Shown: positions 1 through 64,000 of the stretch, piece by piece
How the letters are laid out: each line of letters opens with the position of its first letter
How positions within the stretch are numbered: position 1 is the first letter of the stretch
From: Pseudomonas sp. HN11
GTDB lineage: Bacteria > Pseudomonadota > Gammaproteobacteria > Pseudomonadales > Pseudomonadaceae
DNA length: 64,000 nt
Direction: 5' to 3'
Assembly: GCF_021390155.1 (NCBI RefSeq)
Contig: NZ_CP089985.1
Location: 2,553,001-2,617,000 of the forward strand
The notes under the pieces: model-generated
Told to the model about the DNA's origin: nothing
Databases searched by the model: none
What the model saw: only the letters and a program-made list of their open reading frames with translations
Position numbers and translations under genes: made by a program

Positions 1-827
1 ACACCTTCCTCACCTACTTGCGCGAAGACATGGACAAGCAAGCCAAGTCCTACCCCAAGGGTGACGGCGTGCAATTGCAGTTCGAAGACGCCCGTGCCGA
101 CGTGGTCAAGCAACTGAGCCAAGTCGAGAACTTTATCAGCCAGAAAGTCGACGCGATTATCGTCAACCCGGTCGATACCGCCTCGACCAAGAACATCATC
201 AATGCCGCTACCAAGGCGGGCATACCGCTGGTATTCGTCAACCGCCGTCCCGATCAGAAAGACCTGCCCAAGGATGTGGTGGCCGTGACCTCCGATGACG
301 TCGAGGCCGGTAAGCTGCAAATGCAGTACATCGCTGAAAAGCTCGGTGGCAAGGGCAAGATCGTGATCCTGTTGGGCGACCTGGCAAACAACTCCACCAC
401 CAACCGCACCAAGGGTGTGAAGGAAGTGCTGGCCAAGTACCCGAACATCAAGATCGAGCAGGAGCAGACAGGTACCTGGCTGCGTGACAAAGGCATGACC
501 CTGGTCAACGACTGGCTGACCCAGGGCCGTGAATTCAACGCGGTGCTGGCCAACAACGACGAGATGGCCATCGGCGCGTCCATGGCCCTGAAATCGGCGG
601 GTACCAAGCCAGGCACGGTGTTGATTGCCGGTGTCGATGGCACGCCGGACGGTTTGAACGCGATTACCAAAGGTGATATGGCCGCGTCGGCGTTCCAGGA
701 CGCCAAGGGGCAGGCGGTAGGGTCTGTGGAAGCCGCACGCAAGATGGCGAAGAAGGAACCGGTCGAGCAGAACGTCATCATCCCGTTCCAGCTGATTACT
801 CCGGACAACGTCGCCAAGTTCAAATAG
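1..827 (+). CDS. Sugar ABC transporter periplasmic binding protein (5' truncated)
   Basis: The reading frame is open from the first bases of the window, so the signal peptide and the first lobe-1 strand are missing; about 274 residues remain. The fold is that of ribose/inositol-type binding proteins (family 1): VENFISQKVDAIIVNPVDT followed by NAATKAGIPLVFVNR, then VTSDDVEAGKLQ and, near the end, VLIAGVDGTPDGLNAI. It would capture a pentose or cyclitol in the periplasm for the ATPase and permease encoded just downstream on the same strand. The order binding protein, double ATPase, single permease is typical of ribose, xylose and myo-inositol importers. The exact substrate cannot be read from the sequence; myo-inositol is a reasonable guess in this genus. 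Confidence 0.9.
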   Translation, partial: TFLTYLREDMDKQAKSYPKGDGVQLQFEDARADVVKQLSQVENFISQKVDAIIVNPVDTASTKNIINAATKAGIPLVFVNRRPDQKDLPKDVVAVTSDDVEAGKLQMQYIAEKLGGKGKIVILLGDLANNSTTNRTKGVKEVLAKYPNIKIEQEQTGTWLRDKGMTLVNDWLTQGREFNAVLANNDEMAIGASMALKSAGTKPGTVLIAGVDGTPDGLNAITKGDMAASAFQDAKGQAVGSVEAARKMAKKEPVEQNVIIPFQLITPDNVAKFK

Positions 828-836
828 CCCCGATAT

Positions 837-847
837 AACAACAATAA
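837..847 (+). promoter_or_regulatory. Candidate Hfq/Crc catabolite-repression site
   Basis: AACAACAATAA lies in the gap between the binding-protein stop and the ATPase start, about 45 nt before the ATG at 893. It fits the AAnAAnAA motif that Hfq and Crc bind on mRNAs of repressed catabolic genes in Pseudomonas. The match is read by eye and function is inferred. Confidence 0.4.
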
Positions 848-892
848 GCCGGCAGGGCGGTCTTGGCCGCCCTGCAGATGGAGTACCTCTCT

Positions 893-2446
893 ATGCTCGC
901 TCAAGCGACTGTCTCGCAGCCTCCCGGTATCCAGCCAGTTGAGTTGGAAGAACCCTACCTGTTGGAAATCGTCAATGTCAGTAAAGGCTTTCCCGGTGTC
1001 GTAGCCCTGGCCGACGTGCAACTGCGTGTGCGCCCCGGCACGGTGCTGGCGCTGATGGGGGAGAATGGTGCAGGCAAGTCGACGTTGATGAAAATCATCG
1101 CCGGTATCTATCAACCCGACGCCGGACAGATACGCCTGCGTGGCAAGCCTATCAAATTCGAAACACCCCTGGCGGCCCAGAAGGCCGGGATCGCGATGAT
1201 CCACCAGGAACTCAACCTGATGCCGCACATGAGCATCGCCGAGAACATCTGGATCGGCCGCGAACAACTCAACAGCCTGCACATGGTCAACCACCGCGAA
1301 ATGCACCGCTGCACCGCCCAATTGCTGGCGCGCCTGCGCATCAACCTGGACCCCGAGGAACAGGTGGGCAACCTGAGCATCGCCGAGCGGCAAATGGTCG
1401 AGATTGCCAAGGCCGTGTCCTACGACTCCGACATCCTGATCATGGATGAGCCGACATCGGCCATTACCGAAAAGGAAGTGGCCCATCTGTTTTCGATCAT
1501 TGCCGACCTCAAGTCCCAGGGCAAAGGCATCGTCTACATCACCCACAAAATGAACGAAGTGTTTGCCATCGCCGATGAAGTGGCGGTGTTCCGCGACGGC
1601 CACTACATCGGCCTGCAACGCGCCGACAGCATGAACAGCGACAGCCTGATCTCGATGATGGTCGGCCGCGAACTGAGCCAGCTGTTCCCGGTGCGGGAGA
1701 CGCCCATCGGCGACCTGTTGCTGACCGTGCGAAATCTGACGCTGGACGGCGTGTTCAAGGACGTGTCGTTCGACCTGCACGCTGGCGAAATCCTCGGCAT
1801 CGCCGGCCTGATGGGCTCGGGCCGTACCAACGTGGCGGAAACCATTTTCGGCATCACCCCCAGCAGCAGCGGCCAGATCACCCTGGATGGCAAGGCGGTG
1901 CGCATCACTGACCCGCACATGGCCATCGAGAAAGGCTTCGCCCTGTTGACCGAGGACCGCAAGCTCAGTGGCCTGTTCCCGTGCCTGTCGGTGCTGGAAA
2001 ACATGGAAATGGCAGTGTTGCCGCACTACACCGGCAACGGCTTTATCCAACAGAAAGCCCTGCGTGCGCTGTGCGAGGACATGTGCAAGAAGCTGCGAGT
2101 GAAAACCCCGTCCCTTGAACAGTGCATCGATACCTTGTCCGGCGGTAATCAGCAGAAAGCCTTGTTGGCGCGCTGGCTGATGACCAACCCGCGCCTGCTG
2201 ATCCTTGATGAGCCCACCCGGGGCATCGACGTGGGCGCCAAGGCCGAGATCTATCGCTTGATCGCTTTCCTCGCCAGCGAAGGCATGGCCGTGATCATGA
2301 TTTCTTCCGAGTTGCCCGAAGTGCTGGGCATGAGCGACCGCGTCATGGTGATGCACGAAGGCGAATTGATGGGCACCCTGGACCGCAGTGATGCGACCCA
2401 GGAAAAAGTCATGCAGTTGGCCTCCGGAATGACCGCAGTCCACTGA
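893..2446 (+). CDS. Sugar ABC transporter ATP-binding protein (tandem ABC domains)
   Basis: This 517-residue ATPase has two fused ABC domains, as in RbsA, XylG and MglA. The first has Walker [10 protein letters not shown] near residue 57, a Q-loop in [10 protein letters not shown] and Walker [12 protein letters not shown]. The second has the degenerate Walker A typical of the subfamily (GSGRTN), the signature LSGGNQQK and Walker [12 protein letters not shown]. It would power sugar import through the permease encoded 26 bp downstream. I chose the ATG at 893 because GGAG lies about 9 nt upstream; the frame stays open to a TTG at 863 and an ATG at 878. It forms an operon with its two neighbours. 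Confidence 0.93.
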
Positions 2447-2472
2447 TGTACAGAATAAGAAGGTGATGGGCT

Positions 2473-3495
2473 ATGAACGCAATAACCGATAACAAACCCG
2501 CGACGGTACCGACCAAAAGCCGTCGACGCATGCCCACCGAGCTGAGCATTTTCCTGGTGCTGATCGGCATCGGCCTGGTGTTCGAGCTGTTCGGCTGGAT
2601 CGTGCGTGATCAGAGTTTCCTGATGAACTCCCAGCGTTTGGTACTGATGATCCTGCAGGTGTCGATCATTGGTCTGCTGGCGATTGGCGTGACCCAGGTC
2701 ATTATCACCACTGGTATCGACCTGTCTTCAGGTTCGGTACTGGCGCTGTCAGCGATGATCGCCGCGAGTTTGGCGCAGACTTCCGACTTTTCCCGGGCAG
2801 TCTTTCCCAGCCTGACCGATTTGCCGGTGTGGATCCCGGTGGCGATGGGGCTTGGCGTGGGCCTGCTGGCGGGGGCGATCAATGGCAGCATTATCGCCGT
2901 CACCGGCATTCCGCCGTTCATTGCCACCCTCGGCATGATGGTCTCGGCCCGTGGGCTGGCGCGCTATTACACCGAAGGCCAGCCGGTGAGCATGCTCTCG
3001 GACTCGTACACGGCCATCGGTCATGGCGCGATGCCGGTGATCATTTTCCTGGTGGTGGCGGTAATCTTCCATATCGCCCTGCGCTACACCAAGTACGGCA
3101 AATACACCTATGCGATTGGCGGCAACATGCAGGCGGCGCGTACATCGGGCATCAACGTCAAGCGTCACTTGATCATCGTCTACAGCATCGCCGGCTTGCT
3201 TGCAGGTCTGGCCGGTGTGGTCGCCTCGGCTCGCGCTGCGACCGGCCAGGCCGGCATGGGCATGTCCTATGAGCTGGATGCGATTGCCGCCGCGGTGATC
3301 GGCGGCACCAGCTTGGCGGGCGGGGTAGGGCGCATCACCGGCACTGTGATCGGCGCGCTGATCCTCGGGGTGATGGCCAGCGGGTTTACCTTTGTCGGGG
3401 TGGACGCGTATATCCAGGACATCATCAAGGGCCTGATCATTGTGGTGGCGGTCGTTATCGACCAATACCGCAATAAGAAACAGCGCAAGCGCTGA
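2473..3495 (+). CDS. Sugar ABC transporter permease
   Basis: A 340-residue membrane protein of the RbsC/XylH permease family. It starts with a basic N-terminus (KSRRRMPTELS) and has about eight to ten hydrophobic helices. The cytoplasmic motif AIGGNMQAARTSGI is the ATPase-contact loop typical of this family. The C-terminus is hydrophobic and ends in a basic tail (RNKKQRKR). It forms the inner-membrane channel for the sugar delivered by the first gene. It is the last gene of the operon; a large inverted repeat starts directly after its stop codon. Confidence 0.93.
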   Translation: MNAITDNKPATVPTKSRRRMPTELSIFLVLIGIGLVFELFGWIVRDQSFLMNSQRLVLMILQVSIIGLLAIGVTQVIITTGIDLSSGSVLALSAMIAASLAQTSDFSRAVFPSLTDLPVWIPVAMGLGVGLLAGAINGSIIAVTGIPPFIATLGMMVSARGLARYYTEGQPVSMLSDSYTAIGHGAMPVIIFLVVAVIFHIALRYTKYGKYTYAIGGNMQAARTSGINVKRHLIIVYSIAGLLAGLAGVVASARAATGQAGMGMSYELDAIAAAVIGGTSLAGGVGRITGTVIGALILGVMASGFTFVGVDAYIQDIIKGLIIVVAVVIDQYRNKKQRKR

Positions 3496-3549
3496 GCTTC
3501 AAGCGACAAGTTGCAAGACCGGCAGGCTTTACAGCTTGTCGCTTGCAGC
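3496..3549. repeat. Inverted repeat after the sugar permease gene
   Basis: A 15-bp stem with a single mismatch (3496-3510 pairing with 3535-3549, core CAAGCGACAAG/CTTGTCGCTTG) begins right after the stop codon. It is followed by degenerate copies of GCTTGCAGCTTG, a motif that recurs in Pseudomonas intergenic DNA. There is no T-run, so it is more likely a REP-like or mRNA-end-stabilising element than a standard terminator. Confidence 0.6.
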
Positions 3550-3820
3550 TTGCGGCTTATAGCTGCTTCACGAACTTTCCTGCTATAAACGCACTCCGAT
3601 GACCATTCGCCGAGCCCGTCCTGGTGCTTTTGGGGGTTATCTCGGAAAAATTGCCTGTCTTTTCAGTTGCTGCGCCCTCAAGTCGGCCTTAGACTGCCGC
3701 CCCTCGTAAATTGAGTGCCGGGTGGCGCTTGAAATGGATGGCGCCTTTCCGAGACCTGCAGAGGCCTTCCGGAACGCTCCCTTATTCGCCTTAATGCACG
3801 TATTTTTTATAGAGAAATCA
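3550..3820. other. Intergenic region upstream of the DksA-like gene
   Basis: About 270 bp without a convincing gene. It holds a TATAAA (3584-3589) that could be a -10 element, though I see no good -35 at the right distance. The last 25 bp before the next ATG are AT-rich and contain a weak purine-rich ribosome site (AGAGAAATCA). Confidence 0.5.
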
Positions 3821-4225
3821 ATGACAAAGGAAAAGTTGCTGGCCATGCCGGCGGATGACTACATGAATGCCGAACAGCACGCTTTTTTCGAGAAGTTGCT
3901 GCAAGACATGAAAGTGGAACACCACGAGCGCATTGAACAGAACCGTATCGCCATTGAAAGCCTGGACACCCCGGCTGACCCGGCCGACGCCGCTTCCGTG
4001 GAAGAAGAGCGGACCTGGCTGGTCAACGCCATCGACCGCGACCAGCGCATGCTGCCGCAACTTGAGCGCGCACTGGAGCGCATCAAGGAAGATTCCTTCG
4101 GCTGGTGCGATGATAGCGGCGAGCCTATCGGCCTCAAGCGCCTGCTGATCAGCCCGACCACCAAGTATTGCATCGAAGCGCAAGAGCGCCACGAGCAGAT
4201 CGACAAGCATCAGCGCCAAGCCTGA
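3821..4225 (+). CDS. DksA/TraR-superfamily protein with only two cysteines
   Basis: A 134-residue protein with a coiled-coil N-terminal half that holds the acidic DPADAASVEEE segment. DksA coiled coils carry functional aspartates at the tip (DxxDxA); DPADAA fits. The C-terminal finger region is SFGWCDDSGEPIG...TTKYCIEAQE. The four-Cys pattern C-x2-C...C-x2-C is reduced to C-x2-S and C-x2-A. P. aeruginosa DksA paralogues with reduced cysteine sets fold without zinc. It probably binds RNA polymerase in the secondary channel and modulates stringent or stress transcription. The ATG at 3821 gives the family's usual start (MTKEKLLAMP). Which paralogue it is cannot be decided from sequence alone. 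Confidence 0.85.
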   Translation: MTKEKLLAMPADDYMNAEQHAFFEKLLQDMKVEHHERIEQNRIAIESLDTPADPADAASVEEERTWLVNAIDRDQRMLPQLERALERIKEDSFGWCDDSGEPIGLKRLLISPTTKYCIEAQERHEQIDKHQRQA

Positions 4226-4235
4226 TGTGATGCTG

Positions 4236-4260
4236 CGGGGGGCCGTCCATCGGCTCCCCG
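4236..4260. terminator. Hairpin after the DksA-like gene
   Basis: A 9-bp GC-rich stem with one mismatch (CGGGGGGCC at 4236-4244, GGCTCCCCG at 4252-4260) lies just after the stop codon. There is no T-run, so intrinsic termination would be weak. Confidence 0.4.
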
Positions 4261-4317
4261 GGAAAGACCGTTACACCTCGTCTATTGATCTGCTGCAAGC
4301 TACCCCACTAAAGGCCC

Positions 4318-6000
4318 ATGGATAATGGCCCGATAGTGGCGTTTAATGCAGCGACAATAATGACAAGCAGTGGGGTAACGAAGATGGCTGGAGACGGATC
4401 TCTGATGGGCGCGGCAGTGCCAGCGCGATCAGTGGCGCGCGGGTTGCCCGGCTGGCTGACGCCACTGTTGCAGAGCGCCGCCCTGGCGTTGGTCCTGCTT
4501 GGCTTGGCGTTCGCCAGTCTGCCACTCTACCTTTGCCTGCCACTGGCCCTGCTGGTGATCTGGCTGCCTCGCCTGAAAAATCGCACACCTGTTAGTGCAT
4601 CTGCCGAGACCGTCGATGCAATTGGCGAGTTGACTCGCGACCTGTCCTACACCACCAGCCATAACGCTTTGTCCGCAGCCGGCGTGGCCTATTCGGTCAA
4701 GCAACTGGCGGCGCGTGTGCAGTCGCAGTTGGGCGCGGCCAAGCAGATTGTCAGCAGTGCCGAGGTGATGATCGGCACCGAAAAGATCACCTCCCAACTC
4801 AGTCGCGAAGCGCTTGGCGCCGCCAGCCAGGCTCATCAGCGCAGCACCGAGGGTCGCGAAGTGCTGGCCCAGTCGATTATCCGTATGCACCAGCTCAGCC
4901 AGCGCGCCAATGCCAGCCGTGAACTGATCGAAGCCTTGAGCCTGCGCAGCGAGGAAATCCAGCGGGTCACCCTGGTGATCCAGTCCATCGCCAGCCAGAC
5001 CAACTTGCTGGCGCTTAATGCCGCCATTGAAGCGGCGCGGGCCGGTGAGCATGGTCGCGGCTTTGCCGTAGTGGCCGATGAAGTGCGTGGGCTGGCGGGG
5101 CATACGGCTACGGCCACCGATGAAGTCGGGGTGATGGTCGCGGATATCCAGCAACGCACTGCCCAGGTGGTCGAACAGATTCGTCAGCTCTCGGCAGACT
5201 TGCACGCGGGTGTTGAGCAGGTGGAGCACGCCGGTGAACAACTGCAAAGCATTGCCAGTCTGGCGGCGGATGTGGAAGGCCAGGTCAATGAGATCGCCCA
5301 AGGCACCGACACCAACCGCGCCCAGCTCGACAGCTTGTTCCATGCCGTGGAGCAAATGCGCAGCGACCTGGCCGTCAGTGACCAGCAAACCCGTCAACTG
5401 GCTGATGCCGCCGTGCAGATGGAAGGGCAGGCTGAAACCATCAGCGAACGTTTGGCAGAAGTCGGGTTGGATGATTATCACCAACGTATCTATGACCTGG
5501 CCCGTGAAGGCGCGAGCCAGATTGCCGCGCAGTTCGAAGCCGATGTGCAGCAGAACCGCATCAGCCTGGATGACCTGTTTGATCGCAGCTACACACCGAT
5601 TGCCAACACCAATCCGAGCAAGTATCACACCCGTTTTGACGGCTACACCGACCAGGTGTTGCCGGCAATTCAGGAGGCACTGTTGCCACGGCATGAAGGG
5701 TTGGTGTTCGCGATTGCCTGCACGCCTCAGGGCTATGTGCCGACACACAATAAGGCGTTTTCCCAAGCGCTGACCGGCGATGTTCAGGTGGATGCCGTGC
5801 AGAACCGCACCAAGCGCAAGTTCGAAGACCGTACCGGGATTCGCTGTGGCAGCCACCAGCAGGCCGTGTTGCTGCAGACCTATACCCGCGACACCGGAGA
5901 GCTGATGCACGATCTGTCGGTGCCGATCATGGTCAAGGGGCGGCATTGGGGCGGCTTGCGCCTGGGCTATAAACCCGAGGGGATAAAGGGCGGGCCCTAG
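4318..6000 (+). CDS. Methyl-accepting chemotaxis protein with a C-terminal sensor region
   Basis: About 560 residues. The N-terminus has a hydrophobic stretch long enough for two short membrane helices (about residues 48-84) and no periplasmic loop of useful size. A methylation and coiled-coil region follows, then the conserved signalling hairpin ([34 protein letters not shown]) near residues 225-260. About 180 residues follow the coiled coil; they include [16 protein letters not shown], an [14 protein letters not shown] segment and a final [13 protein letters not shown]. This resembles the Cache/PAS-like tail seen in some Pseudomonas receptors. The receptor therefore probably senses a cytoplasmic signal and passes it to CheA/CheW. 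An ATG at 4384 is an alternative start. It is a single gene followed by a terminator. Confidence 0.85.
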
Positions 6001-6024
6001 GGATTATTGCTGTTTATGCAATGG

Positions 6025-6047
6025 AGCTATTCCGGGGATAGCTTTTT
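6025..6047 (+). terminator. Rho-independent terminator of the chemoreceptor gene
   Basis: AGCTAT (6025-6030) pairs with ATAGCT (6038-6043). Two further inner pairs leave a three-base loop, and TTTTT follows. It sits 25 bp after the stop codon. Confidence 0.6.
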
Positions 6048-6081
6048 CCAACTGGAAGAAAACCGTAGCATGACCAACATT

Positions 6082-6095
6082 GTTAGCCAGCTAAC
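6082..6095. promoter_or_regulatory. Perfect palindrome, possible operator
   Basis: GTTAGC-CA-GCTAAC, a perfect 6+6 inverted repeat with a two-base spacer. It lies 20 bp upstream of the start of the small gene at 6116 and could be a binding site for a dimeric regulator. No regulator is obvious. Confidence 0.35.
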
Positions 6096-6115
6096 TAATG
6101 CTGCGGAGAAATTCC

Positions 6116-6319
6116 ATGCAAAACAAAGTCGATGTCGCTGTGATGATTGGCAGTGGCGTGCCCCCGACCCTGCGTGCGCTGGGCCAGAAGGCCTGCTGGG
6201 TGGTGTTGCTCAACGGTGAGCAGCGCGGCACCGCCTTCGCCAGTCGTGATGAAGCCGAGGAGTGCAGGGCTGCCTGGCAGGCGCTGCTGCGCCTGGAGCA
6301 GTCAGACAGCTTGCATTGA
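6116..6319 (+). CDS. Small conserved hypothetical protein (67 aa)
   Basis: A 67-residue soluble protein that I do not recognise. The ATG at 6116 is chosen because GGAG lies about 10 nt upstream (GCGGAGAAATTCC). The middle part, ACWVVLLNGEQRGTAFAS followed by RDEAEECRAAWQALLRLE, looks like a small beta hairpin followed by an amphipathic helix. No signal peptide or membrane segment is present. Base composition matches the neighbours. It converges on the DUF2789 gene with only 7 bp between stops. Function unknown. Confidence 0.6.
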   Translation: MQNKVDVAVMIGSGVPPTLRALGQKACWVVLLNGEQRGTAFASRDEAEECRAAWQALLRLEQSDSLH

Positions 6320-6326
6320 TTCAGCG

Positions 6327-6563
6327 TTACTGCGATTGATGCAGGCGTTGATTCAGTTCATCCACCGCAATTGCCCATTCAGCGTCCTCGCGCAGCTCTT
6401 CCTTGAGGAAGCTTGCTTGTTGTGCGGACCAGAAAGGCGCATCGATCAGCTTCACGTTATCCGGCAAGGGGTGCGCGACGATAAACGCATCGATGCCGTC
6501 CGGGGTTGAATCCAGACCCAATTGTTCAAACAGCGTTTCGAGGGTAGGAATTGGCGCGTCCAT
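6327..6563 (-). CDS. DUF2789 family protein
   Basis: A 78-residue protein resembling the DUF2789 family: TLETLFEQLGLDSTPDGIDAF, then HPLPDNVKLIDAPFW and QASFLKEELREDAEWAIAVD. Members are small, soluble and of unknown function. I prefer the ATG at 6563 because the in-frame ATG 12 bp upstream is followed by a good GGAG that fits the second start (6-nt spacing). Nearby on the same strand are two more short genes, but the spacing does not suggest tight coupling. Confidence 0.8.
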   Translation of the reverse strand: MDAPIPTLETLFEQLGLDSTPDGIDAFIVAHPLPDNVKLIDAPFWSAQQASFLKEELREDAEWAIAVDELNQRLHQSQ

Positions 6564-6631
6564 ATCGTTCTCCATGCAGGGTGGTCGTTATGCATGGGAG
6601 GGTTGCGGCGCCGCAGAGTTCTATCGGATTG

Positions 6632-6862
6632 TCAGGAATTCAGCGCCCCGGAATCTACGGCAGCCTTCAAAGCCTTGGCGGACTCCTTTGCTGCAATGGC
6701 AGCGGCGTCAACGGTTTTGAACCAGCGGTCCTTTTCCACTTGGTGCGTGGTGACAATGGTCAGCGGTGGCTTGGCCCGCATGATGATCACTGCTTGAAAT
6801 TCACCGTCTACTTCCCTTGCATCGCCATGGATGAAAAAATCGCCGATATCAAATTCCGTCAC
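6632..6862 (-). CDS. Small conserved hypothetical protein (about 76 aa)
   Basis: The frame is open from 6919, but a GTG at 6862 is preceded by AAGGGAAGG at about 6-nt spacing and gives a sensible N-terminus (TEFDIGDFFIHGDAREVDG). The rest has VIIMRAKPPLTIVTTH and an alanine/lysine-rich C-terminal helix (KTVDAAAIAAKESAKALKAA). No membrane segment or signal peptide is visible. I do not recognise the family. The start codon is uncertain. Confidence 0.55.
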   Translation of the reverse strand: MTEFDIGDFFIHGDAREVDGEFQAVIIMRAKPPLTIVTTHQVEKDRWFKTVDAAAIAAKESAKALKAAVDSGALNS

Positions 6863-6973
6863 GTAGAGCCTTCCCTTGGAGATAACTGCACTGGTGAAAC
6901 CTGGCCCGCAGGGGCACAAACTTCAGTGGACGGGCCAGTATGGCAGTTGTTGCAGGTCGGCGGCGCAGTTAAG

Positions 6974-7249
6974 TTATCGGGCTGACGAAACGATTGCGCC
7001 GTGAGGCGCGTGCAACATGGTTTCAAGGTTTTTGGCCAGTTCACAAGCCTTGACATGGCCGCTGCGAAAGCCTTTTATCCGACCGCTGAGCACTTCACGG
7101 ATGTGGAAGAAGTTTCTGCCCGCAGGTACGACTTGGTAAAGAACCGAATCCGAGTACCCATCATAACCGTCCAGGCGGTAGTATTGAGGCTCGCTCTGAC
7201 ATGATGAAGGGGTATGCGAAGACATAGCGTTGTCGGGTGATCGTTGCAT
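6974..7249 (-). CDS. Small hypothetical protein (91 aa)
   Basis: A 91-residue protein starting at an ATG with GGAG six bases upstream. It has a tyrosine-rich early part (YYRLDGYDGYSDSVLYQV), then AGRNFFHIREVLSGRIKGFR and a helix around KACELAKNLETMLH. The middle resembles short DUF-type proteins of Pseudomonas, but I cannot name the family. It is soluble and has no signal sequence. It is transcribed in the same direction as the two short genes downstream of it, with gaps of about 110 bp and 70 bp, so it is probably expressed alone. Confidence 0.55.
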   Translation of the reverse strand: MQRSPDNAMSSHTPSSCQSEPQYYRLDGYDGYSDSVLYQVVPAGRNFFHIREVLSGRIKGFRSGHVKACELAKNLETMLHAPHGAIVSSAR

Positions 7250-7645
7250 GGCTTGCTCCTTTCGGTCTATTCGATTGACTGGGTTGCAGCGTTTTCGGTG
7301 GTTTTGAACGGTACTGCTGCTTTAGTATTGTTGTCGGCGTCCGGTACGCGGTTCCATGTCAGGTATGTTTATTTGTGTGGCGTGTCGGAAAACTGCATTT
7401 TTAGCCAGGTTATTCTCTGAAGATGGTCGGCTCGTATTCTCGGGCCGTTGAACCTGTGATCTCCTGTGGTGCCTGATGACCTTGCACAAGGTCCATCACG
7501 TACTTCTGTACTAGTCTTTTGGCGCGACAGCAGGATCTTCTTCAGTTTTTTTCAACGAATGAGTTAGGTGATCGTGCCGTGATGGCCGTTTTTTTGTGCT
7601 GCCCGCTCTGGCGGACAGCGCTCTTTTCGAAGTGGGGGCGTTTCC
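7250..7645. other. Divergent intergenic region
   Basis: About 395 bp between two divergently transcribed small genes. Composition is less GC-rich than the genes and it has several T-runs (near 7543-7550 and 7588-7594), but I see no stem strong enough to call a terminator and no convincing reading frame. It presumably carries the promoters for both flanking genes. Confidence 0.5.
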
Positions 7646-8116
7646 TTGGCAGTCAGTAATCTGGATATGCACGCGTTGTTCGTGCTGGGTGATTTGCGCG
7701 CAAAGTTGGTCAAACAGTTTCAATCCCGTTTTGTTTACATCACCGAGCAGACGCCGGAAGGCATCTACATTGCCGAAATCGATACGGAAGCGGCGATGGT
7801 GGTGGATGACAAGCCTCGCCTTGAACTCAAAGTCGGCGACCATTTCCGCGCGGCGGTATTGCCTAGTCGTGAAGGCGGCAAGTTCGAGTTGAAGTTCCGC
7901 GACATCAAGTTGACCGTGTATGGCCTGGGTGACTACGCCTTTGTGTCCTCGGCCGAAGGCCAGGGCATTGTGTTCAAGGAAGGCCACAGCGTCATGCTGG
8001 TGTTCGCCGCCAACGAGCAACTGCAGGAAGGCCTGACCAAAACCCTCAAGGCCGTCACCGGCAAGGCCGCCAAGTGGCGCAAGGGTGAACTGGTCACCTT
8101 CAAGGCCAGCGAATAA
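7646..8116 (+). CDS. Conserved hypothetical protein (156 aa)
   Basis: A soluble 156-residue protein of unknown function. It starts at a TTG with a G-rich ribosome site (GTGGGGGCG) about 8 nt upstream; the ATG at 7667 is the alternative. It has alternating beta strands (FVYITEQTPEGIYIAEID, FRAAVLPSREGGKFELKFRDIKLTVYG) and a C-terminal LTKTLKAVTGKAAKWRKGELVTFKAS. The strand pattern suggests a small beta-barrel, but I do not recognise a named domain. No membrane or export signal. It is monocistronic and followed by the betaine-type binding protein after 133 bp. Confidence 0.65.
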   Translation: MAVSNLDMHALFVLGDLRAKLVKQFQSRFVYITEQTPEGIYIAEIDTEAAMVVDDKPRLELKVGDHFRAAVLPSREGGKFELKFRDIKLTVYGLGDYAFVSSAEGQGIVFKEGHSVMLVFAANEQLQEGLTKTLKAVTGKAAKWRKGELVTFKASE

Positions 8117-8249
8117 GCCTCAAATACCGCGAACACACGCTATCTCCCGGAACCTCTACTACAGTTGAGTTGACTTAACTATTCAGAGGCTTCGCGCATA
8201 TGCAGCAAAGCCGTCCGTTGTCTGCTGCGATATCGCGAGGTGCAAGGGC

Positions 8250-9266
8250 ATGAAAGGATTGAGAACGCTGTTGGCTGCATCCGTGACGGCCCTGGGTCTG
8301 TCCGTGGCCGCACTGCCGGTTTCGGCCGCCGAGACGCCGGTGCACTTTGCCGATTTGAACTGGGAAAGCGGCAGCCTGATCACCGAGGTACTTCGGGTTA
8401 TTGTCGAAAAGGGCTACGACTTACCCACCGATACCTTACCGGGCACCACCATCACCTTGGAAACCGCCCTGGCGAAGAACGACATCCAGGTGATCGGCGA
8501 AGAATGGGCCGGTCGCAGCCCGGTGTGGGTCAAGGCCGAAGCCGAAGGCAAGGTGGTGGGCCTGGGTGATACGGTCAAGGGCGCAACCGAAGGCTGGTGG
8601 GTGCCGGAATACGTGGTCAAGGGCGACCCCGCCAAAGGCATCAAGCCTCTTGCTCCCGAGCTCAAGAGCGTGAAGGACCTGGCGCGCTACAAAGACGTGT
8701 TCAAGGATCCGGAGTCCCCAGGTAAGGGGCGCTTTCTCAACAGCCCGATTGGCTGGACCTCGGAAGTGGTCAACAAGCAGAAGCTCAAGGCGTATGGCCT
8801 GGATGACAGCTACGTGAACTTCCGCAGTGGCTCGGGCGCAGCACTGGATGCCGAGATCGCTTCATCGATCCGCCGGGGCAAACCGGTGTTGTTCTACTAC
8901 TGGTCCCCGACGCCGCTGATGGGGCGCTACAAGTTGATCCAGTTGGAAGAGCCACCGTTTGATGCCGAGGCGTGGAAGACGCTGACGGATGCGGATAATC
9001 CTGATCCAAAACCAACACGCTCGTTGGCGTCCAAGTTGAGCATCGGGGTGTCGACGCCATTCCAGAAGGAGCATCCGCAGATTGCGCAGTTCTTCGAGAA
9101 GGTCGAGTTTCCGATTGAGCCGCTGAATAAAGCCTTGGCGACCATGAGCGAAAATCACACCGCTCCCCGTGAAGTGGCCCTGGCGTTTCTGAAGGGGCAT
9201 CCCGAGGTGTGGAAGGCCTGGTTGACCGAGGATGTGGCGCAGAAGGTCGAAGCAAGCCTGAAATAA
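8250..9266 (+). CDS. Glycine betaine/choline-type ABC substrate-binding protein (orphan)
   Basis: A 338-residue exported protein. Signal peptide: MKGLRTLLAASVTALGLSVA ending near PVSAAE. The mature part follows the OpuAC pattern: FADLNWESGSLITEVLRVI, then ALAKNDIQVIGEEWAGR, DPESPGKGRFLNSPIGW and a Trp/Tyr-rich ligand box (FYYWSPTPLMG). It should bind a quaternary amine in the periplasm. No permease or ATPase gene is adjacent. Pseudomonas is known to use orphan binding proteins that feed a shared choline/betaine/carnitine core transporter, and this protein probably does the same. AGG and GGG in GAGGTGCAAGGGC support the ATG at 8250. Confidence 0.85.
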   Translation: MKGLRTLLAASVTALGLSVAALPVSAAETPVHFADLNWESGSLITEVLRVIVEKGYDLPTDTLPGTTITLETALAKNDIQVIGEEWAGRSPVWVKAEAEGKVVGLGDTVKGATEGWWVPEYVVKGDPAKGIKPLAPELKSVKDLARYKDVFKDPESPGKGRFLNSPIGWTSEVVNKQKLKAYGLDDSYVNFRSGSGAALDAEIASSIRRGKPVLFYYWSPTPLMGRYKLIQLEEPPFDAEAWKTLTDADNPDPKPTRSLASKLSIGVSTPFQKEHPQIAQFFEKVEFPIEPLNKALATMSENHTAPREVALAFLKGHPEVWKAWLTEDVAQKVEASLK

Positions 9267-9281
9267 GAGTGCGCATGCACT

Positions 9282-9346
9282 GTAGGAGCCCGGCTACTGG
9301 TGATGACAACCTCAGGGGCGCCATCGCCGGCAAGCCGGGCTCCTAC
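9282..9346. repeat. REP-like inverted repeat between convergent genes
   Basis: A perfect 14-bp stem: GTAGGAGCCCGGCT (9282-9295) with AGCCGGGCTCCTAC (9333-9346). The loop includes GCGCCATCGCCGGC. It is the REP type common in fluorescent pseudomonads and lies between convergent genes, where it could act as a two-way transcript end. Confidence 0.75.
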
Positions 9347-9356
9347 CGTTATGCGT

Positions 9357-11483
9357 TTAGAACTTGGTTTGTACCGCTAACTCAAAGGTTCGTGGCGAAC
9401 CCAGATAGTAGGCCGGCGACACATGCGCAAACTCGGCATACACCTCATTCGTCAAGTTGCGCACTCGGCCCGTCACCGAGGTATGCGAATCCACCTTATA
9501 GCGCATGAACGTCCCAAGCAGCGTGTAGGCCGGTACCGTTTGCGTGTTGGCATTGTCCGCGTACACCTCGGCGACATACCGCGCCTCCATGCCGCCCTGC
9601 CAGTCTTCGGCAAAATCATAGGTCAGCCACAGGTTACCCACGCGCTTGGGCACGTTGGTTGGCGTATTACCCTTGCGCGAGACCACCGCGCCACTGGCGA
9701 TTTTTTCGTTGAAATCGTCGTATTCCGCGTCGACCCAGGCGAAGTTACCCTCCGCCAGCAGCCTAGGCGTGATGCGCAACGAACTGGCCAACTCGATACC
9801 CTTGGATGACTGCGCGCCGACCGGGATGCTGTTGGTCGGGTCCTGCGGGTCGGTGACGGCAAAGTCCTTGCGCTCGATCTTGTAGGCGGCCACGGTGGCT
9901 GAGCCTCGCCCGTCCAGATAATCGAACTTGCTGCCCACTTCCCACTGTTTGCCCGTCGAGACATCAAACACTTGGGTGGTGGTATTCGGTTGCTCGGCGG
10001 CGGTGCTGTATTGCACATACACGTTGGCCGATGGGATGAACTGGTAAGTCAGGCCGACGCGGCCGGTCACCGGTTCCCAGCTGCGCTTGAAGTGGCGGGG
10101 ATTGGTGGCGGTTGTCGCGCGGTGGTTGGTGACGTCCAGGTCGATGGCGTCGTAACGCAGCCCGGTCAGCAGCGAGAGTTTGTCGGTGAGGCCCAGTCGG
10201 TTCTCCACGAACAATGCCTTGGTCGCGACTTCGTTGGTCTTGTCCTTGCCGAAGCGCTCTCGGGTGCGCGGGATGTCGTAGAAGTGCTCTGGGTTGTAGT
10301 TGTTCGGGTCCACGCTGCTGTTGCCCGGGACATTCAGCGGGGTGTTGGTGGTGCTGTTGACCTTGTACTCGAAGCCGCCGGACCAGGTGGTCGACAGACC
10401 GAACATACTGTCATCGTGGCGCAGCTCGAACTGGTTGCCGTTCTGTTCGCCCTGATGGCGCACTTGGTAAGCGGTCGAGCGATTTATCGCGCTGTTGTTC
10501 GCGTTGTACTGGTAGGTTTCCAGATTGCGGTAATCGCGCTGGCTGTCCAAATGGTAGAGGGTGTTTTTCAGGGTAGTGCTGTCGTTGAGGCGGTAGTCGA
10601 TGATCGAGCGCGCCCAGATGGTGCGCTGCTCGTAGCGACCGTCGGCGACGTTATAGTTGTTGAAGCGGTTGTGCTTGTCGATCTTCAGCTCGCCCGCCTT
10701 GGGATTGAGCACCGGCGTGCCCCAGTAAGGGCTGTCTTCATGTTCATCCTGGTATTCCAGCGCCAAGGTATGGGACAGGTTGGGGGTAAGGTCGCTGAGC
10801 AGGGAAAACGCCAGGCTCCAGGCCTCGCGCTGGTCGCGGTCGATATAGCTGTGGTTGGTGTTACGGCTCACATCCAAACGGGCGTAATGCTGCACCTCGG
10901 CGCCTGGTTCGGTCAGGGCATGATTGACGCCAAACGCCATGCCGGCGGTGTCATAGCTGCCGTAGGTGAGCTGCCCTTCGGCCGCCTGTTCCTCGCGTGT
11001 GGCCAGCTTGGTCACGTAGTTGAGCGAACCGCCCACCGAACCTGCGCCGTTGATCAGGGAAGAGGGGCCGCCCACCAGCTCCACCCGATCATAGATCCAG
11101 GCATCCACCGGCCGGGCCAGGCCGGTCGCGACATTGATCCCGTTGAACATCTGGGTGATCTGGCTGCTGGTAAAGCCCCGGTACGAGACAAACCCGCCAA
11201 ACCCCGGCGGGGCGCTAGCATTGACGCCCGGCAAAGTGTTGGCTGCGTCGCGGAAGGTCTTGGCGCCGTGGCGCTCGATGTCGTTGCGATTGGCGATGGC
11301 CACCGATGCCGGTGTTTCGCGCACACTCAAACCCAACCGCGACGCCACGCCGCTGGACTGGTCCAGGGCCAGGCCGGGCTCGGCGGTTTGTTCGCCATCA
11401 ATGGTGGTCGGAGCCAGTTCAAGGGCCCAGGCACAGACAGGCAGGCAGCCGAACAGGCCCGCCAACAGGGGTAGATGTTTCAT
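9357..11483 (-). CDS. TonB-dependent outer-membrane receptor (siderophore/metal type)
   Basis: A 708-residue receptor with a signal peptide (MKHLPLLAGLFGCLPVCAWA). The plug begins with SVRETPASVAIANRNDIE and contains TLPGVNASAPPGFGGFVSYRGF and the conserved YDRVELVGGPSSLINGAGSVGG. The barrel ends in the typical terminal aromatic residue (FELAVQTKF). There is no STN domain, so it is not a transducer. It imports a ferric siderophore or another metal complex using TonB energy. The upstream gene on the same strand encodes a DUF2946 protein, an association often seen with metal or copper TonB receptors, so a non-iron metal is possible. The 95-bp gap between them includes an imperfect hairpin near 11538-11560. 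Confidence 0.9.
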   Translation of the reverse strand: MKHLPLLAGLFGCLPVCAWALELAPTTIDGEQTAEPGLALDQSSGVASRLGLSVRETPASVAIANRNDIERHGAKTFRDAANTLPGVNASAPPGFGGFVSYRGFTSSQITQMFNGINVATGLARPVDAWIYDRVELVGGPSSLINGAGSVGGSLNYVTKLATREEQAAEGQLTYGSYDTAGMAFGVNHALTEPGAEVQHYARLDVSRNTNHSYIDRDQREAWSLAFSLLSDLTPNLSHTLALEYQDEHEDSPYWGTPVLNPKAGELKIDKHNRFNNYNVADGRYEQRTIWARSIIDYRLNDSTTLKNTLYHLDSQRDYRNLETYQYNANNSAINRSTAYQVRHQGEQNGNQFELRHDDSMFGLSTTWSGGFEYKVNSTTNTPLNVPGNSSVDPNNYNPEHFYDIPRTRERFGKDKTNEVATKALFVENRLGLTDKLSLLTGLRYDAIDLDVTNHRATTATNPRHFKRSWEPVTGRVGLTYQFIPSANVYVQYSTAAEQPNTTTQVFDVSTGKQWEVGSKFDYLDGRGSATVAAYKIERKDFAVTDPQDPTNSIPVGAQSSKGIELASSLRITPRLLAEGNFAWVDAEYDDFNEKIASGAVVSRKGNTPTNVPKRVGNLWLTYDFAEDWQGGMEARYVAEVYADNANTQTVPAYTLLGTFMRYKVDSHTSVTGRVRNLTNEVYAEFAHVSPAYYLGSPRTFELAVQTKF

Positions 11484-11578
11484 GGTTGCATCCTGAAAAA
11501 CTTAGCTTGAAAACAATGCGCTGCCGCCCGTATTTCCTTGCGGAAACGGTGGTCAGTGCAGATCAGAAAGCGAAGGAA

Positions 11579-11968
11579 TCAGGCGAAAGCAGGCGGTGCG
11601 CGCGGATGAGCGGTTGGCCAGGTGAAGCGGGCAAGGATGTCAGCAGCCAGGACGATAGCTGGCGGGGGAGCATGGGGCTGTGGCAATACCGCCACATTCA
11701 GGCTGGAATTCAGCGCCGGGCCCATGCCGCCGGTGGAACACAGCGGGCAACCAAACGCCTTGGACAGCGTCGGCAGATTCTCTTCAGTGGCGTTGGACGG
11801 CTTGGGCGCCTGGGTGCGCGGGTCCACCGTACAAAACTGACCACCGAGGCCATTGAGCTGCATCCCGACCATCTGCCCATGACCGATACTGCAGGCGAAT
11901 ACATTGAACAGGACGCTGCAATAGAGCATCCAGGCAATGAGCGAGCGGTCGGCACGGGCGATTTTCAT
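11579..11968 (-). CDS. DUF2946 family protein
   Basis: A 129-residue protein starting MKIARADRSLIAWML. A hydrophobic N-terminal segment (LIAWMLYCSVLFNVFACSIGH) acts as signal or anchor. The rest is periplasmic and carries CTVDPRTQ, a CPLC pair and several His/Met residues (HGQMVGMQ) that could bind metal. DUF2946 proteins are often encoded next to TonB receptors and copper genes. Transcribed first in a probable two-gene unit with the receptor at 9357-11483. The frame is open upstream to 12010, but the ATG at 11968 gives the standard basic-then-hydrophobic start. Metal handling is an inference. Confidence 0.75.
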   Translation of the reverse strand: MKIARADRSLIAWMLYCSVLFNVFACSIGHGQMVGMQLNGLGGQFCTVDPRTQAPKPSNATEENLPTLSKAFGCPLCSTGGMGPALNSSLNVAVLPQPHAPPPAIVLAADILARFTWPTAHPRAPPAFA

Positions 11969-12061
11969 GGGGCGGCACTTTACCACCAGCCGCCGACGAA
12001 ATGCCTGCAAAAAATCTCCAGGCGACTATCCTCTTTCGCACCTTTTAAGGGAGAGCCAGCC

Positions 12062-12499
12062 ATGAGCTTTGCTGTCGCGCGATGGATTGTCGGCATATTC
12101 ACCTTGATCAGCATGGTGCATTTGTACTGGGCCGCCGGCGGCAAGCTCGGCTTCCAGGCCGCCATCCCCCAACTGCCCGGCGAATTCGCTCGTGGGCCGA
12201 AGCCGGCGTTCAAACCTTCGGCGCTTGCCACGTTTCTGGTGGCGATGGGGCTGGTGGGGATTGCACTGATGGTGTGTTTGCGGGCCGGGCTGTATTTCTC
12301 GGCGGTGTCCCATGGAGCCTTGCAGTGGGGGATCAGCGCGATTGCGGTGGTGATGTTTGCCAGGGCGATTGGGGATTCGGAACTGGTGGGTTTTTTCAAG
12401 AAGGTCGGTGGGTCGCGGTTTGCGCGGTTGGATACGTATTTTTATTCGCCGTTGTGTTTGGTGTTGGGGGTGGGGTTGCTGGTGGTGGCGTGGGGGTGA
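12062..12499 (+). CDS. DUF3995 family membrane protein
   Basis: A 145-residue integral membrane protein with about four hydrophobic helices (RWIVGIFTLISMVHLYWAAGG, ALATFLVAMGLVGIALMVCL, ALQWGISAIAVVMFARAIGD, LCLVLGVGLLVVAWG). Short motifs HLYWAAGG and DTYFYSPLCL match the DUF3995 family, whose function is unknown. AAGGGAGAG upstream of the ATG at 12062 is a strong ribosome site. Divergent from the DUF2946 gene with about 90 bp between starts. Confidence 0.8.
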   Translation: MSFAVARWIVGIFTLISMVHLYWAAGGKLGFQAAIPQLPGEFARGPKPAFKPSALATFLVAMGLVGIALMVCLRAGLYFSAVSHGALQWGISAIAVVMFARAIGDSELVGFFKKVGGSRFARLDTYFYSPLCLVLGVGLLVVAWG

Positions 12500-12500
12500 G

Positions 12501-12521
12501 GGCCTGATCGATCATCAGGCC
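12501..12521. terminator. Palindromic hairpin between convergent genes
   Basis: GGCCTGAT and ATCAGGCC (12501-12508 and 12514-12521) form a perfect 8-bp stem with a 5-nt loop immediately after the DUF3995 stop codon. It could end transcription in both directions, although no T-run follows. Confidence 0.45.
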
Positions 12522-12533
12522 GGGTAGTCATAG

Positions 12534-12944
12534 TCATGATTGAATGAAGTACAAGTTGGACATGGAACCAGGGATTTTTTTGGCTTTTCCTAGTTTCAGG
12601 TACTCGTTGAAGTCGTGTGCAAGACAGTCTCTTTTGGTGAATCTCTTATATTTGCGCGGTAATTCGCATGCGTATATATACAGCCGCCAAGGATCGAAGC
12701 CGTCTATCCTGTCGTCAGGGCCGTAATCAAAGTCGATACATATTTCAGCTAGATAAACCCGGCAACCAATTCCATGTAGTTCGTAGGTTATATCATCGGT
12801 GACTGAGCCGCGTTGCGGGATTTTTTTGCTGCGCCAGAGCCTCAGAATATTCTTGGTCCCGAATGAGTGTTCGAGTAGATCTGTTACTTTTTTTACTTGC
12901 GCTAAATATTCAGTTATCAAGTTCTCTAAAGGCTGTTCTTTCAT
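12534..12944 (-). CDS. Probable immunity protein for the RHS toxin (DUF6896-like)
   Basis: A 136-residue soluble protein whose ATG overlaps the stop of the RHS gene by 4 bp (ATGA). The core reads YELHGIGCRVYLAE, then CIDFDYGPDDRIDGFDPWRLYIY, which resembles the DUF6896 family as I remember it. The gene is clearly more AT-rich than its surroundings, typical of toxin-immunity cassettes acquired by exchange. Position directly downstream of a polymorphic toxin tip makes an immunity role the best inference: it would bind and neutralise the C-terminal domain in sister cells. The family name would need a profile search to confirm. Confidence 0.75.
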   Translation of the reverse strand: MKEQPLENLITEYLAQVKKVTDLLEHSFGTKNILRLWRSKKIPQRGSVTDDITYELHGIGCRVYLAEICIDFDYGPDDRIDGFDPWRLYIYACELPRKYKRFTKRDCLAHDFNEYLKLGKAKKIPGSMSNLYFIQS

Positions 12945-15900
12945 CGTCTTGGCCTATCCAATCTGTCAAGTCCCACTGTATTTGAAGCATCTATCACGTC
13001 TTGAAGGTTACTAAAGGCGCCTTTATGACTATCAATATCTTTGAACAGTCTTATGGTGACTGGAGTTCGTGTTCGCCTCGCCGCCGAAGCCCTATGGTGT
13101 CCGTCAACAATATAGCGTCGTTCGTTGTGTTCTACCACGTCAATGGGTTCATTTCTGTCGTACCCGCTGTCCCGCATGTTGCGGGAAATATTTTCAACCA
13201 GTTTAGTTGAGAATTTTCCTTCGATGCTGTGTGTTCGGTTTAAGGTTTCAGCATCAACTCCGTGAACTATCGGAGCAGATGGAAGCCCTTCGTCAACGTG
13301 GGCTTTTTGGATTGGGGGCTCAAAGCCTGTTTGTGGTTTGCAGCCATCGTCCCCGGGACAGGCACTCAATCCTGTCGGATCCACCCATCCGGTAGGGTTC
13401 GGTACGTACTGGTATGCATTGATCCCACCCGCCAACTTCACCGGGTCAGGCGTCAGATAGCGACCGATATCCGGATTGTAGTAGCGATGGCGGTTGTAGT
13501 GCAGCTCGCTTTCTTGATCGAAGTATTGGCCCTGGAAGCGCAGCGGGTTGTCGATTTTTCCGATGTCGAGACGGCTGATTTCTCCATAGGCGCGGTAATG
13601 GGCGGACCAGACGATTTCGCCATCGGCAGCGGTGAGTTCCTGCGGCGTACCAAGGTGGTCGAGTTGGTAGTGGTAGGGCTTGGCTTCCTTTGGACCAAAG
13701 CCTTCGAGCAAGGCTAGCGGACGGAAGCTGTCCGGTTCGTAGAGATAGCTGCGGTGACGGTCCTTGTGGTGTTCGGCGATGAGCTTGTCGCCTTGCCAGA
13801 AGAACTCGGTGGTTACACCGTCGACGGTTTTGCTGATGCGCCGCCCAAACGGGTCGTAGCGATAGCTGGCGGTCTGGCCGTTGGGTTTTTTAAGGCCGAT
13901 CAGACGATGCTGGCAGTCGTAGCGATACTCGGTGACAAGGGCGTGACCTTTGCCACGCCGTTCGCGGATAAGGTTGCCGAAGGTGTCATAGTCGTAGTGA
14001 TGGTCGCCCTGGATCATCAGGCGATTGCCCGCCACGATGTCGGGGCCGGGGCGGTTTTGCATCAGCAGGTTGCCGGTCGGGTCGTGGGCGAAGCGTTCTT
14101 GCTCGCCTTGGGAGTGGTCGGCGCGGGTGAGGCGGTTGAGTGGGTCGTAGTGGTAGTTATGTTCGCCTTTGCGGGTGTCGAGCAGGCGGGTGAGGTTGCC
14201 GGTGTTGTCGTAGTCGTAATGACGGCGGTACACCGGGCCTTCGGCATCGCCAATGTTTTGGTTGAACAGGCGTCCTTGGTCGTCGTGTTGGTAGTGGCTA
14301 AGCAGTGTTCCTTGCGCGCGTTGCTGTTCGCGTCCGGCGTGGAACAGGTGCGAGGTGAGAACGGTGCCGTTCAGGTCGACGGTGGCGAGGTGGCCGCCTT
14401 TGTCGTGTTTGAAGGTGAGGCGGTTGTTGTCCGGCAGGCGTAGGTTTTGCAGCTGACCGCAGGCGTCGTAGCCGTAGCGCAGGGTGCCCCAGCCCTGGTG
14501 TTCGGCGGTGAGGCGGTTTTGGCTGTCGTACTCGTAGGCCAGGGACCAGTGGCCGTCTTCGACGCTTACGAGGTTGCCCTGGCGGTCGTAGGTGTAATCG
14601 ACGGTGTTGCTGTCGGGCAGGGTTTTTCTGATGAGGCGTCCGGCGTAATCGCGCTCGTAGCGGGTAACCAGCTGACTGCCATCATCACCGTGTTCGGTCT
14701 TTTCCCGAAGGTTGCCGTTGAGGTCGTAGAGGTAAGCCGTACGCTGGCCGTCAAAACCGATTTCCTGCTGGATCAGGCCGTTGCTGTGGTACTGGAGCCG
14801 GTAGGTTTCGCCCACCTCGTTTTCGATTTCGGTCAGCAACAAACGTACGTTGTCGTAGCGGTATTTGACCTGAGTGCCATCAGCATTGATGCGGCGGCTG
14901 ATCAGGTGCAATCCGTCGGCGTATTCGTAGCGGGTGACGTGGCCCAGTTCATCGCGCTCGGAGGTGATTTTTCCGTAAGCGTTGTAGGTATATTTACGCG
15001 TGTCGCCGCTCGGCAAGACGATTTGAACTAACCGCCCAACGCCGTTCCACTCAAATTGTGTGAGCGAACCGTGCTCGTCTTCCTGGGTGATTTTTCGCCC
15101 GAGGTCGTCATAGCGATAACGCTTGACCCCGCCATTCGGCAACTGCTCCTCAAGCAACTGCCCACGCTCATTCCACACCAGCCGATGACAGCTGTGATCC
15201 GGGTACCACACCCCAACCAGCTGGCCGCATTTGTTGTAGCTGTAGTCAGTAGCATTGCCGTCTGGATCGATCTTGCGAATAACATCGCCCTGATCATTGC
15301 GCTCATACTTCCAAACCGCTTCCCCACGTCGCACAACCCGTACGAACCCGTTGTCATGCTCGTAGGACGTTGGCTCGTCATCCCCCGGAAACACCGCCAC
15401 CAAACGCCCGGCTTCGTCGTACTGGTAGGCCGTGATCGCCCCCAGCGGATCCTGCTCAACCGTCAGCCGACCTTTGTCATCGTAGGACTTGAAGTGCTCG
15501 GCCCCATCCGGATCCACCCGCTGCACCAGCCGCGCCCGCTGGTCATGCACGTAGACTTCCCGGCTGCCATCGGCGTTAAACACCGTGACCTGGCCGTTGT
15601 CATCCCAGGCGTAGCGTGTGTCCATCTGCGAGAAACTGGCCCAATGCCGGACACACCGCGCCGTCTTGCCAGACTTTTCCCACTCCCAGAAGAAACTCGC
15701 CCCACCGGCCAAGCCACGTTCAAGAATGACGTGCTGCTCGTCGTACCGATAAACCTCGCTTTCGCCGACAGCATTGGTCGCTGAAACGAGTCGCCCAAGG
15801 TCGTCATAGGCGTAGGAAACAACCGTCTGCTCCGTCACCCAAACAAACGGCCCCTCATCCACGACGCGATGAATCTGATAGTCCACCGCCACGATCCGCC

Positions 15901-17560
15901 CCGAGGCATAGCGCAAACACAGCGAGCGCCCGACACCGTTATCCACCCGCTCAATGCGCCCCAGAAAATCCCGGGAAATGCGCAGCCGGTTGTCATACGC
16001 ATCGCTGATCGCTGTCAGCACACCGTCGCGAAAGTGGTAGAACCGTGAGGCCTGAGCCAGCACCAACTCATCAGGCAATGAACCCAGATAGATCGCCGCT
16101 TCGGCCAGGCTGTTGGTGATCGCAGGTCGAGCAGCCGTCGGCAAGGGCAGGGTGGTCGAGCGATTCTCATGATCGGTCCACACCACCGAATCCCCGGAAA
16201 CACTCAAGCGATGCGCCAGCGAGTGACTCCAGCCAAACCCCAACCCACCATCCACTTCCACCGCGCTGGTGCGATACAAGCGGGTCCACTCAAACGGCAG
16301 AACTCCGTCCAGCGCGCCATCGGTGAGGGTCAGCAGTTCTTCGCCCGTGACCATCGACACCGGGCAACCGTTAGTGGCTGTCTTGTCCGAAGGCGCCGCC
16401 GCATCCCCAGCCGGATTCTTCCCAACAGCCGGCACATCATCCACAGGCTCCGCTTGCTTCAGCACCGCGTTTTGCCGCGCCTTCCAGCGCATCTGCAGCC
16501 TGCCTTGCTTCAACCCACCAACCACCCCGCGAACCGCGACTGCCTTATAGCGATCCACGGCCTGCATAAACTTCGTCAGAATCCCCAAAAGCCCCCTGAC
16601 AAAACCCACCGCCGCATCAAGAATCTGCCCGCCATACTTGACCAACCGCAGGCTCAAATACGCTACACCCGCCGCCGGTAGCGCGATGGTCAACACCACG
16701 CCAATCACCAGATCAATCAACAGCGACACCACAAAACCAGCCGCCATCTCAGCCATTACACCGGGCGGCAATGCGTCCAACCAGATCATCGCCGTGCGCA
16801 GCATCAGGAACAGCGCCGCCTCATCACTGGCCAGCAGCATCGCCTGTTCCATGACTTTGGGCGCATCGGTGGCGAGCTGCGCCAATTTGGCCGCTTCTGC
16901 GCCTAGCTGTTCGACGTACTTCAGCGGGTCATCAAGAATCGCCTGCACCAGCTTGATGCTGTCCCACACATCACGAATCGCCGCCCAACTGCCCGCCAGT
17001 AGGCCGCCGCCAATCGCGCTGGCGGTGGACTGCTCCCAGCGCGGTTTAAAATCCGACCACTGCGCCCGAAGCCACTGCTCCAGATCCCCGGTCAGCCCAG
17101 CGTAAGACGCAAACAACGCGTCCACTTGCTCGGCAGAGACGCCCCCCTGCACCCGCACTTGATAGCGCCCGCCCGCCGCGCAGTGGTGCGAACCCTTGCC
17201 CTGTTCATCCAGCATGACCACGGTGGAACTGCCATCATCCAGCCCGATCACCTCCACCGGGATGTTGCCGATCGGCACGTCATACACCGACTCGAACAGG
17301 CTCTCGATCTTCAGCTCGCCGCCCACCGGACACTGGGCCACGGTCGAAAAGTCAGCATCTGAAAGGCTTACCGAACGCTGCGAATTCCCCACCCGCAACA
17401 CCCGATCCATCCCCAGCAGCGATGGCATGTCCAGCCCATGGCTCACCGAATCCAGCGCACGCGAATACCACGCGTCCATCTGCTGGCGATAAATCACCAG
17501 GCTCTGATGAAAGCCATCCAGTTCAAATTCGATAAGGTCGATGTGGGAAGCGTGGGTCAT
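12941..17560 (-). CDS. RHS-repeat polymorphic toxin with ParB-like C-terminal tip
   Basis: A 1539-residue protein. Residues 1-260 are an N-terminal region without a PAAR motif. A strongly hydrophobic part follows (about 265-310). A DUF6531-type entry (GCPVSMVTGEELLTLTDGAL) begins near 398, then a long YD/RHS repeat shell. The conserved core end is RYLTPDPVKLAGGINAYQYV...WVDPTGL. The last 141 residues are the variable tip, with EPIDVV, RRYIVDGHHRASAARR (about 1483-1497) and TPVTIRLF. The DGHHR box is the phosphate-binding motif of the ParB/sulfiredoxin fold, so the tip is probably a nuclease or nucleotide-acting toxin. No VgrG, Eag chaperone or T6SS gene is nearby. The ATG at 17560 is preferred over a TTG at 17584. 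Confidence 0.88.
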   Translation of the reverse strand: MTHASHIDLIEFELDGFHQSLVIYRQQMDAWYSRALDSVSHGLDMPSLLGMDRVLRVGNSQRSVSLSDADFSTVAQCPVGGELKIESLFESVYDVPIGNIPVEVIGLDDGSSTVVMLDEQGKGSHHCAAGGRYQVRVQGGVSAEQVDALFASYAGLTGDLEQWLRAQWSDFKPRWEQSTASAIGGGLLAGSWAAIRDVWDSIKLVQAILDDPLKYVEQLGAEAAKLAQLATDAPKVMEQAMLLASDEAALFLMLRTAMIWLDALPPGVMAEMAAGFVVSLLIDLVIGVVLTIALPAAGVAYLSLRLVKYGGQILDAAVGFVRGLLGILTKFMQAVDRYKAVAVRGVVGGLKQGRLQMRWKARQNAVLKQAEPVDDVPAVGKNPAGDAAAPSDKTATNGCPVSMVTGEELLTLTDGALDGVLPFEWTRLYRTSAVEVDGGLGFGWSHSLAHRLSVSGDSVVWTDHENRSTTLPLPTAARPAITNSLAEAAIYLGSLPDELVLAQASRFYHFRDGVLTAISDAYDNRLRISRDFLGRIERVDNGVGRSLCLRYASGRIVAVDYQIHRVVDEGPFVWVTEQTVVSYAYDDLGRLVSATNAVGESEVYRYDEQHVILERGLAGGASFFWEWEKSGKTARCVRHWASFSQMDTRYAWDDNGQVTVFNADGSREVYVHDQRARLVQRVDPDGAEHFKSYDDKGRLTVEQDPLGAITAYQYDEAGRLVAVFPGDDEPTSYEHDNGFVRVVRRGEAVWKYERNDQGDVIRKIDPDGNATDYSYNKCGQLVGVWYPDHSCHRLVWNERGQLLEEQLPNGGVKRYRYDDLGRKITQEDEHGSLTQFEWNGVGRLVQIVLPSGDTRKYTYNAYGKITSERDELGHVTRYEYADGLHLISRRINADGTQVKYRYDNVRLLLTEIENEVGETYRLQYHSNGLIQQEIGFDGQRTAYLYDLNGNLREKTEHGDDGSQLVTRYERDYAGRLIRKTLPDSNTVDYTYDRQGNLVSVEDGHWSLAYEYDSQNRLTAEHQGWGTLRYGYDACGQLQNLRLPDNNRLTFKHDKGGHLATVDLNGTVLTSHLFHAGREQQRAQGTLLSHYQHDDQGRLFNQNIGDAEGPVYRRHYDYDNTGNLTRLLDTRKGEHNYHYDPLNRLTRADHSQGEQERFAHDPTGNLLMQNRPGPDIVAGNRLMIQGDHHYDYDTFGNLIRERRGKGHALVTEYRYDCQHRLIGLKKPNGQTASYRYDPFGRRISKTVDGVTTEFFWQGDKLIAEHHKDRHRSYLYEPDSFRPLALLEGFGPKEAKPYHYQLDHLGTPQELTAADGEIVWSAHYRAYGEISRLDIGKIDNPLRFQGQYFDQESELHYNRHRYYNPDIGRYLTPDPVKLAGGINAYQYVPNPTGWVDPTGLSACPGDDGCKPQTGFEPPIQKAHVDEGLPSAPIVHGVDAETLNRTHSIEGKFSTKLVENISRNMRDSGYDRNEPIDVVEHNERRYIVDGHHRASAARRTRTPVTIRLFKDIDSHKGAFSNLQDVIDASNTVGLDRLDRPRR

Positions 17561-17813
17561 CCGTGACGTCTCGACAAAGGGCAAGGCGTCGGAGCATGCC
17601 GTAGCAAAAAGCGTCTGGATGAACGGTTGAGAAATTCAGAAAGGACCGACTAAAAACGGGAAAAATCCGCGAAAAACCAACTCAAAAGCCTACAAAAAAA
17701 AGCGATCAACCTGATTGCAGTATCGTTTCTCAAATAAAAATCGCTCTCATCCTTGCCCGGTTTCCCGACCTGACCGTCATGGTTAATAGAACCTCCCTTA
17801 CGCAGGATTTCCC

Positions 17814-20312
17814 ATGTCGCGCCTTGCTCGTCCCTTGCATCCACTGGCCTTGTCAGTGGCGATGGCTTTTGCCGCCGTGCCGTTGTTGACCGTCCAGTCC
17901 TCCTTCGCCGAAGAGAGCAGCACCGTGCGCAGCTTCTCGATTCCTGCCGGTGACTTGAGCCAGTCGCTCAATAGCCTGGCCGAGCAGGCGGGCCTGGTGC
18001 TGGCCTTTGATGCAAGCCTGACCCGTGGCAAGCGCAGCAAGGGTTTGAGCGGGCAATACGACACCGACGTGGCGCTGAACCAGTTGCTCGCCGGCAGCGG
18101 GTTGCAAGCCTTGAAGATCTCCGCCGAGCGCTACCGCCTGGAAGTCATCCCGGATAACGGCGGGGCCATGGAGTTGCAGGCCACCACCATCAGCGGCGCG
18201 TACCAGGCCGAAAGCCCGACCGGGCCGGTGTCCGGTTATGTGGCTACGCGCAGTTTGTCGGGCACCAAGACCGACACCGCGCTGATCGAAACCCCGCAGT
18301 CGATTTCCATCGTCACCAAAGACCAGATGCGCGCGCAGAACGCCGAGAGCCTCAACCAGATCCTGCGCTACAGCGCCGCCGTCATCCCGGAAACCCGTGG
18401 CGCCACCGCATCGCGTCTCGACCAGTTGACCATCCGTGGTTTCTCCCCGGCCACCTACCTCGACGGCCTGCGTATGCCATCGAGCCGTGACGCCTTACCG
18501 CAGAAAGATGCCTTCGACCTGGAGCGCGTGGAAGTGCTGCGCGGCCCGGCGTCGGTACTGTACGGGCAGGGCACGCCGAGCGGGGTGATCAACATGGTCA
18601 GCAAGCGTCCGCTGGACACACCGTTTCATGAAGTGGGTGTGGAGTACGGCACCTTCAACAAGAAGCGCACCACCTTTGACTTAAGCGGCCCGCTGGATGA
18701 TCAGGGGGTGTATTCCTACCGCGTGGCCGGGCTTTTCGACGATGCCGATGGCCAGGTGGAGCACACCGAGACGCGCCGCCAGTCACTGTCGAGCACCTTT
18801 ACCTGGCGCCCGGACGACGCCACTTCGCTGACCCTGCTCGGGCATTTCCAGAAGGACCCCAAAGGCGCGTCCTACGGCTCGATACCCGCCTGGGGCTCGG
18901 TACTGCACAGCCCGACCGGGCGCAGCATCGATGTGGATTTCTATGACGGCGAAAAGAATTTCGAGAAAAGTGACCGCGAGTACTACAGCATCGGCTGGGC
19001 GTTCGAGCATCACGTCGATGACGTGTGGACCGTGCGCCAGAATGCGCGTTACCTGCGCAGCGAAGGCCAATATCGCAGCCTCTATAGCAACTACCTGATG
19101 GCGGATTACCGCACCATCCGCCGCTCGACCATTGCCAGCGATGTCGACCTGGATGCCTACACCCTCGACAACCAGGTGCAGGCCAAATTTGACACCGGCC
19201 CGTTGCAGCACACCTTGTTGATGGGGCTCGATTACCAGAACACCAGCACCGACACCAAGTCCGGCTCGGGCGTGTACACCGCCGGCCCGACCCTGGATAT
19301 TTTCAATCCGGTCTACGGTGCGGCCGTGCCGGTGCCGGCCTACACCACCGACGGCACTTCGCGCAGCGAGCAGACCGGTGTGTACCTGCAAGAACAGATG
19401 AAGTGGGACAAATGGGTCCTGTTGCTGGGCGGGCGCTATGACTGGGCCAGCACCGACAGCAGCACCAAGGCTATTCGCACCGGTGTCAAATCCGAGTCGT
19501 CCCTGGACAGCAAAGCCTTTACCGGTCGTATCGGCCTGGTCTACCTCTTCGACAATGGCCTGGCGCCGTATGCCAGCTACGCCGAGTCGTTCAACCCGCA
19601 GTCGGGCACCGGCTACGGCGGTTCGGTGTTCAAGCCGACCGAAGGCAAGCAGTATGAAATCGGCATCAAGTACCAGCCGCCAGGCAGCAACAGCTTTATC
19701 ACGGCGGCGATCTTCGACCTGCGCCAGACCAACGTGTTGACCACCGACCCGGACCCCACCCACCTGTGTGGCACCGGGCGCTGCCAGAGCCAGGATGGCG
19801 AAGTGCAATCCCGTGGCTTTGAACTGGAAGGCAAAGCCAGTCTCAACGACAACCTGGATATCACTGCGGCCTACGCTTATCTGGACAACCGCATCAGCAA
19901 GTCCAACAACACCGTGCGGTATGCACCCATCAGCGACATCGGCGTAGGCCCGGCCATCGCCGCCGAAGGCACCACCACCTATGGCGTGCCGCGTCACACC
20001 GCCTCGGCTTGGGCCGACTATACCTTCCACGATGGCAAGCTCAAGGGCTTCGGTGCCGGCGTGGGTGCGCGGTATGTCGGGTCGTCCTGGGGTGATACCG
20101 CCAACACCTTGAAAGTGCCGGGCTACACCCTGTTCGATGCGGCCGTGCATTACGACATTCCAAACATCACCAGCCTCAAGGACAACCTGCGCCTGGCGCT
20201 CAATGCCACCAACCTGGCGAATAAAGAGTATGTCGCGTCCTGCTACTCCTATTCCTGGTGCTGGTATGGCTCGCAGCGTACCGTGCAGGCGAGCGCTACC
20301 TACCAGTGGTGA
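17814..20312 (+). CDS. TonB-dependent ferrichrome-type siderophore receptor with STN domain
   Basis: An 832-residue receptor. After the signal peptide (cleaved near SSFAEE), a secretin/TonB N-terminal (STN) domain spans about residues 35-115 (RSFSIPAGDLSQSLNSLAEQ, GLSGQYDTDVALNQLL). The TonB box region is near residues 118-125. The plug holds TALIETPQSISIVTKDQM and ERVEVLRGPASVLYGQGTPSG. The barrel ends in ASATYQW, and CYSYSWCWYGSQRTV resembles FhuA/FoxA-type C-termini. It would import a hydroxamate-type ferric siderophore. The STN domain normally signals to an anti-sigma factor, but no FecI/FecR pair is adjacent. The gene is monocistronic. Confidence 0.9.
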   Translation: MSRLARPLHPLALSVAMAFAAVPLLTVQSSFAEESSTVRSFSIPAGDLSQSLNSLAEQAGLVLAFDASLTRGKRSKGLSGQYDTDVALNQLLAGSGLQALKISAERYRLEVIPDNGGAMELQATTISGAYQAESPTGPVSGYVATRSLSGTKTDTALIETPQSISIVTKDQMRAQNAESLNQILRYSAAVIPETRGATASRLDQLTIRGFSPATYLDGLRMPSSRDALPQKDAFDLERVEVLRGPASVLYGQGTPSGVINMVSKRPLDTPFHEVGVEYGTFNKKRTTFDLSGPLDDQGVYSYRVAGLFDDADGQVEHTETRRQSLSSTFTWRPDDATSLTLLGHFQKDPKGASYGSIPAWGSVLHSPTGRSIDVDFYDGEKNFEKSDREYYSIGWAFEHHVDDVWTVRQNARYLRSEGQYRSLYSNYLMADYRTIRRSTIASDVDLDAYTLDNQVQAKFDTGPLQHTLLMGLDYQNTSTDTKSGSGVYTAGPTLDIFNPVYGAAVPVPAYTTDGTSRSEQTGVYLQEQMKWDKWVLLLGGRYDWASTDSSTKAIRTGVKSESSLDSKAFTGRIGLVYLFDNGLAPYASYAESFNPQSGTGYGGSVFKPTEGKQYEIGIKYQPPGSNSFITAAIFDLRQTNVLTTDPDPTHLCGTGRCQSQDGEVQSRGFELEGKASLNDNLDITAAYAYLDNRISKSNNTVRYAPISDIGVGPAIAAEGTTTYGVPRHTASAWADYTFHDGKLKGFGAGVGARYVGSSWGDTANTLKVPGYTLFDAAVHYDIPNITSLKDNLRLALNATNLANKEYVASCYSYSWCWYGSQRTVQASATYQW

Positions 20313-20318
20313 GGTAAG

Positions 20319-20362
20319 AAAAAAGCCTTGGCGAAAGGATTCGAGAGCAGCATCGCCAAGGC
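20319..20362 (-). terminator. Rho-independent terminator of the LOG-family gene
   Basis: GCCTTGGCGA (20325-20334) pairs perfectly with TCGCCAAGGC (20353-20362). On the minus strand the stem is followed by six T residues (20324-20319). It lies 10 bp after the stop of the minus-strand gene and just past the end of the plus-strand receptor gene. Confidence 0.7.
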
Positions 20363-20371
20363 CGAAAAGGG

Positions 20372-21088
20372 CTAACGCTTGAGCGGCTCGATCCACTTGT
20401 TGACCAGCGGCGCCTGCCACTGCCCAAGCGCATCGAGCAGGGCGCCGGGGTTGTCCTCGACTATCAGCATCTGGTTGTGTTCGGCTTTCATGAAGCCTTC
20501 TTTCACAGCGTGCTCAAACAGGCTGCGCAGCGTCGCGAAGAAATTCGCGGTGTTCAGACAGGCCACGCCTTTGTGGTGCTCGCCCAACTGCGTCAATGTC
20601 ATTGCTTCCAACACTTCTTTGAAGGTGCCGAGGCCACCAGGCAGGGCGATGAAAGCATCGGCCAGTTCGCTCATGCGGGCTTTGCGGCTACGCATGTCGT
20701 CCATGATTTCATAGCCGGTCAGCCCCGGATGCATGTGCCCAAGCTCATGCAGTAAACGGGTGATAACACCGATCACTTGGCCACCCTCGGCCAGTGCGCT
20801 GTCGGCAATCACCCCCATCAAGCCCCTGGCGCTGCCGCCGTAGACCAGGCGCATGCCACGTCGGGCGATTTCACGGCCGAGGGCTTTGGCGTCCTCGATG
20901 ACCCAGGCGTCTTCGCGGCGAGCCCAGTCCAGCAGCTCCAACCGGCGCGGCAGGGACAGGGAAACACACAACGGGCTTTGGTGAGCGGGGGTGACGACCA
21001 CGGCACGCGCGGCGCGCAGGTGTTGCACGCAGAGACCGTCTTGATCCACCGGCACCGCAATGGCGTTGATCTGCAAGTAGTCCAGCAA
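20372..21088 (-). CDS. LOG-family (TIGR00730) protein fused to a MocR regulator remnant
   Basis: The open frame reads as two unrelated pieces. Residues 1-66 (VDQDGLCVQHLRAARAVVVTP, LSLPRRLELLDWARREDAWVIED) match the aminotransferase half of MocR-type GntR regulators. From residue 67 (AKALGREIARRGMRLVYGGSARGLMG) it is a LOG/lysine-decarboxylase-like Rossmann protein with RSRKARM and the nucleotide motif PGGLGTFKE. LOG proteins act as cytokinin-type or nucleotide phosphoribohydrolases. The usual N-terminus with CVFCGAS is missing, about 20-25 residues. The fusion point is near 20890. The gene was probably created by a deletion. A start inside (Met79 at 20854) is possible. Whether it is expressed or active is unknown. 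Confidence 0.7.
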   Translation of the reverse strand: MLDYLQINAIAVPVDQDGLCVQHLRAARAVVVTPAHQSPLCVSLSLPRRLELLDWARREDAWVIEDAKALGREIARRGMRLVYGGSARGLMGVIADSALAEGGQVIGVITRLLHELGHMHPGLTGYEIMDDMRSRKARMSELADAFIALPGGLGTFKEVLEAMTLTQLGEHHKGVACLNTANFFATLRSLFEHAVKEGFMKAEHNQMLIVEDNPGALLDALGQWQAPLVNKWIEPLKR

Positions 21089-21090
21089 TG

Positions 21091-21308
21091 GCCGCGGGGC
21101 TCAAGGTAACCCTCGGCGGTGAGCAGTGCGTAAGTGCTGTCGATGGTCCCGCGCGCCAGCCCCAGTTCCTTGGCCAGCGCCCGCGCCGCCGGGACGCGTT
21201 CGCCTGGCTTGAGCAGGCCCTCGGCGATGGCGCTGCGAAAACGCCAGTAGAGTTGGCGGTAGATCGGCTCAGCGGAGTCGGGGTCCGGGGGGGGGGCAGG
21301 GTGTGCAT
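21091..21308 (-). pseudogene. MocR/GntR regulator remnant (winged-helix part)
   Basis: The segment encodes a GntR-type winged helix: EPIYRQLYWRFRSAIAEGLL, then RVPAARALAKELGLARGTID and YALLTAEGYLEPRG. It ends abruptly at about 21091, where the frame shifts into the aminotransferase fragment fused to the LOG gene. The likely original ATG at 21308 is followed by a run of ten C residues (G on the plus strand, 21287-21296). The helix-turn-helix frame does not match that ATG, so the tract has gained or lost bases. The central part of the gene is deleted. It is a broken regulator. Confidence 0.75.
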
Positions 21309-21405
21309 GAGGTGTCCATCTCCAGTTCACGGCTGGCCTCACTGTAACTGCCTGATGCCCCATACCCAAGTGCCATAACCGCATCAGTTGCTAGGCCATC
21401 ATGGC

Positions 21406-21549
21406 TCAGTATCGGACGCTGATTACGCAGCGACCGCCGTCGAGTTCAGCGCCAAGGAACTTGCCGACCTGACCTATGGCATTGCCTTGATGAACGCCTT
21501 CAACCGCCTCGGTATCACGTTCCGAACCACGCCTGCGGCGGCGAGCTGA
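21406..21549 (+). pseudogene. 3' fragment of a carboxymuconolactone decarboxylase (AhpD-like) gene
   Basis: The frame ending at the TGA 21547-21549 reads AVEFSAKELADLTYGIALMN followed by AFNRLGITFR, which matches the C-terminal end of CMD/AhpD-fold alkylhydroperoxidase-like proteins. The CxxC active-site part is missing and there is no plausible start. Such genes often sit divergent from MocR-type regulators, as this fragment does relative to the remnant at 21091-21308. It is a relic. Confidence 0.65.
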
Positions 21550-21641
21550 AACATCGCGCAATAAGGCAATTTAATGGCCCCTCTAGAACCAAATCCTCGC
21601 CAGAATCGCTTTTATTTTCAGGTGGTTAGGTGAGGATGCAA

Positions 21642-21971
21642 ATGCGCACTGTTGGAATCATGCTGATCGCCTGCTCCCTGGCCGGCGGCGCAACTGCTGT
21701 GCAGGCACGGGAGCTGCGCGAGGGTGACAAGTACATGTGCAGTTGGGGCGCCGGCACCGCCGCCAGGGCCCAGGAACTCAAGCTGTCGGGGGTATCGCTG
21801 TACGCGGCGCGGCAGAAGATCCAGAGCATGAAGTTCAACAAATCCTGGATGCGCATGATGGCCATGGGCATCACCGAACAGACTTATGACAGCCGTTCGC
21901 GGCTCAAGCCCGAGGCGATTCGCCAGGGTTTCTATCAGGACTGCGTGCGCTACAAAGTCGCTCGCAAATGA
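21642..21971 (+). CDS. Small secreted hypothetical protein (109 aa)
   Basis: The ATG at 21642 has GAGG at 6-nt spacing; an ATG at 21636 and a GTG at 21630 are in frame. A signal peptide (MRTVGIMLIACSLAGGATAVQA) is followed by a short basic mature domain: ELREGDKYMCSWGAGTAARAQ, YAARQKIQSMKFNKSWMRMM and a C-terminal QDCVRYKVARK. Two Cys remain in the mature part and could form one disulfide. It is probably periplasmic. I do not recognise the family. It is monocistronic, 137 bp upstream of the FAH-type gene. Confidence 0.65.
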   Translation: MRTVGIMLIACSLAGGATAVQARELREGDKYMCSWGAGTAARAQELKLSGVSLYAARQKIQSMKFNKSWMRMMAMGITEQTYDSRSRLKPEAIRQGFYQDCVRYKVARK

Positions 21972-22108
21972 CTGTTTAACGCGATAGCGGCGGGCTGGCA
22001 TCTTCCTGGGCACAAGCACCGGCCAGTGCAAAAGCTGCGTAAGCCTGTCCAACTTCGGCTTGACGCTCCTCGCCATACTGGCGCCAGGTAAACGACGAGG
22101 TACACGCC

Positions 22109-22804
22109 ATGACTGATTACGTTTTCACCCCAGCGCCAACCCCGAGCCTCGCTGTACAGGACAGTGATGCGCGCTTTGCGCTGCGCCGTGTGTTCTGCGT
22201 GGGCCGCAACTACAGTGAGCACGCCCGGGAGATGGGGCACGACCCGGACCGCGAACCGCCGTTCTTCTTCATGAAGCCGGCGGATGCCGTGGTACCGGCC
22301 GAAGGTGTGATCGCTTATCCGCCGCTGACCGCCGACCTGCATCACGAAGTTGAACTGGTTGTAGCCATTGGCAAGGGCGGGGTGGACATCAGCCCGGCAC
22401 AGGCGTTTTCCCACATTTGGGGGTATGGCGTCGGTATCGATCTGACTCGACGTGACCTGCAAGCCGAGGCGAAAAAGTTGTCACGTCCGTGGGATTGGGC
22501 AAAGGCTTTTGATGAATCCGCGCCGACTACCGCGCTGCAGCCGGTAAGCGCAGTAGGGCACCCCGCCAGTGGAAAAATCTGGCTCAAGGTCAATGGTGAA
22601 CAGCGCCAGGTGGGCGACCTGGCCGACCTGATCTGGTCCGTCAGCGAAGTCATCAGCCATGCCTCCAAAGCCGTCGCGCTCAAGGCGGGCGACCTGATCT
22701 TCACCGGCACTCCCGCAGGCGTCGGCGCATTGCAACCGGGCGACGTAGTCACCGCCGGCATCGACGGCATTGGCGAGTTGCATTTCACCCTCGGCCAGGG
22801 TTGA
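22109..22804 (+). CDS. Fumarylacetoacetate hydrolase family protein
   Basis: A 231-residue single-domain FAH-fold enzyme. Conserved parts: VFCVGRNYSEHAREMG, PPFFFMKPADAVV, the metal-binding acid string DLHHEVELVVAIG, GYGVGIDLTRRDLQ, and the end GDLIFTGTPAGVGALQPGD. Relatives hydrolyse fumarylpyruvate or acylpyruvates, or act as oxaloacetate decarboxylases, using Mg2+/Mn2+ bound by the acidic residues. It is likely a cytosolic acylpyruvase-type hydrolase of general metabolism. The AraC-type regulator starts 36 bp downstream on the same strand and may be cotranscribed. The exact substrate is not clear from sequence. Confidence 0.9.
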   Translation: MTDYVFTPAPTPSLAVQDSDARFALRRVFCVGRNYSEHAREMGHDPDREPPFFFMKPADAVVPAEGVIAYPPLTADLHHEVELVVAIGKGGVDISPAQAFSHIWGYGVGIDLTRRDLQAEAKKLSRPWDWAKAFDESAPTTALQPVSAVGHPASGKIWLKVNGEQRQVGDLADLIWSVSEVISHASKAVALKAGDLIFTGTPAGVGALQPGDVVTAGIDGIGELHFTLGQG

Positions 22805-22840
22805 GGCTACAGTGGTGCCCAGGCCACCCGAGAGACCGAT

Positions 22841-23749
22841 ATGCCAGGCACCCGAGTCACCACTTACGGCATGCAACAACGCAGCGACCGCCCTGACTTC
22901 TACATCCGCGACAAGCGCGGGCGGGCGGCGCTGACCAGCCCTCATCGCCATGAGTATTTCCAGATCCAGATCAACCTCGGTGGCGACACCGTGCAGCATA
23001 TCGGCGGCGCGGTGCGGCCGTTTCCACGTAAGGCGCTGGCGTTTATCCTGCCTCATCGGTTGCATGTGATTCCCCATCCCGAGGATGGCGAATTCCTGCT
23101 GATCAACTTCAGCCAGGCGTTTTTCCTGCCGCAACTGACCTGCGATCCCTTGGACCTGGAGGATATTCCCATCGGTCAGGCGCCGGAGCTTTCGCCGTTT
23201 CGCTTCCAGGAACAGCTGGATTTCATCCTTGATGACGCCGCTTTTGCCCAGGTGCTAACCTGGCTCGCGCATATGCGCGAACTCGATGCCCATCGCACCT
23301 TCGGTGCCCGTGAACGCCTTAAGGGCTACCTGTTTCAACTGGTCGGCCTGATCTGTGAGCAATACGCCGAACCCTTGCAAGCTTTTGCCGCCAACCATGC
23401 CACGCGGCGCGGGCGCAAGGATGCGTTGGCGCGGGTGCAGGCCTACATCCGCGAGCACCTGCATGAACCGACACTCAACCTTACGGATACGGCGGCCGCG
23501 GCGTTCCTGTCCCCCAACTACCTCACTCACCTGTTGCGCAAGGAAACCGGCAAACCCTTTTCGCAGCTGGTGCTCGACCGTCGCCTGCAGTTGGCGCGCA
23601 CGTTGTTGCTCAACAGTGCACAGATGATTGGCACGATCGCCCACCGCTGCGGCTTCACCGATGAAGCGTACTTTTCCCGTTGCTTCCGCAAGGCCCATGG
23701 CCTGGCGCCAGGTCAATTCCGTCGCCAACAGCATGGCGAGCCCTTGTAA
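22841..23749 (+). CDS. AraC-family transcriptional regulator
   Basis: A 302-residue regulator. The N-terminal cupin-like sensor has SPHRHEYFQIQINLGGD and a following IGGAVRPFPRKALAF. The C-terminal AraC/XylS DNA-binding domain (about 195-295) shows both helix-turn-helix units: LTDTAAAAFLSPNYLTHLLRK and MIGTIAHRCGFTDEAYFSRC, ending in FRKAHGLAPGQFRRQ. It follows the FAH-type gene closely. Targets and effector are unknown; the neighbouring hydrolase gene or the acetyltransferase downstream are candidates. Confidence 0.9.
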   Translation: MPGTRVTTYGMQQRSDRPDFYIRDKRGRAALTSPHRHEYFQIQINLGGDTVQHIGGAVRPFPRKALAFILPHRLHVIPHPEDGEFLLINFSQAFFLPQLTCDPLDLEDIPIGQAPELSPFRFQEQLDFILDDAAFAQVLTWLAHMRELDAHRTFGARERLKGYLFQLVGLICEQYAEPLQAFAANHATRRGRKDALARVQAYIREHLHEPTLNLTDTAAAAFLSPNYLTHLLRKETGKPFSQLVLDRRLQLARTLLLNSAQMIGTIAHRCGFTDEAYFSRCFRKAHGLAPGQFRRQQHGEPL

Positions 23750-23827
23750 CCGGGCTGATTTACAAATCCACGACAATCGCGATGTGTCGATTTGCATACA
23801 ATTGCGGCCTTCATGAGGGAGGTTCGT

Positions 23828-24274
23828 ATGCAGACGCTCATTCGCGCGGCGACGCAGGACGATGTGGAAACACTCTTCGCTATTCGCACCTCGGTGGTGC
23901 AAAACCATTTGAGTGTTGAGCAAATGGCAGATCTGGGCATTACGCCGCAGATGTTGGCCGACAGCATCCGCGCAGCGCCTTGCGTATGGATCGCAGAGGT
24001 GGATGGCCTGCCCGTGGCGTTCAATATGGTCGACCTGGCTGAAGGCGAGGTGTTCGCGATGTTCGTGTTGCCGACCCACGAAAACCTGGGCCTGGGCCGT
24101 CAACTGATGGCAGTGGCCGAGGCTGCGCTGTTTGAACACCATGACAGGCTGTTTCTGATCACCGACGGCCGCGATGAAATACGTGCCAATGGGTTTTATC
24201 AGCGATTGGGCTGGGTCTTGGCCGGCCAGGCCGACGGCGATGACGTGCGATACGAGAAGAGCAGGGTGCAATAA
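23828..24274 (+). CDS. GNAT-family N-acetyltransferase
   Basis: A 148-residue acetyltransferase of the GNAT fold. Strand and motif order is typical: LIRAATQDDVETLFAIR at the N-terminus, VWIAEVDGLPVAFNMVDLA, then the acetyl-CoA pyrophosphate loop in FVLPTHENLGLGRQLM (equivalent to QxxGxG/A), and RANGFYQRLGW near the end. The substrate is unknown. GAGGGAGG just upstream supports the ATG at 23828; an ATG at 23813 is also in frame. The small membrane protein gene starts 5 bp after its stop, suggesting cotranscription. Confidence 0.88.
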   Translation: MQTLIRAATQDDVETLFAIRTSVVQNHLSVEQMADLGITPQMLADSIRAAPCVWIAEVDGLPVAFNMVDLAEGEVFAMFVLPTHENLGLGRQLMAVAEAALFEHHDRLFLITDGRDEIRANGFYQRLGWVLAGQADGDDVRYEKSRVQ

Positions 24275-24278
24275 CGTC

Positions 24279-24539
24279 ATGAACCCACCTGAGCCGTCGT
24301 CTTCCCACAGCTTTCGCTTTTTTGTACTCGGAGTGCTCTGCGCAGCAGTGTTACTGGGCCTTTATTTTGTTCAGCTCAACGCCCAGGTCGACCGCGAGCG
24401 GGAAGCCGCCAATGAGCGCCTGGCACTGTGCAGGCAAGTGGAAAGTGTGGGGCGTTCGGTGCTGCCCAACAGTTTGGAAACACAGGACGCTTGCAAGCAA
24501 TTGAATGGGCATCTCTCCAACAGTGTGACGCCGCCCTAA
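24279..24539 (+). CDS. Small single-pass membrane protein (86 aa)
   Basis: An 86-residue protein with one N-terminal hydrophobic helix (FRFFVLGVLCAAVLLGLYFVQ) and a hydrophilic tail (AQVDREREAANERLALCRQVE) that looks helical, possibly a short coiled coil. Two Cys lie in the tail. The topology is probably N-in, with the tail in the periplasm. It begins 5 bp after the acetyltransferase stop, so the two may share a transcript. I do not recognise the family. The ribosome site is poor. Confidence 0.55.
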   Translation: MNPPEPSSSHSFRFFVLGVLCAAVLLGLYFVQLNAQVDREREAANERLALCRQVESVGRSVLPNSLETQDACKQLNGHLSNSVTPP

Positions 24540-24680
24540 TTCAATGACCCTTGTTTATAAATGGAAATGTAATGATAGTTGCACCAAAAAGTGGCATCTA
24601 TATGCTTCGCTACCTTAAAAAAAGTTTGGTTATTGAACGACTTACAGCATTTTTAATCCGACGAAAGGATTAAAATAATC
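24540..24680. other. AT-rich intergenic region with a dyad
   Basis: Markedly AT-rich compared with the rest of the window. No reading frame of interest. It holds an inverted repeat TTTTAATCC (24651-24659) with GGATTAAAA (24667-24675) ending 5 bp before the -35 of the candidate small-RNA promoter; this could be an operator or the terminator of the preceding gene. Confidence 0.5.
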
Positions 24681-24709
24681 TTGTTACAGCTTTTTACAAT
24701 CGTTATTAT
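24681..24709 (+). promoter_or_regulatory. Sigma70-like promoter of a candidate small RNA
   Basis: TTGTTA (24681-24686), a 17-bp spacer and TATTAT (24704-24709). This is close to the TTGACA-17-TATAAT consensus. It lies 37 bp before the start of a strong terminator hairpin with no reading frame in between. Confidence 0.55.
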
Positions 24710-24715
24710 AGCCAG

Positions 24716-24783
24716 GCGTTCACCTCCCACGGTTTATGCATTTTTAAATCCCAAGTTTCCATCAGCTACTTGGGATTTTTTTT
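24716..24783 (+). ncRNA. Candidate small RNA (about 70 nt)
   Basis: Predicted from promoter 24681-24709 and terminator 24746-24783. The unpaired 5' part contains TTCACCTCCCACGG, with a CCTCCC stretch that could pair with Shine-Dalgarno sequences, followed by an A/T-rich stretch. I do not recognise it as a known Pseudomonas small RNA. The start site is inferred. Confidence 0.5.
24746..24783 (+). terminator. Strong Rho-independent terminator
   Basis: AAATCCCAAGT (24746-24756) pairs perfectly with ACTTGGGATTT (24768-24778), with an 11-nt loop and a T-run of nine to 24783. The best intrinsic terminator in the window. Confidence 0.85.
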
Positions 24784-24957
24784 GCCCGTAATTTGACCTC
24801 TGCGACAAACCCCAGCATCGGACTATCGGTTTCACGATACGCGTACCGACGCCCAGGCTGAGGGTCAGCAAGTGTGATACCGCCAGGAAACCATGCGCGA
24901 TCCGCGGCTGGCGGATCAGGCGCAGGCACCGTTGCGCCACGGGTTTGCGGCGGTAGG

Positions 24958-25098
24958 CTAGCCGTTGACGGTGTGGCTCGGCGTATCGAGCGCGCCGTAA
25001 TAGCGCCAACAGCAATGGCGGTGTTCCGGCACAATCACACAGCCGCTGAGGCTGACGATCAGTAGTGCGACAACCAGCATGTAAAGTCGGCGGGACAT
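24958..25098 (-). CDS. Small lipoprotein (46 aa)
   Basis: A 46-residue protein starting MSRRLYMLVVALLIVSLSGC. The signal peptide ends in a lipobox (LSGC), so it is probably lipid-modified and anchored in the envelope. The mature part (about 28 residues) has PEHRHCCWRYYG, with His and two adjacent Cys. AGAGGAAAC upstream of the ATG at 25098 is a good ribosome site. I do not recognise the family. About 210 bp separate it from the WxxGxW-repeat gene, which is transcribed the other way. Confidence 0.65.
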   Translation of the reverse strand: MSRRLYMLVVALLIVSLSGCVIVPEHRHCCWRYYGALDTPSHTVNG

Positions 25099-25310
25099 GG
25101 TGTTTCCTCTTGGGTTGATCAGCGTTAATCCTTCAACGTTGCCAACTGCGTAAATCTGTCGCGAAGCTTTCAAACATTTCATCAAGCCCCGTCATTCCCC
25201 GCGCAATACTGCCCCGTAAATAATCTTCGCGTTCTGCGACGGATTTTTCGACACGCCCCGTTCAACCCATCAGCAACCTGCACTTTCGCGTGTTGCATGA
25301 AGGAGTTGCC

Positions 25311-25622
25311 ATGAGACCCCTGGCCAAATTGCGCTATGCCTTGCTTGCTCCGCTGGCTCTCGCCGCGTTTGTCAGCACCCCCACCTTTGCCCAGACCGAA
25401 ATCATCATCCGTCAGGCACCGCCACCAGAGCGCGTGGAAATGATCCCCGCGGAACGCCCAGGTTACGCCTGGGACCGCGGGCACTGGCGCTGGGAAGGTC
25501 GCGGCTACGGCTGGGTGCCAGGCCATTGGCAACCGGTGATGCGCAACGCCCGCTGGGAACCCGGCCATTGGGAGGCCCACGGTCCCAACTGGTACTGGCG
25601 TGAAGGGCATTGGATTCGCTGA
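25311..25622 (+). CDS. WxxGxW/YxWGxW-repeat periplasmic protein
   Basis: A 103-residue exported protein. The signal peptide (LLAPLALAAFVSTPTFA) is followed by four to five repeats around WDRGHWRWEGRGYGWVPGHWQP, RWEPGHWEAHGPNWYWREGHW. This matches the short Pseudomonas/Burkholderia YXWGXW-repeat proteins, some of which are encoded next to ECF sigma operons. AAGGAG upstream supports the ATG at 25311. An ECF sigma gene starts 16 bp after the stop, so it may be cotranscribed with it, possibly as part of the same envelope response. Confidence 0.85.
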   Translation: MRPLAKLRYALLAPLALAAFVSTPTFAQTEIIIRQAPPPERVEMIPAERPGYAWDRGHWRWEGRGYGWVPGHWQPVMRNARWEPGHWEAHGPNWYWREGHWIR

Positions 25623-25637
25623 CCGAGAATTGCCCGA

Positions 25638-26216
25638 TTGAAAGACACTGATCCGGACGTTGAACTGCTCGCACGCATCGGCAACAACGAACCTGCGGCC
25701 GTCAACGAAATGGTGACGCGCAAACTGCCGCGTCTGCTGGCGCTCGCCAGCCGGATCCTGGGGGATGCCGATGAGGCCAGGGATGTGGCCCAGGAAAGCT
25801 TCCTGCGCATCTGGCGTCATGCGTCCACGTGGCGCAGTGGCGAGGCGCGTTTCGACACCTGGCTGCACCGGGTGGCGCTCAACCTCTGCCATGACCGGTT
25901 GCGTCGGCGCAAAGAACGTCCTTTGAACGAAGAGGAGGTGCTGGCGCTGGCGGACAGCTCACCGTCTGCGGACGAGCAATTGGAAACCGCCGACCGTAAC
26001 GCCCGCATGGCCGCCGCGTTGGCGGCGTTGCCCGAGCGCCAGCGCGAGGCGATTGTGTTGCAGTATTACCAGGAGCTGTCGAACATCGACGCCGCGGCCC
26101 TGATGAATATCAGCGTCGAGGCACTGGAGAGCCTGCTGTCGCGGGCCCGACGCCAGTTGCGCAGCCAACTTGCCGATACACCCGGGCTCGCCCGCCCAGG
26201 AAGGGGAAAACCATGA
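25638..26216 (+). CDS. ECF RNA polymerase sigma factor
   Basis: A 192-residue ECF sigma factor. Region 2 is seen in VNEMVTRKLPRLLALASRILGD and ARDVAQESFLRIWRHASTWR, FDTWLHRVALNLCHDRLRRR. Region 4 is ALAALPERQREAIVLQYYQELS followed by NIDAAALMNISVEALESLLSRARRQLR. The start is a TTG at 25638; I found no ATG upstream that fits. It directs RNA polymerase to stress promoters. The next gene overlaps its stop (ATGA) and looks like the anti-sigma factor, with a metal-sensor-type protein after that, matching CnrH-CnrY-CnrX order. The signal is probably a metal or envelope stress. Confidence 0.88.
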   Translation: MKDTDPDVELLARIGNNEPAAVNEMVTRKLPRLLALASRILGDADEARDVAQESFLRIWRHASTWRSGEARFDTWLHRVALNLCHDRLRRRKERPLNEEEVLALADSSPSADEQLETADRNARMAAALAALPERQREAIVLQYYQELSNIDAAALMNISVEALESLLSRARRQLRSQLADTPGLARPGRGKP

Positions 26217-26644
26217 CACCGGAACGATTTGCTTATTTGGCCGACGCCTACGGGGCCGATCTACAGCGTTGGCCTTTGGCGGAGCGCGGCGCGGCCCAGG
26301 TGCTGCTCGACAGCGGTAATGCCAGTGCGCGCGAAGCATTGCACGCCGCTGGCTGGCTGGATGCCCAACTGGACAGCCATCAACTGGCCTTTCTCGACCC
26401 GGCACTGGCCCGGCAGATCCGCCGGTCTGCGCCGCGTCGCGCGTCGTTCTGGTCGCGTTATGCCGGTTGGTTGTCGCCTGCAGGGCTGGTGGGCGTGGGC
26501 ATTGCCGGCGTCGTCACCGGCATGTTGGTGGCGTCCATGAGCGTGCCGTTGCCGATGGTGTCCGCCGAGGTGTTGCCCAGTGTGTTTGATCAGGGCGATG
26601 CGCAGGTCATCTTTTCCGTCAACGCCGAGGACACCGAGCAATGA
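26213..26644 (+). CDS. Membrane anti-sigma factor-like protein
   Basis: A 143-residue protein that begins inside the sigma gene's stop codon (ATGA overlap) and ends inside the next gene's start. The N-terminal cytoplasmic part (MTPERFAYLADAYGADLQRWP, then a helical alanine-rich stretch) would hold the sigma factor. One membrane helix follows (AGLVGVGIAGVVTGMLVAS), then a short periplasmic tail. This matches the role of CnrY-type anti-sigma factors by position and topology, although overall sequence similarity is weak. It should release the sigma factor when the periplasmic sensor (next gene) detects its signal. Confidence 0.7.
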   Translation: MTPERFAYLADAYGADLQRWPLAERGAAQVLLDSGNASAREALHAAGWLDAQLDSHQLAFLDPALARQIRRSAPRRASFWSRYAGWLSPAGLVGVGIAGVVTGMLVASMSVPLPMVSAEVLPSVFDQGDAQVIFSVNAEDTEQ

Positions 26645-27108
26645 GCGCCCAATCCCTGAAACCGTGGTTGCTGGTCTCGGTGTTGCTCAATGTGTTTTTG
26701 ATCGGCGGGGTAGGCGGGGGACTTTACCACTGGATGGCGAGTGCCAAGCCTGTGGAGGCCGTGGTCAATCAGCATGGGTTGCGGCAGGCGATGGTCAAGC
26801 TGCCGCCGGAGCGGCGTCGGGAGTTGCGCCAGTTGTTGCGCCATAACCGTGCCGATAGTCAGCCGCTTGTGATGGCGGGGCGGGAGGCGCGGTTGGGGGT
26901 GATCAAGCAACTGGAGGCGCCGACGCTGGACCGCGATGTGCTGGTGGCGGAGCTGGCCAAGGCGCGGGAGGCGGATATGGCGTTGCGGGCGTTGGTGGAT
27001 TCAACCGTGGCGCAGTTTGCCAGTTCTTTGTCTCGGGAGGAGCGGCGGAAGTTGGTGGAGGCGTTGTATTTGCGGGGGCAGGCGGTAGGGGGTAAGCCTC
27101 GGTCTTGA
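26641..27108 (+). CDS. Periplasmic heavy-metal sensor-type protein (Metal_resist/CnrX-like)
   Basis: A 155-residue protein with one N-terminal membrane helix (LLVSVLLNVFLIGGVGGGLYHWM) and a helical periplasmic domain. The helical hook motif is LPPERRRELRQLLRHN, then AREARLGVIKQLEAPTLDRD, LAKAREADMALRALVDST and LSREERRKLVEALYLRG. This is the CnrX/Spy-like periplasmic heavy-metal sensor family. It overlaps the anti-sigma gene by 4 bp. The domain is nearly free of Cys and has few His, so which metal, if any, it senses is unclear. It should act on the anti-sigma factor to release the sigma factor. Confidence 0.8.
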   Translation: MSAQSLKPWLLVSVLLNVFLIGGVGGGLYHWMASAKPVEAVVNQHGLRQAMVKLPPERRRELRQLLRHNRADSQPLVMAGREARLGVIKQLEAPTLDRDVLVAELAKAREADMALRALVDSTVAQFASSLSREERRKLVEALYLRGQAVGGKPRS

Positions 27109-27332
27109 CCTTGTGACAAGGGAGCTTGCTCCCGTGGCGGTCTTAAGGTCGGCCTTGGGGCGGTGGCTAAACCGGCATCCCTGCCGGTTTCCCCCCCCAA
27201 AAAAAATCCCTGCCGAATTCCGGCCGGCGTGTTTGACGGGGCGCCTGAGATCAAGATCAAAAGCCAGAGCACGGCGGTGTAGTAGCCGACCTGAGTGGTT
27301 AGATCAAACGCCACAAAGGGGAAAGGGGGCGC
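27109..27332. repeat. Intergenic hairpins and repeat-like sequence
   Basis: 224 bp between convergent genes. It holds a REP-like palindrome GGGAGCTTGCTCCC (27120-27133), a perfect 9-bp hairpin AAACCGGCA/TGCCGGTTT (27169-27190) followed by C8 then A8, and AAAGCCAGAGCACGG, which resembles a sequence repeated in other Pseudomonas intergenic regions. I see no gene. The C8/A8 run is unusual. Confidence 0.5.
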
Positions 27333-28766
27333 TCAGAGCGATTTGCCCACCAACACTTCCTGCTTCCGCCCCGCACTGTTCACATTCACCGTACGAGCGA
27401 AACTCACGCCATTTTCTTTGAATTCACACAGCACCCGATCCCGAAACGCCGTCTGCGGATAGATCCAGGTCATTTCCAATGTCTTCTCATTCAACCAGCG
27501 CGCACCTGCGACGATCTGCGCATCCTTGAATTCATACCCATGGTGCAGCGCACGGCCGGGCATGCTGGTGAAGCCGTTGAGCCAATGGTTGATGCCGACC
27601 TGCACGCGGTGAGTCGCCTGGCTGTCGGTCAGCTCGAAGGTCAAGACATCACCCGCAAACTCGAACGATAACTGACGCACGCCGAGTCCGTTCTGTGCTA
27701 CGGAAAATACGCGCTTCGCATCTTCCGGCGCCGCGCAGTCCGAGGCCAACGAAGGTCGTTCGGCCATGCGTGCCAACCGCTGCTCCAGCCGCGCATCGGC
27801 CTCGGGTTTCGCGCTGCAATCCTCACCAAACACCGCCGGAAAATACCGCTCGATATGCGGCACGATTTCCGCCGAGTTTTTCATCCCGCCCACCAGCACC
27901 AGCGTCGCGTTGTGTTCGCGATACACCGCCGCCATCTGCACAAACACGCCCAATGCACTGAACGCCGGTCGCGGTTTCATCATCCAGTGGTAGCCGTAAC
28001 GGCTGTCCGGCCCGCCTTGGGGTTGGGTGGCGGCGCGGACCCAGGCGGTCGGCAATACTTGTCGCCCATTCCATAGTCCATCCTGGGCATGCAGCACCGC
28101 CAGTTTCAGCGCCGCCGACACGGGGGCGGTGAGGCCGTTGCCGCCGGGGTTCACGCCGTCCGGGCCGATGTCCCAGGTTTCATTGTGAATATCCAAGGGG
28201 ATGAACAGGCGCGGCTTGAGGTATTCGTGCAGGGTTTGGCCGGTGACGCGGTTGATCAGCGCCGAGAGCATGTAGCTGGCGGCGCTGGTGTAGACGTACT
28301 CGGTGCCCGGCGCGTGGGCCAGAGGAATCTTGAAGAATTCAGCTATCCAACTGGTGGTGATGCCGCGCCACACGGAGCCGGAGGTGTTGCTGGCGTGGCC
28401 GGTGCGCATGGTCAGCAGGTGTTCGACGGTCATGTCGGCCAGGCGTGGGTTGGCTTCGGCTGGCACTTCGTCGGGGAAGAAGTCGACCAGGCGGTCGTCC
28501 AGCCTGAGCAAGCCCTCTGCGATAGCCAGGCCGATGGCGCAGCCGGTGAAGCTCTTGGCCATGGAGTGCAGCACGCGTGGCTCATTGGGGTCTACCGGCC
28601 AGGTCCAGCCTTCGGCGACCACGTGGCCGTGGCGGTGCAGCATGAAGCCGTGCAGGTCGAGGCCGGCGGCCTTGACCTCGTCGAGAAACGCGATCAAACG
28701 GTCGGGGTCAACGCCGACACCGCTGGCGCTGGCGCGGGGCAAACCATCGTAGGAAGTCAGGGGCAT
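27333..28766 (-). CDS. Class C beta-lactamase-like serine hydrolase
   Basis: A 477-residue enzyme of the beta-lactamase/penicillin-binding-protein-like family. The nucleophile motif SxxK is SMAK (residues 68-71, in VLHSMAKSFTGCA) and the second motif is in GTEYVYTSAASYML. It lacks an obvious signal peptide. Relatives are esterases, peptidases and 6-aminohexanoate-type amidases. The C-terminal 120 residues form a beta-rich extension. The gene sits next to a LysR regulator and a peptide transporter operon, so it might act on the same compound class, for instance as an intracellular amide hydrolase. The ATG at 28766 is preferred to a TTG at 28781. Confidence 0.85.
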   Translation of the reverse strand: MPLTSYDGLPRASASGVGVDPDRLIAFLDEVKAAGLDLHGFMLHRHGHVVAEGWTWPVDPNEPRVLHSMAKSFTGCAIGLAIAEGLLRLDDRLVDFFPDEVPAEANPRLADMTVEHLLTMRTGHASNTSGSVWRGITTSWIAEFFKIPLAHAPGTEYVYTSAASYMLSALINRVTGQTLHEYLKPRLFIPLDIHNETWDIGPDGVNPGGNGLTAPVSAALKLAVLHAQDGLWNGRQVLPTAWVRAATQPQGGPDSRYGYHWMMKPRPAFSALGVFVQMAAVYREHNATLVLVGGMKNSAEIVPHIERYFPAVFGEDCSAKPEADARLEQRLARMAERPSLASDCAAPEDAKRVFSVAQNGLGVRQLSFEFAGDVLTFELTDSQATHRVQVGINHWLNGFTSMPGRALHHGYEFKDAQIVAGARWLNEKTLEMTWIYPQTAFRDRVLCEFKENGVSFARTVNVNSAGRKQEVLVGKSL

Positions 28767-28790
28767 GAAAACGCTCGGCAAGAAGGTGGA

Positions 28791-29705
28791 TCAACGGCTG
28801 CGATGCACCAATCGGGAATAGGAAATCAGCATGCTGGTGAGCTCTTGGCAGACGCCGGTGAGGGGCGCGGAGCGGCGGCTGATCAGGCACACATCACGGG
28901 GTGCCAGGGGTTCTTCGATGGCAATGGTGGTGAGTGCGCTGGAAAACAGCTTCATCCCCGGCAGCATGCGCGGCTCGATGGTCAGGTAGTCGGTTTCCGA
29001 GACGATGTGCAGGGTTTCCAGCAGCGAGTCGGTGGTGATGGCGATCTTCGGCGGCGCCAGGCCCTGGGTGCGGAACAGCTGGACCAGGCGATTTTCCGCG
29101 CCGCCGATCACGCCGGTGGAGCGCACGCTGATCCATTGGCAATCCACCAGTTCCTGGACCGATCTGGCCTGGGCCAACGGGTGTCCCTTGCGTGCAATGA
29201 TGCCGGCGTTGGAACTGTAGAGGCGGTCGATGGACAGGTCGATGTCGGTGACATTCGGGGCCAGCGGGCACAGCACGAAATCCAGGCGACCATCGCGGAC
29301 CTTTTCCACCAGGCCCTTGGTGGTGCCGCTGGCGACATGCACCTGGATGCGCGGGAAGCGCTGGGTGAAGTTGCTCAGCACCGGCACCAGCAGTTCGGCG
29401 AGGGGCTCGGAGGTCACGCCCAGGTCGATATGGCCCTCGGGCTCGCCTTTCCAGGGTTGCAGGTCGAGCAAGGCGCGCTCGCAATCGAGGGTAATGGAGC
29501 GGGCGCGCACCAGGAACACTTCGCCGGCCGACGTCAGGTTGATGCCTTGGTTCGAGCGTTGCAGCAGTACCACACCGAGTTCTTTTTCCAAGGTCTGGAT
29601 CGATTGGGTCAAGGTGCTTTGCGCTACGTCCAATTGGCGCGCGGCAGAGCGGAAACTGCCTTTTTCGACCACGGCACAGAATGCACGAAGATGGGTGAGT
29701 GTCAT
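28791..29705 (-). CDS. LysR-family transcriptional regulator
   Basis: A 304-residue LTTR. The winged helix is MTLTHLRAFCAVVEKGSF then SAARQLDVAQSTLTQSIQTLE and GVVLLQRSNQGINLTSAGEV. The effector-binding domain follows (about 90-300). It is transcribed away from the peptide transporter operon at 30085 and toward the serine hydrolase, with about 380 bp of intergenic DNA holding two dyads. The divergent layout suggests it controls the transporter operon and responds to the imported compound or its breakdown product. It probably also reads through into the hydrolase gene, which starts only 24 bp after it. Confidence 0.9.
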   Translation of the reverse strand: MTLTHLRAFCAVVEKGSFRSAARQLDVAQSTLTQSIQTLEKELGVVLLQRSNQGINLTSAGEVFLVRARSITLDCERALLDLQPWKGEPEGHIDLGVTSEPLAELLVPVLSNFTQRFPRIQVHVASGTTKGLVEKVRDGRLDFVLCPLAPNVTDIDLSIDRLYSSNAGIIARKGHPLAQARSVQELVDCQWISVRSTGVIGGAENRLVQLFRTQGLAPPKIAITTDSLLETLHIVSETDYLTIEPRMLPGMKLFSSALTTIAIEEPLAPRDVCLISRRSAPLTGVCQELTSMLISYSRLVHRSR

Positions 29706-30084
29706 GAAGGACTGCCTCAGGTTGCAGCATTTAAACCATTGAATGACCGCCAGCTTATCTGATGACTATCGGTGCGCACAGATCGGTTACGCCGATCAGG
29801 TTCGCTATTTTTGAACATGCGCAAACGGCTCCAGCCCCTGATTTTTCGGTAGGCTGGGGACAGGTCACGACGGACTTGGCAGGTGATCGGAAAAGCCGAG
29901 CCTGATCACTTGGAGCGTTCTTCTCAAGCTTGCCGCGTGGAGAATAAGATCGGTTCAGGAACATTCGCCAACCGTGAAGGCGATTAAAACAACAACAACT
30001 ATCCAGGTGTTCGGCCGTGCCTCTCTTTGGGTCCTGCCAGCGTCCGAACCCCATGCGTAAGGAACATTTAAGGTGCAGCTATCC
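29706..30084. promoter_or_regulatory. Divergent control region between LysR and peptide transporter genes
   Basis: 379 bp without a gene. It holds two dyads that could be LysR operators: GATCGG-N5-CCGATC (29781-29797) and GTGATC-N15-GATCAC (29883-29909). A candidate Hfq/Crc site lies further down. No promoter element is convincing by eye. Confidence 0.45.
29986..29999 (+). promoter_or_regulatory. Candidate Hfq/Crc site upstream of the peptide binding protein
   Basis: AAAACAACAACAAC contains AAnAAnAA, the catabolite-repression motif. It lies about 85 nt before the ATG at 30085, further than the usual position, so it would only act if inside the 5' leader. Confidence 0.35.
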
Positions 30085-31647
30085 ATGAACAAGACTTTAA
30101 TCCTGGCAGGCGCTTTGTCTGCGGCGCTGGTGGGCACTGCCCACGCCGAAAGTGTGTTGAAGGTGGCCCTCAACGCTGATATCCGCAGCACCGACCCGGG
30201 TGTGAACCGCGACACCAACTCCGACGCGGTGATCATGCACATCACCGAAGGGCTGGTAGCCTTCCGTGAAGACGCCACCGTCGGCCCGCTGCTGGCCAAG
30301 GACGTGCAGGTGTCCGACGACGGCCTGCGCTACACCTTCCACCTGCGCGACGGAGTGAAGTTCCAGAATGGCAAGGCGCTGACCTCCGCTGACGTGCTGT
30401 GGACCTGGAAGCGCTTCCTCGACCCCAAGACCCAATGGCGCTGCGCACCTGAATTCGATGACCATGGCGGCGCCAAGATCGTCGACATGAGCGCCCCGGA
30501 CCCACTCACCGTGGTGTTCACCCTCGACAAGCCCAACGGCCTGTTCCTCACCAGCACTGCGCTGCCTGAGTGTGGCGGCAGCGGCATCTTGTCTGCAGAC
30601 TCGCTCAACGCCGATGGCAGCTGGAAAGCCCCGGTCGGCACCGGCCCGTTCCAACTGGGCGAGTGGAAGCCCGGCCAATATGTCGAGCTGCTGCGTAACC
30701 CCAATTACACCGCTCGCGACGAGAAAGAGCCCGACGGCTACACCGGTAACAAGACCGCCCACGTGGACCGCGTACGCCTGCTGGTGATCCCGGACCCGGC
30801 GGCCGCCAAAGCTGCGCTGCTGTCGAAAAACGTCGACCTGCTGATCGACGTCACCCCGCTGGACGCCACCGAACTGGCCGCCAACCCCGGCGTGCGCGTG
30901 ACCTCCAGCGGCACTATGTCGGTCAACGCCTTGCTGTTCCAGACTCGCGACCCGCTGCTCAAGGATGTGCGCCTGCGCCAGGCCATCGCCCATGCCCTGG
31001 ACTCGGCGCAAATCGTCGAGGCGCTCACCGGCGGCCGTTCCAAGGCCAACAATTCGATGGTTGCCAGCGGCAGCCATTACCACACCGCCGTCGAAGACCA
31101 GGGCTTCACGTTCGACCCGACCAGGACCGCAAAACTGCTGCGCGAGGCTGGCTACAAAGGTGAGCCCATCAAGCTGATCGTGAACAAGCGCTATGCGGCG
31201 ATCTTTGATATGGGCGTGTTCGTGCAGGCCATGGCCAAGGCCAGCGGCATCAACCTGGAACTGGAAACCCTGGAGTGGGGCACGCAGCTTGAGCGCTACC
31301 AGAGCGGCAACTACCAGATGATGGCTTTCCCGTACTCCGAACGCCTCGACCCGGCCCTGAGCTTCGACTCGATGACCGGCGACAAGGACAAGGAATCACG
31401 CAAGGTCTGGGACAACCCCCAGGCCCGCGAATGGCTGCGTGAAGCCCAGCGCGAAGGCGACATCACCAAGCGCCAGACGCTGTTCGATCAACTGCACCAG
31501 CAGATGATCAAGGACGTGCCGATGATCCCGATGTACAACGGCAACGCGATTGCCGCCAGCCGTGACTACGTCAAGGGCCTGCGCACCTGGCCGGTGTCCA
31601 AGCCGCGCCTGTGGACCGTCAGCGTTCCAGCCGCCGGGAGCAATTAA
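30085..31647 (+). CDS. Peptide/oligopeptide ABC transporter substrate-binding protein
   Basis: A 520-residue family-5 binding protein (DppA/OppA type). Signal peptide MNKTLILAGALSAALVGTAHA. Conserved: LKVALNADIRSTDPGVNR, the family motif FHLRDGVKFQNGKALTSADV, GTGPFQLGEWKPGQYVELLRNPNY, and DVRLRQAIAHALD. It captures the compound in the periplasm for the two permeases and fused ATPase encoded next. The ATG at 30085 gives the clean signal peptide. First gene of a four-gene transporter operon with an OprD porin after it. The substrate could be a dipeptide, an opine or an acylated amino acid. Confidence 0.92.
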   Translation: MNKTLILAGALSAALVGTAHAESVLKVALNADIRSTDPGVNRDTNSDAVIMHITEGLVAFREDATVGPLLAKDVQVSDDGLRYTFHLRDGVKFQNGKALTSADVLWTWKRFLDPKTQWRCAPEFDDHGGAKIVDMSAPDPLTVVFTLDKPNGLFLTSTALPECGGSGILSADSLNADGSWKAPVGTGPFQLGEWKPGQYVELLRNPNYTARDEKEPDGYTGNKTAHVDRVRLLVIPDPAAAKAALLSKNVDLLIDVTPLDATELAANPGVRVTSSGTMSVNALLFQTRDPLLKDVRLRQAIAHALDSAQIVEALTGGRSKANNSMVASGSHYHTAVEDQGFTFDPTRTAKLLREAGYKGEPIKLIVNKRYAAIFDMGVFVQAMAKASGINLELETLEWGTQLERYQSGNYQMMAFPYSERLDPALSFDSMTGDKDKESRKVWDNPQAREWLREAQREGDITKRQTLFDQLHQQMIKDVPMIPMYNGNAIAASRDYVKGLRTWPVSKPRLWTVSVPAAGSN

Positions 31648-31649
31648 GG

Positions 31650-32591
31650 ATGTTTCGTTTTATCTCCCAACGCCTGGCGATGTCGATTCCGACCTTGCTG
31701 CTGATCTCGCTGATGGTGTTCGCGATCATCCGCCTGGTGCCGGGTGATCCTGCACTGCTGATGCTTGGCGACATGGCCGACGCGCACAGCCTGGAAGTCG
31801 CACGGGCGTCCCTGGGACTGGACCAGCCGTTGCCGGTGCAGTTCGTGATCTGGCTCAAGGCGGTGCTCAGCGGCGACCTTGGGCACTCGATCACTACCAA
31901 TGAGGCGGTGTTGCCGCTGATCCTGGACCGGTTCCAGGTGAGTGCGGGAATTGTCTTGGTGTCGGTGTTGTTGGCGGCGTTGATTGCGGTACCGGCGGGC
32001 TTGCTGTCGGCCTGGAAGCAGGACAGTGCGCTGGACTTCGGCGTGGTGTCGACCGCCACGTTGTTGCTGTCGATCCCCAGTTTCTGGCTCGGTTTGCTGC
32101 TGTTGTATGCGTTCGGCATCAAGCTTGGCTGGTTGCCGGTGGTGGGTTATGTGTCATTCGGCCAATCGCCGTGGCAGGCCCTGAGTTTCATTGTGCTGCC
32201 GATTGTCACCCTGACATTGGTGGAGCTGGGTGCGATCACGCGGATGGCGCGGGCCAGTGCGATTGAAGTGCTGCGCCTGGAGTACATCACCCATGCGCGG
32301 GCCAAAGGCTTGTCGGAGCGTGCGGTGCTGTGGCGCCATGCGCTGCGCAACTCATTTGCACCGACCCTGACCCTGATCGGGCTGATCCTCGGCAACCTGC
32401 TCAGCGGCATCGCCGTGCTGGAAACCGTGTTCACCCTACCGGGTATCGGCCGGCTGATGGTCGACGCCATCTACGCCCGGGACTACCCGGTGCTGCAAGG
32501 CTGCCTGCTGCTGGTGACCTTTGTTTATGTGCTGGTCAACCTGTTGGTCGACCTGCTGTACCCGCTCTTCGACCCCAGGGTTAAGTTATGA
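31650..32591 (+). CDS. Peptide-type ABC transporter permease (DppB-like)
   Basis: A 313-residue permease with six predicted membrane helices. Typical features: MFRFISQRLAMSIPTLLLIS and RLVPGDPALLMLG at the N-terminus, and the ATPase-contact loop EYITHARAKGLSERAVLWRH, RNSFAPTLTL near the end. The start lies 2 bp after the binding-protein stop. It pairs with the DppC-type permease that overlaps its stop (ATGA) to form the membrane channel. Confidence 0.92.
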   Translation: MFRFISQRLAMSIPTLLLISLMVFAIIRLVPGDPALLMLGDMADAHSLEVARASLGLDQPLPVQFVIWLKAVLSGDLGHSITTNEAVLPLILDRFQVSAGIVLVSVLLAALIAVPAGLLSAWKQDSALDFGVVSTATLLLSIPSFWLGLLLLYAFGIKLGWLPVVGYVSFGQSPWQALSFIVLPIVTLTLVELGAITRMARASAIEVLRLEYITHARAKGLSERAVLWRHALRNSFAPTLTLIGLILGNLLSGIAVLETVFTLPGIGRLMVDAIYARDYPVLQGCLLLVTFVYVLVNLLVDLLYPLFDPRVKL

Positions 32592-33466
32592 ATAAGCCAC
32601 TGCCTGTTGCACCCGAGGTGCTGTTGCCCGCACCGGTGCGTGCCCCCAGGGGCTGGCGCGTGCCGCCGTTGAATGCGTTGATCGGTGCGGTTTTGTTGGG
32701 CTTGCTGTTGATCATGGCCGCACTCGGCCTGGTGTGGACGCCCCATGACCCGCTGGCGCTAAACCTGCTGGCGCGCTTGCAGGCACCGACCGCCGCGCAC
32801 TGGCTGGGCACCGATGAATACGGCCGCGATGTCTTGAGTCGCTTGATGATCGGCGCACACACCAGCCTGTGGGTGAGTGTGCTGACGGTGAGCATGGCGA
32901 TTATCGCCGGCACCTTTCTCGGCTTGCTGGCCGGTTTCCTGCGCGGCTGGGTCGACCGTGGCCTGATGATGATCAACGACGCGCTGCTGGCGTTCCCCGG
33001 CATCCTGCTGGCCCTGGGCTTGATGGCGATCATCGGCCCGAGCCTGTACGGCATCGTGTTCGCCCTGAGCCTGGCCTACACGCCGTCGGTGGTGCGCGTG
33101 GTGCGCGGCACGGTGCTGTCGCTGCGGGAAAAAGAGTTTGTCGAAGCTTCGCGGGTGATCGGCAACTCCGAGCTGTACACCATGCTGCGCCACATCGCGC
33201 CGAACTGCGTGGCGCCGGTGTGTGTGCTGGCCACCAGTATGTTCGGCTGGGCAATCCTTGCGGAGAGTTCGTTGAGTTTCCTCGGCCTGGGCGTACCGCC
33301 ACCGGCGGCGACCTGGGGCAACATGCTCGCGGCCAGCCGGCCGTACATCGCCACGGCCAGTTGGCTGGGGCTGTTTCCCGGTGTCTGCATCGCCATGGCG
33401 TTGCTGGCGTTCAACCTGTGTGGCGATGCCTTGCGTGACCGCCTTGATCCACGGATGAGTAAATGA
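32588..33466 (+). CDS. Peptide-type ABC transporter permease (DppC-like)
   Basis: A 292-residue permease. It opens with a proline-rich cytosolic tail then a hydrophobic helix (LNALIGAVLLGLLLIMAALGL). Characteristic DppC motifs are HWLGTDEYGRDVLSRLMIG and the EAA-type loop EKEFVEASRVIGNSELYTMLR, then the loop APNCVAPVCVLATSM. Overlaps the DppB-type gene and the ATPase gene by 4 bp each, so the three are translationally coupled. Together they make the membrane channel. Confidence 0.92.
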   Translation: MNKPLPVAPEVLLPAPVRAPRGWRVPPLNALIGAVLLGLLLIMAALGLVWTPHDPLALNLLARLQAPTAAHWLGTDEYGRDVLSRLMIGAHTSLWVSVLTVSMAIIAGTFLGLLAGFLRGWVDRGLMMINDALLAFPGILLALGLMAIIGPSLYGIVFALSLAYTPSVVRVVRGTVLSLREKEFVEASRVIGNSELYTMLRHIAPNCVAPVCVLATSMFGWAILAESSLSFLGLGVPPPAATWGNMLAASRPYIATASWLGLFPGVCIAMALLAFNLCGDALRDRLDPRMSK

Positions 33467-35106
33467 GCATGACTGACGTACTTTTGGCCGTCGATCACCT
33501 GAAAATCCGCATTGGCGCCCACGGCCCGCTGGCGGTCAACGACCTGAGCTTTACCATCGCTCCCGGCGAAATCGTCGCCTTGGTGGGTGAGTCCGGCAGC
33601 GGCAAGACCATGGCCGCCCGGGCCGCCATCGGCCTGTTGCCGCCACCGCTGGAACACTGCGGCGGCCAGGTGCGTTTCCAGGGGCACGACCTTAACAGCC
33701 TCAAGCCCGAGCAACTGCGCGAGCTGCGTGGGGCCAAGATCGGCATGGTGTTCCAGGAACCGATGGTGTCGCTGAACCCGTCCATGAGCATTGGCGAGCA
33801 AATGGCCGAGGGCCTGCGCTTGCACACCAAGCTGACGGATGCGCAGATCCGCGAACGCAGCCTGGAGATGCTCGGCCATATCGGCATCAAGGATGCCGAG
33901 CGTTGCCTGTCGGCGTTTCCCCACGAGTTCTCCGGCGGCATGCGCCAACGCATCATGCTCGCCTCGGTGATGTTGCTGCGCCCGGCGCTGCTGATCGCCG
34001 ACGAGCCCACCACGGCGCTGGATTGCCTGGCACAGCTGGACGTATTGAAGCTGATGCTCGACCTCACTCGCGAGCAGGGCACGGCGATTCTGTTCATCAG
34101 CCATGACCTATCCCTGGTGGCGCGCTACGCCCACAAGGTGGTGGTGATGCGTGAAGGCCGCGCGGTGGAGCAGGGCACCATCGAGCAGATCCTGCTGGCA
34201 CCCAAGGCCGAGTATACCCGGCAGTTGCTGGAGGCCTTGCCGCGTCGCGGGGTACTGGCGGCCTTGCCCCAGGCCGACGGTCCGCTGCTGAGGGTCAAGG
34301 ACCTATGCATCGAACACCCCGGCCCGCGCAGCCTGTGGGGCCGCACCGCGTTCAAACGCGTGGTGCACTCGGCCAACCTCACCATCGCACCGGGAGAAAC
34401 CCTGGCGCTGGTGGGCGGCAGCGGTTCGGGCAAGACCACCCTGGGGCGCGCGATTGTCGGCTTGAACAAAGCCTGTGCCGGCGCCATCGAGTTTGAAGGC
34501 GTGGACATTCTCAAGTCCGGCAACCGCGAGCATCGCCTGCAATGCCAGATGATTTTCCAAGACCCGTATTCATCCCTCGACCCGCGCATGAAGATTGGCG
34601 AGATCCTCGCTGAGCCGCTGCGCCACATGCCGGGCATGAGTGCCGAGCAGAAGCGTGAACGGGTCACCAAGACTTTGCTGGACATCGGCTTGGCCGAACA
34701 GTTTGTCGACCGCTTCCCGCACCAGCTCTCCGGTGGTCAGCGCCAGCGTGTCGCCATTGGCCGCGCACTGGTGCGTCACCCACGGCTGGTGATCGCCGAC
34801 GAGCCGATCTCGGCGTTGGACATGACCATCCAGAAGCAGATTCTGGAACTGTTCGAACGCCTGCAGGCGCAGTACGGCTTTGCCTGCCTGTTCATCTCCC
34901 ACGACCTGGCGGCGGTGGAGCGCATTGCTCACCGGGTCGCGGTAATGAGCGAGGGCAGGGTGGTGGAAATGGGCGCCCGCGATGAGATCTTCGACCGCCC
35001 GCAACACCCTTACACCCGCAAGTTGCTGGCCGCCGCCAGCCCTTTGGAGAAACTTGAAAATGGTGGCTACCGCATCCGCCAAGGCCCCGTACCGCTAGCG
35101 CTGTAA
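33463..35106 (+). CDS. Fused peptide ABC transporter ATPase (DppD-DppF type)
   Basis: A 547-residue protein with two complete ABC domains in one chain, corresponding to DppD then DppF. First domain: Walker A GESGSGKTMA (near 43), signature in FSGGMRQRIML and Walker B LLIADEPTTALD. Second: GGSGSGKTTL (near 320), signature LSGGQRQRVAIG, Walker B LVIADEPISALD. Fused pairs occur in the YejF/GsiA line. It powers the permease pair. The start overlaps the DppC-type stop. The final residues (about 25) follow the family's peptide-transport C-terminal motif (PYTRKLLAA). Confidence 0.92.
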   Translation: MSMTDVLLAVDHLKIRIGAHGPLAVNDLSFTIAPGEIVALVGESGSGKTMAARAAIGLLPPPLEHCGGQVRFQGHDLNSLKPEQLRELRGAKIGMVFQEPMVSLNPSMSIGEQMAEGLRLHTKLTDAQIRERSLEMLGHIGIKDAERCLSAFPHEFSGGMRQRIMLASVMLLRPALLIADEPTTALDCLAQLDVLKLMLDLTREQGTAILFISHDLSLVARYAHKVVVMREGRAVEQGTIEQILLAPKAEYTRQLLEALPRRGVLAALPQADGPLLRVKDLCIEHPGPRSLWGRTAFKRVVHSANLTIAPGETLALVGGSGSGKTTLGRAIVGLNKACAGAIEFEGVDILKSGNREHRLQCQMIFQDPYSSLDPRMKIGEILAEPLRHMPGMSAEQKRERVTKTLLDIGLAEQFVDRFPHQLSGGQRQRVAIGRALVRHPRLVIADEPISALDMTIQKQILELFERLQAQYGFACLFISHDLAAVERIAHRVAVMSEGRVVEMGARDEIFDRPQHPYTRKLLAAASPLEKLENGGYRIRQGPVPLAL

Positions 35107-35127
35107 CCCAGGACTGACATCACCCGC

Positions 35128-35150
35128 CGCGCAAATCCCGGATTTGCGCG
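35128..35150. terminator. Hairpin between ATPase and porin genes
   Basis: CGCGCAAATC (35128-35137) pairs perfectly with GATTTGCGCG (35141-35150) across a 3-nt loop. No T-run, so it is more likely an RNA-processing or attenuating stem than a full stop, since the porin gene lies only 67 bp further on. Confidence 0.45.
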
Positions 35151-35172
35151 AACGGCGAAGCCATGTCCGAAG

Positions 35173-35180
35173 AACAATAA
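35173..35180 (+). promoter_or_regulatory. Candidate Hfq/Crc site upstream of the porin
   Basis: AACAATAA fits AAnAAnAA and continues AAAA. It lies about 38 nt before the porin ATG, well placed for translational repression by Hfq/Crc. Confidence 0.4.
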
Positions 35181-35217
35181 AAACCCCCAACCATGACACT
35201 GCCAGGAGCTTAAAAAA

Positions 35218-36471
35218 ATGAAAAAATCCCTGACTCAATTCATCATCGGCGTTGGCGTCGTGAGCAGCGGGATAATCCCGTTCGCCGCCCATGCTGACTT
35301 CATCAAGGACAGCAGCGGTACGCTGGAATTGAAGAACTACTACTTCAATCGTGACTACCGCGAAGAAGCCAGCCAGTCGGTGCGTGCCGAATGGGCCCAA
35401 GGCTTTCTGCTGGGGATCAAGTCGGGCTTTACCGACGGCACCGTGGGCTTTGGCCTGGATGCCATGGGCATGCTCGGCTTGAAACTCGACTCCAGCCCGG
35501 ATAAGTCCGGCACCGGCTTGCTACAGCGTGACAGCGACAAGCGCGCTTCCGACAGCTACTCCAAACTCGGGGTGACCGCCAAGGCACGCTTGGCCAAGAG
35601 CGAACTGCGCGTGGGCTATCTCGTGCCGGACCTGCCGACCCTGCAACCCAACACCAGCCGCCTGTTCCCGCAATCTTTCAGCGGTACGCAACTGGTGTCC
35701 AACGACATCAGCAACCTCAAGATCAGCCTCGGCCAGCTGGACCAGGCCAAGGACCGTGACTCCACCAACTACGAAGACATGAAGCTGACCACCATCAGCA
35801 AGGTCTACAAAAGTACGGCCTTGAGCGACCAGTTCCGCTTCGCCGGTGGTGATTATTCGCTGACCCCGAACACCTTGCTCAGCTACCACTATGCCGAGCT
35901 GGACAGCATCTACCACCAGCAATACGGCGGCTTCAAGAACAGCTTCGGCCTGGGGCCGGGCAACCTGAAGACCGACGTGCGCTATTTCAAGGCCGACAAG
36001 GACGGCGCTGGCCTCGCGGGTGATGTCGATAACCGCGCCTTGAGTACACGCCTGACCTACCAGTATGGCGGCCATAGCATCGGCGGCGGTTTCCAGCGGC
36101 AGTTCGGCACCACGCCGTTCACCTATCTGGATGGATCCATCAGCTACCTGTTCACCGAGTACCAGTTCACCAACTTCACCCAGACCAAGGAGCGCGCCTG
36201 GCACGCGCGCTACGACTACAACTTCGCCGACCTGGGCCTGCCGGGCCTGTTGTTCGGGATCAAGTACGCCAAGGGGGATTCGGCTGAAGTGATCGGCTTC
36301 AACGGCGAAGGCCGTGAATGGGAGCGCGACGTGGACATCAGCTACGTGGTGCAGACCGGCCCGTTCAAGGGGGTGTCGATGCGTTGGCGCAACGCCCTGG
36401 CCAAGGGCAACTTCTACAACGACGTCAACGAAAACCGCGTGCTGCTGGGCTATACCCTGGCGCTCTGGTAA
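35218..36471 (+). CDS. OprD-family outer-membrane porin
   Basis: A 417-residue OprD-type porin. Signal peptide ends near FAAHADF. The mature N-terminus shows the typical FIKDSSGTLELKNYYFNRDYR, with QGFLLGIKSGFTDGTVGFGLD and YLVPDLPTLQPNTSRLFPQSF downstream. The end is LLGYTLALW with a terminal aromatic. The barrel would admit a small basic or acidic nutrient across the outer membrane. It follows the peptide ABC operon and lies before the amidohydrolase gene, so it probably forms the entry port for the same compound. OprD paralogues differ in substrate; the family alone does not decide it. Confidence 0.92.
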   Translation: MKKSLTQFIIGVGVVSSGIIPFAAHADFIKDSSGTLELKNYYFNRDYREEASQSVRAEWAQGFLLGIKSGFTDGTVGFGLDAMGMLGLKLDSSPDKSGTGLLQRDSDKRASDSYSKLGVTAKARLAKSELRVGYLVPDLPTLQPNTSRLFPQSFSGTQLVSNDISNLKISLGQLDQAKDRDSTNYEDMKLTTISKVYKSTALSDQFRFAGGDYSLTPNTLLSYHYAELDSIYHQQYGGFKNSFGLGPGNLKTDVRYFKADKDGAGLAGDVDNRALSTRLTYQYGGHSIGGGFQRQFGTTPFTYLDGSISYLFTEYQFTNFTQTKERAWHARYDYNFADLGLPGLLFGIKYAKGDSAEVIGFNGEGREWERDVDISYVVQTGPFKGVSMRWRNALAKGNFYNDVNENRVLLGYTLALW

Positions 36472-36535
36472 CCACGGGCGGGGCGGCCTGGGCTGATCGG
36501 TTTTGCAGATCAAGATAGCCCCGGCCGCCCTTACA
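36472..36535. repeat. Long imperfect GC-rich inverted repeat after the porin gene
   Basis: GGGCGGGGCGGCCTGGGCT after the stop can pair imperfectly with a segment ending AGCCCCGGCCGCCC around 36519-36532. It could terminate or stabilise the porin transcript. No T-run. Confidence 0.4.
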
Positions 36536-36601
36536 GGCGATCACCCGGTCTCGTTAGTATTTTCTCCAGTTCCGTCACTCGAATATCGAGACTTCTGCGT
36601 T

Positions 36602-37720
36602 ATGAAACTTAATCAACACCCTTTGCTGCAAGCGACACAAGGTACCCACAGGCACGTGGCAAGTGAGCATTACGGTGCAATGGGTGCAGGTTGCAAAATC
36701 TATATTCAGGCGGCACTGCATGCCGATGAAACCCCGGCAATGCTGGTGGCCGCGCACCTGCGCCGGCAACTGGCGGCGCTGGAAAACGCCGGCCGCTTGA
36801 ATGCGCAGATCGTGCTGGTCGCCGTGGCCAACCCCGCCGGTCTGGGCCAATACATATTGGGCGCGCCCAGTGGACGTTTCGAGCTGGGCAGCGGGCGCAA
36901 CTACAACCGCGGGTTCCCGGTACCTTACCAAGCCATCGCCGAGAAAATCGAGCACCGGCTCGGCCAGGACATCGACGCCAACCGCGCGCTGATCCGCCAG
37001 GCCTGGGGCGAATGCCTGCGCGCCGCCCAGCCGATGGATGAGTACCAGTCGCTGCAACAGACCCTGATGCTGCTGGCCCACGATGCCGACATCGTGCTGG
37101 ACCTGCATTGCTCACGCGAAGCGGCGATGCACCTCTACACCGGTGAGTCGGTGTGGCCGACCATCGAGCCGCTGGCCCGTTACATCGGTGCCGAAGCGAC
37201 CTTGCTGGCGACCGACTCCCAGGCCAATTCGTTTGATGAAGCGCTGTACCTGTTGTGGGTGAATTTGCGCGAGCGTTTTGGCGCACGTTTTCCGATTCCG
37301 GACAGCAGCATCGCGGTGACGGTCGAGCACCGTGGTCAGCGCGATGTGTCCTATGAACTGGCGGACCATGACGCCACGGCAATCATCGATTACTTGACCC
37401 ACCTGGGCGCCATCGAAGGCACGCCGCGCCCACTGCCGATGCTGCGCAACCCTGCCACGCCGCTGGCGGGCAGTGAGCAGTTCTACGCGCCGAGTGCCGG
37501 GGTACTGGTGCACCGTGCCACCGTTGGGAGCCGGATTGAAGCGGGGCAGGTGTTGTTCGATATCGTCGATCCCCATAGCGGCAAGACCGTGACAGTCAGC
37601 AGCAATACGACCGGTGTGCTGTACATGCGCCGTGATGTGCGGTTTGTGAAACCGGGAGACCCGTTGGGTCGCGTCTCCGGGGCTACACCCATTCGCAGCG
37701 GCAAGCTGCTCAGCGCTTGA
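36602..37720 (+). CDS. Succinylglutamate desuccinylase/aspartoacylase family amidohydrolase
   Basis: A 372-residue zinc amidohydrolase of the AstE/AspA (M14-like) group. Zinc ligands fit H40-A-D-E43 (in AALHADETPAML) and H169 (in VLDLHCSRE). The substrate-binding NYNRGFP motif is present. The C-terminal 90 residues form a beta domain with GVLVHRATVGSRIEAGQ. The family cleaves N-acyl amides of amino acids (succinyl-, acetyl-glutamate or aspartate). The ATG at 36602 gives a normal start; the frame is open to 36503. The aminotransferase gene follows after 27 bp. It likely removes an acyl group from the imported amino acid derivative. Confidence 0.88.
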   Translation: MKLNQHPLLQATQGTHRHVASEHYGAMGAGCKIYIQAALHADETPAMLVAAHLRRQLAALENAGRLNAQIVLVAVANPAGLGQYILGAPSGRFELGSGRNYNRGFPVPYQAIAEKIEHRLGQDIDANRALIRQAWGECLRAAQPMDEYQSLQQTLMLLAHDADIVLDLHCSREAAMHLYTGESVWPTIEPLARYIGAEATLLATDSQANSFDEALYLLWVNLRERFGARFPIPDSSIAVTVEHRGQRDVSYELADHDATAIIDYLTHLGAIEGTPRPLPMLRNPATPLAGSEQFYAPSAGVLVHRATVGSRIEAGQVLFDIVDPHSGKTVTVSSNTTGVLYMRRDVRFVKPGDPLGRVSGATPIRSGKLLSA

Positions 37721-37747
37721 TCAGAAATCTACTAGGCAGGACTCTCC

Positions 37748-38941
37748 ATGCACACCAATCCGGCAATCAACCTCGAAAACCAATTCTGCGCCCACAATTA
37801 TTCGCCACTGCCGGTGGTCATCGTCAAGGGCGAGGGCGTCTGGGCCATTGGCGATGACGGCATGCGCTACCTGGACATGATGTCGGCCTATTCCGCCGTC
37901 AGTCACGGCCATGTACACCCGCGTATCCGCGCCGCCGCCGTGACGCAGATCGACAAAATCAGCGTGGTGTCCCGTGCGTTCTACAGCGAGCCGTTGGGCA
38001 ACTTCCTCAAGGCACTCTGCCGCATCAGTGGTTTCGATTCCGCGCTGCCGATGAACAGTGGCGCCGAAGCCGTGGAGACCGCGATCAAGGCGGCCCGCCG
38101 CTGGGGTTATCGGGTCAAGGGCATCGCCGCGAATCAGGCGAAGATTGTGGTGGCCGACAATAATTTCCACGGGCGTACCTCAACCATCGTCGGCTTTTCC
38201 TCCGAACCTGATTACAAGGCCGACTTCGGCCCGTTCTGCAACGGCTTCACCGAAGCACGCTTTGGCGATATCGAGAGTTTCCGCCAGGCGATCACGGCCG
38301 ACACCTGCGCCGTGCTGATCGAACCGATCCAGGGCGAAGCCGGTATTCGCGTGCCGCCGGCCGGCTTCCTGCGAGCGCTGCGCAAACTCTGCGATGAGAC
38401 CAACACTTTGCTGATCCTCGATGAGATCCAGTCGGGCCTGGGCCGTACCGGCAAGTGGTTCGCCTTCCAGCATGAAGGCATTCGCCCGGATGGGCTGATC
38501 CTCGGTAAAGCGCTGGGCGGCGGGATCATGCCGGTGTCGGCGTTTTTGGCGGATCACTCGATCATGGACCTGTTCGATGCCGGCAGCCACGGCTCGACCT
38601 TCGGCGGCAACCCGTTGGCTGCTGCGATTGGTCTGGAAGCCCTGAACGTGCTGGAGGACGAAGGCCTGATCGACAACAGCGCGCAGCTCGGCCATTACCT
38701 GGTGGAACGCCTCCAGGCGATGAAATCCCCTGCGATCCGCGAGATTCGCGGGCGTGGGTTATGGGTCGGTGTGGAACTGGATCGCGATGCGCGTCCGATC
38801 TGTGAGGCGCTGCTTGCCGAGGGACTGCTGACCAAGGAAACCCACGAAAACGTGCTGCGTATTGCACCGCCATTGTCCATCACCCGCGAGGAACTGGATT
38901 GGGGCCTGGCGCGCATCGAACGGGTATTCGCGCAGTTATGA
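37748..38941 (+). CDS. rocD: Ornithine-type class III aminotransferase (PLP)
   Basis: A 397-residue class III aminotransferase. It matches ornithine-oxo-acid transaminase: MMSAYSAVSHGHVHPRI, LPMNSGAEAVETAIKAARRWGY, NNFHGRTSTIVGFS, VLIEPIQGEAGIRVPP, LLILDEIQSGLGRTG. K254 in LGKALGGGIMPVSA is the PLP lysine. It would turn ornithine and 2-oxoglutarate into glutamate semialdehyde and glutamate. It follows the amidohydrolase with a 27-bp gap and its stop overlaps the aconitase start (ATGA). The context supports deacylation first, then transamination. The symbol is by similarity; acetylornithine or another diamine is a possible alternative substrate. Confidence 0.85.
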   Translation: MHTNPAINLENQFCAHNYSPLPVVIVKGEGVWAIGDDGMRYLDMMSAYSAVSHGHVHPRIRAAAVTQIDKISVVSRAFYSEPLGNFLKALCRISGFDSALPMNSGAEAVETAIKAARRWGYRVKGIAANQAKIVVADNNFHGRTSTIVGFSSEPDYKADFGPFCNGFTEARFGDIESFRQAITADTCAVLIEPIQGEAGIRVPPAGFLRALRKLCDETNTLLILDEIQSGLGRTGKWFAFQHEGIRPDGLILGKALGGGIMPVSAFLADHSIMDLFDAGSHGSTFGGNPLAAAIGLEALNVLEDEGLIDNSAQLGHYLVERLQAMKSPAIREIRGRGLWVGVELDRDARPICEALLAEGLLTKETHENVLRIAPPLSITREELDWGLARIERVFAQL

Positions 38942-41592
38942 ATCACGCTCTGAACCACCTGCACATTGACGGGCAGCGCTACGCCTATATCGACCTGCAT
39001 AAGCTGCTGACCCCGGCGCACTTGCATCGGCTGCCCTATTCGCTGCGCATCCTGCTGGAAAACATCGCCCGATGCGCCCCGGCTTCATTGTCCGCCGTCC
39101 TGGCGCGGGCCACAGGACACGGGCCGGACTGCGAGGTGCCGTTCCAGCCCAACCGCCTGATGTTCCATGACACCACCTGCCTGCCGGCCCTGGCCGACTT
39201 TGCCGGAATGCGCGATGTGGTGGCGGAACTGGGCGGTGACCCGACGGCGGTGAACCCGGCGATCCCGGCGGTGTTGACCATCGACCATTCGGTGATTGTC
39301 GAGCACTACGCTGAAGCCGGTGCGGTGGACGCCAACCTGGATATCGACTTTCGCCGCAACAGCGAGCGTTACCGCTTTATCAAGTGGGCCCAGGCCAGCC
39401 TGGACAACTTCAAGGTGATCCCACCCGGCACGGGCATCATCCACCAGATGAACATGGAGTCCATCGCGCAGGTGGTGTGGGAAAGCCCGGCTCCTGACGG
39501 CGGTGTGTTGCTGCATCCCGATTGCATGGTTGCCACCGACAGCCATACGCCGATGATCAATGCCATCGGTGTGTTGGGATGGGGCGTGGGCGGGTTGGAA
39601 GGGCAGGCGGCGATGCTCGGTGAGCCGGTGCCGATTCCATTTCCACACGTGGTGGGGATTCGCGTGAGCAATGCCTTGCGCCCCGGCGTGACGGCGACGG
39701 ACCTGGCGTTGACCGTGACCGAGTTGCTGCGTCGGCGCAGCATGGTGGGCAAGTTTGTCGAGTTCAGCGGGCCCGGGCTGGCATCATTGAGTTGGGCGGC
39801 CCGGGGCACTGTGGCGAACATGGCGCCGGAGTATGGTGCGACGGTGGTGTTTTTCCCATTCGATGACGAGACCTTGTCTTACCTGGAATTGAGCGCGCGC
39901 CCGGCGCCGTTGCTGGCCAAGGTCTCGGCCTACATGGCGGCGCAGTCGCTGTGGCGCCAGGAAGGTGAGCCTGAGCCGCAGTTCGATGAGTTGATCGAAC
40001 TGGATCTGGCCCAGGTGGAACCGAGCGTGGCCGGGCCCCATCAGCCCCATCAGCGTCGGTCGCTGGCGCAGGCGGGTGCCTCGTTTCACCAGCATGTGCA
40101 GGGTGAGAGCGGACAACAGTATTTCGAGCCGTCCTTTGATGCCCCGCTGACTCACGGCGCGGTGGTGATGTCGGCGATCACCAGTTGCACCAATACGGCC
40201 AATCCGGCGCAGATGATCCAGGCCGGGTTGCTGGCGCGTAATGCGCGGGCGCGTGGTGTGGGGCGCAGGCCCTGGGTGAAAACCTCGCTGTCGCCGGGCT
40301 CGCGGGTGGTGGCGGATTATCTGGAATCGGCAGGCTTGCTGGAGGACTTTGCCGCGCTGGGCTTTGAGCTGGCGGGTTTTGGGTGCATGACCTGTATCGG
40401 GAACTCCGGCAGCCTTGAGGCGCATGTGGAGGCCTTCGCCGAGCAAGGGCTCAAGGGGGTGGTGGTGCTGTCGGGCAATCGCAATTTCGAAGGTCGGGTC
40501 AACCCGAAAGTCCCGGCCGGCTACCTGGCATCGCCAGCATTGTGCGTGGCTTACGCAATTGCCGGGAGTATCGACATCGACCTGTCCAGCCAGCCGCTGG
40601 CACTGGACGCCCAAGGCAAACCGGTGTACCTGCATGAGTTGATGCCCAGTGATGCCGAGGTGGCAGCGCAAGTTGCGCACGTGGTGCGGCCAGCGTTGTT
40701 CCAGCAGCGTAGTGAACTGCTATGGCGGGGCACGCATCACTGGCAGGCGCTGGAGGCCGATGGCAGCGTGCAGTTTGCCTGGCATCCGGACTCCACCTAT
40801 TTGCGCCGTCCGCAGTACCTGGCGGATGTGCAGCCGTTGCCGGCGACGCGCTTGTCGGTGCGCAATGCCAGGGCGTTGGTGGTGCTGGGCGATAACGTCA
40901 CCACTGACCATATCTCACCGGCCGGCACGATTCCCTCGGAGAGTCTGGCCGGCGCATGGTTGCGTGAGAGAGGCGAGGCCGAAGTGGATTTCAACCAGTA
41001 CTCGACCCGCCGCAGTAACCACGAGGTGATGGTGCGCGGTGCCTTTACCAACCCGCGCCTGAACAACCTGCTGAACCCATCGCAATCACCGCGTCAGGGC
41101 GTGTGGGCGTGGAATGCCGACCACAGCGTCTACCAGCCGCTGTACCTGGCCGCACAGAGCTACGTCGGCACGCCGACGGTGCTGTTCGCCGGGAACAACT
41201 ATGGTGCGGGCTCCAGCCGCGATTGGGCGGCAAAGGTGCTGAGCCTGCTGGGCATCAAGGCGGTAGTGGCGCGCAGTATCGAGCGTATTCATCGCAGTAA
41301 CCTGATTGGCATGGGTGTGTTGCCGTTGGTGTTCAGCGAAGGGGAGACGGTGCAGCACTTGCAGCTCGACGGCGGCGAGCGCCTGACATTCCTCGGCCTG
41401 GAAAACCTGCAGGTCGGCGAAAACCCGATTACGCTGCAGATCGATCGTGCCGATGGCCGTGTCACCATGAGCCGGTTAGCGTTGCGCCTCGACTCGCTGC
41501 AAGAGCTTGGTTACCTTGTGCACGGCGGCGTGCTGCCGTTTGTAATCCGCAAGACCGTGCAACGGACCCGCCAAGGAGCGCGTGATGATTGA
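38938..41592 (+). CDS. Aconitase-family hydratase (AcnA type)
   Basis: An 884-residue protein of the AcnA/IRP1 type. The 4Fe-4S ligands are C417 (in ITSCTNTANP) and C483 and C486 (GFGCMTCIGNSG). Substrate motifs include ATDSHTPMINAIGVLGWGVGG and, in the swivel domain, FAGNNYGAGSSRDWAAK. It is somewhat shorter than the housekeeping AcnA of Pseudomonas (about 910 residues), so it is probably a paralogue. It is translationally coupled to the ornithine-type aminotransferase (ATGA) and overlaps the next gene. The reaction would be reversible dehydration/hydration of citrate or a related tricarboxylate. Why an aconitase sits in this amino-acid catabolic operon is not explained. Confidence 0.9.
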   Translation: MNHALNHLHIDGQRYAYIDLHKLLTPAHLHRLPYSLRILLENIARCAPASLSAVLARATGHGPDCEVPFQPNRLMFHDTTCLPALADFAGMRDVVAELGGDPTAVNPAIPAVLTIDHSVIVEHYAEAGAVDANLDIDFRRNSERYRFIKWAQASLDNFKVIPPGTGIIHQMNMESIAQVVWESPAPDGGVLLHPDCMVATDSHTPMINAIGVLGWGVGGLEGQAAMLGEPVPIPFPHVVGIRVSNALRPGVTATDLALTVTELLRRRSMVGKFVEFSGPGLASLSWAARGTVANMAPEYGATVVFFPFDDETLSYLELSARPAPLLAKVSAYMAAQSLWRQEGEPEPQFDELIELDLAQVEPSVAGPHQPHQRRSLAQAGASFHQHVQGESGQQYFEPSFDAPLTHGAVVMSAITSCTNTANPAQMIQAGLLARNARARGVGRRPWVKTSLSPGSRVVADYLESAGLLEDFAALGFELAGFGCMTCIGNSGSLEAHVEAFAEQGLKGVVVLSGNRNFEGRVNPKVPAGYLASPALCVAYAIAGSIDIDLSSQPLALDAQGKPVYLHELMPSDAEVAAQVAHVVRPALFQQRSELLWRGTHHWQALEADGSVQFAWHPDSTYLRRPQYLADVQPLPATRLSVRNARALVVLGDNVTTDHISPAGTIPSESLAGAWLRERGEAEVDFNQYSTRRSNHEVMVRGAFTNPRLNNLLNPSQSPRQGVWAWNADHSVYQPLYLAAQSYVGTPTVLFAGNNYGAGSSRDWAAKVLSLLGIKAVVARSIERIHRSNLIGMGVLPLVFSEGETVQHLQLDGGERLTFLGLENLQVGENPITLQIDRADGRVTMSRLALRLDSLQELGYLVHGGVLPFVIRKTVQRTRQGARDD

Positions 41593-42298
41593 CCCCCTCG
41601 TACTGCAACAACTGGCCCCGGATGGCGTGCTGCGCGCCGCCATCAACTTCGGCAACCCGGTGCTGGCGCAACGCGGCGCGAACGGAGAGGCTCAAGGCGT
41701 TTGCGTGGCGTTGGCCAAGACACTGGCTGCAGAGCTGGGTGTCGAGTTGGAACTCATCACGTTCGAGGCGGCGGGTAAGGTGTTTGCTGCGCTGGCCGAG
41801 GATGCCTGGCGCGTGGCGTTCCTGGCGATCGAGCCGGTGCGTGAGAGGGAGATTGCCTTCAGCGCACCGTATGTAGCGATCAAGGGCACGTATCTGGTGG
41901 CGGCGGGCTCACCTTTCACTCACGTCGCGCAACTGGACGCACCAGGCCGACGCATCGCCGTCGGCGAAGGCGCGGCCTACGATCTGTACTTGAGCCGCAC
42001 GGTCGAGCATGCCGAACTGGTTCGGGCGCCCACCTCAGCCGCAGCGGTGGATTGGTTTATCGAGCAAGGTCTGGAGGCGGCGGCAGGGGTGCGGGACTTT
42101 CTGCAAACCAAGGTCACCGAGCGATGGCGCCTGGTGCAGGACGACTTCATGACCATCCGCCAAGCCATGGCCGTACCGGTGGCACACGCAGCCGCTGCCG
42201 CGTTCGTCAGGTCCTTTGTCGAACGGCAGAAAGAAAATGGCGGGGTGAAGCGAGGTCTGTTGGCCAGTGGCCAAAGCGCGGAACTACAGGCGACGTAG
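41585..42298 (+). CDS. Family-3 solute-binding-fold protein without signal peptide
   Basis: A 237-residue protein of the periplasmic-binding fold (SBP_bac_3-like): GVLRAAINFGNPVLAQRGA, then GVCVALAKTLAAELGVELEL, FLAIEPVREREIAFSAPYV and KGTYLVAAGSPFTHVAQL. It begins MIDPLVLQQLAPDGV with no signal peptide, so it is probably cytosolic, unlike its transport relatives. Its start (ATG 41585, or GTG 41582) overlaps the aconitase stop by 8 bp, which argues for joint action. It may be an enzyme (some PBP-fold enzymes such as cyclohexadienyl dehydratase exist), or a cytosolic binding or sensor protein. The 3' end overlaps the Nudix gene on the other strand by 15 bp. Confidence 0.75.
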   Translation: MIDPLVLQQLAPDGVLRAAINFGNPVLAQRGANGEAQGVCVALAKTLAAELGVELELITFEAAGKVFAALAEDAWRVAFLAIEPVREREIAFSAPYVAIKGTYLVAAGSPFTHVAQLDAPGRRIAVGEGAAYDLYLSRTVEHAELVRAPTSAAAVDWFIEQGLEAAAGVRDFLQTKVTERWRLVQDDFMTIRQAMAVPVAHAAAAAFVRSFVERQKENGGVKRGLLASGQSAELQAT

Positions 42299-42646
42299 GA
42301 AGGATTTGACGATGTGGCGCGTGGCGTCGGTGGTGTCCAGGTCATCCATGGCGCCGTAGGGATGCCATTGGCAATCGATGATCTCATTGCAGGGTTTCGC
42401 GTCATCGATGTTCACCACTGATGCTTCAAATACGTGGTGAAGGGTGTCGCGGGCTTTCAGCTCCTGCAAGTACAGCAAGCCGTCCACGTTCAAACCGGTC
42501 TCCTCTTCCAGCTCGCGTTCGGCGGCGCTGATCGGACGCTCGTTGCGTTCGACCTTGCCCCCCGGCAGCGCCCATTTGGATCTGGACTTGCGCACGAAGA
42601 GGATATGCCCCTCGTGTTCGCAAATGACCGTGGCCCTTATTTTCAT
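42284..42646 (-). CDS. Nudix hydrolase
   Basis: A 120-residue Nudix enzyme. The Nudix box is intact: G-x5-E-x7-REUxEExGU, seen as GKVERNERPISAAERELEEETGL. The N-terminus has ATVICEHEGHILFVRKSRSKWALPGG. It hydrolyses a nucleoside diphosphate linked to another group, using Mg2+; the substrate is not evident. The ATG at 42646 gives the usual N-terminus (MKIRATVI); the frame is open to 42700. Its 3' end overlaps the upstream gene on the opposite strand by 15 bp. Confidence 0.9.
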   Translation of the reverse strand: MKIRATVICEHEGHILFVRKSRSKWALPGGKVERNERPISAAERELEEETGLNVDGLLYLQELKARDTLHHVFEASVVNIDDAKPCNEIIDCQWHPYGAMDDLDTTDATRHIVKSFLRRL

Positions 42647-42773
42647 CGTCTGTGCCCCCGCAGCAAAATGAGCGTCATAAAAGTGTAATGCAATTGTCAT
42701 GTTAAGTGGTTATGGCGCTGATGTGTGGGGATGTGGATACTGCCCGATTGATCAAAACGGACGAGGAGAGCAG

Positions 42774-43754
42774 ATGAGCACCGTACGCTGGGGCATGATC
42801 GGCTGTGGCAGTGTCACTGAATTGAAGAGTGGACCGGCTTTCTACAAAGCACCAGGTTCGGCGTTGGTCGCCGTAATGGGCCGCCGTGAAGAAGCGGTGC
42901 GCGATTACGCGACGCGCCACGGCATTGCGCGCTTTTACACCGACGCCCAGGCACTCATCAACGACCCGCAAGTGGACGCGGTGTATATCGCCACGCCGCC
43001 CGATAGCCACCTCGAATACAGCCTGATGGTCGCCGCCGCCGGCAAGCATTGCTGCGTCGAGAAGCCCATGTCGTTGAACGCCGAACAAAGCGCGTTGATG
43101 CAGCGCACCTTCGAACGTGCCGGGTTGCACCTGTTTGTTTCCTATTACCGCCGTTCGCTGCCGCGTTTCCAGCAAGTGCGTGACTGGCTGCGGGACGGGC
43201 GCATCGGCGAGCTGCGCCACCTGACCTGGACCCTGTGCAAGCCACCGGGTGTCGATGACGCCAGTGCTGCCAACTGGCGTACCGACCCGACAATTGCCGG
43301 TGGGGGTTATTTTGCCGACTTGGCCAGTCATGGCTTTGATCTGTTCCAGTACCTGGCCGGGGACATCATCGAGGTGTCGGGTTACACCTCGCGTCAGGAA
43401 GGTCGCTACGCGGCTGAAGATGCCGTGACGGCCTGCTGGCGCTTCGCTTCGGGTGCATTGGGCATGGGCTGCTGGAACTTTGTCGCGGACTGTCGTGAAG
43501 ACCGGGTGGAGCTGATCGGCAGCCGTGGGCGTATCCAGTTCTCGGTCTTCGAAGACCAACCCCTGCGCCTTGAAGGCGAAACCAACGCAGTGCTGGAAGT
43601 ACCGTGCCACGCACATATCCAGTGGCACCACGTAATGGCGATGAATGCGCATATCCGTGGCGAGGCCGAGCACCCGTCTCTGGCCATTGAGGCGCTGAAG
43701 ACCGATCGGATTCTCGACAAGGTGCTACAACGTAACCCTCATCACCCTGGCTAA
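42774..43754 (+). CDS. Gfo/Idh/MocA-family oxidoreductase
   Basis: A 326-residue NAD(P)-dependent dehydrogenase. The Rossmann entry is RWGMIGCGSVTELKSGPAFYK, followed by DAVYIATPPDSHLEY and the catalytic EKP (CCVEKPMSLN). The C-terminal alpha/beta domain begins near 125, with GGGYFADLASHGFDLFQYL carrying the expected His. Relatives oxidise inositol, glucose or other polyols or sugars. A GAGGAGAG ribosome site supports the ATG at 42774. The RNase T2 gene is 35 bp downstream, but I see no functional link. The substrate is unknown. Confidence 0.9.
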   Translation: MSTVRWGMIGCGSVTELKSGPAFYKAPGSALVAVMGRREEAVRDYATRHGIARFYTDAQALINDPQVDAVYIATPPDSHLEYSLMVAAAGKHCCVEKPMSLNAEQSALMQRTFERAGLHLFVSYYRRSLPRFQQVRDWLRDGRIGELRHLTWTLCKPPGVDDASAANWRTDPTIAGGGYFADLASHGFDLFQYLAGDIIEVSGYTSRQEGRYAAEDAVTACWRFASGALGMGCWNFVADCREDRVELIGSRGRIQFSVFEDQPLRLEGETNAVLEVPCHAHIQWHHVMAMNAHIRGEAEHPSLAIEALKTDRILDKVLQRNPHHPG

Positions 43755-43789
43755 GCGCACTAGGGTTTGGTTTTTAAAGGAATTGACGG

Positions 43790-44419
43790 ATGAGATACTG
43801 GATAGCGTTGTGGCTGGCTTTGGCCACCAGTGCAATGGCGGCCCCACGCAGCCAAGGCACGCCGGGAGAGTTTGATTTTTACGTACTGTCGTTGTCGTGG
43901 TCGCCGACTTTTTGCCTGGCGCACCCGGACAATGAGCAATGCTCGGGCAAAGGCTACGGCTTTGTATTGCACGGGTTGTGGCCGCAGTACGCGCGGGGAG
44001 GGTGGCCGGCTTCGTGCTCGCCGCAATCGCAGCTGAAGCGTGAAGAGATTGAGAAGGGGGCGGCATTGTTCCCGACCCGTTCACTGCTTCGGCACGAATG
44101 GGCCAAGCATGGCACCTGCAGCGGTTTGGAGCCGTTGGCGTACCTGGAAAAAACCGATGCTGCGTTGGGCGTGGTCACTATTGCGCAACAACTGCAACCG
44201 TTCAACACGCCGCCAACGCTGCAAGCCCGTGAAATCGAGGCACTGTTCCGCGAGAGCAACCCGCGCATGGGCAACCATGGGCTGGCGGTGATCTGCAAAG
44301 GCAAGGTGCTCTCGGAAGTGCGGGTGTGCCTGACCAAGGACCTGGCGTTCACCGGCTGCCCGCGCAGCGTCAAATCCCAGTGCCGCGACGGTGATATCCG
44401 TATTCCCACCCAGCGCTAA
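43790..44419 (+). CDS. Secreted ribonuclease T2 family protein
   Basis: A 209-residue RNase T2-type nuclease. Signal peptide MRYWIALWLALATSAMA. The two active-site blocks are CAS1 FVLHGLWPQ (H61) and CAS2 RHEWAKHGTC (H102, E103, H107), both intact. Several Cys would form disulfides in the periplasm or outside. It cleaves RNA to nucleotides, for scavenging or defence. It follows the Gfo/Idh gene with a 35-bp gap. The 3' end overlaps the Rrf2-type gene on the other strand by 4 bp. Confidence 0.92.
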   Translation: MRYWIALWLALATSAMAAPRSQGTPGEFDFYVLSLSWSPTFCLAHPDNEQCSGKGYGFVLHGLWPQYARGGWPASCSPQSQLKREEIEKGAALFPTRSLLRHEWAKHGTCSGLEPLAYLEKTDAALGVVTIAQQLQPFNTPPTLQAREIEALFRESNPRMGNHGLAVICKGKVLSEVRVCLTKDLAFTGCPRSVKSQCRDGDIRIPTQR

Positions 44420-44853
44420 GGCAACATCGCCACGCGGTATCGCTCGTCAAAATCTTCGGCCAATTGCGCCAGGGTGACCTTGCCCAGGCGTTTCAACAGC
44501 AGCGCCTGGGCCTGCTCGAAGGCATCCGTCAGCGCGGCATTCACCGCTTGCTCCACCAGGCATTGCGGGTGGTCGGTGGACAAGCCGATGGCAAATATCG
44601 ACGGCGTGCCCAGAGCGTTGTGAATCTCCAACAAGGTGATTTCACTCAACGGCTTGCCCAGGCTCCAGCCGCCCTGGTGGCCCTTTTCCGAGCGGACATA
44701 CCCCTTTTCCTTGAGCAACCCGAGCGTGCGCCGCACCACCACCGGGTTGGTGCCGAGCATCTGCGCGATGGTTTCCGACGTGGCGCGTTCTTCATGGCGC
44801 CCCATATGGATCAGCACGTGGAGCATGCGCGAAAGGCGGGTGTCGTTTCTCAT
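44416..44853 (-). CDS. Rrf2-family transcriptional regulator
   Basis: A 145-residue regulator of the Rrf2 family. The winged helix is MRNDTRLSRMLHVLIHMGRH and TSETIAQMLGTNPVVVRRTLGLL followed by VRSEKGHQGGWSLGKPLSEI. Only one Cys lies in the C-terminal half, so the three-Cys iron-sulfur cluster of IscR/NsrR is absent; it is closer to the YwnA type. It is divergent from the flavoprotein gene with about 145 bp between starts, where a TTGACG -35-like site lies near 44916. It probably represses that gene and itself. Extensions of the frame upstream to 45408 are shadow. Confidence 0.88.
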   Translation of the reverse strand: MRNDTRLSRMLHVLIHMGRHEERATSETIAQMLGTNPVVVRRTLGLLKEKGYVRSEKGHQGGWSLGKPLSEITLLEIHNALGTPSIFAIGLSTDHPQCLVEQAVNAALTDAFEQAQALLLKRLGKVTLAQLAEDFDERYRVAMLP

Positions 44854-44997
44854 CAAGGGGCCTCGGGTCGAATAGGCTGAAAGTATCGTTCGTAACCCTA
44901 AAAGTTGCGAGACCCTTGACGACCTATTTTTATGTAACTTATGGTGTGTCGTGAAGGCGCTTGGATAACCGAGCGCACACAGCATGGGGTCATTTTC

Positions 44998-45870
44998 ATG
45001 ATGTACGACGTGATTATCGTGGGCGGTAGCTATGCCGGCCTGTCGGCAGGCCTGCAGTTGGCGCGGGCGAGGCGTCAGGTGTTGGTGATTGATGCGGGGC
45101 AGCGGCGTAACCGCTTTGCGGCCACGTCCCACGGCTTTCTCGGCCAGGATGGTCAGGCGCCGGAGATGATCGCTGCCGAAGGTCGCGCCCAATTGATGGA
45201 ATACCCGACGGTCACTTGGGTGCAGGATCGCGTGGTCCAGGCTGAAGGCTTCAGGGTTCGCACCGAACATAACGGCACCTTTGAAGGCAAACGCTTGATC
45301 CTCGCCACCGGCGTTGTCGACGTGTTGCCCAGCATCGAAGGCCTTGAAGAACGCTGGGGCAAGCATGTATTCCACTGCCCTTACTGCCATGGCTATGAGC
45401 TGAATCAAGGCCGCATCGGCGTACTCGCCACCTCACCGCTTGCCATGCACCATGCGCTGATGTTGCCGGACTGGGGCACCACCACCTTGTTCACCAATGG
45501 CGTATTTACCCCGGATGCCGAGCAGCAGGCGCAGTTGGATCGGCGTGGGGTCGGCGTGGAAGGCGCAGCGGTACGGTGCATTCGCGGTGAGCGTGCTGAC
45601 CTGGAGTTGGACGACGGCCAGGTATTCAAGCTCGACGGCATTTTCACGATGTCCCGCACCCGAATCAGCCCTTTGGCCGAGCAACTGGCTTGCGAGTTGG
45701 CCGACGGTCCCACCGGCCCTTACCTTCACACCAACGACATGCGCCAGACCTCCGTGCCTGGCGTGTTTGCCTGTGGCGATACATCCCTCGCCGCCGGTTC
45801 CGTGGCGCTGGCCGTGGCCGAAGGCGTGCGCGCCGGGGTGGGCGCGCATTTTTCTTTGATCAACGGTTGA
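44998..45870 (+). CDS. NAD(P)/FAD-dependent oxidoreductase (thioredoxin reductase-like)
   Basis: A 290-residue flavoprotein. FAD fold: MMYDVIIVGGSYAGLSAGLQ, then GKRLILATGVVDVLPSIEG. A redox pair is present in HCPYCHGYE, as in thioredoxin reductases. The NAD(P) fold region is atypical: GRIGVLATSPLAMHHALML replaces the GxGxxA of classic reductases. The C-terminal FAD motif is PGVFACGDTSLAAGSVALAVAEG. It is divergent from an Rrf2-type regulator that probably controls it. The start is one of two adjacent ATGs (44998, 45001). The 3' end overlaps the SDR gene on the other strand by 11 bp. Confidence 0.9.
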   Translation: MMYDVIIVGGSYAGLSAGLQLARARRQVLVIDAGQRRNRFAATSHGFLGQDGQAPEMIAAEGRAQLMEYPTVTWVQDRVVQAEGFRVRTEHNGTFEGKRLILATGVVDVLPSIEGLEERWGKHVFHCPYCHGYELNQGRIGVLATSPLAMHHALMLPDWGTTTLFTNGVFTPDAEQQAQLDRRGVGVEGAAVRCIRGERADLELDDGQVFKLDGIFTMSRTRISPLAEQLACELADGPTGPYLHTNDMRQTSVPGVFACGDTSLAAGSVALAVAEGVRAGVGAHFSLING

Positions 45871-46558
45871 GGTAGACCGGGCTGTCGGTGGACAAGGAGG
45901 CTTTCACTGCATGGGTCATGTCGGTGATCAGCACTTCTTCACGGTCCTCGCTCAGGGCCTGCAAGGTAAGAGCGACCACTTCCTGGGGCGTGCTTTTTGG
46001 TGCCTGCACATCGGCCACCATGTCGGTGTCGATGTACGCAGGGTGCACGCCAATCACCAAGGTGTTCTGCTCACGCAGTTCGCCGCGCAGGCCATTGGTG
46101 AGGCCCCACTGGGCGGATTTCGAGGTGCTGTAGCCACCGGTACCGGGCGGGCTCAACCAGCTCAATACCGATAGCACATTGATCAACGCGCCGCCGCCGT
46201 GCCTGGCCAGGATCGGCGCAAAAGCACGGCTGACGCGCAAGGTGCCAAAGGTGTTCACGTCAAAGTGCTGTTGCAGGTTCTCGACGCTGTCTTGCGCCAG
46301 CAATGAGCCGTACTTCAGGAACCCCGCGTTGTTGACCACGATGCTGACATCCGTGCACTGCTCGGCGGCGCGCTGCACACTGGCCTGGTCGGTGATGTCG
46401 AGTGCAATCGGCGTACTGCCGGGAATGTTCACGCTGCTTGGGTCCCGCGCACCGGCATAGACCTTGGCCGCACCGCCTTTCAGCAAGGCGTTGACGAAAG
46501 CTTTGCCCAGGCCGCGATTGGCACCGGTCACCAATACCACTTTTCCACGAATATCCAT
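45860..46558 (-). CDS. Short-chain dehydrogenase/reductase
   Basis: A 232-residue SDR. Cofactor motif VVLVTGANRGLGKAFV (TGxxxGxG, near 11-19), NNAG in SIVVNNAGFLKYGSL, the catalytic Ser in INVLSVLSWL and YSTSK (YxxxK). The C-terminal part (VIGVHPAYIDTDMVAD) carries the usual TDM loop. It reduces or oxidises a carbonyl or alcohol with NAD(P). GGAG precedes the ATG at 46558. The HxlR-type regulator is divergent, with a dyad between them, and probably represses it. Confidence 0.92.
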   Translation of the reverse strand: MDIRGKVVLVTGANRGLGKAFVNALLKGGAAKVYAGARDPSSVNIPGSTPIALDITDQASVQRAAEQCTDVSIVVNNAGFLKYGSLLAQDSVENLQQHFDVNTFGTLRVSRAFAPILARHGGGALINVLSVLSWLSPPGTGGYSTSKSAQWGLTNGLRGELREQNTLVIGVHPAYIDTDMVADVQAPKSTPQEVVALTLQALSEDREEVLITDMTHAVKASLSTDSPVYLNR

Positions 46559-46581
46559 GATTAGCTCCAGGCTACAAATTA

Positions 46582-46598
46582 GGTTTAATGATGAAACC
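46582..46598. promoter_or_regulatory. Dyad in the SDR/HxlR divergent region
   Basis: GGTTT-AATGATG-AAACC forms an inverted repeat. It lies between the divergent SDR and HxlR-type genes and could bind the HxlR dimer. A perfect TATAAT (46624-46629) 35 bp before the HxlR-type start is its probable -10 element. Confidence 0.4.
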
Positions 46599-46664
46599 GT
46601 TTTTATCCTGTGCTTGTTGGTCCTATAATGCAACCTGATTTTTCAACTGCCCGGAGGGCCGACG

Positions 46665-47099
46665 ATGAAACGCAAATGCCTGGAAGGCGATGGCTGCCCG
46701 GTGGCCCGGGCCCTGGACGTGGTGGGCGACTGGTGGACGCTGCTGATCATCCGTGATGCGTTCGCCGGGGTAACGCGCTTCGGTGATTTCCAGAAGCATC
46801 TGGGCGTGGCGAAAAACATCCTCGCCACCCGTCTCAAGGACATGGTCGAGCAAGGCCTGCTGCAAACCAGCGAAGTCGGCGCGCGCAGCGAATATCAGCT
46901 TACCGACAAGGGGCGCGCGCTGATGCCCGTGCTGGTGACCTTGGCGCAGTGGGGGCAAGCCTTCACCGAGCCTGAGGAGGCGGGGGCTCAGGTGCTGGAT
47001 GCGCGCTCACTCAAGCCATTGCGCAAGGTTGAAATCGTCGCTGAGGATGGGCGGGTGTTGGGCATCGCAGATATCGTCACCCAAATGCCGGTGGCTTGA
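46665..47099 (+). CDS. HxlR-family transcriptional regulator
   Basis: A 144-residue winged-helix protein of the HxlR/DUF24 type: GCPVARALDVVGDWWTLLIIR, then FGDFQKHLGVAKNILATRLKD and SEYQLTDKGRALMPVLVTLAQWG. An N-terminal CLEGDGC gives two Cys; one Cys near the start is the redox switch in several relatives (YodB, QsrR). It may sense electrophiles or quinones and control the divergent SDR gene. CCGGAGGGCC upstream is a strong ribosome site. Confidence 0.9.
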   Translation: MKRKCLEGDGCPVARALDVVGDWWTLLIIRDAFAGVTRFGDFQKHLGVAKNILATRLKDMVEQGLLQTSEVGARSEYQLTDKGRALMPVLVTLAQWGQAFTEPEEAGAQVLDARSLKPLRKVEIVAEDGRVLGIADIVTQMPVA

Positions 47100-47105
47100 A
47101 GCGTC

Positions 47106-47288
47106 TCAGCCATCCACCAACTGCTGAAACAGCGGCGTCAGCAGGTCGATCAGCCTCTGTGAATCGGCCTTGGCCAGCGCCGACAGTTCCAGCATCTGGC
47201 GCACCACTTGGAACCCCGGCACCAGCGCCATCACCAACGCCGAATGCAGCATGATCAGCAAGCCTGGCGCGCCGACAGAGTACAGGGG
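47106..47288 (-). pseudogene. C-terminal fragment, regulator-like
   Basis: A frame on the minus strand, continuing directly in phase after the hydrolase TAG stop, reads LYSVGAPGLLIMLHSALVMA and VVRQMLELSALAKADSQRLI, then DLLTPLFQQLVDG and a TGA. The pattern looks like the helical C-terminus of a TetR-type regulator; I cannot prove that. There is no start codon. It is either a remnant or a chance frame with coding-like composition. Confidence 0.35.
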
Positions 47289-48131
47289 CTATTTACTGTC
47301 GAGGAAGCCCAGCAGTGCCGCATTGAACAATGCCGGGTCTTGCAGGAAGGCAAAGTGGCTGGTGTTCGGCAGAATCAGCAGGCCGGCACCGGGGATGGTC
47401 GCCGCCATGTACTCGGTATGTTCGCGCTTGATCGCTTCGTCATGGTCGCCGTCGGCAATCAGGATCGGCGTCTTGATGCTTTGCAGTTGCGCGTCGGTCC
47501 AGTTCGGTTGGCTGGCCCACATATGGCTGATCTGCTCGACAAATGCATCGTACTCTTTCGGCGTCGGCGACAGCTTGGCGTACTCCTTGCCCGCGCGTTC
47601 GATGAAGGCGGCGAAGGTCGGGTTTTTCTCGACGCCATCCTTCACGCCCGCGGTCTGGGTGTTGGCGGCGAAGGCGAACACTTTGCCGATGCGGTCCGGG
47701 TGACGCAGGGCCAGGTCTATGCCGATGATCGCGCCGTCGCTCCAGCCGACGATATCGGCGCGGGGGATTTTCAGGCTGTCGAGTACGGCGACCACGTCAT
47801 GGGCCATCAGGTCATAACCGAAGGGTTTGTCGTCCCGCGAGCTGCGCCCGTGGCCACGGCTGTCGATGCTGATCACGGTGTGTTTGGCAGACAGCGCCTT
47901 GACCTGGTTGCCCCAATAGTCAGAATTGGACAGGCCGCCGTGCAGCAGCACCACCGGAGAACCATGGCCGGTACGGGTGTAGTAGACCTTGATGCCGTTG
48001 ACGGCGGCGTAGCCGGTCTTCGCGCCGGCCACGGCGGCGGGTGTTGGCGGCAGGGTTTCCCAGCGTTCAGCGGCTTGAACAGCGGAAAAAGACAGCATCA
48101 GGCAGGCAGCTGCCAACAGACGACGTGACAT
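47289..48131 (-). CDS. Secreted alpha/beta hydrolase
   Basis: A 280-residue hydrolase. Signal peptide MSRRLLAAACLMLSFSAVQA. The alpha/beta core has GSPVVLLHGGLSNSDYWG (oxyanion HG), the nucleophile elbow GWSDGA, the acid in ILIADGDHDEAI and the His in NTSHFAFLQ. It belongs to the general alpha/beta-fold hydrolases; substrate unknown, probably periplasmic esterase or lactonase activity. GGAT just before the ATG at 48131 serves as the ribosome site. The frame is open upstream but those residues are not part of a signal peptide. Confidence 0.88.
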   Translation of the reverse strand: MSRRLLAAACLMLSFSAVQAAERWETLPPTPAAVAGAKTGYAAVNGIKVYYTRTGHGSPVVLLHGGLSNSDYWGNQVKALSAKHTVISIDSRGHGRSSRDDKPFGYDLMAHDVVAVLDSLKIPRADIVGWSDGAIIGIDLALRHPDRIGKVFAFAANTQTAGVKDGVEKNPTFAAFIERAGKEYAKLSPTPKEYDAFVEQISHMWASQPNWTDAQLQSIKTPILIADGDHDEAIKREHTEYMAATIPGAGLLILPNTSHFAFLQDPALFNAALLGFLDSK

Positions 48132-48468
48132 GGCGGATCCTTTTTTGCGATGAGTAGGAGGCTGAACTCTAGCACCGGCTCCGGCAAGGGAAGTACGCAT
48201 TTTTGCCTATCGAAACGTGCCATTCGAAAGAAAAAATGCAGTTATATCAATGGAATAAAAGCATCTAACTTGTGGGTGATCGGGCTATTGGCACAATCGT
48301 TCAGCGCCTCGCTGGCCGGACGTGGTTGCCAGCCCGCCATCACTTGGAGGGCATTAAGCCTGCAGGTGTATGCAAAATAGTTCTCCAGGGGGCATTTTGT
48401 TCAATACCGCGCTCCATTTGCCCTTTACCGTGGCTCATCGTCACTCGTTCGAATAAAAAGGAATAGCA
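48132..48468. other. Divergent intergenic region
   Basis: 337 bp between the alpha/beta hydrolase (minus) and LysE-type (plus) genes. It is AT-rich in the middle (48215-48270). A TATAAC-like -10 on the minus strand (about 48240-48245) may serve the hydrolase gene, and AAGGAA precedes the LysE-type ATG. Nothing else is convincing. Confidence 0.45.
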
Positions 48469-49056
48469 ATGAGCTTGATCATTTCCATGGCTGCCTTCGC
48501 GCTGGCCACGTCCATCACGCCGGGACCGGTGAATGTGGTGGCACTGAGTTCGGGCGCGCGCTTCGGTTTTGTCGCCAGCCAGAAACACGTGTTTGGCGCT
48601 GCCGTCGGCTTCACCGTGCTGCTGGTGCTGATCGGCCTGGGGTTGCATGAAGTATTGGTGCGCTGGCCGATCCTGACTCAGTTGATCCAGTGGGGTGGGG
48701 TGGCCTTCCTGCTGTACATGGCCTGGAAGCTGGCGGTGGACAACGGCCGCCTGGACGCCGAGGGCACTGCCACGGCACCGTCGATGCTCTATGGCGCGAT
48801 CATGCAATGGCTCAACCCCAAGGCGTGGCTGGCGTGTGTGGCGGGGATGGGCCTGTTTGTGGCGGATGGCGATGCCCGGCAGGTGTGGCTGTTCGCAAGC
48901 CTTTATCTGGTGATCTGCTATCTGTCGGTAGCCTGTTGGGCTTACGCCGGAACGTTCCTGCGCCGCTATTTGAGCAATCCCCGAGGCGTGCGCGTATTCA
49001 ACCGCTCAATGGCCGCGTTGCTGGTGGCCAGTGTGGGTTATCTGCTGATCGCTTGA
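48469..49056 (+). CDS. LysE-family exporter
   Basis: A 195-residue membrane protein of the LysE/RhtB superfamily with about five or six helices. The family signature near the start is TSITPGPVNVVALSSGARFG, followed by GAAVGFTVLLVLIGLGLHEVL and, mid-protein, WLNPKAWLACVAGMG. It exports an amino acid or related metabolite. Its last 59 bp overlap the AraC-type gene on the opposite strand. The start is an ATG with AAGGAA upstream. Confidence 0.92.
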   Translation: MSLIISMAAFALATSITPGPVNVVALSSGARFGFVASQKHVFGAAVGFTVLLVLIGLGLHEVLVRWPILTQLIQWGGVAFLLYMAWKLAVDNGRLDAEGTATAPSMLYGAIMQWLNPKAWLACVAGMGLFVADGDARQVWLFASLYLVICYLSVACWAYAGTFLRRYLSNPRGVRVFNRSMAALLVASVGYLLIA

Positions 49057-49891
49057 GCCGGTCGCGGTACTGCCCCGGCGTCGCAGCAAAATGCTGCTTG
49101 AAGGCGCGTTGGAAATGCGCCTGGTCAGCAAACCCTGCGGCCAGAGCCACATCGGCAATCAGTTCGCCGTGGCGCAATTGCGTACGGGCAAACTGGATGC
49201 GCTGGTTGACCAGGAATGCATGGGGCGTGAGTCCGTAATACTGCTTGAACGCGCGGATCAGGTAGGACGGTGACAGCTCGGCCGCCCCACAGATATCTTC
49301 CAGTTTCAGAGTTTGCGTGCAGTGTTCGCGGATGTATTCGGCGGCGCGCTCGAGCTTGTGGTTGACCTCGCGTAGCGGCGCGTTTGAGGGGTTGAGGCGC
49401 TGCTGCACGTCGCTGAAGTAACTCACCAACGCGCTCTGTTTTTGCAGGTGCTCGGCCTGCTCGTCCACCAACAGTCGGTACAACGCCAGCAAGCCGCGAT
49501 ACAACACCGTGTCCCGGGTGTAGGGCGTGTTGAAGGGCCGATAACCCTGCTCGGTGCCGAACCCCAACTGGTGCTGTAAATCCGTCAGCCAAGGGGTGTC
49601 GAGGTACATCATCTGATAGGACCACGGCTCATTGGCGATGGGGTTGCAGGCATGTACGTCGCCGGGGTTCATCAGCACCACGGTGCCAGCGCTGATCTCA
49701 AAGGTGTTGGCACCGTAGTGGTAATAGCTGCGGCCGGTCGTTACGGCACCGATGGAAAAATGCTCATGGGCATGCCGGGTATAGGTCACCTTGCGCCCAT
49801 CGTCGATGGTGCGCGCTTCGATGAAGGGCAGGCGCTCGTCGCGCCAGAAGCGCGGCGCGTGCGCCGGGTGCATGAACGTTTTCGACAGCAT
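48998..49891 (-). CDS. AraC-family regulator
   Basis: A 297-residue AraC-type protein. The N-terminal sensor is a cupin (YTRHAHEHFSIGAVTTGRSYY, VVLMNPGDVHACNPI). The C-terminal DNA-binding domain shows TLKLEDICGAAELSPSYLIRAF and IADVALAAGFADQAHFQRAF, ending KQHFAATPGQYR. It is convergent with the LysE-type exporter gene, with a 59-bp 3' overlap, and may regulate it. AraC/LysE neighbours are common, where the regulator senses the amino acid to be exported. Confidence 0.92.
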   Translation of the reverse strand: MLSKTFMHPAHAPRFWRDERLPFIEARTIDDGRKVTYTRHAHEHFSIGAVTTGRSYYHYGANTFEISAGTVVLMNPGDVHACNPIANEPWSYQMMYLDTPWLTDLQHQLGFGTEQGYRPFNTPYTRDTVLYRGLLALYRLLVDEQAEHLQKQSALVSYFSDVQQRLNPSNAPLREVNHKLERAAEYIREHCTQTLKLEDICGAAELSPSYLIRAFKQYYGLTPHAFLVNQRIQFARTQLRHGELIADVALAAGFADQAHFQRAFKQHFAATPGQYRDRLKRSADNPHWPPATRPLSG

Positions 49892-49945
49892 GGTGGCGCC
49901 TCCTTCAGGTACTTGAGCGCGGCTGCTTCACTTACCGTTGTTCGG

Positions 49946-51547
49946 TCAGGCGGGTACGAGAAACGCTGCCTCCAGCAGTTGCCGGGTGTAGGCATGCTGC
50001 GGATCGGCAAAAATCGCCTTGGCATCCCCTTGTTCTACTACCTGCCCATGCTTGACCACCATCAACTGGTGACTCAGCGCCTTCACCACCGCCAAATCAT
50101 GGCTGATAAACAGATAGGTCAGGTTGTACTTGGCCTGCAAACTGCGCAGCAACTCCACCACCTGGCGCTGCACCGTGCGATCGAGTGCCGAGGTGGGCTC
50201 ATCGAGCAGGATCAGGCGGGGCTTGAGTACCAAGGCGCGGGCGATGGCGATGCGTTGGCGCTGGCCGCCGGAGAACTCGTGGGGATAGCGGTGGCGGGAT
50301 TCAGGGTCGAGGCCCACTTCCTTGAGCGCCGCGATGATCGCCGCTTCCTGCTCGGCCGGCGTGCCCATCTTGTGGATGCGCAAGCCTTCGCCGACGATCT
50401 CGCTGACGCACATGCGCGGGCTCAGGCTGCCGAACGGGTCCTGGAACACTACCTGCATTTCTCGGCGCAGCGGGCGTACCTGCTGCTGGGTCAGCTTGTC
50501 CAGTTGCTGGCCTTCAAAACGAATCCTGCCCTTGCTGGCGATCAACCGTAGAATTGCCAAGCCCAGTGTGGATTTGCCCGAGCCGCTTTCACCGACAATG
50601 CCCAGGGTCTGCCCCTGTGGCAGGCTGAAGTTGATGCCGTCCACCGCCTTGACGTAATCGACGATGTTGCGCAAAAAGCCCTTCTTGATCGGGAACCACA
50701 CCTTCAGGTCATCGACTTCCAGCAGCGGCGGGCCGATCACGTTGGTGTCCGGGCCTCCGCTTGGTTCCGCCGCCAACAGTTCCTGGGTGTACAGGTGTTG
50801 CGGCGTCTGGAACAGCGTTTCACAATCGGCCTGCTCGACGATGCAACCCTTCTGCATCACGCACACGCGGTGAGCGATCCGTCGTACCAGGTTCAGGTCA
50901 TGGCTGATCAGCAGCAGTGCCATGCCAAGGCGCGCCTGCAATTCCTTGAGCAATTCCAGGATCTTCAACTGCACCGTCACATCCAGCGCCGTGGTCGGTT
51001 CATCGGCAATCAGCAACTCCGGCTCATTGGCCAATGCCATGGCGATCATCACCCGCTGGCGCTGGCCGCCGGACAGCTCATGGGGCAGGGCCTTGAGGCG
51101 TTTGTGCGGTTCGGGAATGCCCACCAGCTCCAGCAATTCCAGGGTTCGCTGGGTGGCGACCTTGCCTTGCAGCCCCTTGTGCAGGCCGAGCACTTCGTTG
51201 ATCTGCTTCTCGATGGAGTGCAGCGGGTTCAACGAGGTCATCGGCTCCTGGAAGATCATCGCAATGCGGTTGCCGCGAATGTGGCGGATGGTTTTTTCTT
51301 TCAGCGTCAGCAGGTCCTGCCCGGCATAGTTGATGGTGCCGGAGGGATGCCGCGCCAGCGGGTAAGGCAGCAGGCGCAGAATCGAGTGGGCGGTCACGGA
51401 TTTGCCCGAACCGCTTTCACCCACCAGGGCGATGGTCTCGCCGCGCTTGATGTCGAAGCTGACGTTGTTCACCACGCGGTGGTGATGGTCGCCCGTGACG
51501 AACTCGACGGAGAGGTCGCGGATTTCGATCAGATTATTCTGATTCAT
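49946..51547 (-). CDS. nppD: Peptide/peptidyl-nucleoside ABC transporter ATPase (YejF/NppD type)
   Basis: A 533-residue tandem ABC ATPase. First domain: GESGSGKSVTAH, signature in LSGGQRQRVMIA, Walker B LLIADEPTTALDVTVQ. Second: GESGSGKSTLGLA, signature in FSGGQRQRIAIARA, Walker B LILLDEPTSALD. It matches YejF of enteric bacteria and NppD of the P. aeruginosa NppA1A2BCD importer, which takes up peptidyl-nucleoside antibiotics and peptides. The operon has the same order (A1-A2-B-C-D). It is the last gene, starting 1 bp after NppC. Confidence 0.9.
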   Translation of the reverse strand: MNQNNLIEIRDLSVEFVTGDHHHRVVNNVSFDIKRGETIALVGESGSGKSVTAHSILRLLPYPLARHPSGTINYAGQDLLTLKEKTIRHIRGNRIAMIFQEPMTSLNPLHSIEKQINEVLGLHKGLQGKVATQRTLELLELVGIPEPHKRLKALPHELSGGQRQRVMIAMALANEPELLIADEPTTALDVTVQLKILELLKELQARLGMALLLISHDLNLVRRIAHRVCVMQKGCIVEQADCETLFQTPQHLYTQELLAAEPSGGPDTNVIGPPLLEVDDLKVWFPIKKGFLRNIVDYVKAVDGINFSLPQGQTLGIVGESGSGKSTLGLAILRLIASKGRIRFEGQQLDKLTQQQVRPLRREMQVVFQDPFGSLSPRMCVSEIVGEGLRIHKMGTPAEQEAAIIAALKEVGLDPESRHRYPHEFSGGQRQRIAIARALVLKPRLILLDEPTSALDRTVQRQVVELLRSLQAKYNLTYLFISHDLAVVKALSHQLMVVKHGQVVEQGDAKAIFADPQHAYTRQLLEAAFLVPA

Positions 51548-51548
51548 C

Positions 51549-52568
51549 TCATTTCCTCGGGTCGAAGGCATCGCGAGCGGACTCGCCGATAAACACCAGC
51601 AAACTCAGCATGATCGCCAGCACGGCAAAGGCACTCATGCCCAGCCATGGCGCTTGCAGGTTGGATTTGCCTTGGGCCACCAGTTCACCCAGGGACGGCG
51701 AACCTGCCGGCAAACCGAAGCCAAGGAAGTCCAGGGCGGTGAGGGTGCCGATGGCGCCGGTGAGAATGAACGGCATGAAGGTCATGGTCGACACCATCGC
51801 ATTGGGCAGGATATGGCGGAACATGATCGCGCCATTTTGCATGCCCAAGGCCCTGGCGGCGCGCACGTATTCCAGGTTGCGCCCGCGCAGGAACTCGGCG
51901 CGTACCACGTCCACCAGGCTCATCCACGAGAACAGCAGCATGATGCCCAGCAACCACCAGAAGTTGGGCTGCACAAAACTGGCCAGGATGATCAGCAAGT
52001 ACAGCACCGGCAACCCGGACCAGATCTCCAGGAAGCGCTGCCCGGCCAGGTCCACCCAACCGCCGTAGAAGCCCTGCAGGGCGCCGGCGATCACGCCGAT
52101 GATCGAGCTGAGCACGGTCAGGGTCAGGGCAAACAGCACTGATACACGAAAGCCGTAGATTACCCGCGCCAGTACATCGCGGCCCTGGTCATCGGTGCCC
52201 AGCCAGTTCACGGAAGAGGGCGGCGCGGGGGCCGGCACCTTGAGGTCGTAGTTGATGCTCTGGTAGCTGAACGGGATCGGCGCCCATAACGTCCAGGCGT
52301 CCTTGGCCTTGAGCAGTTCCTCGATATATGGGCTCTTGTAGTTGGCCTCCAGGGGGAATTCACCGCCAAAGGTAGTTTCCGGGTAGCGCTTGAGCGCCGG
52401 GAAATACCAACCGCCGTCGTAGTGCACAGCCAATGGCTTGTCATTGGCTATCAGCTCGGCGCCCAGGCTCAGCACGAACAGAATCAGGAACAGCCACAAC
52501 GACCACCAGCCACGTTTGTTGGCCTTGAACCGCTCGAACCGGCGGCGATTGAGGGGGGATAGATTCAT
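51549..52568 (-). CDS. nppC: Peptide ABC transporter permease (YejE/NppC type)
   Basis: A 339-residue permease. The start is MNLSPLNRRRFERFKANKRG. A long extracytoplasmic insertion follows the first helix (DKPLAVHYDGGWYFPALKRY), a hallmark of YejE compared with DppC. Later parts show NWLGTDDQGRDVLARVIYG and the ATPase-contact loop NLEYVRAARALGMQNGAIMFR. It makes the channel with the NppB-type permease. It lies immediately between the B and D genes. Confidence 0.9.
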   Translation of the reverse strand: MNLSPLNRRRFERFKANKRGWWSLWLFLILFVLSLGAELIANDKPLAVHYDGGWYFPALKRYPETTFGGEFPLEANYKSPYIEELLKAKDAWTLWAPIPFSYQSINYDLKVPAPAPPSSVNWLGTDDQGRDVLARVIYGFRVSVLFALTLTVLSSIIGVIAGALQGFYGGWVDLAGQRFLEIWSGLPVLYLLIILASFVQPNFWWLLGIMLLFSWMSLVDVVRAEFLRGRNLEYVRAARALGMQNGAIMFRHILPNAMVSTMTFMPFILTGAIGTLTALDFLGFGLPAGSPSLGELVAQGKSNLQAPWLGMSAFAVLAIMLSLLVFIGESARDAFDPRK

Positions 52569-52569
52569 C

Positions 52570-53646
52570 TCAATGCTCCCGGCTGGCAAAGTCGATGCGC
52601 GGATCGACAAGGGTATAGGTGAGGTCGCCGATCAGTTTCACGATCAGCCCCAGCAGGGTGAAGATAAACAGCGTGCCAAACACCACCGGGTAGTCGCGGT
52701 TGATCGCCGCTTCAAAGCTCATCAGGCCCAGGCCGTCGAGGGAAAAGATCACTTCCACCAGCAAGGAGCCGGTGAAGAAAATCCCGATGAACGCCGAAGG
52801 GAAACCGGCGATTACCAGCAGCATCGCGTTGCGGAACACATGGCCGTACAGCACGCGGTGGTTGGTCAAGCCCTTGGCTTTGGCGGTGATCACATACTGT
52901 TTGTTGATCTCGTCAAGGAAGCTGTTCTTGGTCAGCAGGGTCATGGTGGCGAAGTTGCCGATCACCAGGGCCGTGATCGGCAGCGCCAGGTGCCAGAAGT
53001 AATCGAGGATCTTGCCGCCCCAGCTCAGCTCGTCAAAGTTGTTAGACGTGAGCCCACGCAAGGGGAACCAATCCAGGTAACTACCGCCGGCAAACACCAC
53101 GATCAGCAAAATCGCAAACAGGAATGCCGGGATCGCGTAGCCGACAATGATTGCCGAACTGGTCCACACATCAAAATGGCTGCCGTGCCGCGTGGCCTTG
53201 GCGATCCCCAGGGGAATCGACACCAGGTACATGATCAGCGTGCTCCATAACCCGAGGGAAATGGACACTGGCATCTTTTCCTTGATCAGGTCGATGACCT
53301 TGGCGTCACGGAAGAAGCTATCACCAAAGTCCAGCTGGGCGTAGTTCTTGACCATGATCCACAAGCGTTCCGGCGCCGATTTGTCGAAGCCGTACATCTT
53401 CTCGATTTCCTTGATCAACGCCGGGTCCAGGCCCTGGGCACCACGGTAGCTGCTGGAACCGGCCACCGACACTTCGGCACCACCACCGGCAATGCGGCTG
53501 GTGGCGCCTTCAAAGCCTTCCAGCTTGGCGATCATCTGCTCCACCGGGCCACCGGGGGCGGCCTGGATGATGACGAAGTTGATCAGCAGGATCCCGAACA
53601 GCGTGGGGATGATCAGCAACAGGCGGCGAAAGATATAGGCCAGCAT
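52570..53646 (-). CDS. nppB: Peptide ABC transporter permease (YejB/NppB type)
   Basis: A 358-residue permease with [20 protein letters not shown] and a long periplasmic insert ([20 protein letters not shown]) between the first two helices, typical of YejB. The conserved channel region includes [21 protein letters not shown] and the end [19 protein letters not shown]. It is next to the NppA2-type gene with no gap. Part of the five-gene operon on the minus strand. Confidence 0.9.
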
Positions 53647-55485
53647 TTAATCGCCTCCGCTCGCCGGATCGGCGCTTGTGTTCGGGTCTAAGGTGACGGC
53701 GGGTTTTACATCAGGCTTGGCCCACCAGGTGGCGGTGCCGACGTCGTAGCGCGGTGGGACTTTCGGGTGGCCCAAATGGTCCCAATACGCCACGCGGAAG
53801 GTCTTGATATGCCAGTTCGGGATCACGTAGTAGCCGAACTGCAACACGCGGTCCAGGGCCTTGGCGTGGGCTACCAGGCTTTTGCGCGAGTCGGCGTCGA
53901 TCAGCTCTTCGACCAGTTGGTCGATGGCCGGGTCCTTGAGGCCCATGTAGTTGCGGCTGCCGGGCTTGTCGGCGCTGGAGGATTTCCAGAACTCGCGCTG
54001 TTCGTTACCCGGCGAAGTGGACTGCGGAAAGCTGCCCACCAGCATGTCGAAGTCCCGCGAGCGAATACGGTTGATGAACTGCGAGACGTCGACCCGACGG
54101 ATCACCAGCTCGATGCCCAGATCAGCCAAATTGCGCTTGAAGGGCAGCAGGATGCGTTCGAACTCGGTCTGCGCCAGCAGAAACTCGATTTTCACCGGTT
54201 TGCCGGTGGTGTCGACCATCTTGTCGTCGACGATACGCCAGCCGGCTTCCTGCAGCAGTTGGTAGGCTTCGCGCTGCTGGGTGCGGATCATGCCGCTGCC
54301 GTCGGTCTTGGCCGGTTCGAAGGCCTGGGTGAAGACTTCGGGCGGGATCTTGTCGCGCAACGGCTCGAGAATCTTCAGCTCATCCGCGTCAGGCAAGCCG
54401 GTAGCGGCCATCTCCGAGTTTTCAAAGTAACTGCGGGTTCGGGTGTAGGCGCCGTTGAACAGCTGTTTGTTGCTCCATTCGAAATCCAGCAACAAGCTGA
54501 TGGCCTTGCGTACGCGCACGTCCTGGAACATCGGTTTGCGCATGTTGAATACAAAACCCTGCATGCCGGTGGGGTTGCCGTTGGGGATTTCTTCCTTGAT
54601 CAAACGGCCCTCGGTCACGGCCGGAATGTTGTAGGCATTCGCCCAGTTCTTGGCACTGAATTCCAGCCAGTAGTCGAACTGCCCGGCCTTCAACGCTTCC
54701 AGGGAGACGGTGCTGTCGCGGTAATAGTCAGTGATGCGGTTATCGAAGTTGTAGAAACCCTTGGCGACCGGCAGGTCCTTGGCCCAGTAATCCTTGACCC
54801 GCTCGTAGCGGATCATGCGCCCGGCCTTGACCTCGGCGACCTTGTACGGCCCGCTGCCCAGCGGCACTTCGAGGTTGCCCTTGGCAAAATCGCGGGTGGC
54901 CCACCAATGCTTGGGCAATACCGGCAGTTGCCCGAGGATCAGCGGCAATTCGCGGTTGTTGGTGCGCTTGAATTTGAACAGCACCTTCAACGGGTCTTCG
55001 GCCACCACTTCGTCGACGTCAGCGTAGTAGGTGCGGTAGATCGGCGAGCCTTCCTTGATCAGTTCCTGGAAGGTGAACACCACGTCTTCGGCACGGATCG
55101 GGTGGCCGTCGTGGAAGCGTGCTTCGGGTCGCAGGTAGAAGCGTACCCAGCTATTGTCCGGGGCTTTTTCGATCTTGCCGGCGACCAGGCCGTATTCGGT
55201 GATGGGTTCGTCCAGGCTTTGCATGGCCAGGGTGTCGTAGATCAGGCCGAGGTTGTCGGCCGGCACGCCTTTGCTGATGTACGGGTTCAGGCTGTCGAAA
55301 CCGCCCATGGCCGACTCGCGGAACGTGCCGCCCTTGGGCGCGTCCGGATTCACGTAGTCGAAGTGCTTGAAGTCAGCGGGGTATTTCGGCGGTTCGTTGT
55401 AGAGCGTCAACGCATGTTGCGGGGCGGCCTGAGCCGCGGTGCACAGCAGCAGGCCGCCGAGCAGTGCAGTACGCAAATACATCAT
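53647..55485 (-). CDS. nppA2: Peptide ABC transporter binding protein 2 (YejA/NppA2 type)
   Basis: A 612-residue family-5 binding protein, with signal peptide MMYLRTALLGGLLLCTAAQAA. The YejA-type mature start is LYNEPPKYPADFKHFDYVNP, then APKGGTFRESAMGGFDSLNPY, VRFYLRPEARFHDGHPIRAEDV and VFNMRKPMFQDVRVRKAI. It would deliver peptides or peptidyl nucleosides to NppBC. Its ATG overlaps the upstream gene's TGA by 4 bp. It is clearly homologous to the next gene; the pair is a tandem duplication present in the P. aeruginosa operon too. Confidence 0.9.
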   Translation of the reverse strand: MMYLRTALLGGLLLCTAAQAAPQHALTLYNEPPKYPADFKHFDYVNPDAPKGGTFRESAMGGFDSLNPYISKGVPADNLGLIYDTLAMQSLDEPITEYGLVAGKIEKAPDNSWVRFYLRPEARFHDGHPIRAEDVVFTFQELIKEGSPIYRTYYADVDEVVAEDPLKVLFKFKRTNNRELPLILGQLPVLPKHWWATRDFAKGNLEVPLGSGPYKVAEVKAGRMIRYERVKDYWAKDLPVAKGFYNFDNRITDYYRDSTVSLEALKAGQFDYWLEFSAKNWANAYNIPAVTEGRLIKEEIPNGNPTGMQGFVFNMRKPMFQDVRVRKAISLLLDFEWSNKQLFNGAYTRTRSYFENSEMAATGLPDADELKILEPLRDKIPPEVFTQAFEPAKTDGSGMIRTQQREAYQLLQEAGWRIVDDKMVDTTGKPVKIEFLLAQTEFERILLPFKRNLADLGIELVIRRVDVSQFINRIRSRDFDMLVGSFPQSTSPGNEQREFWKSSSADKPGSRNYMGLKDPAIDQLVEELIDADSRKSLVAHAKALDRVLQFGYYVIPNWHIKTFRVAYWDHLGHPKVPPRYDVGTATWWAKPDVKPAVTLDPNTSADPASGGD

Positions 55486-57311
55486 TGGGCTTTCTCCGAA
55501 GCTTTCAGCCACCACGCGCTCAGGCCCAGGCTATAAGGCGGCGTGGTGACAAAGGCGAACCGGTTGCGGTACGCCAAGCGATGATAGTTGAGGTACCAGT
55601 TGGGAATACTGTAGTGCTGCCACAGCAGCACCCGGTCCAGGGCACGGCCGGCGGCCAGTTGCTCTTCGCGTGTCTTGGCGGCCAGCAGTTGTTCCAGCAG
55701 GTGATCGACAATCGGGTTGGCGATGCCCGCGTAGTTTTTGCTGCCCTTGATCGCGGCCTGGCTGGAGTGGAAGTACTGCCACTGCTCAAGGCCGGGGCTC
55801 AAGGTCTGGTTGAGAGTGATCAGGATCATGTCGAAGTCGAATTGATCCAGGCGCTGCTTGTACTGGGCGCGATCGACGGTGCGCAGGCGCGCGTCGATAC
55901 CGACGCTGATCAGGTTCTCGACATAGGGCTGCAGGATGCGCTCCAGGTTCGGGTTGACCAGCAGGATCTCAAAGCGCAGCGGTTGGCCGTCCTTGTTGAG
56001 CAGGCGTTGGCCGGAGAGTTTCCAGCCGGCGTCACCGAGCAGGGCCAGGGCGCGGCGCATGGTCTCGCGGGGGATGCCGCGCCCGTCGGTCTGGGGCAGG
56101 CTGAACGGCTGGGTGAACAGGTTGGCCGGCAATTGCTCGCGGTACGGCGAGAGCATCAGCCATTCATGGCCGGTGGGAACGCCAGTGGCGGAGAATTCAC
56201 TGTTGGGGTAATAGCTCAAGGTGCGTTTGTAGGCGCCGCTGAACAGCGTTCGGTTGGTCCACTCGAAGTCGAACATCAGCCCCAATGCTTCGCGGACCTT
56301 GGTCTGGCTGAAGATCGGGCGCCGGCTGTTCATGAACAGGCCCTGGCTCTGGGTCGGGATCTGGTGGGCGATCTGCGCCTTGATCACCTCGCCACGGTTC
56401 ACCGCGGGGAAGTTGTAGCCATTGGCCCAGTTCTTGGCCTGGTGCTCGATGTAGATGTCAAACTCGCCGGCCTTGAAGGCTTCGAAGGCCACGTCGCTGT
56501 CGCGGTAGAACTCCACTTCGACCTTGTCGTAGTTATAGAAACCTTGATTGACCGGCAGGTCCTTGCCCCAATAGTCCTTGACCCGTTCGAACACCAATTG
56601 CCGGCCAGGGCTGACCTTGCTGATGCGGTACGGCCCACTGCCCAGGGGCGGATCGAAGGTGGTGGCCTTGAAGTCGCGGTTTTTCCAGTAGTGCTGAGGC
56701 AATACCGGCAATTCGCCCAGGCGCAGGATCAGCAACGGATTGCCGGCGCGCTTGAACACAAAGCGGATGCGGTGACGGTTGAGGATGTCCACCCGCGCCA
56801 CTTCCTGCAGGTTGGTGCGGTATTGCGGGTGGCCTTCGGTCAGCAGGGTGCGATAGGAAAACGCCACGTCATAGGCGGTGATCGGCTTGCCATCGTGGAA
56901 GCGGGCTTCCGGGCGCAGGTTGAACACCACCCAACTGCGGTCCTCGCTGTACTCCACTGATTGCGCGATCAGCCCATAGCTGGAGGTGGGTTCATCACCG
57001 GACGGCGCGTACTGGCCGGTGCCGACCATTAACGGCTCGTTTAGCTCATTGACGCCATATTGCAGGAAATTGGGGGTCGAAACCGGACTGGAGCCTTTGA
57101 ACGTATAGGGGTTGAGTGTATCGAAGGTGCCAAATGCCATGACCCGCAATGTCCCGCCTTTCGGCGCTGCAGGGTTGACCCAATCGAAGTGGGTGAATTT
57201 GGCCGGGTACTTGAGCACGCCGAACTGCGTATAACCGTGGCTCTCGGTAATCGTCGCGTTCGCACCAAAGCTCAAGGCCAGACTTATTAGTAGAAGGAGG
57301 GGACGCTTCAA
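55482..57311 (-). CDS. nppA1: Peptide ABC transporter binding protein 1 (YejA/NppA1 type)
   Basis: A 609-residue binding protein, paralogous to the previous one. Signal peptide MKRPLLLLISLALSFGANA. Matching blocks: LKYPAKFTHFDWVNPAAPKGG, LRVMAFGTFDTLNPYTFKG, VFNLRPEARFHDGKPITAYDV and LFMNSRRPIFSQTKVREALG. As the first gene it heads the operon. The two paralogues are about as divergent as expected for separate ligand preferences. The start at 57311 is an ATG with AGAAGGAGGGG upstream, a strong ribosome site. Confidence 0.9.
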   Translation of the reverse strand: MKRPLLLLISLALSFGANATITESHGYTQFGVLKYPAKFTHFDWVNPAAPKGGTLRVMAFGTFDTLNPYTFKGSSPVSTPNFLQYGVNELNEPLMVGTGQYAPSGDEPTSSYGLIAQSVEYSEDRSWVVFNLRPEARFHDGKPITAYDVAFSYRTLLTEGHPQYRTNLQEVARVDILNRHRIRFVFKRAGNPLLILRLGELPVLPQHYWKNRDFKATTFDPPLGSGPYRISKVSPGRQLVFERVKDYWGKDLPVNQGFYNYDKVEVEFYRDSDVAFEAFKAGEFDIYIEHQAKNWANGYNFPAVNRGEVIKAQIAHQIPTQSQGLFMNSRRPIFSQTKVREALGLMFDFEWTNRTLFSGAYKRTLSYYPNSEFSATGVPTGHEWLMLSPYREQLPANLFTQPFSLPQTDGRGIPRETMRRALALLGDAGWKLSGQRLLNKDGQPLRFEILLVNPNLERILQPYVENLISVGIDARLRTVDRAQYKQRLDQFDFDMILITLNQTLSPGLEQWQYFHSSQAAIKGSKNYAGIANPIVDHLLEQLLAAKTREEQLAAGRALDRVLLWQHYSIPNWYLNYHRLAYRNRFAFVTTPPYSLGLSAWWLKASEKAQ

Positions 57312-57405
57312 GTCAGGGATCCGATCCAGGCGGCTTGCGCTTTATGATCGGTACAGTAACAGCTTGTTCCGGTTGGAAAAAGGTCGCTGAGAACACCGTA
57401 GATCC

Positions 57406-57433
57406 AATGTGGGAGCGGGCTTGCTCCCACATT
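57406..57433. repeat. Short REP-type hairpin
   Basis: AATGTGGGAGC (57406-57416) and GCTCCCACATT (57423-57433) form a perfect 11-bp stem with a 6-nt loop. Same GGGAGC core as other Pseudomonas intergenic repeats. It lies between mltD and nppA1 and may act as a transcript end for mltD. A similar half-copy occurs after dnaQ near 61870. Confidence 0.7.
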
Positions 57434-57456
57434 AGCTCCCCAGCGTGCTTCAGGCC

Positions 57457-58866
57457 TCAGCGCGGCCCGGAAACCACCAGCATCTGCCCAGGCTTCAGGG
57501 CCTGGCCGGTACGCGGGTTCCAGCGCTTGAGATGTTGCATCTCAACGTTGAAACGTTTGGCGACGATGTACAGCGAGTCGCCTTTCTTGACCTTGTACTG
57601 CACCGGCTTTTTGCTGCTGGCGACGGCTTTGCGCGTGTCCTGCATCACCAGGGTCTGACCGACCTTGAGCGCCTGGCCGTTGAGCTTGTTCCAGCGCTGC
57701 AGGTCATGCACATCGACCTTGTTGGCCTTGGCAATCAACGTCAGGTTGTCGCCACTGCGTACTTTGTAGTTGCGCGTACGCCCGGCAACCCGCGCAGTCT
57801 CAACTTCGTCGAACACCTGCTTTTTCGGACGCATCGCCAGCAATTCTTCAGGCTTCATCGTCGAAAGGGTGCTGGTGAGCAATTGCGCCTTGGAACTCGG
57901 CACCAGCAGATGCTGCGGGCCATCCAGGGTGGTGCGTTGTTTCAGCGCGGGGTTTAGCTGGAACAGTTCGTCTTCGTCGATCTCGGCCAGCGCGGCAACC
58001 CGTGACAGGTCCATGCTTTGCTTGACTTCAACCACTTCGAAGTACGGCGTGTTGGCAATCGGGTTCAGGTTGACGCCATAGGCCTCGGGCGCCAGCACCA
58101 CTTGGGACAGCGCCAGGAACTTGGGCACGTAGTCCTTGGTTTCCTGGGGCAGGGGCAGGTTCCAGTAGTCGGTCGGCAGGCCGAGCTTCTCGTTGCGCTC
58201 GATCGCCCGGCTCACGGTGCCTTCGCCGGCATTGTAAGCGGCCAGGGCCAGCAGCCAGTCACCGTTGAACATGTCATGCAGACGGGTCAGGTAGTCGAGG
58301 GCGGCGGTGGTGGAGGCGGTGATGTCGCGGCGGCCATCATAGGCGCGGGTCTGGCGCAGGTTGAAATAGCGACCGGTGGAGGGGATGAACTGCCACAAAC
58401 CCACGGCATCGCTACGCGAATAGGCCATCGGGTTGTAGGCACTTTCAATCACTGGCAGCAGTGCCAGCTCCAGGGGCATGTTGCGTTCTTCGAGGCGTTC
58501 GACGATGTAATGAATGTAGAGACTGCCGCGCTCGCCGGCGTTCTCCAGGAAGGAAGGGTTGCTGGCAAACCACAGGCGCTGTTGCTCGATTCGCGGGTTG
58601 ACGCCTACGCCGTCCTGTAATTGAAAGCCACGTCGCATACGCTCCCAAACGTCTTGAGGCACTTCGGGAGCAGGCTTTTCTGAAAGCCAGATGACGGGTT
58701 TCTGTTTGATCTTGGCAGTAAGGTTTGGCTTGGGTTGCACGGTGGATTGTGCGGTGAAATTGTTTGATTGACAGCCCGCCAGTGTGGCGGACACAGCCAC
58801 CGCCACAGCTTGAGCCAGGCGGGTCAATGCGTCTGAATGGTTGGATTTACGAATAGATGACGACAT
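57457..58866 (-). CDS. mltD: Membrane-bound lytic transglycosylase D with two LysM domains
   Basis: A 469-residue lipoprotein. The N-terminus MSSSIRKS...SATLAGC has a lipobox (LAGC). The lytic transglycosylase domain holds the catalytic glutamate E141 in PVIESAYNP and SDAVGLWQFIPSTGRYF. AAYNAGEGTVSRAIERN follows. Two C-terminal LysM motifs are present: YKVRSGDNLTLIAKANKVDV and YKVKKGDSLYIVAKRFNVEM, which bind peptidoglycan. It cleaves the glycan strand during wall turnover. The gene order mltD-gloB matches the P. aeruginosa block. Confidence 0.93.
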   Translation of the reverse strand: MSSSIRKSNHSDALTRLAQAVAVAVSATLAGCQSNNFTAQSTVQPKPNLTAKIKQKPVIWLSEKPAPEVPQDVWERMRRGFQLQDGVGVNPRIEQQRLWFASNPSFLENAGERGSLYIHYIVERLEERNMPLELALLPVIESAYNPMAYSRSDAVGLWQFIPSTGRYFNLRQTRAYDGRRDITASTTAALDYLTRLHDMFNGDWLLALAAYNAGEGTVSRAIERNEKLGLPTDYWNLPLPQETKDYVPKFLALSQVVLAPEAYGVNLNPIANTPYFEVVEVKQSMDLSRVAALAEIDEDELFQLNPALKQRTTLDGPQHLLVPSSKAQLLTSTLSTMKPEELLAMRPKKQVFDEVETARVAGRTRNYKVRSGDNLTLIAKANKVDVHDLQRWNKLNGQALKVGQTLVMQDTRKAVASSKKPVQYKVKKGDSLYIVAKRFNVEMQHLKRWNPRTGQALKPGQMLVVSGPR

Positions 58867-58964
58867 TGGCTGGAAGTAAGTTCCGGGCAAAAATGTCGGG
58901 CGATTCTAGAAACCCGTTTGGTTCCGGTCAACCATTCAGAAATTCCGTACCAGATTGCTTCCCT

Positions 58965-59732
58965 TTAGAACTTATCTTTCCACGCCCTCAAGCTAGCAAA
59001 CACCTCGGCCCCAGAGCGGTTGTCGCGGCCATCCCGTTCGTCCGCTTTTTGTTTAACGGATGTTTCAGAGGTGCGCAGAAATGGGTTAGTACGTTTTTCA
59101 AGAGCCAGGTTGGAAGGCAGCGTGATCTCGCCACGTTCGCGCAATTGGCGGACGTTTTCTACCCGTTCGGCGATATCGGCGTTGTCCGGTTCCACGGCCT
59201 GAGCGAACTTAAGGTTGCTTTGTGTGTATTCGTGGGTGCAGTACACCCATGTATCGGCAGGCAGGGCGGCCAAACGCTCAAGGGAGGTGTGCATCTGTTG
59301 CGGCGTGCCTTCGAACAGGCGCCCGCAACCGGCGGCGAACAGGGTGTCGCCACAGAACAGCACGCCCTGGTGATAAAAGGCAATATGGCCCAGGGTGTGG
59401 CCGGGCACTGTATAAACGTCGAAGTCCCAGCCGAGCACGCTGATGCGATCGTTATCGTTGAGGGCAACGTCCCGTGCGGGGATCTTCTCGTTGGCCGGGC
59501 CGTAGACCTTGGCGTCTGTCACCCGTTTGAGTTGTTCGACGCCGCCGACGTGGTCATGGTGGTGGTGAGTGATCAGGATGTCGCTCAGGACCCACTCAGG
59601 GTTTTGCTTGAGCCAGGCCATCACCGGTGCGGCATCGCCGGGGTCGACCACGGCGCAGCGTTGGGTGCTCGGGTCCTGTAACAACCAGATGTAGTTATCG
59701 GTGAAGGCGGGCAGGGCACTGATCTGTATCAT
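58965..59732 (-). CDS. gloB: Hydroxyacylglutathione hydrolase (glyoxalase II)
   Basis: A 255-residue metallo-beta-lactamase-fold enzyme. The binuclear metal motif is [11 protein letters not shown] (residues 55-61). GHTLGH and FCGDTLF carry further metal ligands, and CTHEYTQSN is the family's glutathione-site motif. The C-terminal substrate domain ends with [10 protein letters not shown] and the [10 protein letters not shown] tail. It hydrolyses S-lactoylglutathione, the second step of methylglyoxal detoxification. The ATG at 59732 gives the standard [10 protein letters not shown] start. It is divergent from the methyltransferase gene with a 65-bp spacer. Confidence 0.94.
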
Positions 59733-59797
59733 TCTTCGATTCGCCAAGCTGAACACATTGGTGCATCTTAGAACGTCTAGGCGAGTTGGAGAATGCA

Positions 59798-60556
59798 ATG
59801 ACTGATAAAGCGTTCGCCCAGGCTGATCCTGAGTGGCTGGCTCTGATCAGCGCAGCCCGCGAATGGTTGTCCGGTCCCATCGGGCAATTTCTGCTGGACG
59901 AAGAACGGCGCATGCTCGAAGACGAGCTGGGCCGGTTCTTTGGTGGCTATCTGGTGCATTACGGACCTTCGGCCGAAACACCGCCGTGCGCCTCCCAGGT
60001 GCAGCGCAATGTGCGCCTGGGGGCGCCGTTGCCGGGGGTGGAGATTGTCTGCGAGGAGCAGGCTTGGCCGTTGAGCGAGCACGCCGCCGATGTGGTGGTG
60101 TTGCAGCATGGCCTGGATTTCTGTCTGTCGCCCCACGGCTTGCTGCGCGAGGCGGCGAGCAGCGTGCGCCCAGGTGGCCATTTGTTGATTGTGGGTATCA
60201 ATCCTTGGAGCAGTTGGGGTCTGCGCCATGTGTTCGCCCATGATGCCCTGCGTCAGGCGCGTTGCATCTCGCCGCAACGCGTGGGGGACTGGCTGAACCT
60301 GCTGGGCTTCGCGCTGGAGAAACGCCGCTTCGGGTGCTATCGTCCGCCGCTTGCATCGACCAAGTGGCAAGCCCGTCTGGCCGGTTGGGAGCGCCGCGCA
60401 GGTGCCTGGCAATTGTCGGGCGGCGGCTTCTATCTCCTGGTGGCCCGCAAGATCGTGGTTGGGCTGCGGCCGGTGCAGCAGGTGCGCCGCGAGCCGATGG
60501 GCAAGCTGGTGCCGATGCCGATGGCCAAGGTCAACCGCAAGCAGAGCGACGCATGA
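59798..60556 (+). CDS. SAM-dependent methyltransferase (class I)
   Basis: A 252-residue protein. The region [21 protein letters not shown] precedes [19 protein letters not shown] and [18 protein letters not shown], the typical end of the class I core. The usual glycine-rich motif I near residue 60 is degraded, which is common in this subfamily. The C-terminal part includes [16 protein letters not shown]. It is the same gene that lies between gloB and rnhA in P. aeruginosa. Substrate unknown. The ATG at 59798 has GGAG at 6-nt spacing. Confidence 0.85.
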
Positions 60557-60586
60557 CCCTCTTTTTGAATGAATACCGAGCAACCG

Positions 60587-61039
60587 ATGACCGATAGCGT
60601 AGAACTCTTCACCGATGGCGCCTGCAAGGGCAACCCTGGCCCTGGCGGCTGGGGCGCGTTGCTGGTGTGCAAGGGCGTGGAGAAAGAGTTGTGGGGCGGT
60701 GAGCCCAATACCACCAACAACCGCATGGAGCTGATGGGGGCCATTCGCGGTCTGGAAGAACTCAAGCGCCGCTGCAACGTGCTGCTGGTGACCGACTCGC
60801 AATACGTGATGAAGGGCATCAACGAGTGGATGGTCAATTGGAAGAAACGCGGCTGGAAGACGGCGGCCAAGGAACCGGTGAAAAATGCCGACCTGTGGCA
60901 ATTGCTTGATGAGCAATGCAATCGCCATGACATCACCTGGAAGTGGGTGCGCGGTCACATCGGCCACCCTGGCAACGAGCGCGCCGACCAGTTGGCCAAC
61001 CGTGGCGTGGACGAAGTGCGCGGCTACAAGCAGAGCTGA
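60587..61039 (+). CDS. rnhA: Ribonuclease HI
   Basis: A 150-residue RNase H. All four catalytic acids are at the standard positions: D10 (FTDGACKGN), E48 (RMELMG), D70 (VTDSQYV) and D134 (NERADQLA). H124 in GHIGHPGN is also present. It removes RNA from RNA:DNA hybrids. An ATG at 60569 is also in frame, but [11 protein letters not shown] is the usual beginning. The dnaQ gene follows after 64 bp on the same strand, an arrangement typical of gammaproteobacteria (there often divergent). Confidence 0.95.
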
Positions 61040-61103
61040 TGCCGACTCACGTGTTAATATCGCGCCCCTTGAATCACACTACACCGTTGAGAGCTGAACC
61101 CTG

Positions 61104-61850
61104 ATGGCCATCCGATCTGTTGTACTCGATACCGAAACCACCGGCATGCCGGTGACCGACGGCCACCGGATCATTGAAATCGGCTGTGTCGAACTCTTGG
61201 GTCGCCGCCTCACCGGGCGTCACTTCCACGTCTACCTGCAACCGGACCGCGACAGTGACGAAGGTGCCATCGGCGTCCACGGCATCACTGACGAGTTCCT
61301 CAAGGGCAAGCCGCGTTTCGCTGAAGTCGCCGATGAGTTCTTCGAGTTCATCAACGGCGCCCAACTGATCATCCATAACGCAGCGTTCGACGTCGGCTTC
61401 ATCAATAACGAATTCGCCCTGATGGGGCAGACCGATCGCGCCGACATCTCCCAGCACTGCTCGATCCTCGACACTTTGATGATGGCCCGTGAGCGTCACC
61501 CCGGCCAGCGCAACAGCCTCGATGCCTTGTGCAAACGCTATGGCGTCGACAACTCCGGGCGTGAACTCCACGGCGCCTTGCTCGACTCCGAGATTCTTGC
61601 CGACGTCTACCTGACCATGACCGGCGGGCAGACCAGCTTGTCACTGGCCGGTAACGCCTCCGATGGCAGCGGTTCGGCGGAAGGCTCGGGCAACCGTCCC
61701 TCGGAAATCCGCCGCCTGCCGGCGGATCGCAAGCCGACCCCGATTATTCGGGCCAGTGAGCAGGACCTGGCCGAGCATGCGGCGCGGCTGGAAGCGATTG
61801 CCAAGTCGGCGGGTGCGCCGGCGTTGTGGTCGACCCTGACCCAGAAATAG
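61104..61850 (+). CDS. dnaQ: DNA polymerase III epsilon subunit
   Basis: A 248-residue proofreading 3'-5' exonuclease. The exonuclease motifs are ExoI D9-T-E11 (LDTETTG), ExoII in IIHNAAFDVGF and ExoIII in HGALLDSEILADVY. A linker and a C-terminal helix (EHAARLEAIAKSAGAPALW) interact with the polymerase subunit alpha. A weak ribosome site (GAGAGCTGAACCC) precedes the ATG at 61104. It follows rnhA and may share its promoter. Confidence 0.95.
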   Translation: MAIRSVVLDTETTGMPVTDGHRIIEIGCVELLGRRLTGRHFHVYLQPDRDSDEGAIGVHGITDEFLKGKPRFAEVADEFFEFINGAQLIIHNAAFDVGFINNEFALMGQTDRADISQHCSILDTLMMARERHPGQRNSLDALCKRYGVDNSGRELHGALLDSEILADVYLTMTGGQTSLSLAGNASDGSGSAEGSGNRPSEIRRLPADRKPTPIIRASEQDLAEHAARLEAIAKSAGAPALWSTLTQK

Positions 61851-61982
61851 GCTGGTACAACGCGGTAAAATGTGGGAGCGGCGGTTCGACATTTGATTTG
61901 TGCAGCCTTTGAAATCTTCATTCGCGTCATCGCCTCCCAGCTTCTACCCTTGAGTGCATAGCCCTCAGGACTACAAGCACTC

Positions 61983-64000
61983 ATGTACAAAGACCTGAAG
62001 TTCCCTGTCCTTATCGTGCACCGCGACATCAAGGCCGACACCGTTGCCGGTGACCGGGTCCGAGGCATCGCCCGAGAGCTGGAACAAGAGGGCTTCAGTA
62101 TTTTTTCTGCAGTGGATTACGCCGAGGGGCGACTGGTAGCTTCTACCCATCACGGTTTGGCGTGCATGCTGATCGCCGCCGAGGGTGCTGGCGAGAATAC
62201 CCACCTGCTGCAAAACATGGTCGAGCTGATCCGACTGGCGCGGCTGCGGGCCCCCAATCTGCCGATCTTTGCCCTGGGCGAGCAGGTCACCCTGGAAAAC
62301 GCGCCCGCTGACGCCATGAGCGAACTCAACCAGCTACGCGGCATTCTCTATCTGTTCGAAGACACTGTGCCGTTTCTCGCGCGGCAAGTCGCGCGCGCGG
62401 CCCGCACTTATCTGGATGGCCTGTTGCCGCCGTTCTTCAAGGCGCTGGTGCAGCACACCGCCGATTCCAACTATTCCTGGCACACCCCCGGCCACGGCGG
62501 TGGCGTGGCCTACCGCAAGAGCCCGGTGGGGCAGGCGTTTCATCAATTCTTTGGGGAAAACACGCTGCGCTCGGACTTGTCTGTATCGGTGCCTGAACTC
62601 GGCTCGTTGCTGGATCACACCGGTCCGCTGGCCGAAGCCGAGGCTCGCGCCGCGCGCAACTTTGGCGCTGACTACACCTTTTTCGTCATCAACGGCACCT
62701 CCACCGCGAACAAGATCGTCTGGCACTCCATGGTTGGCCGCGATGACCTTGTGCTGGTGGACCGCAATTGCCATAAGTCGGTGTTGCACTCGATCATCAT
62801 GACCGGCGCGATCCCGCTGTACCTGTGTCCCGAACGCAACGAACTGGGGATCATCGGCCCGATTCCCTTGAGCGAGTTCAGCCCCGAATCCATCCGCGCC
62901 AAGATCGACGCCAGCCCACTGACCCGTGGTCGCCCACCGAAAGTGAAAATGGCAGTGGTCACCAATTCCACTTACGATGGCCTGTGTTACAACGCCGAGC
63001 TGATCAAACAGCAATTGGGCAACAGCGTCGAAGTGCTGCATTTTGACGAAGCCTGGTACGCCTACGCGGCGTTTCATGAGTTCTTCGTCGGTCGCTACGG
63101 CATGGGCACCTCGCGCACGCCAGACAGCCCGCTGGTGTTCACCACTCATTCCACTCACAAGCTGCTGGCTGCCTTCAGTCAGGCTTCGATGATCCATGTA
63201 CAGGACGGCGGCGCACGCCAGTTGGACCGTGACCGTTTCAACGAAGCCTTCATGATGCATATTTCCACGTCGCCGCAATACAGCATCATTGCTTCGCTGG
63301 ATGTCGCATCGGCGATGATGGAAGGCCCGGCCGGGCGTTCGCTGTTGCAGGAAATGTTCGACGAGGCCTTGAGTTTTCGCCGTGCCCTGGCCAATCTGCG
63401 TCAGCATATTGCCGCTGAAGACTGGTGGTTTTCCATCTGGCAGCCGCCATCGGTATCGGGCATCGATCGCGTTGTCACCGCAGATTGGCTATTGCACCCT
63501 CAAGATGACTGGCATGGTTTCGGCGACGTGGCCGAAGACTACGTGCTGCTGGACCCGATCAAAGTGACGTTGGTAATGCCCGGCCTCAATGCCGGCGGCG
63601 CCCTCAGCGATTGCGGGATTCCCGCAGCGGTGGTCAGTAAATTCCTCTGGGAACGCGGCCTGGTGGTGGAAAAAACCGGGCTGTACTCCTTCCTTGTGCT
63701 GTTTTCCATGGGCATCACCAAAGGTAAATGGAGTACCTTGCTCACCGAATTGCTGGAATTCAAGCGCAGCTACGACGCCAATGTCAGCCTGGCCAGTTGT
63801 CTACCATCGGTATTTGCACAGGGACCGGCGCGGTATCAGGGCCTGGGTTTGCGCGACCTGTGCAACCAATTGCACGGCTGTTATCGCAGCAACGCTACCG
63901 CCAAGCACCTCAAGCGTATGTATACGGTTTTGCCGGAAATCGCGATGAAACCGGCCGACGCCTACGACCAATTGGTGAGGGGCGAAGTGGAGGCGGTCTC
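61983..64000 (+). CDS. ldcA: Lysine/arginine/ornithine decarboxylase (3' truncated)
   Basis: The first 672 codons of a fold-type I PLP decarboxylase; the full family size is about 750 residues, so the C-terminal end is cut by the window edge. An N-terminal wing domain (VLIVHRDIKADTVAG, about 1-130) is followed by the core with SWHTPGHGGGVAYRKSP, DYTFFVINGTSTANKIV, VDRNCHKSVLHS and the PLP lysine K393 in TTHSTHKLLAAFSQ. It decarboxylates lysine or a related basic amino acid to a diamine (cadaverine). The syntenic P. aeruginosa gene next to dnaQ is ldcA. Substrate preference is not proved here. Confidence 0.9.
   Translation, partial: MYKDLKFPVLIVHRDIKADTVAGDRVRGIARELEQEGFSIFSAVDYAEGRLVASTHHGLACMLIAAEGAGENTHLLQNMVELIRLARLRAPNLPIFALGEQVTLENAPADAMSELNQLRGILYLFEDTVPFLARQVARAARTYLDGLLPPFFKALVQHTADSNYSWHTPGHGGGVAYRKSPVGQAFHQFFGENTLRSDLSVSVPELGSLLDHTGPLAEAEARAARNFGADYTFFVINGTSTANKIVWHSMVGRDDLVLVDRNCHKSVLHSIIMTGAIPLYLCPERNELGIIGPIPLSEFSPESIRAKIDASPLTRGRPPKVKMAVVTNSTYDGLCYNAELIKQQLGNSVEVLHFDEAWYAYAAFHEFFVGRYGMGTSRTPDSPLVFTTHSTHKLLAAFSQASMIHVQDGGARQLDRDRFNEAFMMHISTSPQYSIIASLDVASAMMEGPAGRSLLQEMFDEALSFRRALANLRQHIAAEDWWFSIWQPPSVSGIDRVVTADWLLHPQDDWHGFGDVAEDYVLLDPIKVTLVMPGLNAGGALSDCGIPAAVVSKFLWERGLVVEKTGLYSFLVLFSMGITKGKWSTLLTELLEFKRSYDANVSLASCLPSVFAQGPARYQGLGLRDLCNQLHGCYRSNATAKHLKRMYTVLPEIAMKPADAYDQLVRGEVEAV

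What the first reader, a model, noticed from the sequence alone, without database searches (positions are those of the whole stretch)
27333..42298. Catabolic island for an unknown ornithine-linked acyl compound
One strand carries, in order, a peptide-type binding protein, two permeases, a fused ATPase, an OprD porin, an AstE/aspartoacylase-like amidohydrolase, an ornithine-type aminotransferase, an aconitase paralogue and a cytosolic binding-fold protein. A divergent LysR gene and a serine hydrolase lie on the left. The last three genes overlap (4 and 8 bp). The combination suggests import, cleavage of an N-acyl amide, transamination of the freed ornithine and processing of a tricarboxylate. 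A citryl-ornithine conjugate, as in staphyloferrin A-type siderophores, would yield both ornithine and citrate and would explain the aconitase. The chemistry is inference; the gene content and coupling are visible.
Basis: partly seen in the sequence, partly recalled or inferred. Interest (0 to 1): 0.75.

Follow-up and report, generated by a model that had tools for sequence, protein, structure and literature searches.

The report
Tricarboxylate-ornithine conjugate catabolic island
Eleven neighbouring Pseudomonas genes encode an importer, an amide-cutting zinc enzyme related to cyanophycin dipeptidase, an ornithine aminotransferase and an extra aconitase, and together they would likely let the cell take in and digest a still unidentified conjugate of ornithine with a citrate-like tricarboxylic acid.

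Summary

The ornithine link is well supported. Beside this enzyme lies OAT in 10 of 10 Pseudomonas loci (plus proC in 3) and ornithine cyclodeaminase in 6 of 6 Pandoraea/Cupriavidus loci, but neither in 64 Burkholderia-type loci.

The tricarboxylate link is new evidence. Aconitase and cytosolic binding-fold gene form a separate module with LysR and lactonase (14 of 14 loci). It joined the ornithine cluster in three arrangements. In 199 Pseudomonas genomes all 6 with OAT have this aconitase, and all 19 with it have the binding-fold gene. The porins share a clade with the genome's own OpdH.

Best reading: import and hydrolysis of an N2-(tricarboxyacyl)-L-ornithine, citryl the leading candidate. 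The substrate is inferred; staphyloferrin A itself (D-ornithine, recalled) is disfavoured. A beta-aspartyl- or other acyl-ornithine beside a separate aconitate module remains possible.

The parts
27333..28781 (-). S12-family (beta-lactamase-like) serine hydrolase, no signal peptide visible by eye; possible second amide/ester hydrolase
   Evidence: Pfam PF00144 99.2 bits; conserved in 10 of 10 Pseudomonas core loci; a C45-type hydrolase gene is found instead in 5 of 6 Pandoraea/Cupriavidus loci
28791..29705 (-). LysR-type regulator, divergent from the operon
   Evidence: PF00126 + PF03466; conserved with the core
29706..30084 (.). 379-bp divergent intergenic region, presumed promoter/operator (not tested)
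   Evidence: spacing
30085..31647 (+). peptide/opine-type binding protein (SBP_bac_5)
   Evidence: PF00496 290.9 bits; solved relatives include peptide, dipeptide, nickel and opine binders
31650..32591 (+). ABC permease 1 (DppB/NikB-like)
   Evidence: PF00528, PF19300
32588..33466 (+). ABC permease 2 (DppC/NikC-like), 4-bp overlap with permease 1
   Evidence: PF00528; overlap
33463..35106 (+). fused two-domain ABC ATPase
   Evidence: two PF00005 stretches, PF08352
35218..36471 (+). OprD-family porin of the OpdH clade
   Evidence: PF03573 462 bits; best solved relative OpdH 430 bits; clade with own OpdH-type porin 95/88, whose best solved relative is OpdH at 574 bits
36602..37720 (+). zinc amidohydrolase related to CphZ/AotO (annotated AstE/aspartoacylase-like), predicted N2-acyl-L-ornithine amidohydrolase
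37748..38941 (+). predicted L-ornithine:2-oxoacid delta-aminotransferase
   Evidence: TIGR01885 484.8 bits, cut-off 378.4; human OAT Tyr55, Tyr85, Arg180, Glu235, Lys292, Arg413 (roles recalled) kept in the alignment; nearest paralogue in the genome 41%
38938..41592 (+). aconitase paralogue, 4-bp overlap with OAT
   Evidence: TIGR01341 967.4 bits, cut-off 945, against 1432 for own AcnA; 47-48% to own AcnA; Fe-S cysteine and active-site motifs kept in the alignment to human cytosolic aconitase (motifs recalled)
41585..42298 (+). SBP_bac_3-fold protein without visible signal peptide, 8-bp overlap with aconitase; found with this aconitase in every aconitase genome examined

Best explanation
This conserved Pseudomonas operon, which encodes a porin of the OpdH clade, a peptide-type ABC importer, a CphZ-related zinc amidohydrolase, ornithine aminotransferase and an aconitase-SBP pair, likely serves to import a conjugate of L-ornithine with a tricarboxylic acid (predicted N2-citryl- or aconityl-type) and would split it inside the cell. 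Steps: (1) the porin would admit the polyanionic conjugate; (2) the SBP5 protein and ABC transporter would carry it in as a dipeptide mimic; (3) the CphZ-like enzyme would cut the amide next to ornithine's alpha-carboxylate, and the serine hydrolase may remove a second acyl group or ester; (4) OAT would turn L-ornithine into glutamate semialdehyde/pyrroline-5-carboxylate, hence glutamate or proline; (5) the extra aconitase would feed the freed tricarboxylate into the citric-acid cycle, with the cytosolic SBP-fold protein acting on, holding or sensing it; (6) LysR would induce the operon. Shown here: gene content, families, conservation, co-occurrence, cyclodeaminase in place of OAT, porin clade, conserved catalytic residues. 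Inferred: every substrate and every flux.
For: Ornithine: of 80 loci with a relative of the hydrolase, OAT lies beside it in 10 of 10 Pseudomonas loci (proC next in 3), ornithine cyclodeaminase within 4.4 kb in 6 of 6 Pandoraea/Cupriavidus loci, and neither (nor proC) in 64 Burkholderia-type loci, at 200 bits and 40% identity or more. The cyclodeaminases of L010 and L018 and the ProC of L007 pass NCBIfam cut-offs. Amide: fold and residues of CphZ. Tricarboxylate: (a) where the aconitase is not beside OAT, SBP3, a lactonase and a second LysR accompany it in 14 of 14 loci, MFS in 9, OprD in 4; (b) the two modules adjoin in three arrangements: after OAT (window, L001-L006), directly after the serine hydrolase (L177), or as a whole LysR-aconitase-lactonase-MFS-SBP3 block after it (L178); in Pandoraea L180 an aconitase-GntR-SBP3 set lies 3-4 kb from the hydrolase operon; (c) OAT in 6, aconitase in 19, SBP3 in 37 of 199 Pseudomonas genomes, strictly nested (hypergeometric 3.4e-7 for OAT within aconitase, ignoring kinship); G088 has both on different contigs; (d) SBP3 relatives lie beside a PrpF equivalog (L202, L203) and beside CitMHS (L204; L205 by eye); (e) the island porins, five porins of SBP3 modules and the genome's own OpdH-type porin (beside a TctC gene) form one clade, 95/88. 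Motif: 8EIN and the genome's three nearest homologues have Asp two residues after the zinc-His (DLHxD); the island type has Ser-Arg. That Arg is in 17 of 17 enzymes with OAT/OCD neighbours (window included) and in 0 of 64 Burkholderia-type ones (63 Leu, 1 Gln).
Against: No substrate was tested. Citrate was a very poor substrate of OpdH/OccK5 in vesicle assays (PMC3260308, passage), so the porin clade is weak evidence. The aconitase-SBP3 module mostly occurs without the ornithine cluster (13 of 19 aconitase genomes), so linkage could be ecological. The clamp residues point to N2-acyl, while the documented N-citryl-L-ornithine (PMC7857480) is probably the N5 amide, given its PLP decarboxylase (my inference). 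The Pandoraea aconitases are 43-45% identical to this one, no closer than to AcnA, and I did not test whether they are those genomes' housekeeping AcnA. The L010, L011 and L018 genomes have no SBP3 match at E 1e-20 (13 of 16 have one). The two Cupriavidus loci show no linked aconitase. In one species (G139; the short frame in L003 agrees) the aconitase frame holds a stop. Eight of 18 SBP3 loci without this aconitase had no clear hit to the module's other genes close by.
Confidence: 0.45

Rival explanations
1. The hydrolase is a CphZ-like isopeptidase that releases ornithine from a beta-aspartyl- or gamma-glutamyl-ornithine dipeptide; the aconitase-SBP3 pair is a separate, co-inherited module.
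For: Nearest characterised enzyme is CphZ, solved with beta-Asp-Arg; family specificity for beta-Asp-Arg/beta-Asp-Lys is stated in PMC10206079 (Discussion passage); peptide-type importer.
Against: Asp in the DLHxD motif, present in 8EIN and three homologues of the genome, is Ser in 17 of 17 ornithine-linked enzymes; the genome already has two aot-type operons with their own CphZ/AotO-like genes; it does not explain the repeated joining with aconitase-SBP3.
Confidence: 0.22
2. Two independent catabolic modules, one for an acyl-ornithine and one for free trans-aconitate or another tricarboxylate, lie together because both compounds occur in the same niche such as root exudate.
For: The aconitase stands without OAT in 13 of 19 genomes; PrpF, whose superfamily includes aconitate isomerase TarA, is a neighbour of SBP3 in L202 and L203 (PMC11495376 abstract, passages and three sections); trans-aconitate is abundant in some plants and inhibits aconitase (same paper, Introduction passage).
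Against: All 6 OAT genomes of 199 carry aconitase and SBP3, also where unlinked (G088); none has OAT alone; OAT and aconitase overlap by 4 bp in the window.
Confidence: 0.2
3. Scavenging of staphyloferrin A or another dicitryl-ornithine siderophore: serine hydrolase and CphZ-like enzyme each remove one citrate.
For: Two unrelated second hydrolases accompany the core: S12 in 10 of 10 Pseudomonas loci, C45 type in 5 of 6 Pandoraea/Cupriavidus loci; in L177 a TonB siderophore receptor (TIGR01783 362.6 bits, cut-off 223.5) follows SBP3 by about 0.2 kb.
Against: Staphyloferrin A has D-ornithine (recalled), OAT acts on L-ornithine (recalled); a relative of that receptor was found in none of the 39 other loci scanned; no TonB receptor in the island itself.
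Confidence: 0.08
4. A simple N2-acylornithine (acetyl- or succinyl-) catabolic operon.
For: AstE_AspA domain hit; ornithine disposal genes.
Against: Only 20% identity to the genome's AstE, 31-49% to 8EIN and the genome's three CphZ/AotO-type proteins; does not explain OpdH-clade porin or aconitase.
Confidence: 0.05

Closest known systems
Cyanophycin dipeptide hydrolase CphZ (PDB 8EIN/8EIP, Acinetobacter baylyi) and AotO of the Pseudomonas aot operon
   Different: 33-34% identity; Asp to Ser-Arg in the motif after the zinc-His; peptide-type ABC importer, OprD porin and OAT instead of aotJQMP; the genome keeps a separate aot operon. That AotO is a CphZ is recalled from the PNAS 2023 paper, which was not held.
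Trans-aconitate assimilation (tar) system
   Same: LysR regulator and entry of a tricarboxylate through aconitase; MFS in 9 of 14 stand-alone aconitase loci; PrpF beside SBP3 in L202 and L203.
   Different: The island has ABC import, no PrpF, and adds amide hydrolysis and ornithine aminotransferase.
Rhizoferrin/staphyloferrin-type citrate conjugates (FigA/FigC N-citrylornithine)
   Same: Shows that N-citryl-L-ornithine is a natural compound (PMC7857480).
   Different: Biosynthesis, not catabolism; the host genome has no IucA/IucC match.
Arginine succinyltransferase (ast) pathway
   Same: AstE_AspA-domain hydrolase and class-III aminotransferase near each other.
   Different: Different subfamilies; the genome has its own AstE (TIGR03242 over cut-off) in a separate locus; no AstA/AstB here.
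Ectoine utilisation (EutE/DoeB deacetylase)
   Different: 16% identity over 298 residues; no EutD-type gene in the island.

Membership tests
CphZ/AotO cyanophycin dipeptide hydrolases | Fold, zinc ligands and catalytic Glu | tested here: met
   H43, E46, H172, E245 and R95, N105, R106 (numbered from codon 36593; subtract 3 for the ATG at 36602) in 17 of 17 island-type sequences
CphZ/AotO cyanophycin dipeptide hydrolases | Asp in the DLHxD motif, shared by 8EIN and three homologues of the genome (that it marks beta-Asp recognition is my inference) | tested here: not met
   Ser174-Arg175 in 17 of 17; so I file it as a CphZ relative, not as a CphZ
CphZ/AotO cyanophycin dipeptide hydrolases | Hydrolysis of beta-Asp-Arg | not testable with these tools
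   needs enzyme assay
Ornithine aminotransferase | Curated model score and active-site residues | tested here: met
   TIGR01885 484.8 against 378.4; residues (roles recalled). The PRK04073 equivalog, 552.7, is below its cut-off 656
Aconitase AcnA | Curated model score and Fe-S/active-site motifs | tested here: met
   TIGR01341 967.4 against 945, only just over; own AcnA 1432, own AcnD 917; alignment
Aconitase AcnA | Orthology to the housekeeping AcnA | tested here: not met
   47-48% to own AcnA; separate branch
OpdH tricarboxylate porins | Clade membership within OprD family | tested here: met
   95/88 with the genome's OpdH-type porin; sister group, 47% identity, so not an OpdH orthologue
OpdH tricarboxylate porins | Tricarboxylate transport | not testable with these tools
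   literature is divided
Periplasmic SBP_bac_3 binding proteins | SBP fold | tested here: met
Periplasmic SBP_bac_3 binding proteins | Signal peptide | tested here: inconclusive
   none visible in the first 30 residues; no predictor run
trans-aconitate tar system | PrpF-family aconitate isomerase in the operon | tested here: not met
   absent from the island; present beside SBP3 in L202 and L203
Siderophore utilisation locus | TonB-dependent receptor in the operon | tested here: not met
   none in the island; one follows SBP3 in L177

The most novel reading that the evidence does not exclude
A dedicated pathway that eats citrate-ornithine conjugates of the siderophore type: one hydrolase (S12 in Pseudomonas, C45 in Pandoraea) removes the outer citryl group, a re-tooled CphZ with a Ser-Arg acyl pocket removes the inner one, OAT or cyclodeaminase takes the ornithine, and a special aconitase with a new cytosolic SBP-fold enzyme or sensor takes the citrate, so that bacteria use other organisms' polycarboxylate chelators as food.
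Probability: 0.18. Interest if true: 0.8.

Novelty: new variant of a known kind. Interest (0 to 1): 0.58.

Why it matters
If true, it points to a natural ornithine-tricarboxylate conjugate common enough that several beta- and gamma-proteobacteria keep import and digestion genes for it, and it extends the CphZ hydrolases beyond cyanophycin. It singles out two uncharacterised parts: a cytosolic SBP-fold protein tied to aconitases, and one arginine that tracks the ornithine context 17 of 17 against 0 of 64. Each is directly testable with one purified enzyme and a few synthetic amides.

Full report
WHAT IS THERE. The eleven genes are present at the stated coordinates, strands and spacings. Likely ATG starts are 30085 (SBP5), 31650 (permease 1), 36602 (hydrolase), 38938 (aconitase) and 41585 (SBP3). 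Four junctions overlap: 4, 4, 4 and 8 bp. The window lies in a single-contig 6.27-Mb genome; its closest relatives among named loci are Pseudomonas reactans, P. canadensis and P. aylmerensis, 94-95% for the hydrolase.

THE ORNITHINE SIDE. OAT scores over TIGR01885 and keeps the residues that I recall as specific for ornithine in human OAT. Its nearest paralogue in the genome is 41% identical. Of 80 loci fetched with the hydrolase (the best of 244), 10 Pseudomonas loci have OAT 1.1-1.4 kb from the start of the hydrolase match, and in three (L007-L009) proC follows; all four Pandoraea and both Cupriavidus loci instead have ornithine cyclodeaminase, 1.1-4.3 kb away; none of the 64 Burkholderia-type loci, some with short flanks, has OAT, OCD or ProC at 200 bits and 40% identity. 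In the two of these read gene by gene (L016, L025) the hydrolase follows an amino-acid-type binding protein gene, and a LysR homologue lies within about 2 kb upstream in 60 of 64. OCD (L010, L018) and ProC (L007) pass NCBIfam cut-offs. Two unrelated ornithine-consuming enzymes beside the same hydrolase make ornithine the likely freed amine.

THE TRICARBOXYLATE SIDE. The aconitase is a distinct branch (47-48% to own AcnA, 40-41% to AcnD). Its subfamily (67% or more) occurs in 19 of 199 Pseudomonas genomes. In the 14 loci where it is not beside OAT, SBP3, a second LysR and a lactonase lie within 8 kb in 14 of 14, an MFS gene in 9 and an OprD gene in 4. All 10 Pseudomonas genomes with the ornithine core have SBP3, and for the four not of the window type the aconitase was found too: L007 (L150), L008 (L177), L009 (L178), L012 (L179). 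The joins differ: after OAT in L001-L006 and the window; after the serine hydrolase in L177; a complete LysR-aconitase-lactonase-MFS-SBP3 block after the serine hydrolase in L178; other contigs in L007 and L012. In Pandoraea L180 (the L013 genome) an aconitase-GntR-SBP3 set lies 3-4 kb from the hydrolase operon; in L010 and L011 an aconitase is next to the LysR gene but the genomes show no SBP3 match; in the L014 genome aconitase-GntR-SBP3 is on another contig, near a further AstE_AspA-domain gene. Counts nest strictly: OAT 6, aconitase 19, SBP3 37 of 199. The chance figure of 3.4e-7 ignores kinship; the six OAT genomes show OAT identities of 82, 92, 96, 96, 96 and 100%. SBP3 relatives without this aconitase stand beside another aconitase with PrpF and lactonase (L202, L203), an aconitase-like gene with MFS and OprD (L195), lactonase (L196), or Ldh_2 and CitMHS (L204; L205 by eye). 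Eight of the 18 loci (L193, L194, L197-L201, L206) had no clear hit to the module's other genes near SBP3.

THE PORIN. The island porin's best solved relative is OpdH/OccK5 (430 bits; next distinct porin, OccK6, 414). In the genome it is closest to a porin beside a TctC gene (47%), whose own best solved relative is OpdH at 574 bits. A tree of 28 rows puts the 12 cluster porins (two of them identical), five porins of SBP3 modules (four with this aconitase, one, L195, with another) and this OpdH-type porin in one clade (95/88). OpdH is called tricarboxylate-specific in PMC6403454 (abstract and Introduction passages), but citrate was a very poor substrate in vesicles (PMC3260308 passage).

HISTORY. 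In two relatives (L189, L191) the window's site, recognised by its flanking genes, holds only a short C-terminal remnant of the aconitase before an intact SBP3: the island was most likely present there and was lost.

READING. Amide hydrolase, ornithine disposal, and a tricarboxylate module that joined the same cluster more than once are best explained by a single conjugate that yields both. N-citryl-L-ornithine is known from rhizoferrin biosynthesis (PMC7857480, abstract and passages), so such molecules exist; the clamp argues for the N2 amide or a di-acylated compound. The second hydrolase (S12 or C45) would fit a di-acylated substrate.

NOVELTY. None of the paper searches listed such a pathway; only open-licence PMC papers are held. 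Known enzyme kinds, a new combination and probably a new substrate: a new variant of a known kind.

Noticed in passing
L189 and L191 (unnamed relatives), about 6.8-7.8 kb: Same chromosomal site without the island; a 37-71 residue remnant of the aconitase C-terminus precedes intact SBP3: a deletion scar.
   Followed up: partly
L130 (G139) and L003: The aconitase frame holds an inner TAG stop in G139; L003 shows a shortened aconitase frame.
   Followed up: no
L093 6342-7466 (-) and L094 7045-8157 (-), window's own genome: Two aot-type operons, each with its own CphZ/AotO-like gene, 43% identical to each other; the role of the second is unknown.
   Followed up: partly
L025 9205-11119 and other Burkholderia-type loci: An amino-acid-type binding protein gene precedes a CphZ relative, without ornithine genes nearby: another uncharacterised hydrolase branch with Leu or Gln at the Arg175 position.
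   Followed up: partly
L202 2605-8475 (+) and L203 7050-13615 (-): An aconitase (50-52% to own AcnA and AcnD for L202), PrpF, lactonase and SBP3-type protein close together: a likely aconitate-type catabolic cluster.
   Followed up: partly
L181 2504-3535 (-): A further AstE_AspA-domain protein beside an aconitase-GntR-SBP3 set in the Pandoraea anhela genome.
   Followed up: no
L177 11785-13875: A TonB-dependent siderophore receptor follows SBP3 in Pseudomonas sp. H9; no relative in 39 other loci scanned, while the window has two distant relatives at 9372-11471 and 18174-20300.
   Followed up: partly
P0247 and P0298: SBP3 relatives are named 'restriction endonuclease' in public records although the Pfam domain is SBP_bac_3: apparent misannotation.
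   Followed up: no
window 43790-44419: A ribonuclease T2 gene lies just right of the island, after a GFO/IDH/MocA-family oxidoreductase gene.
   Followed up: no
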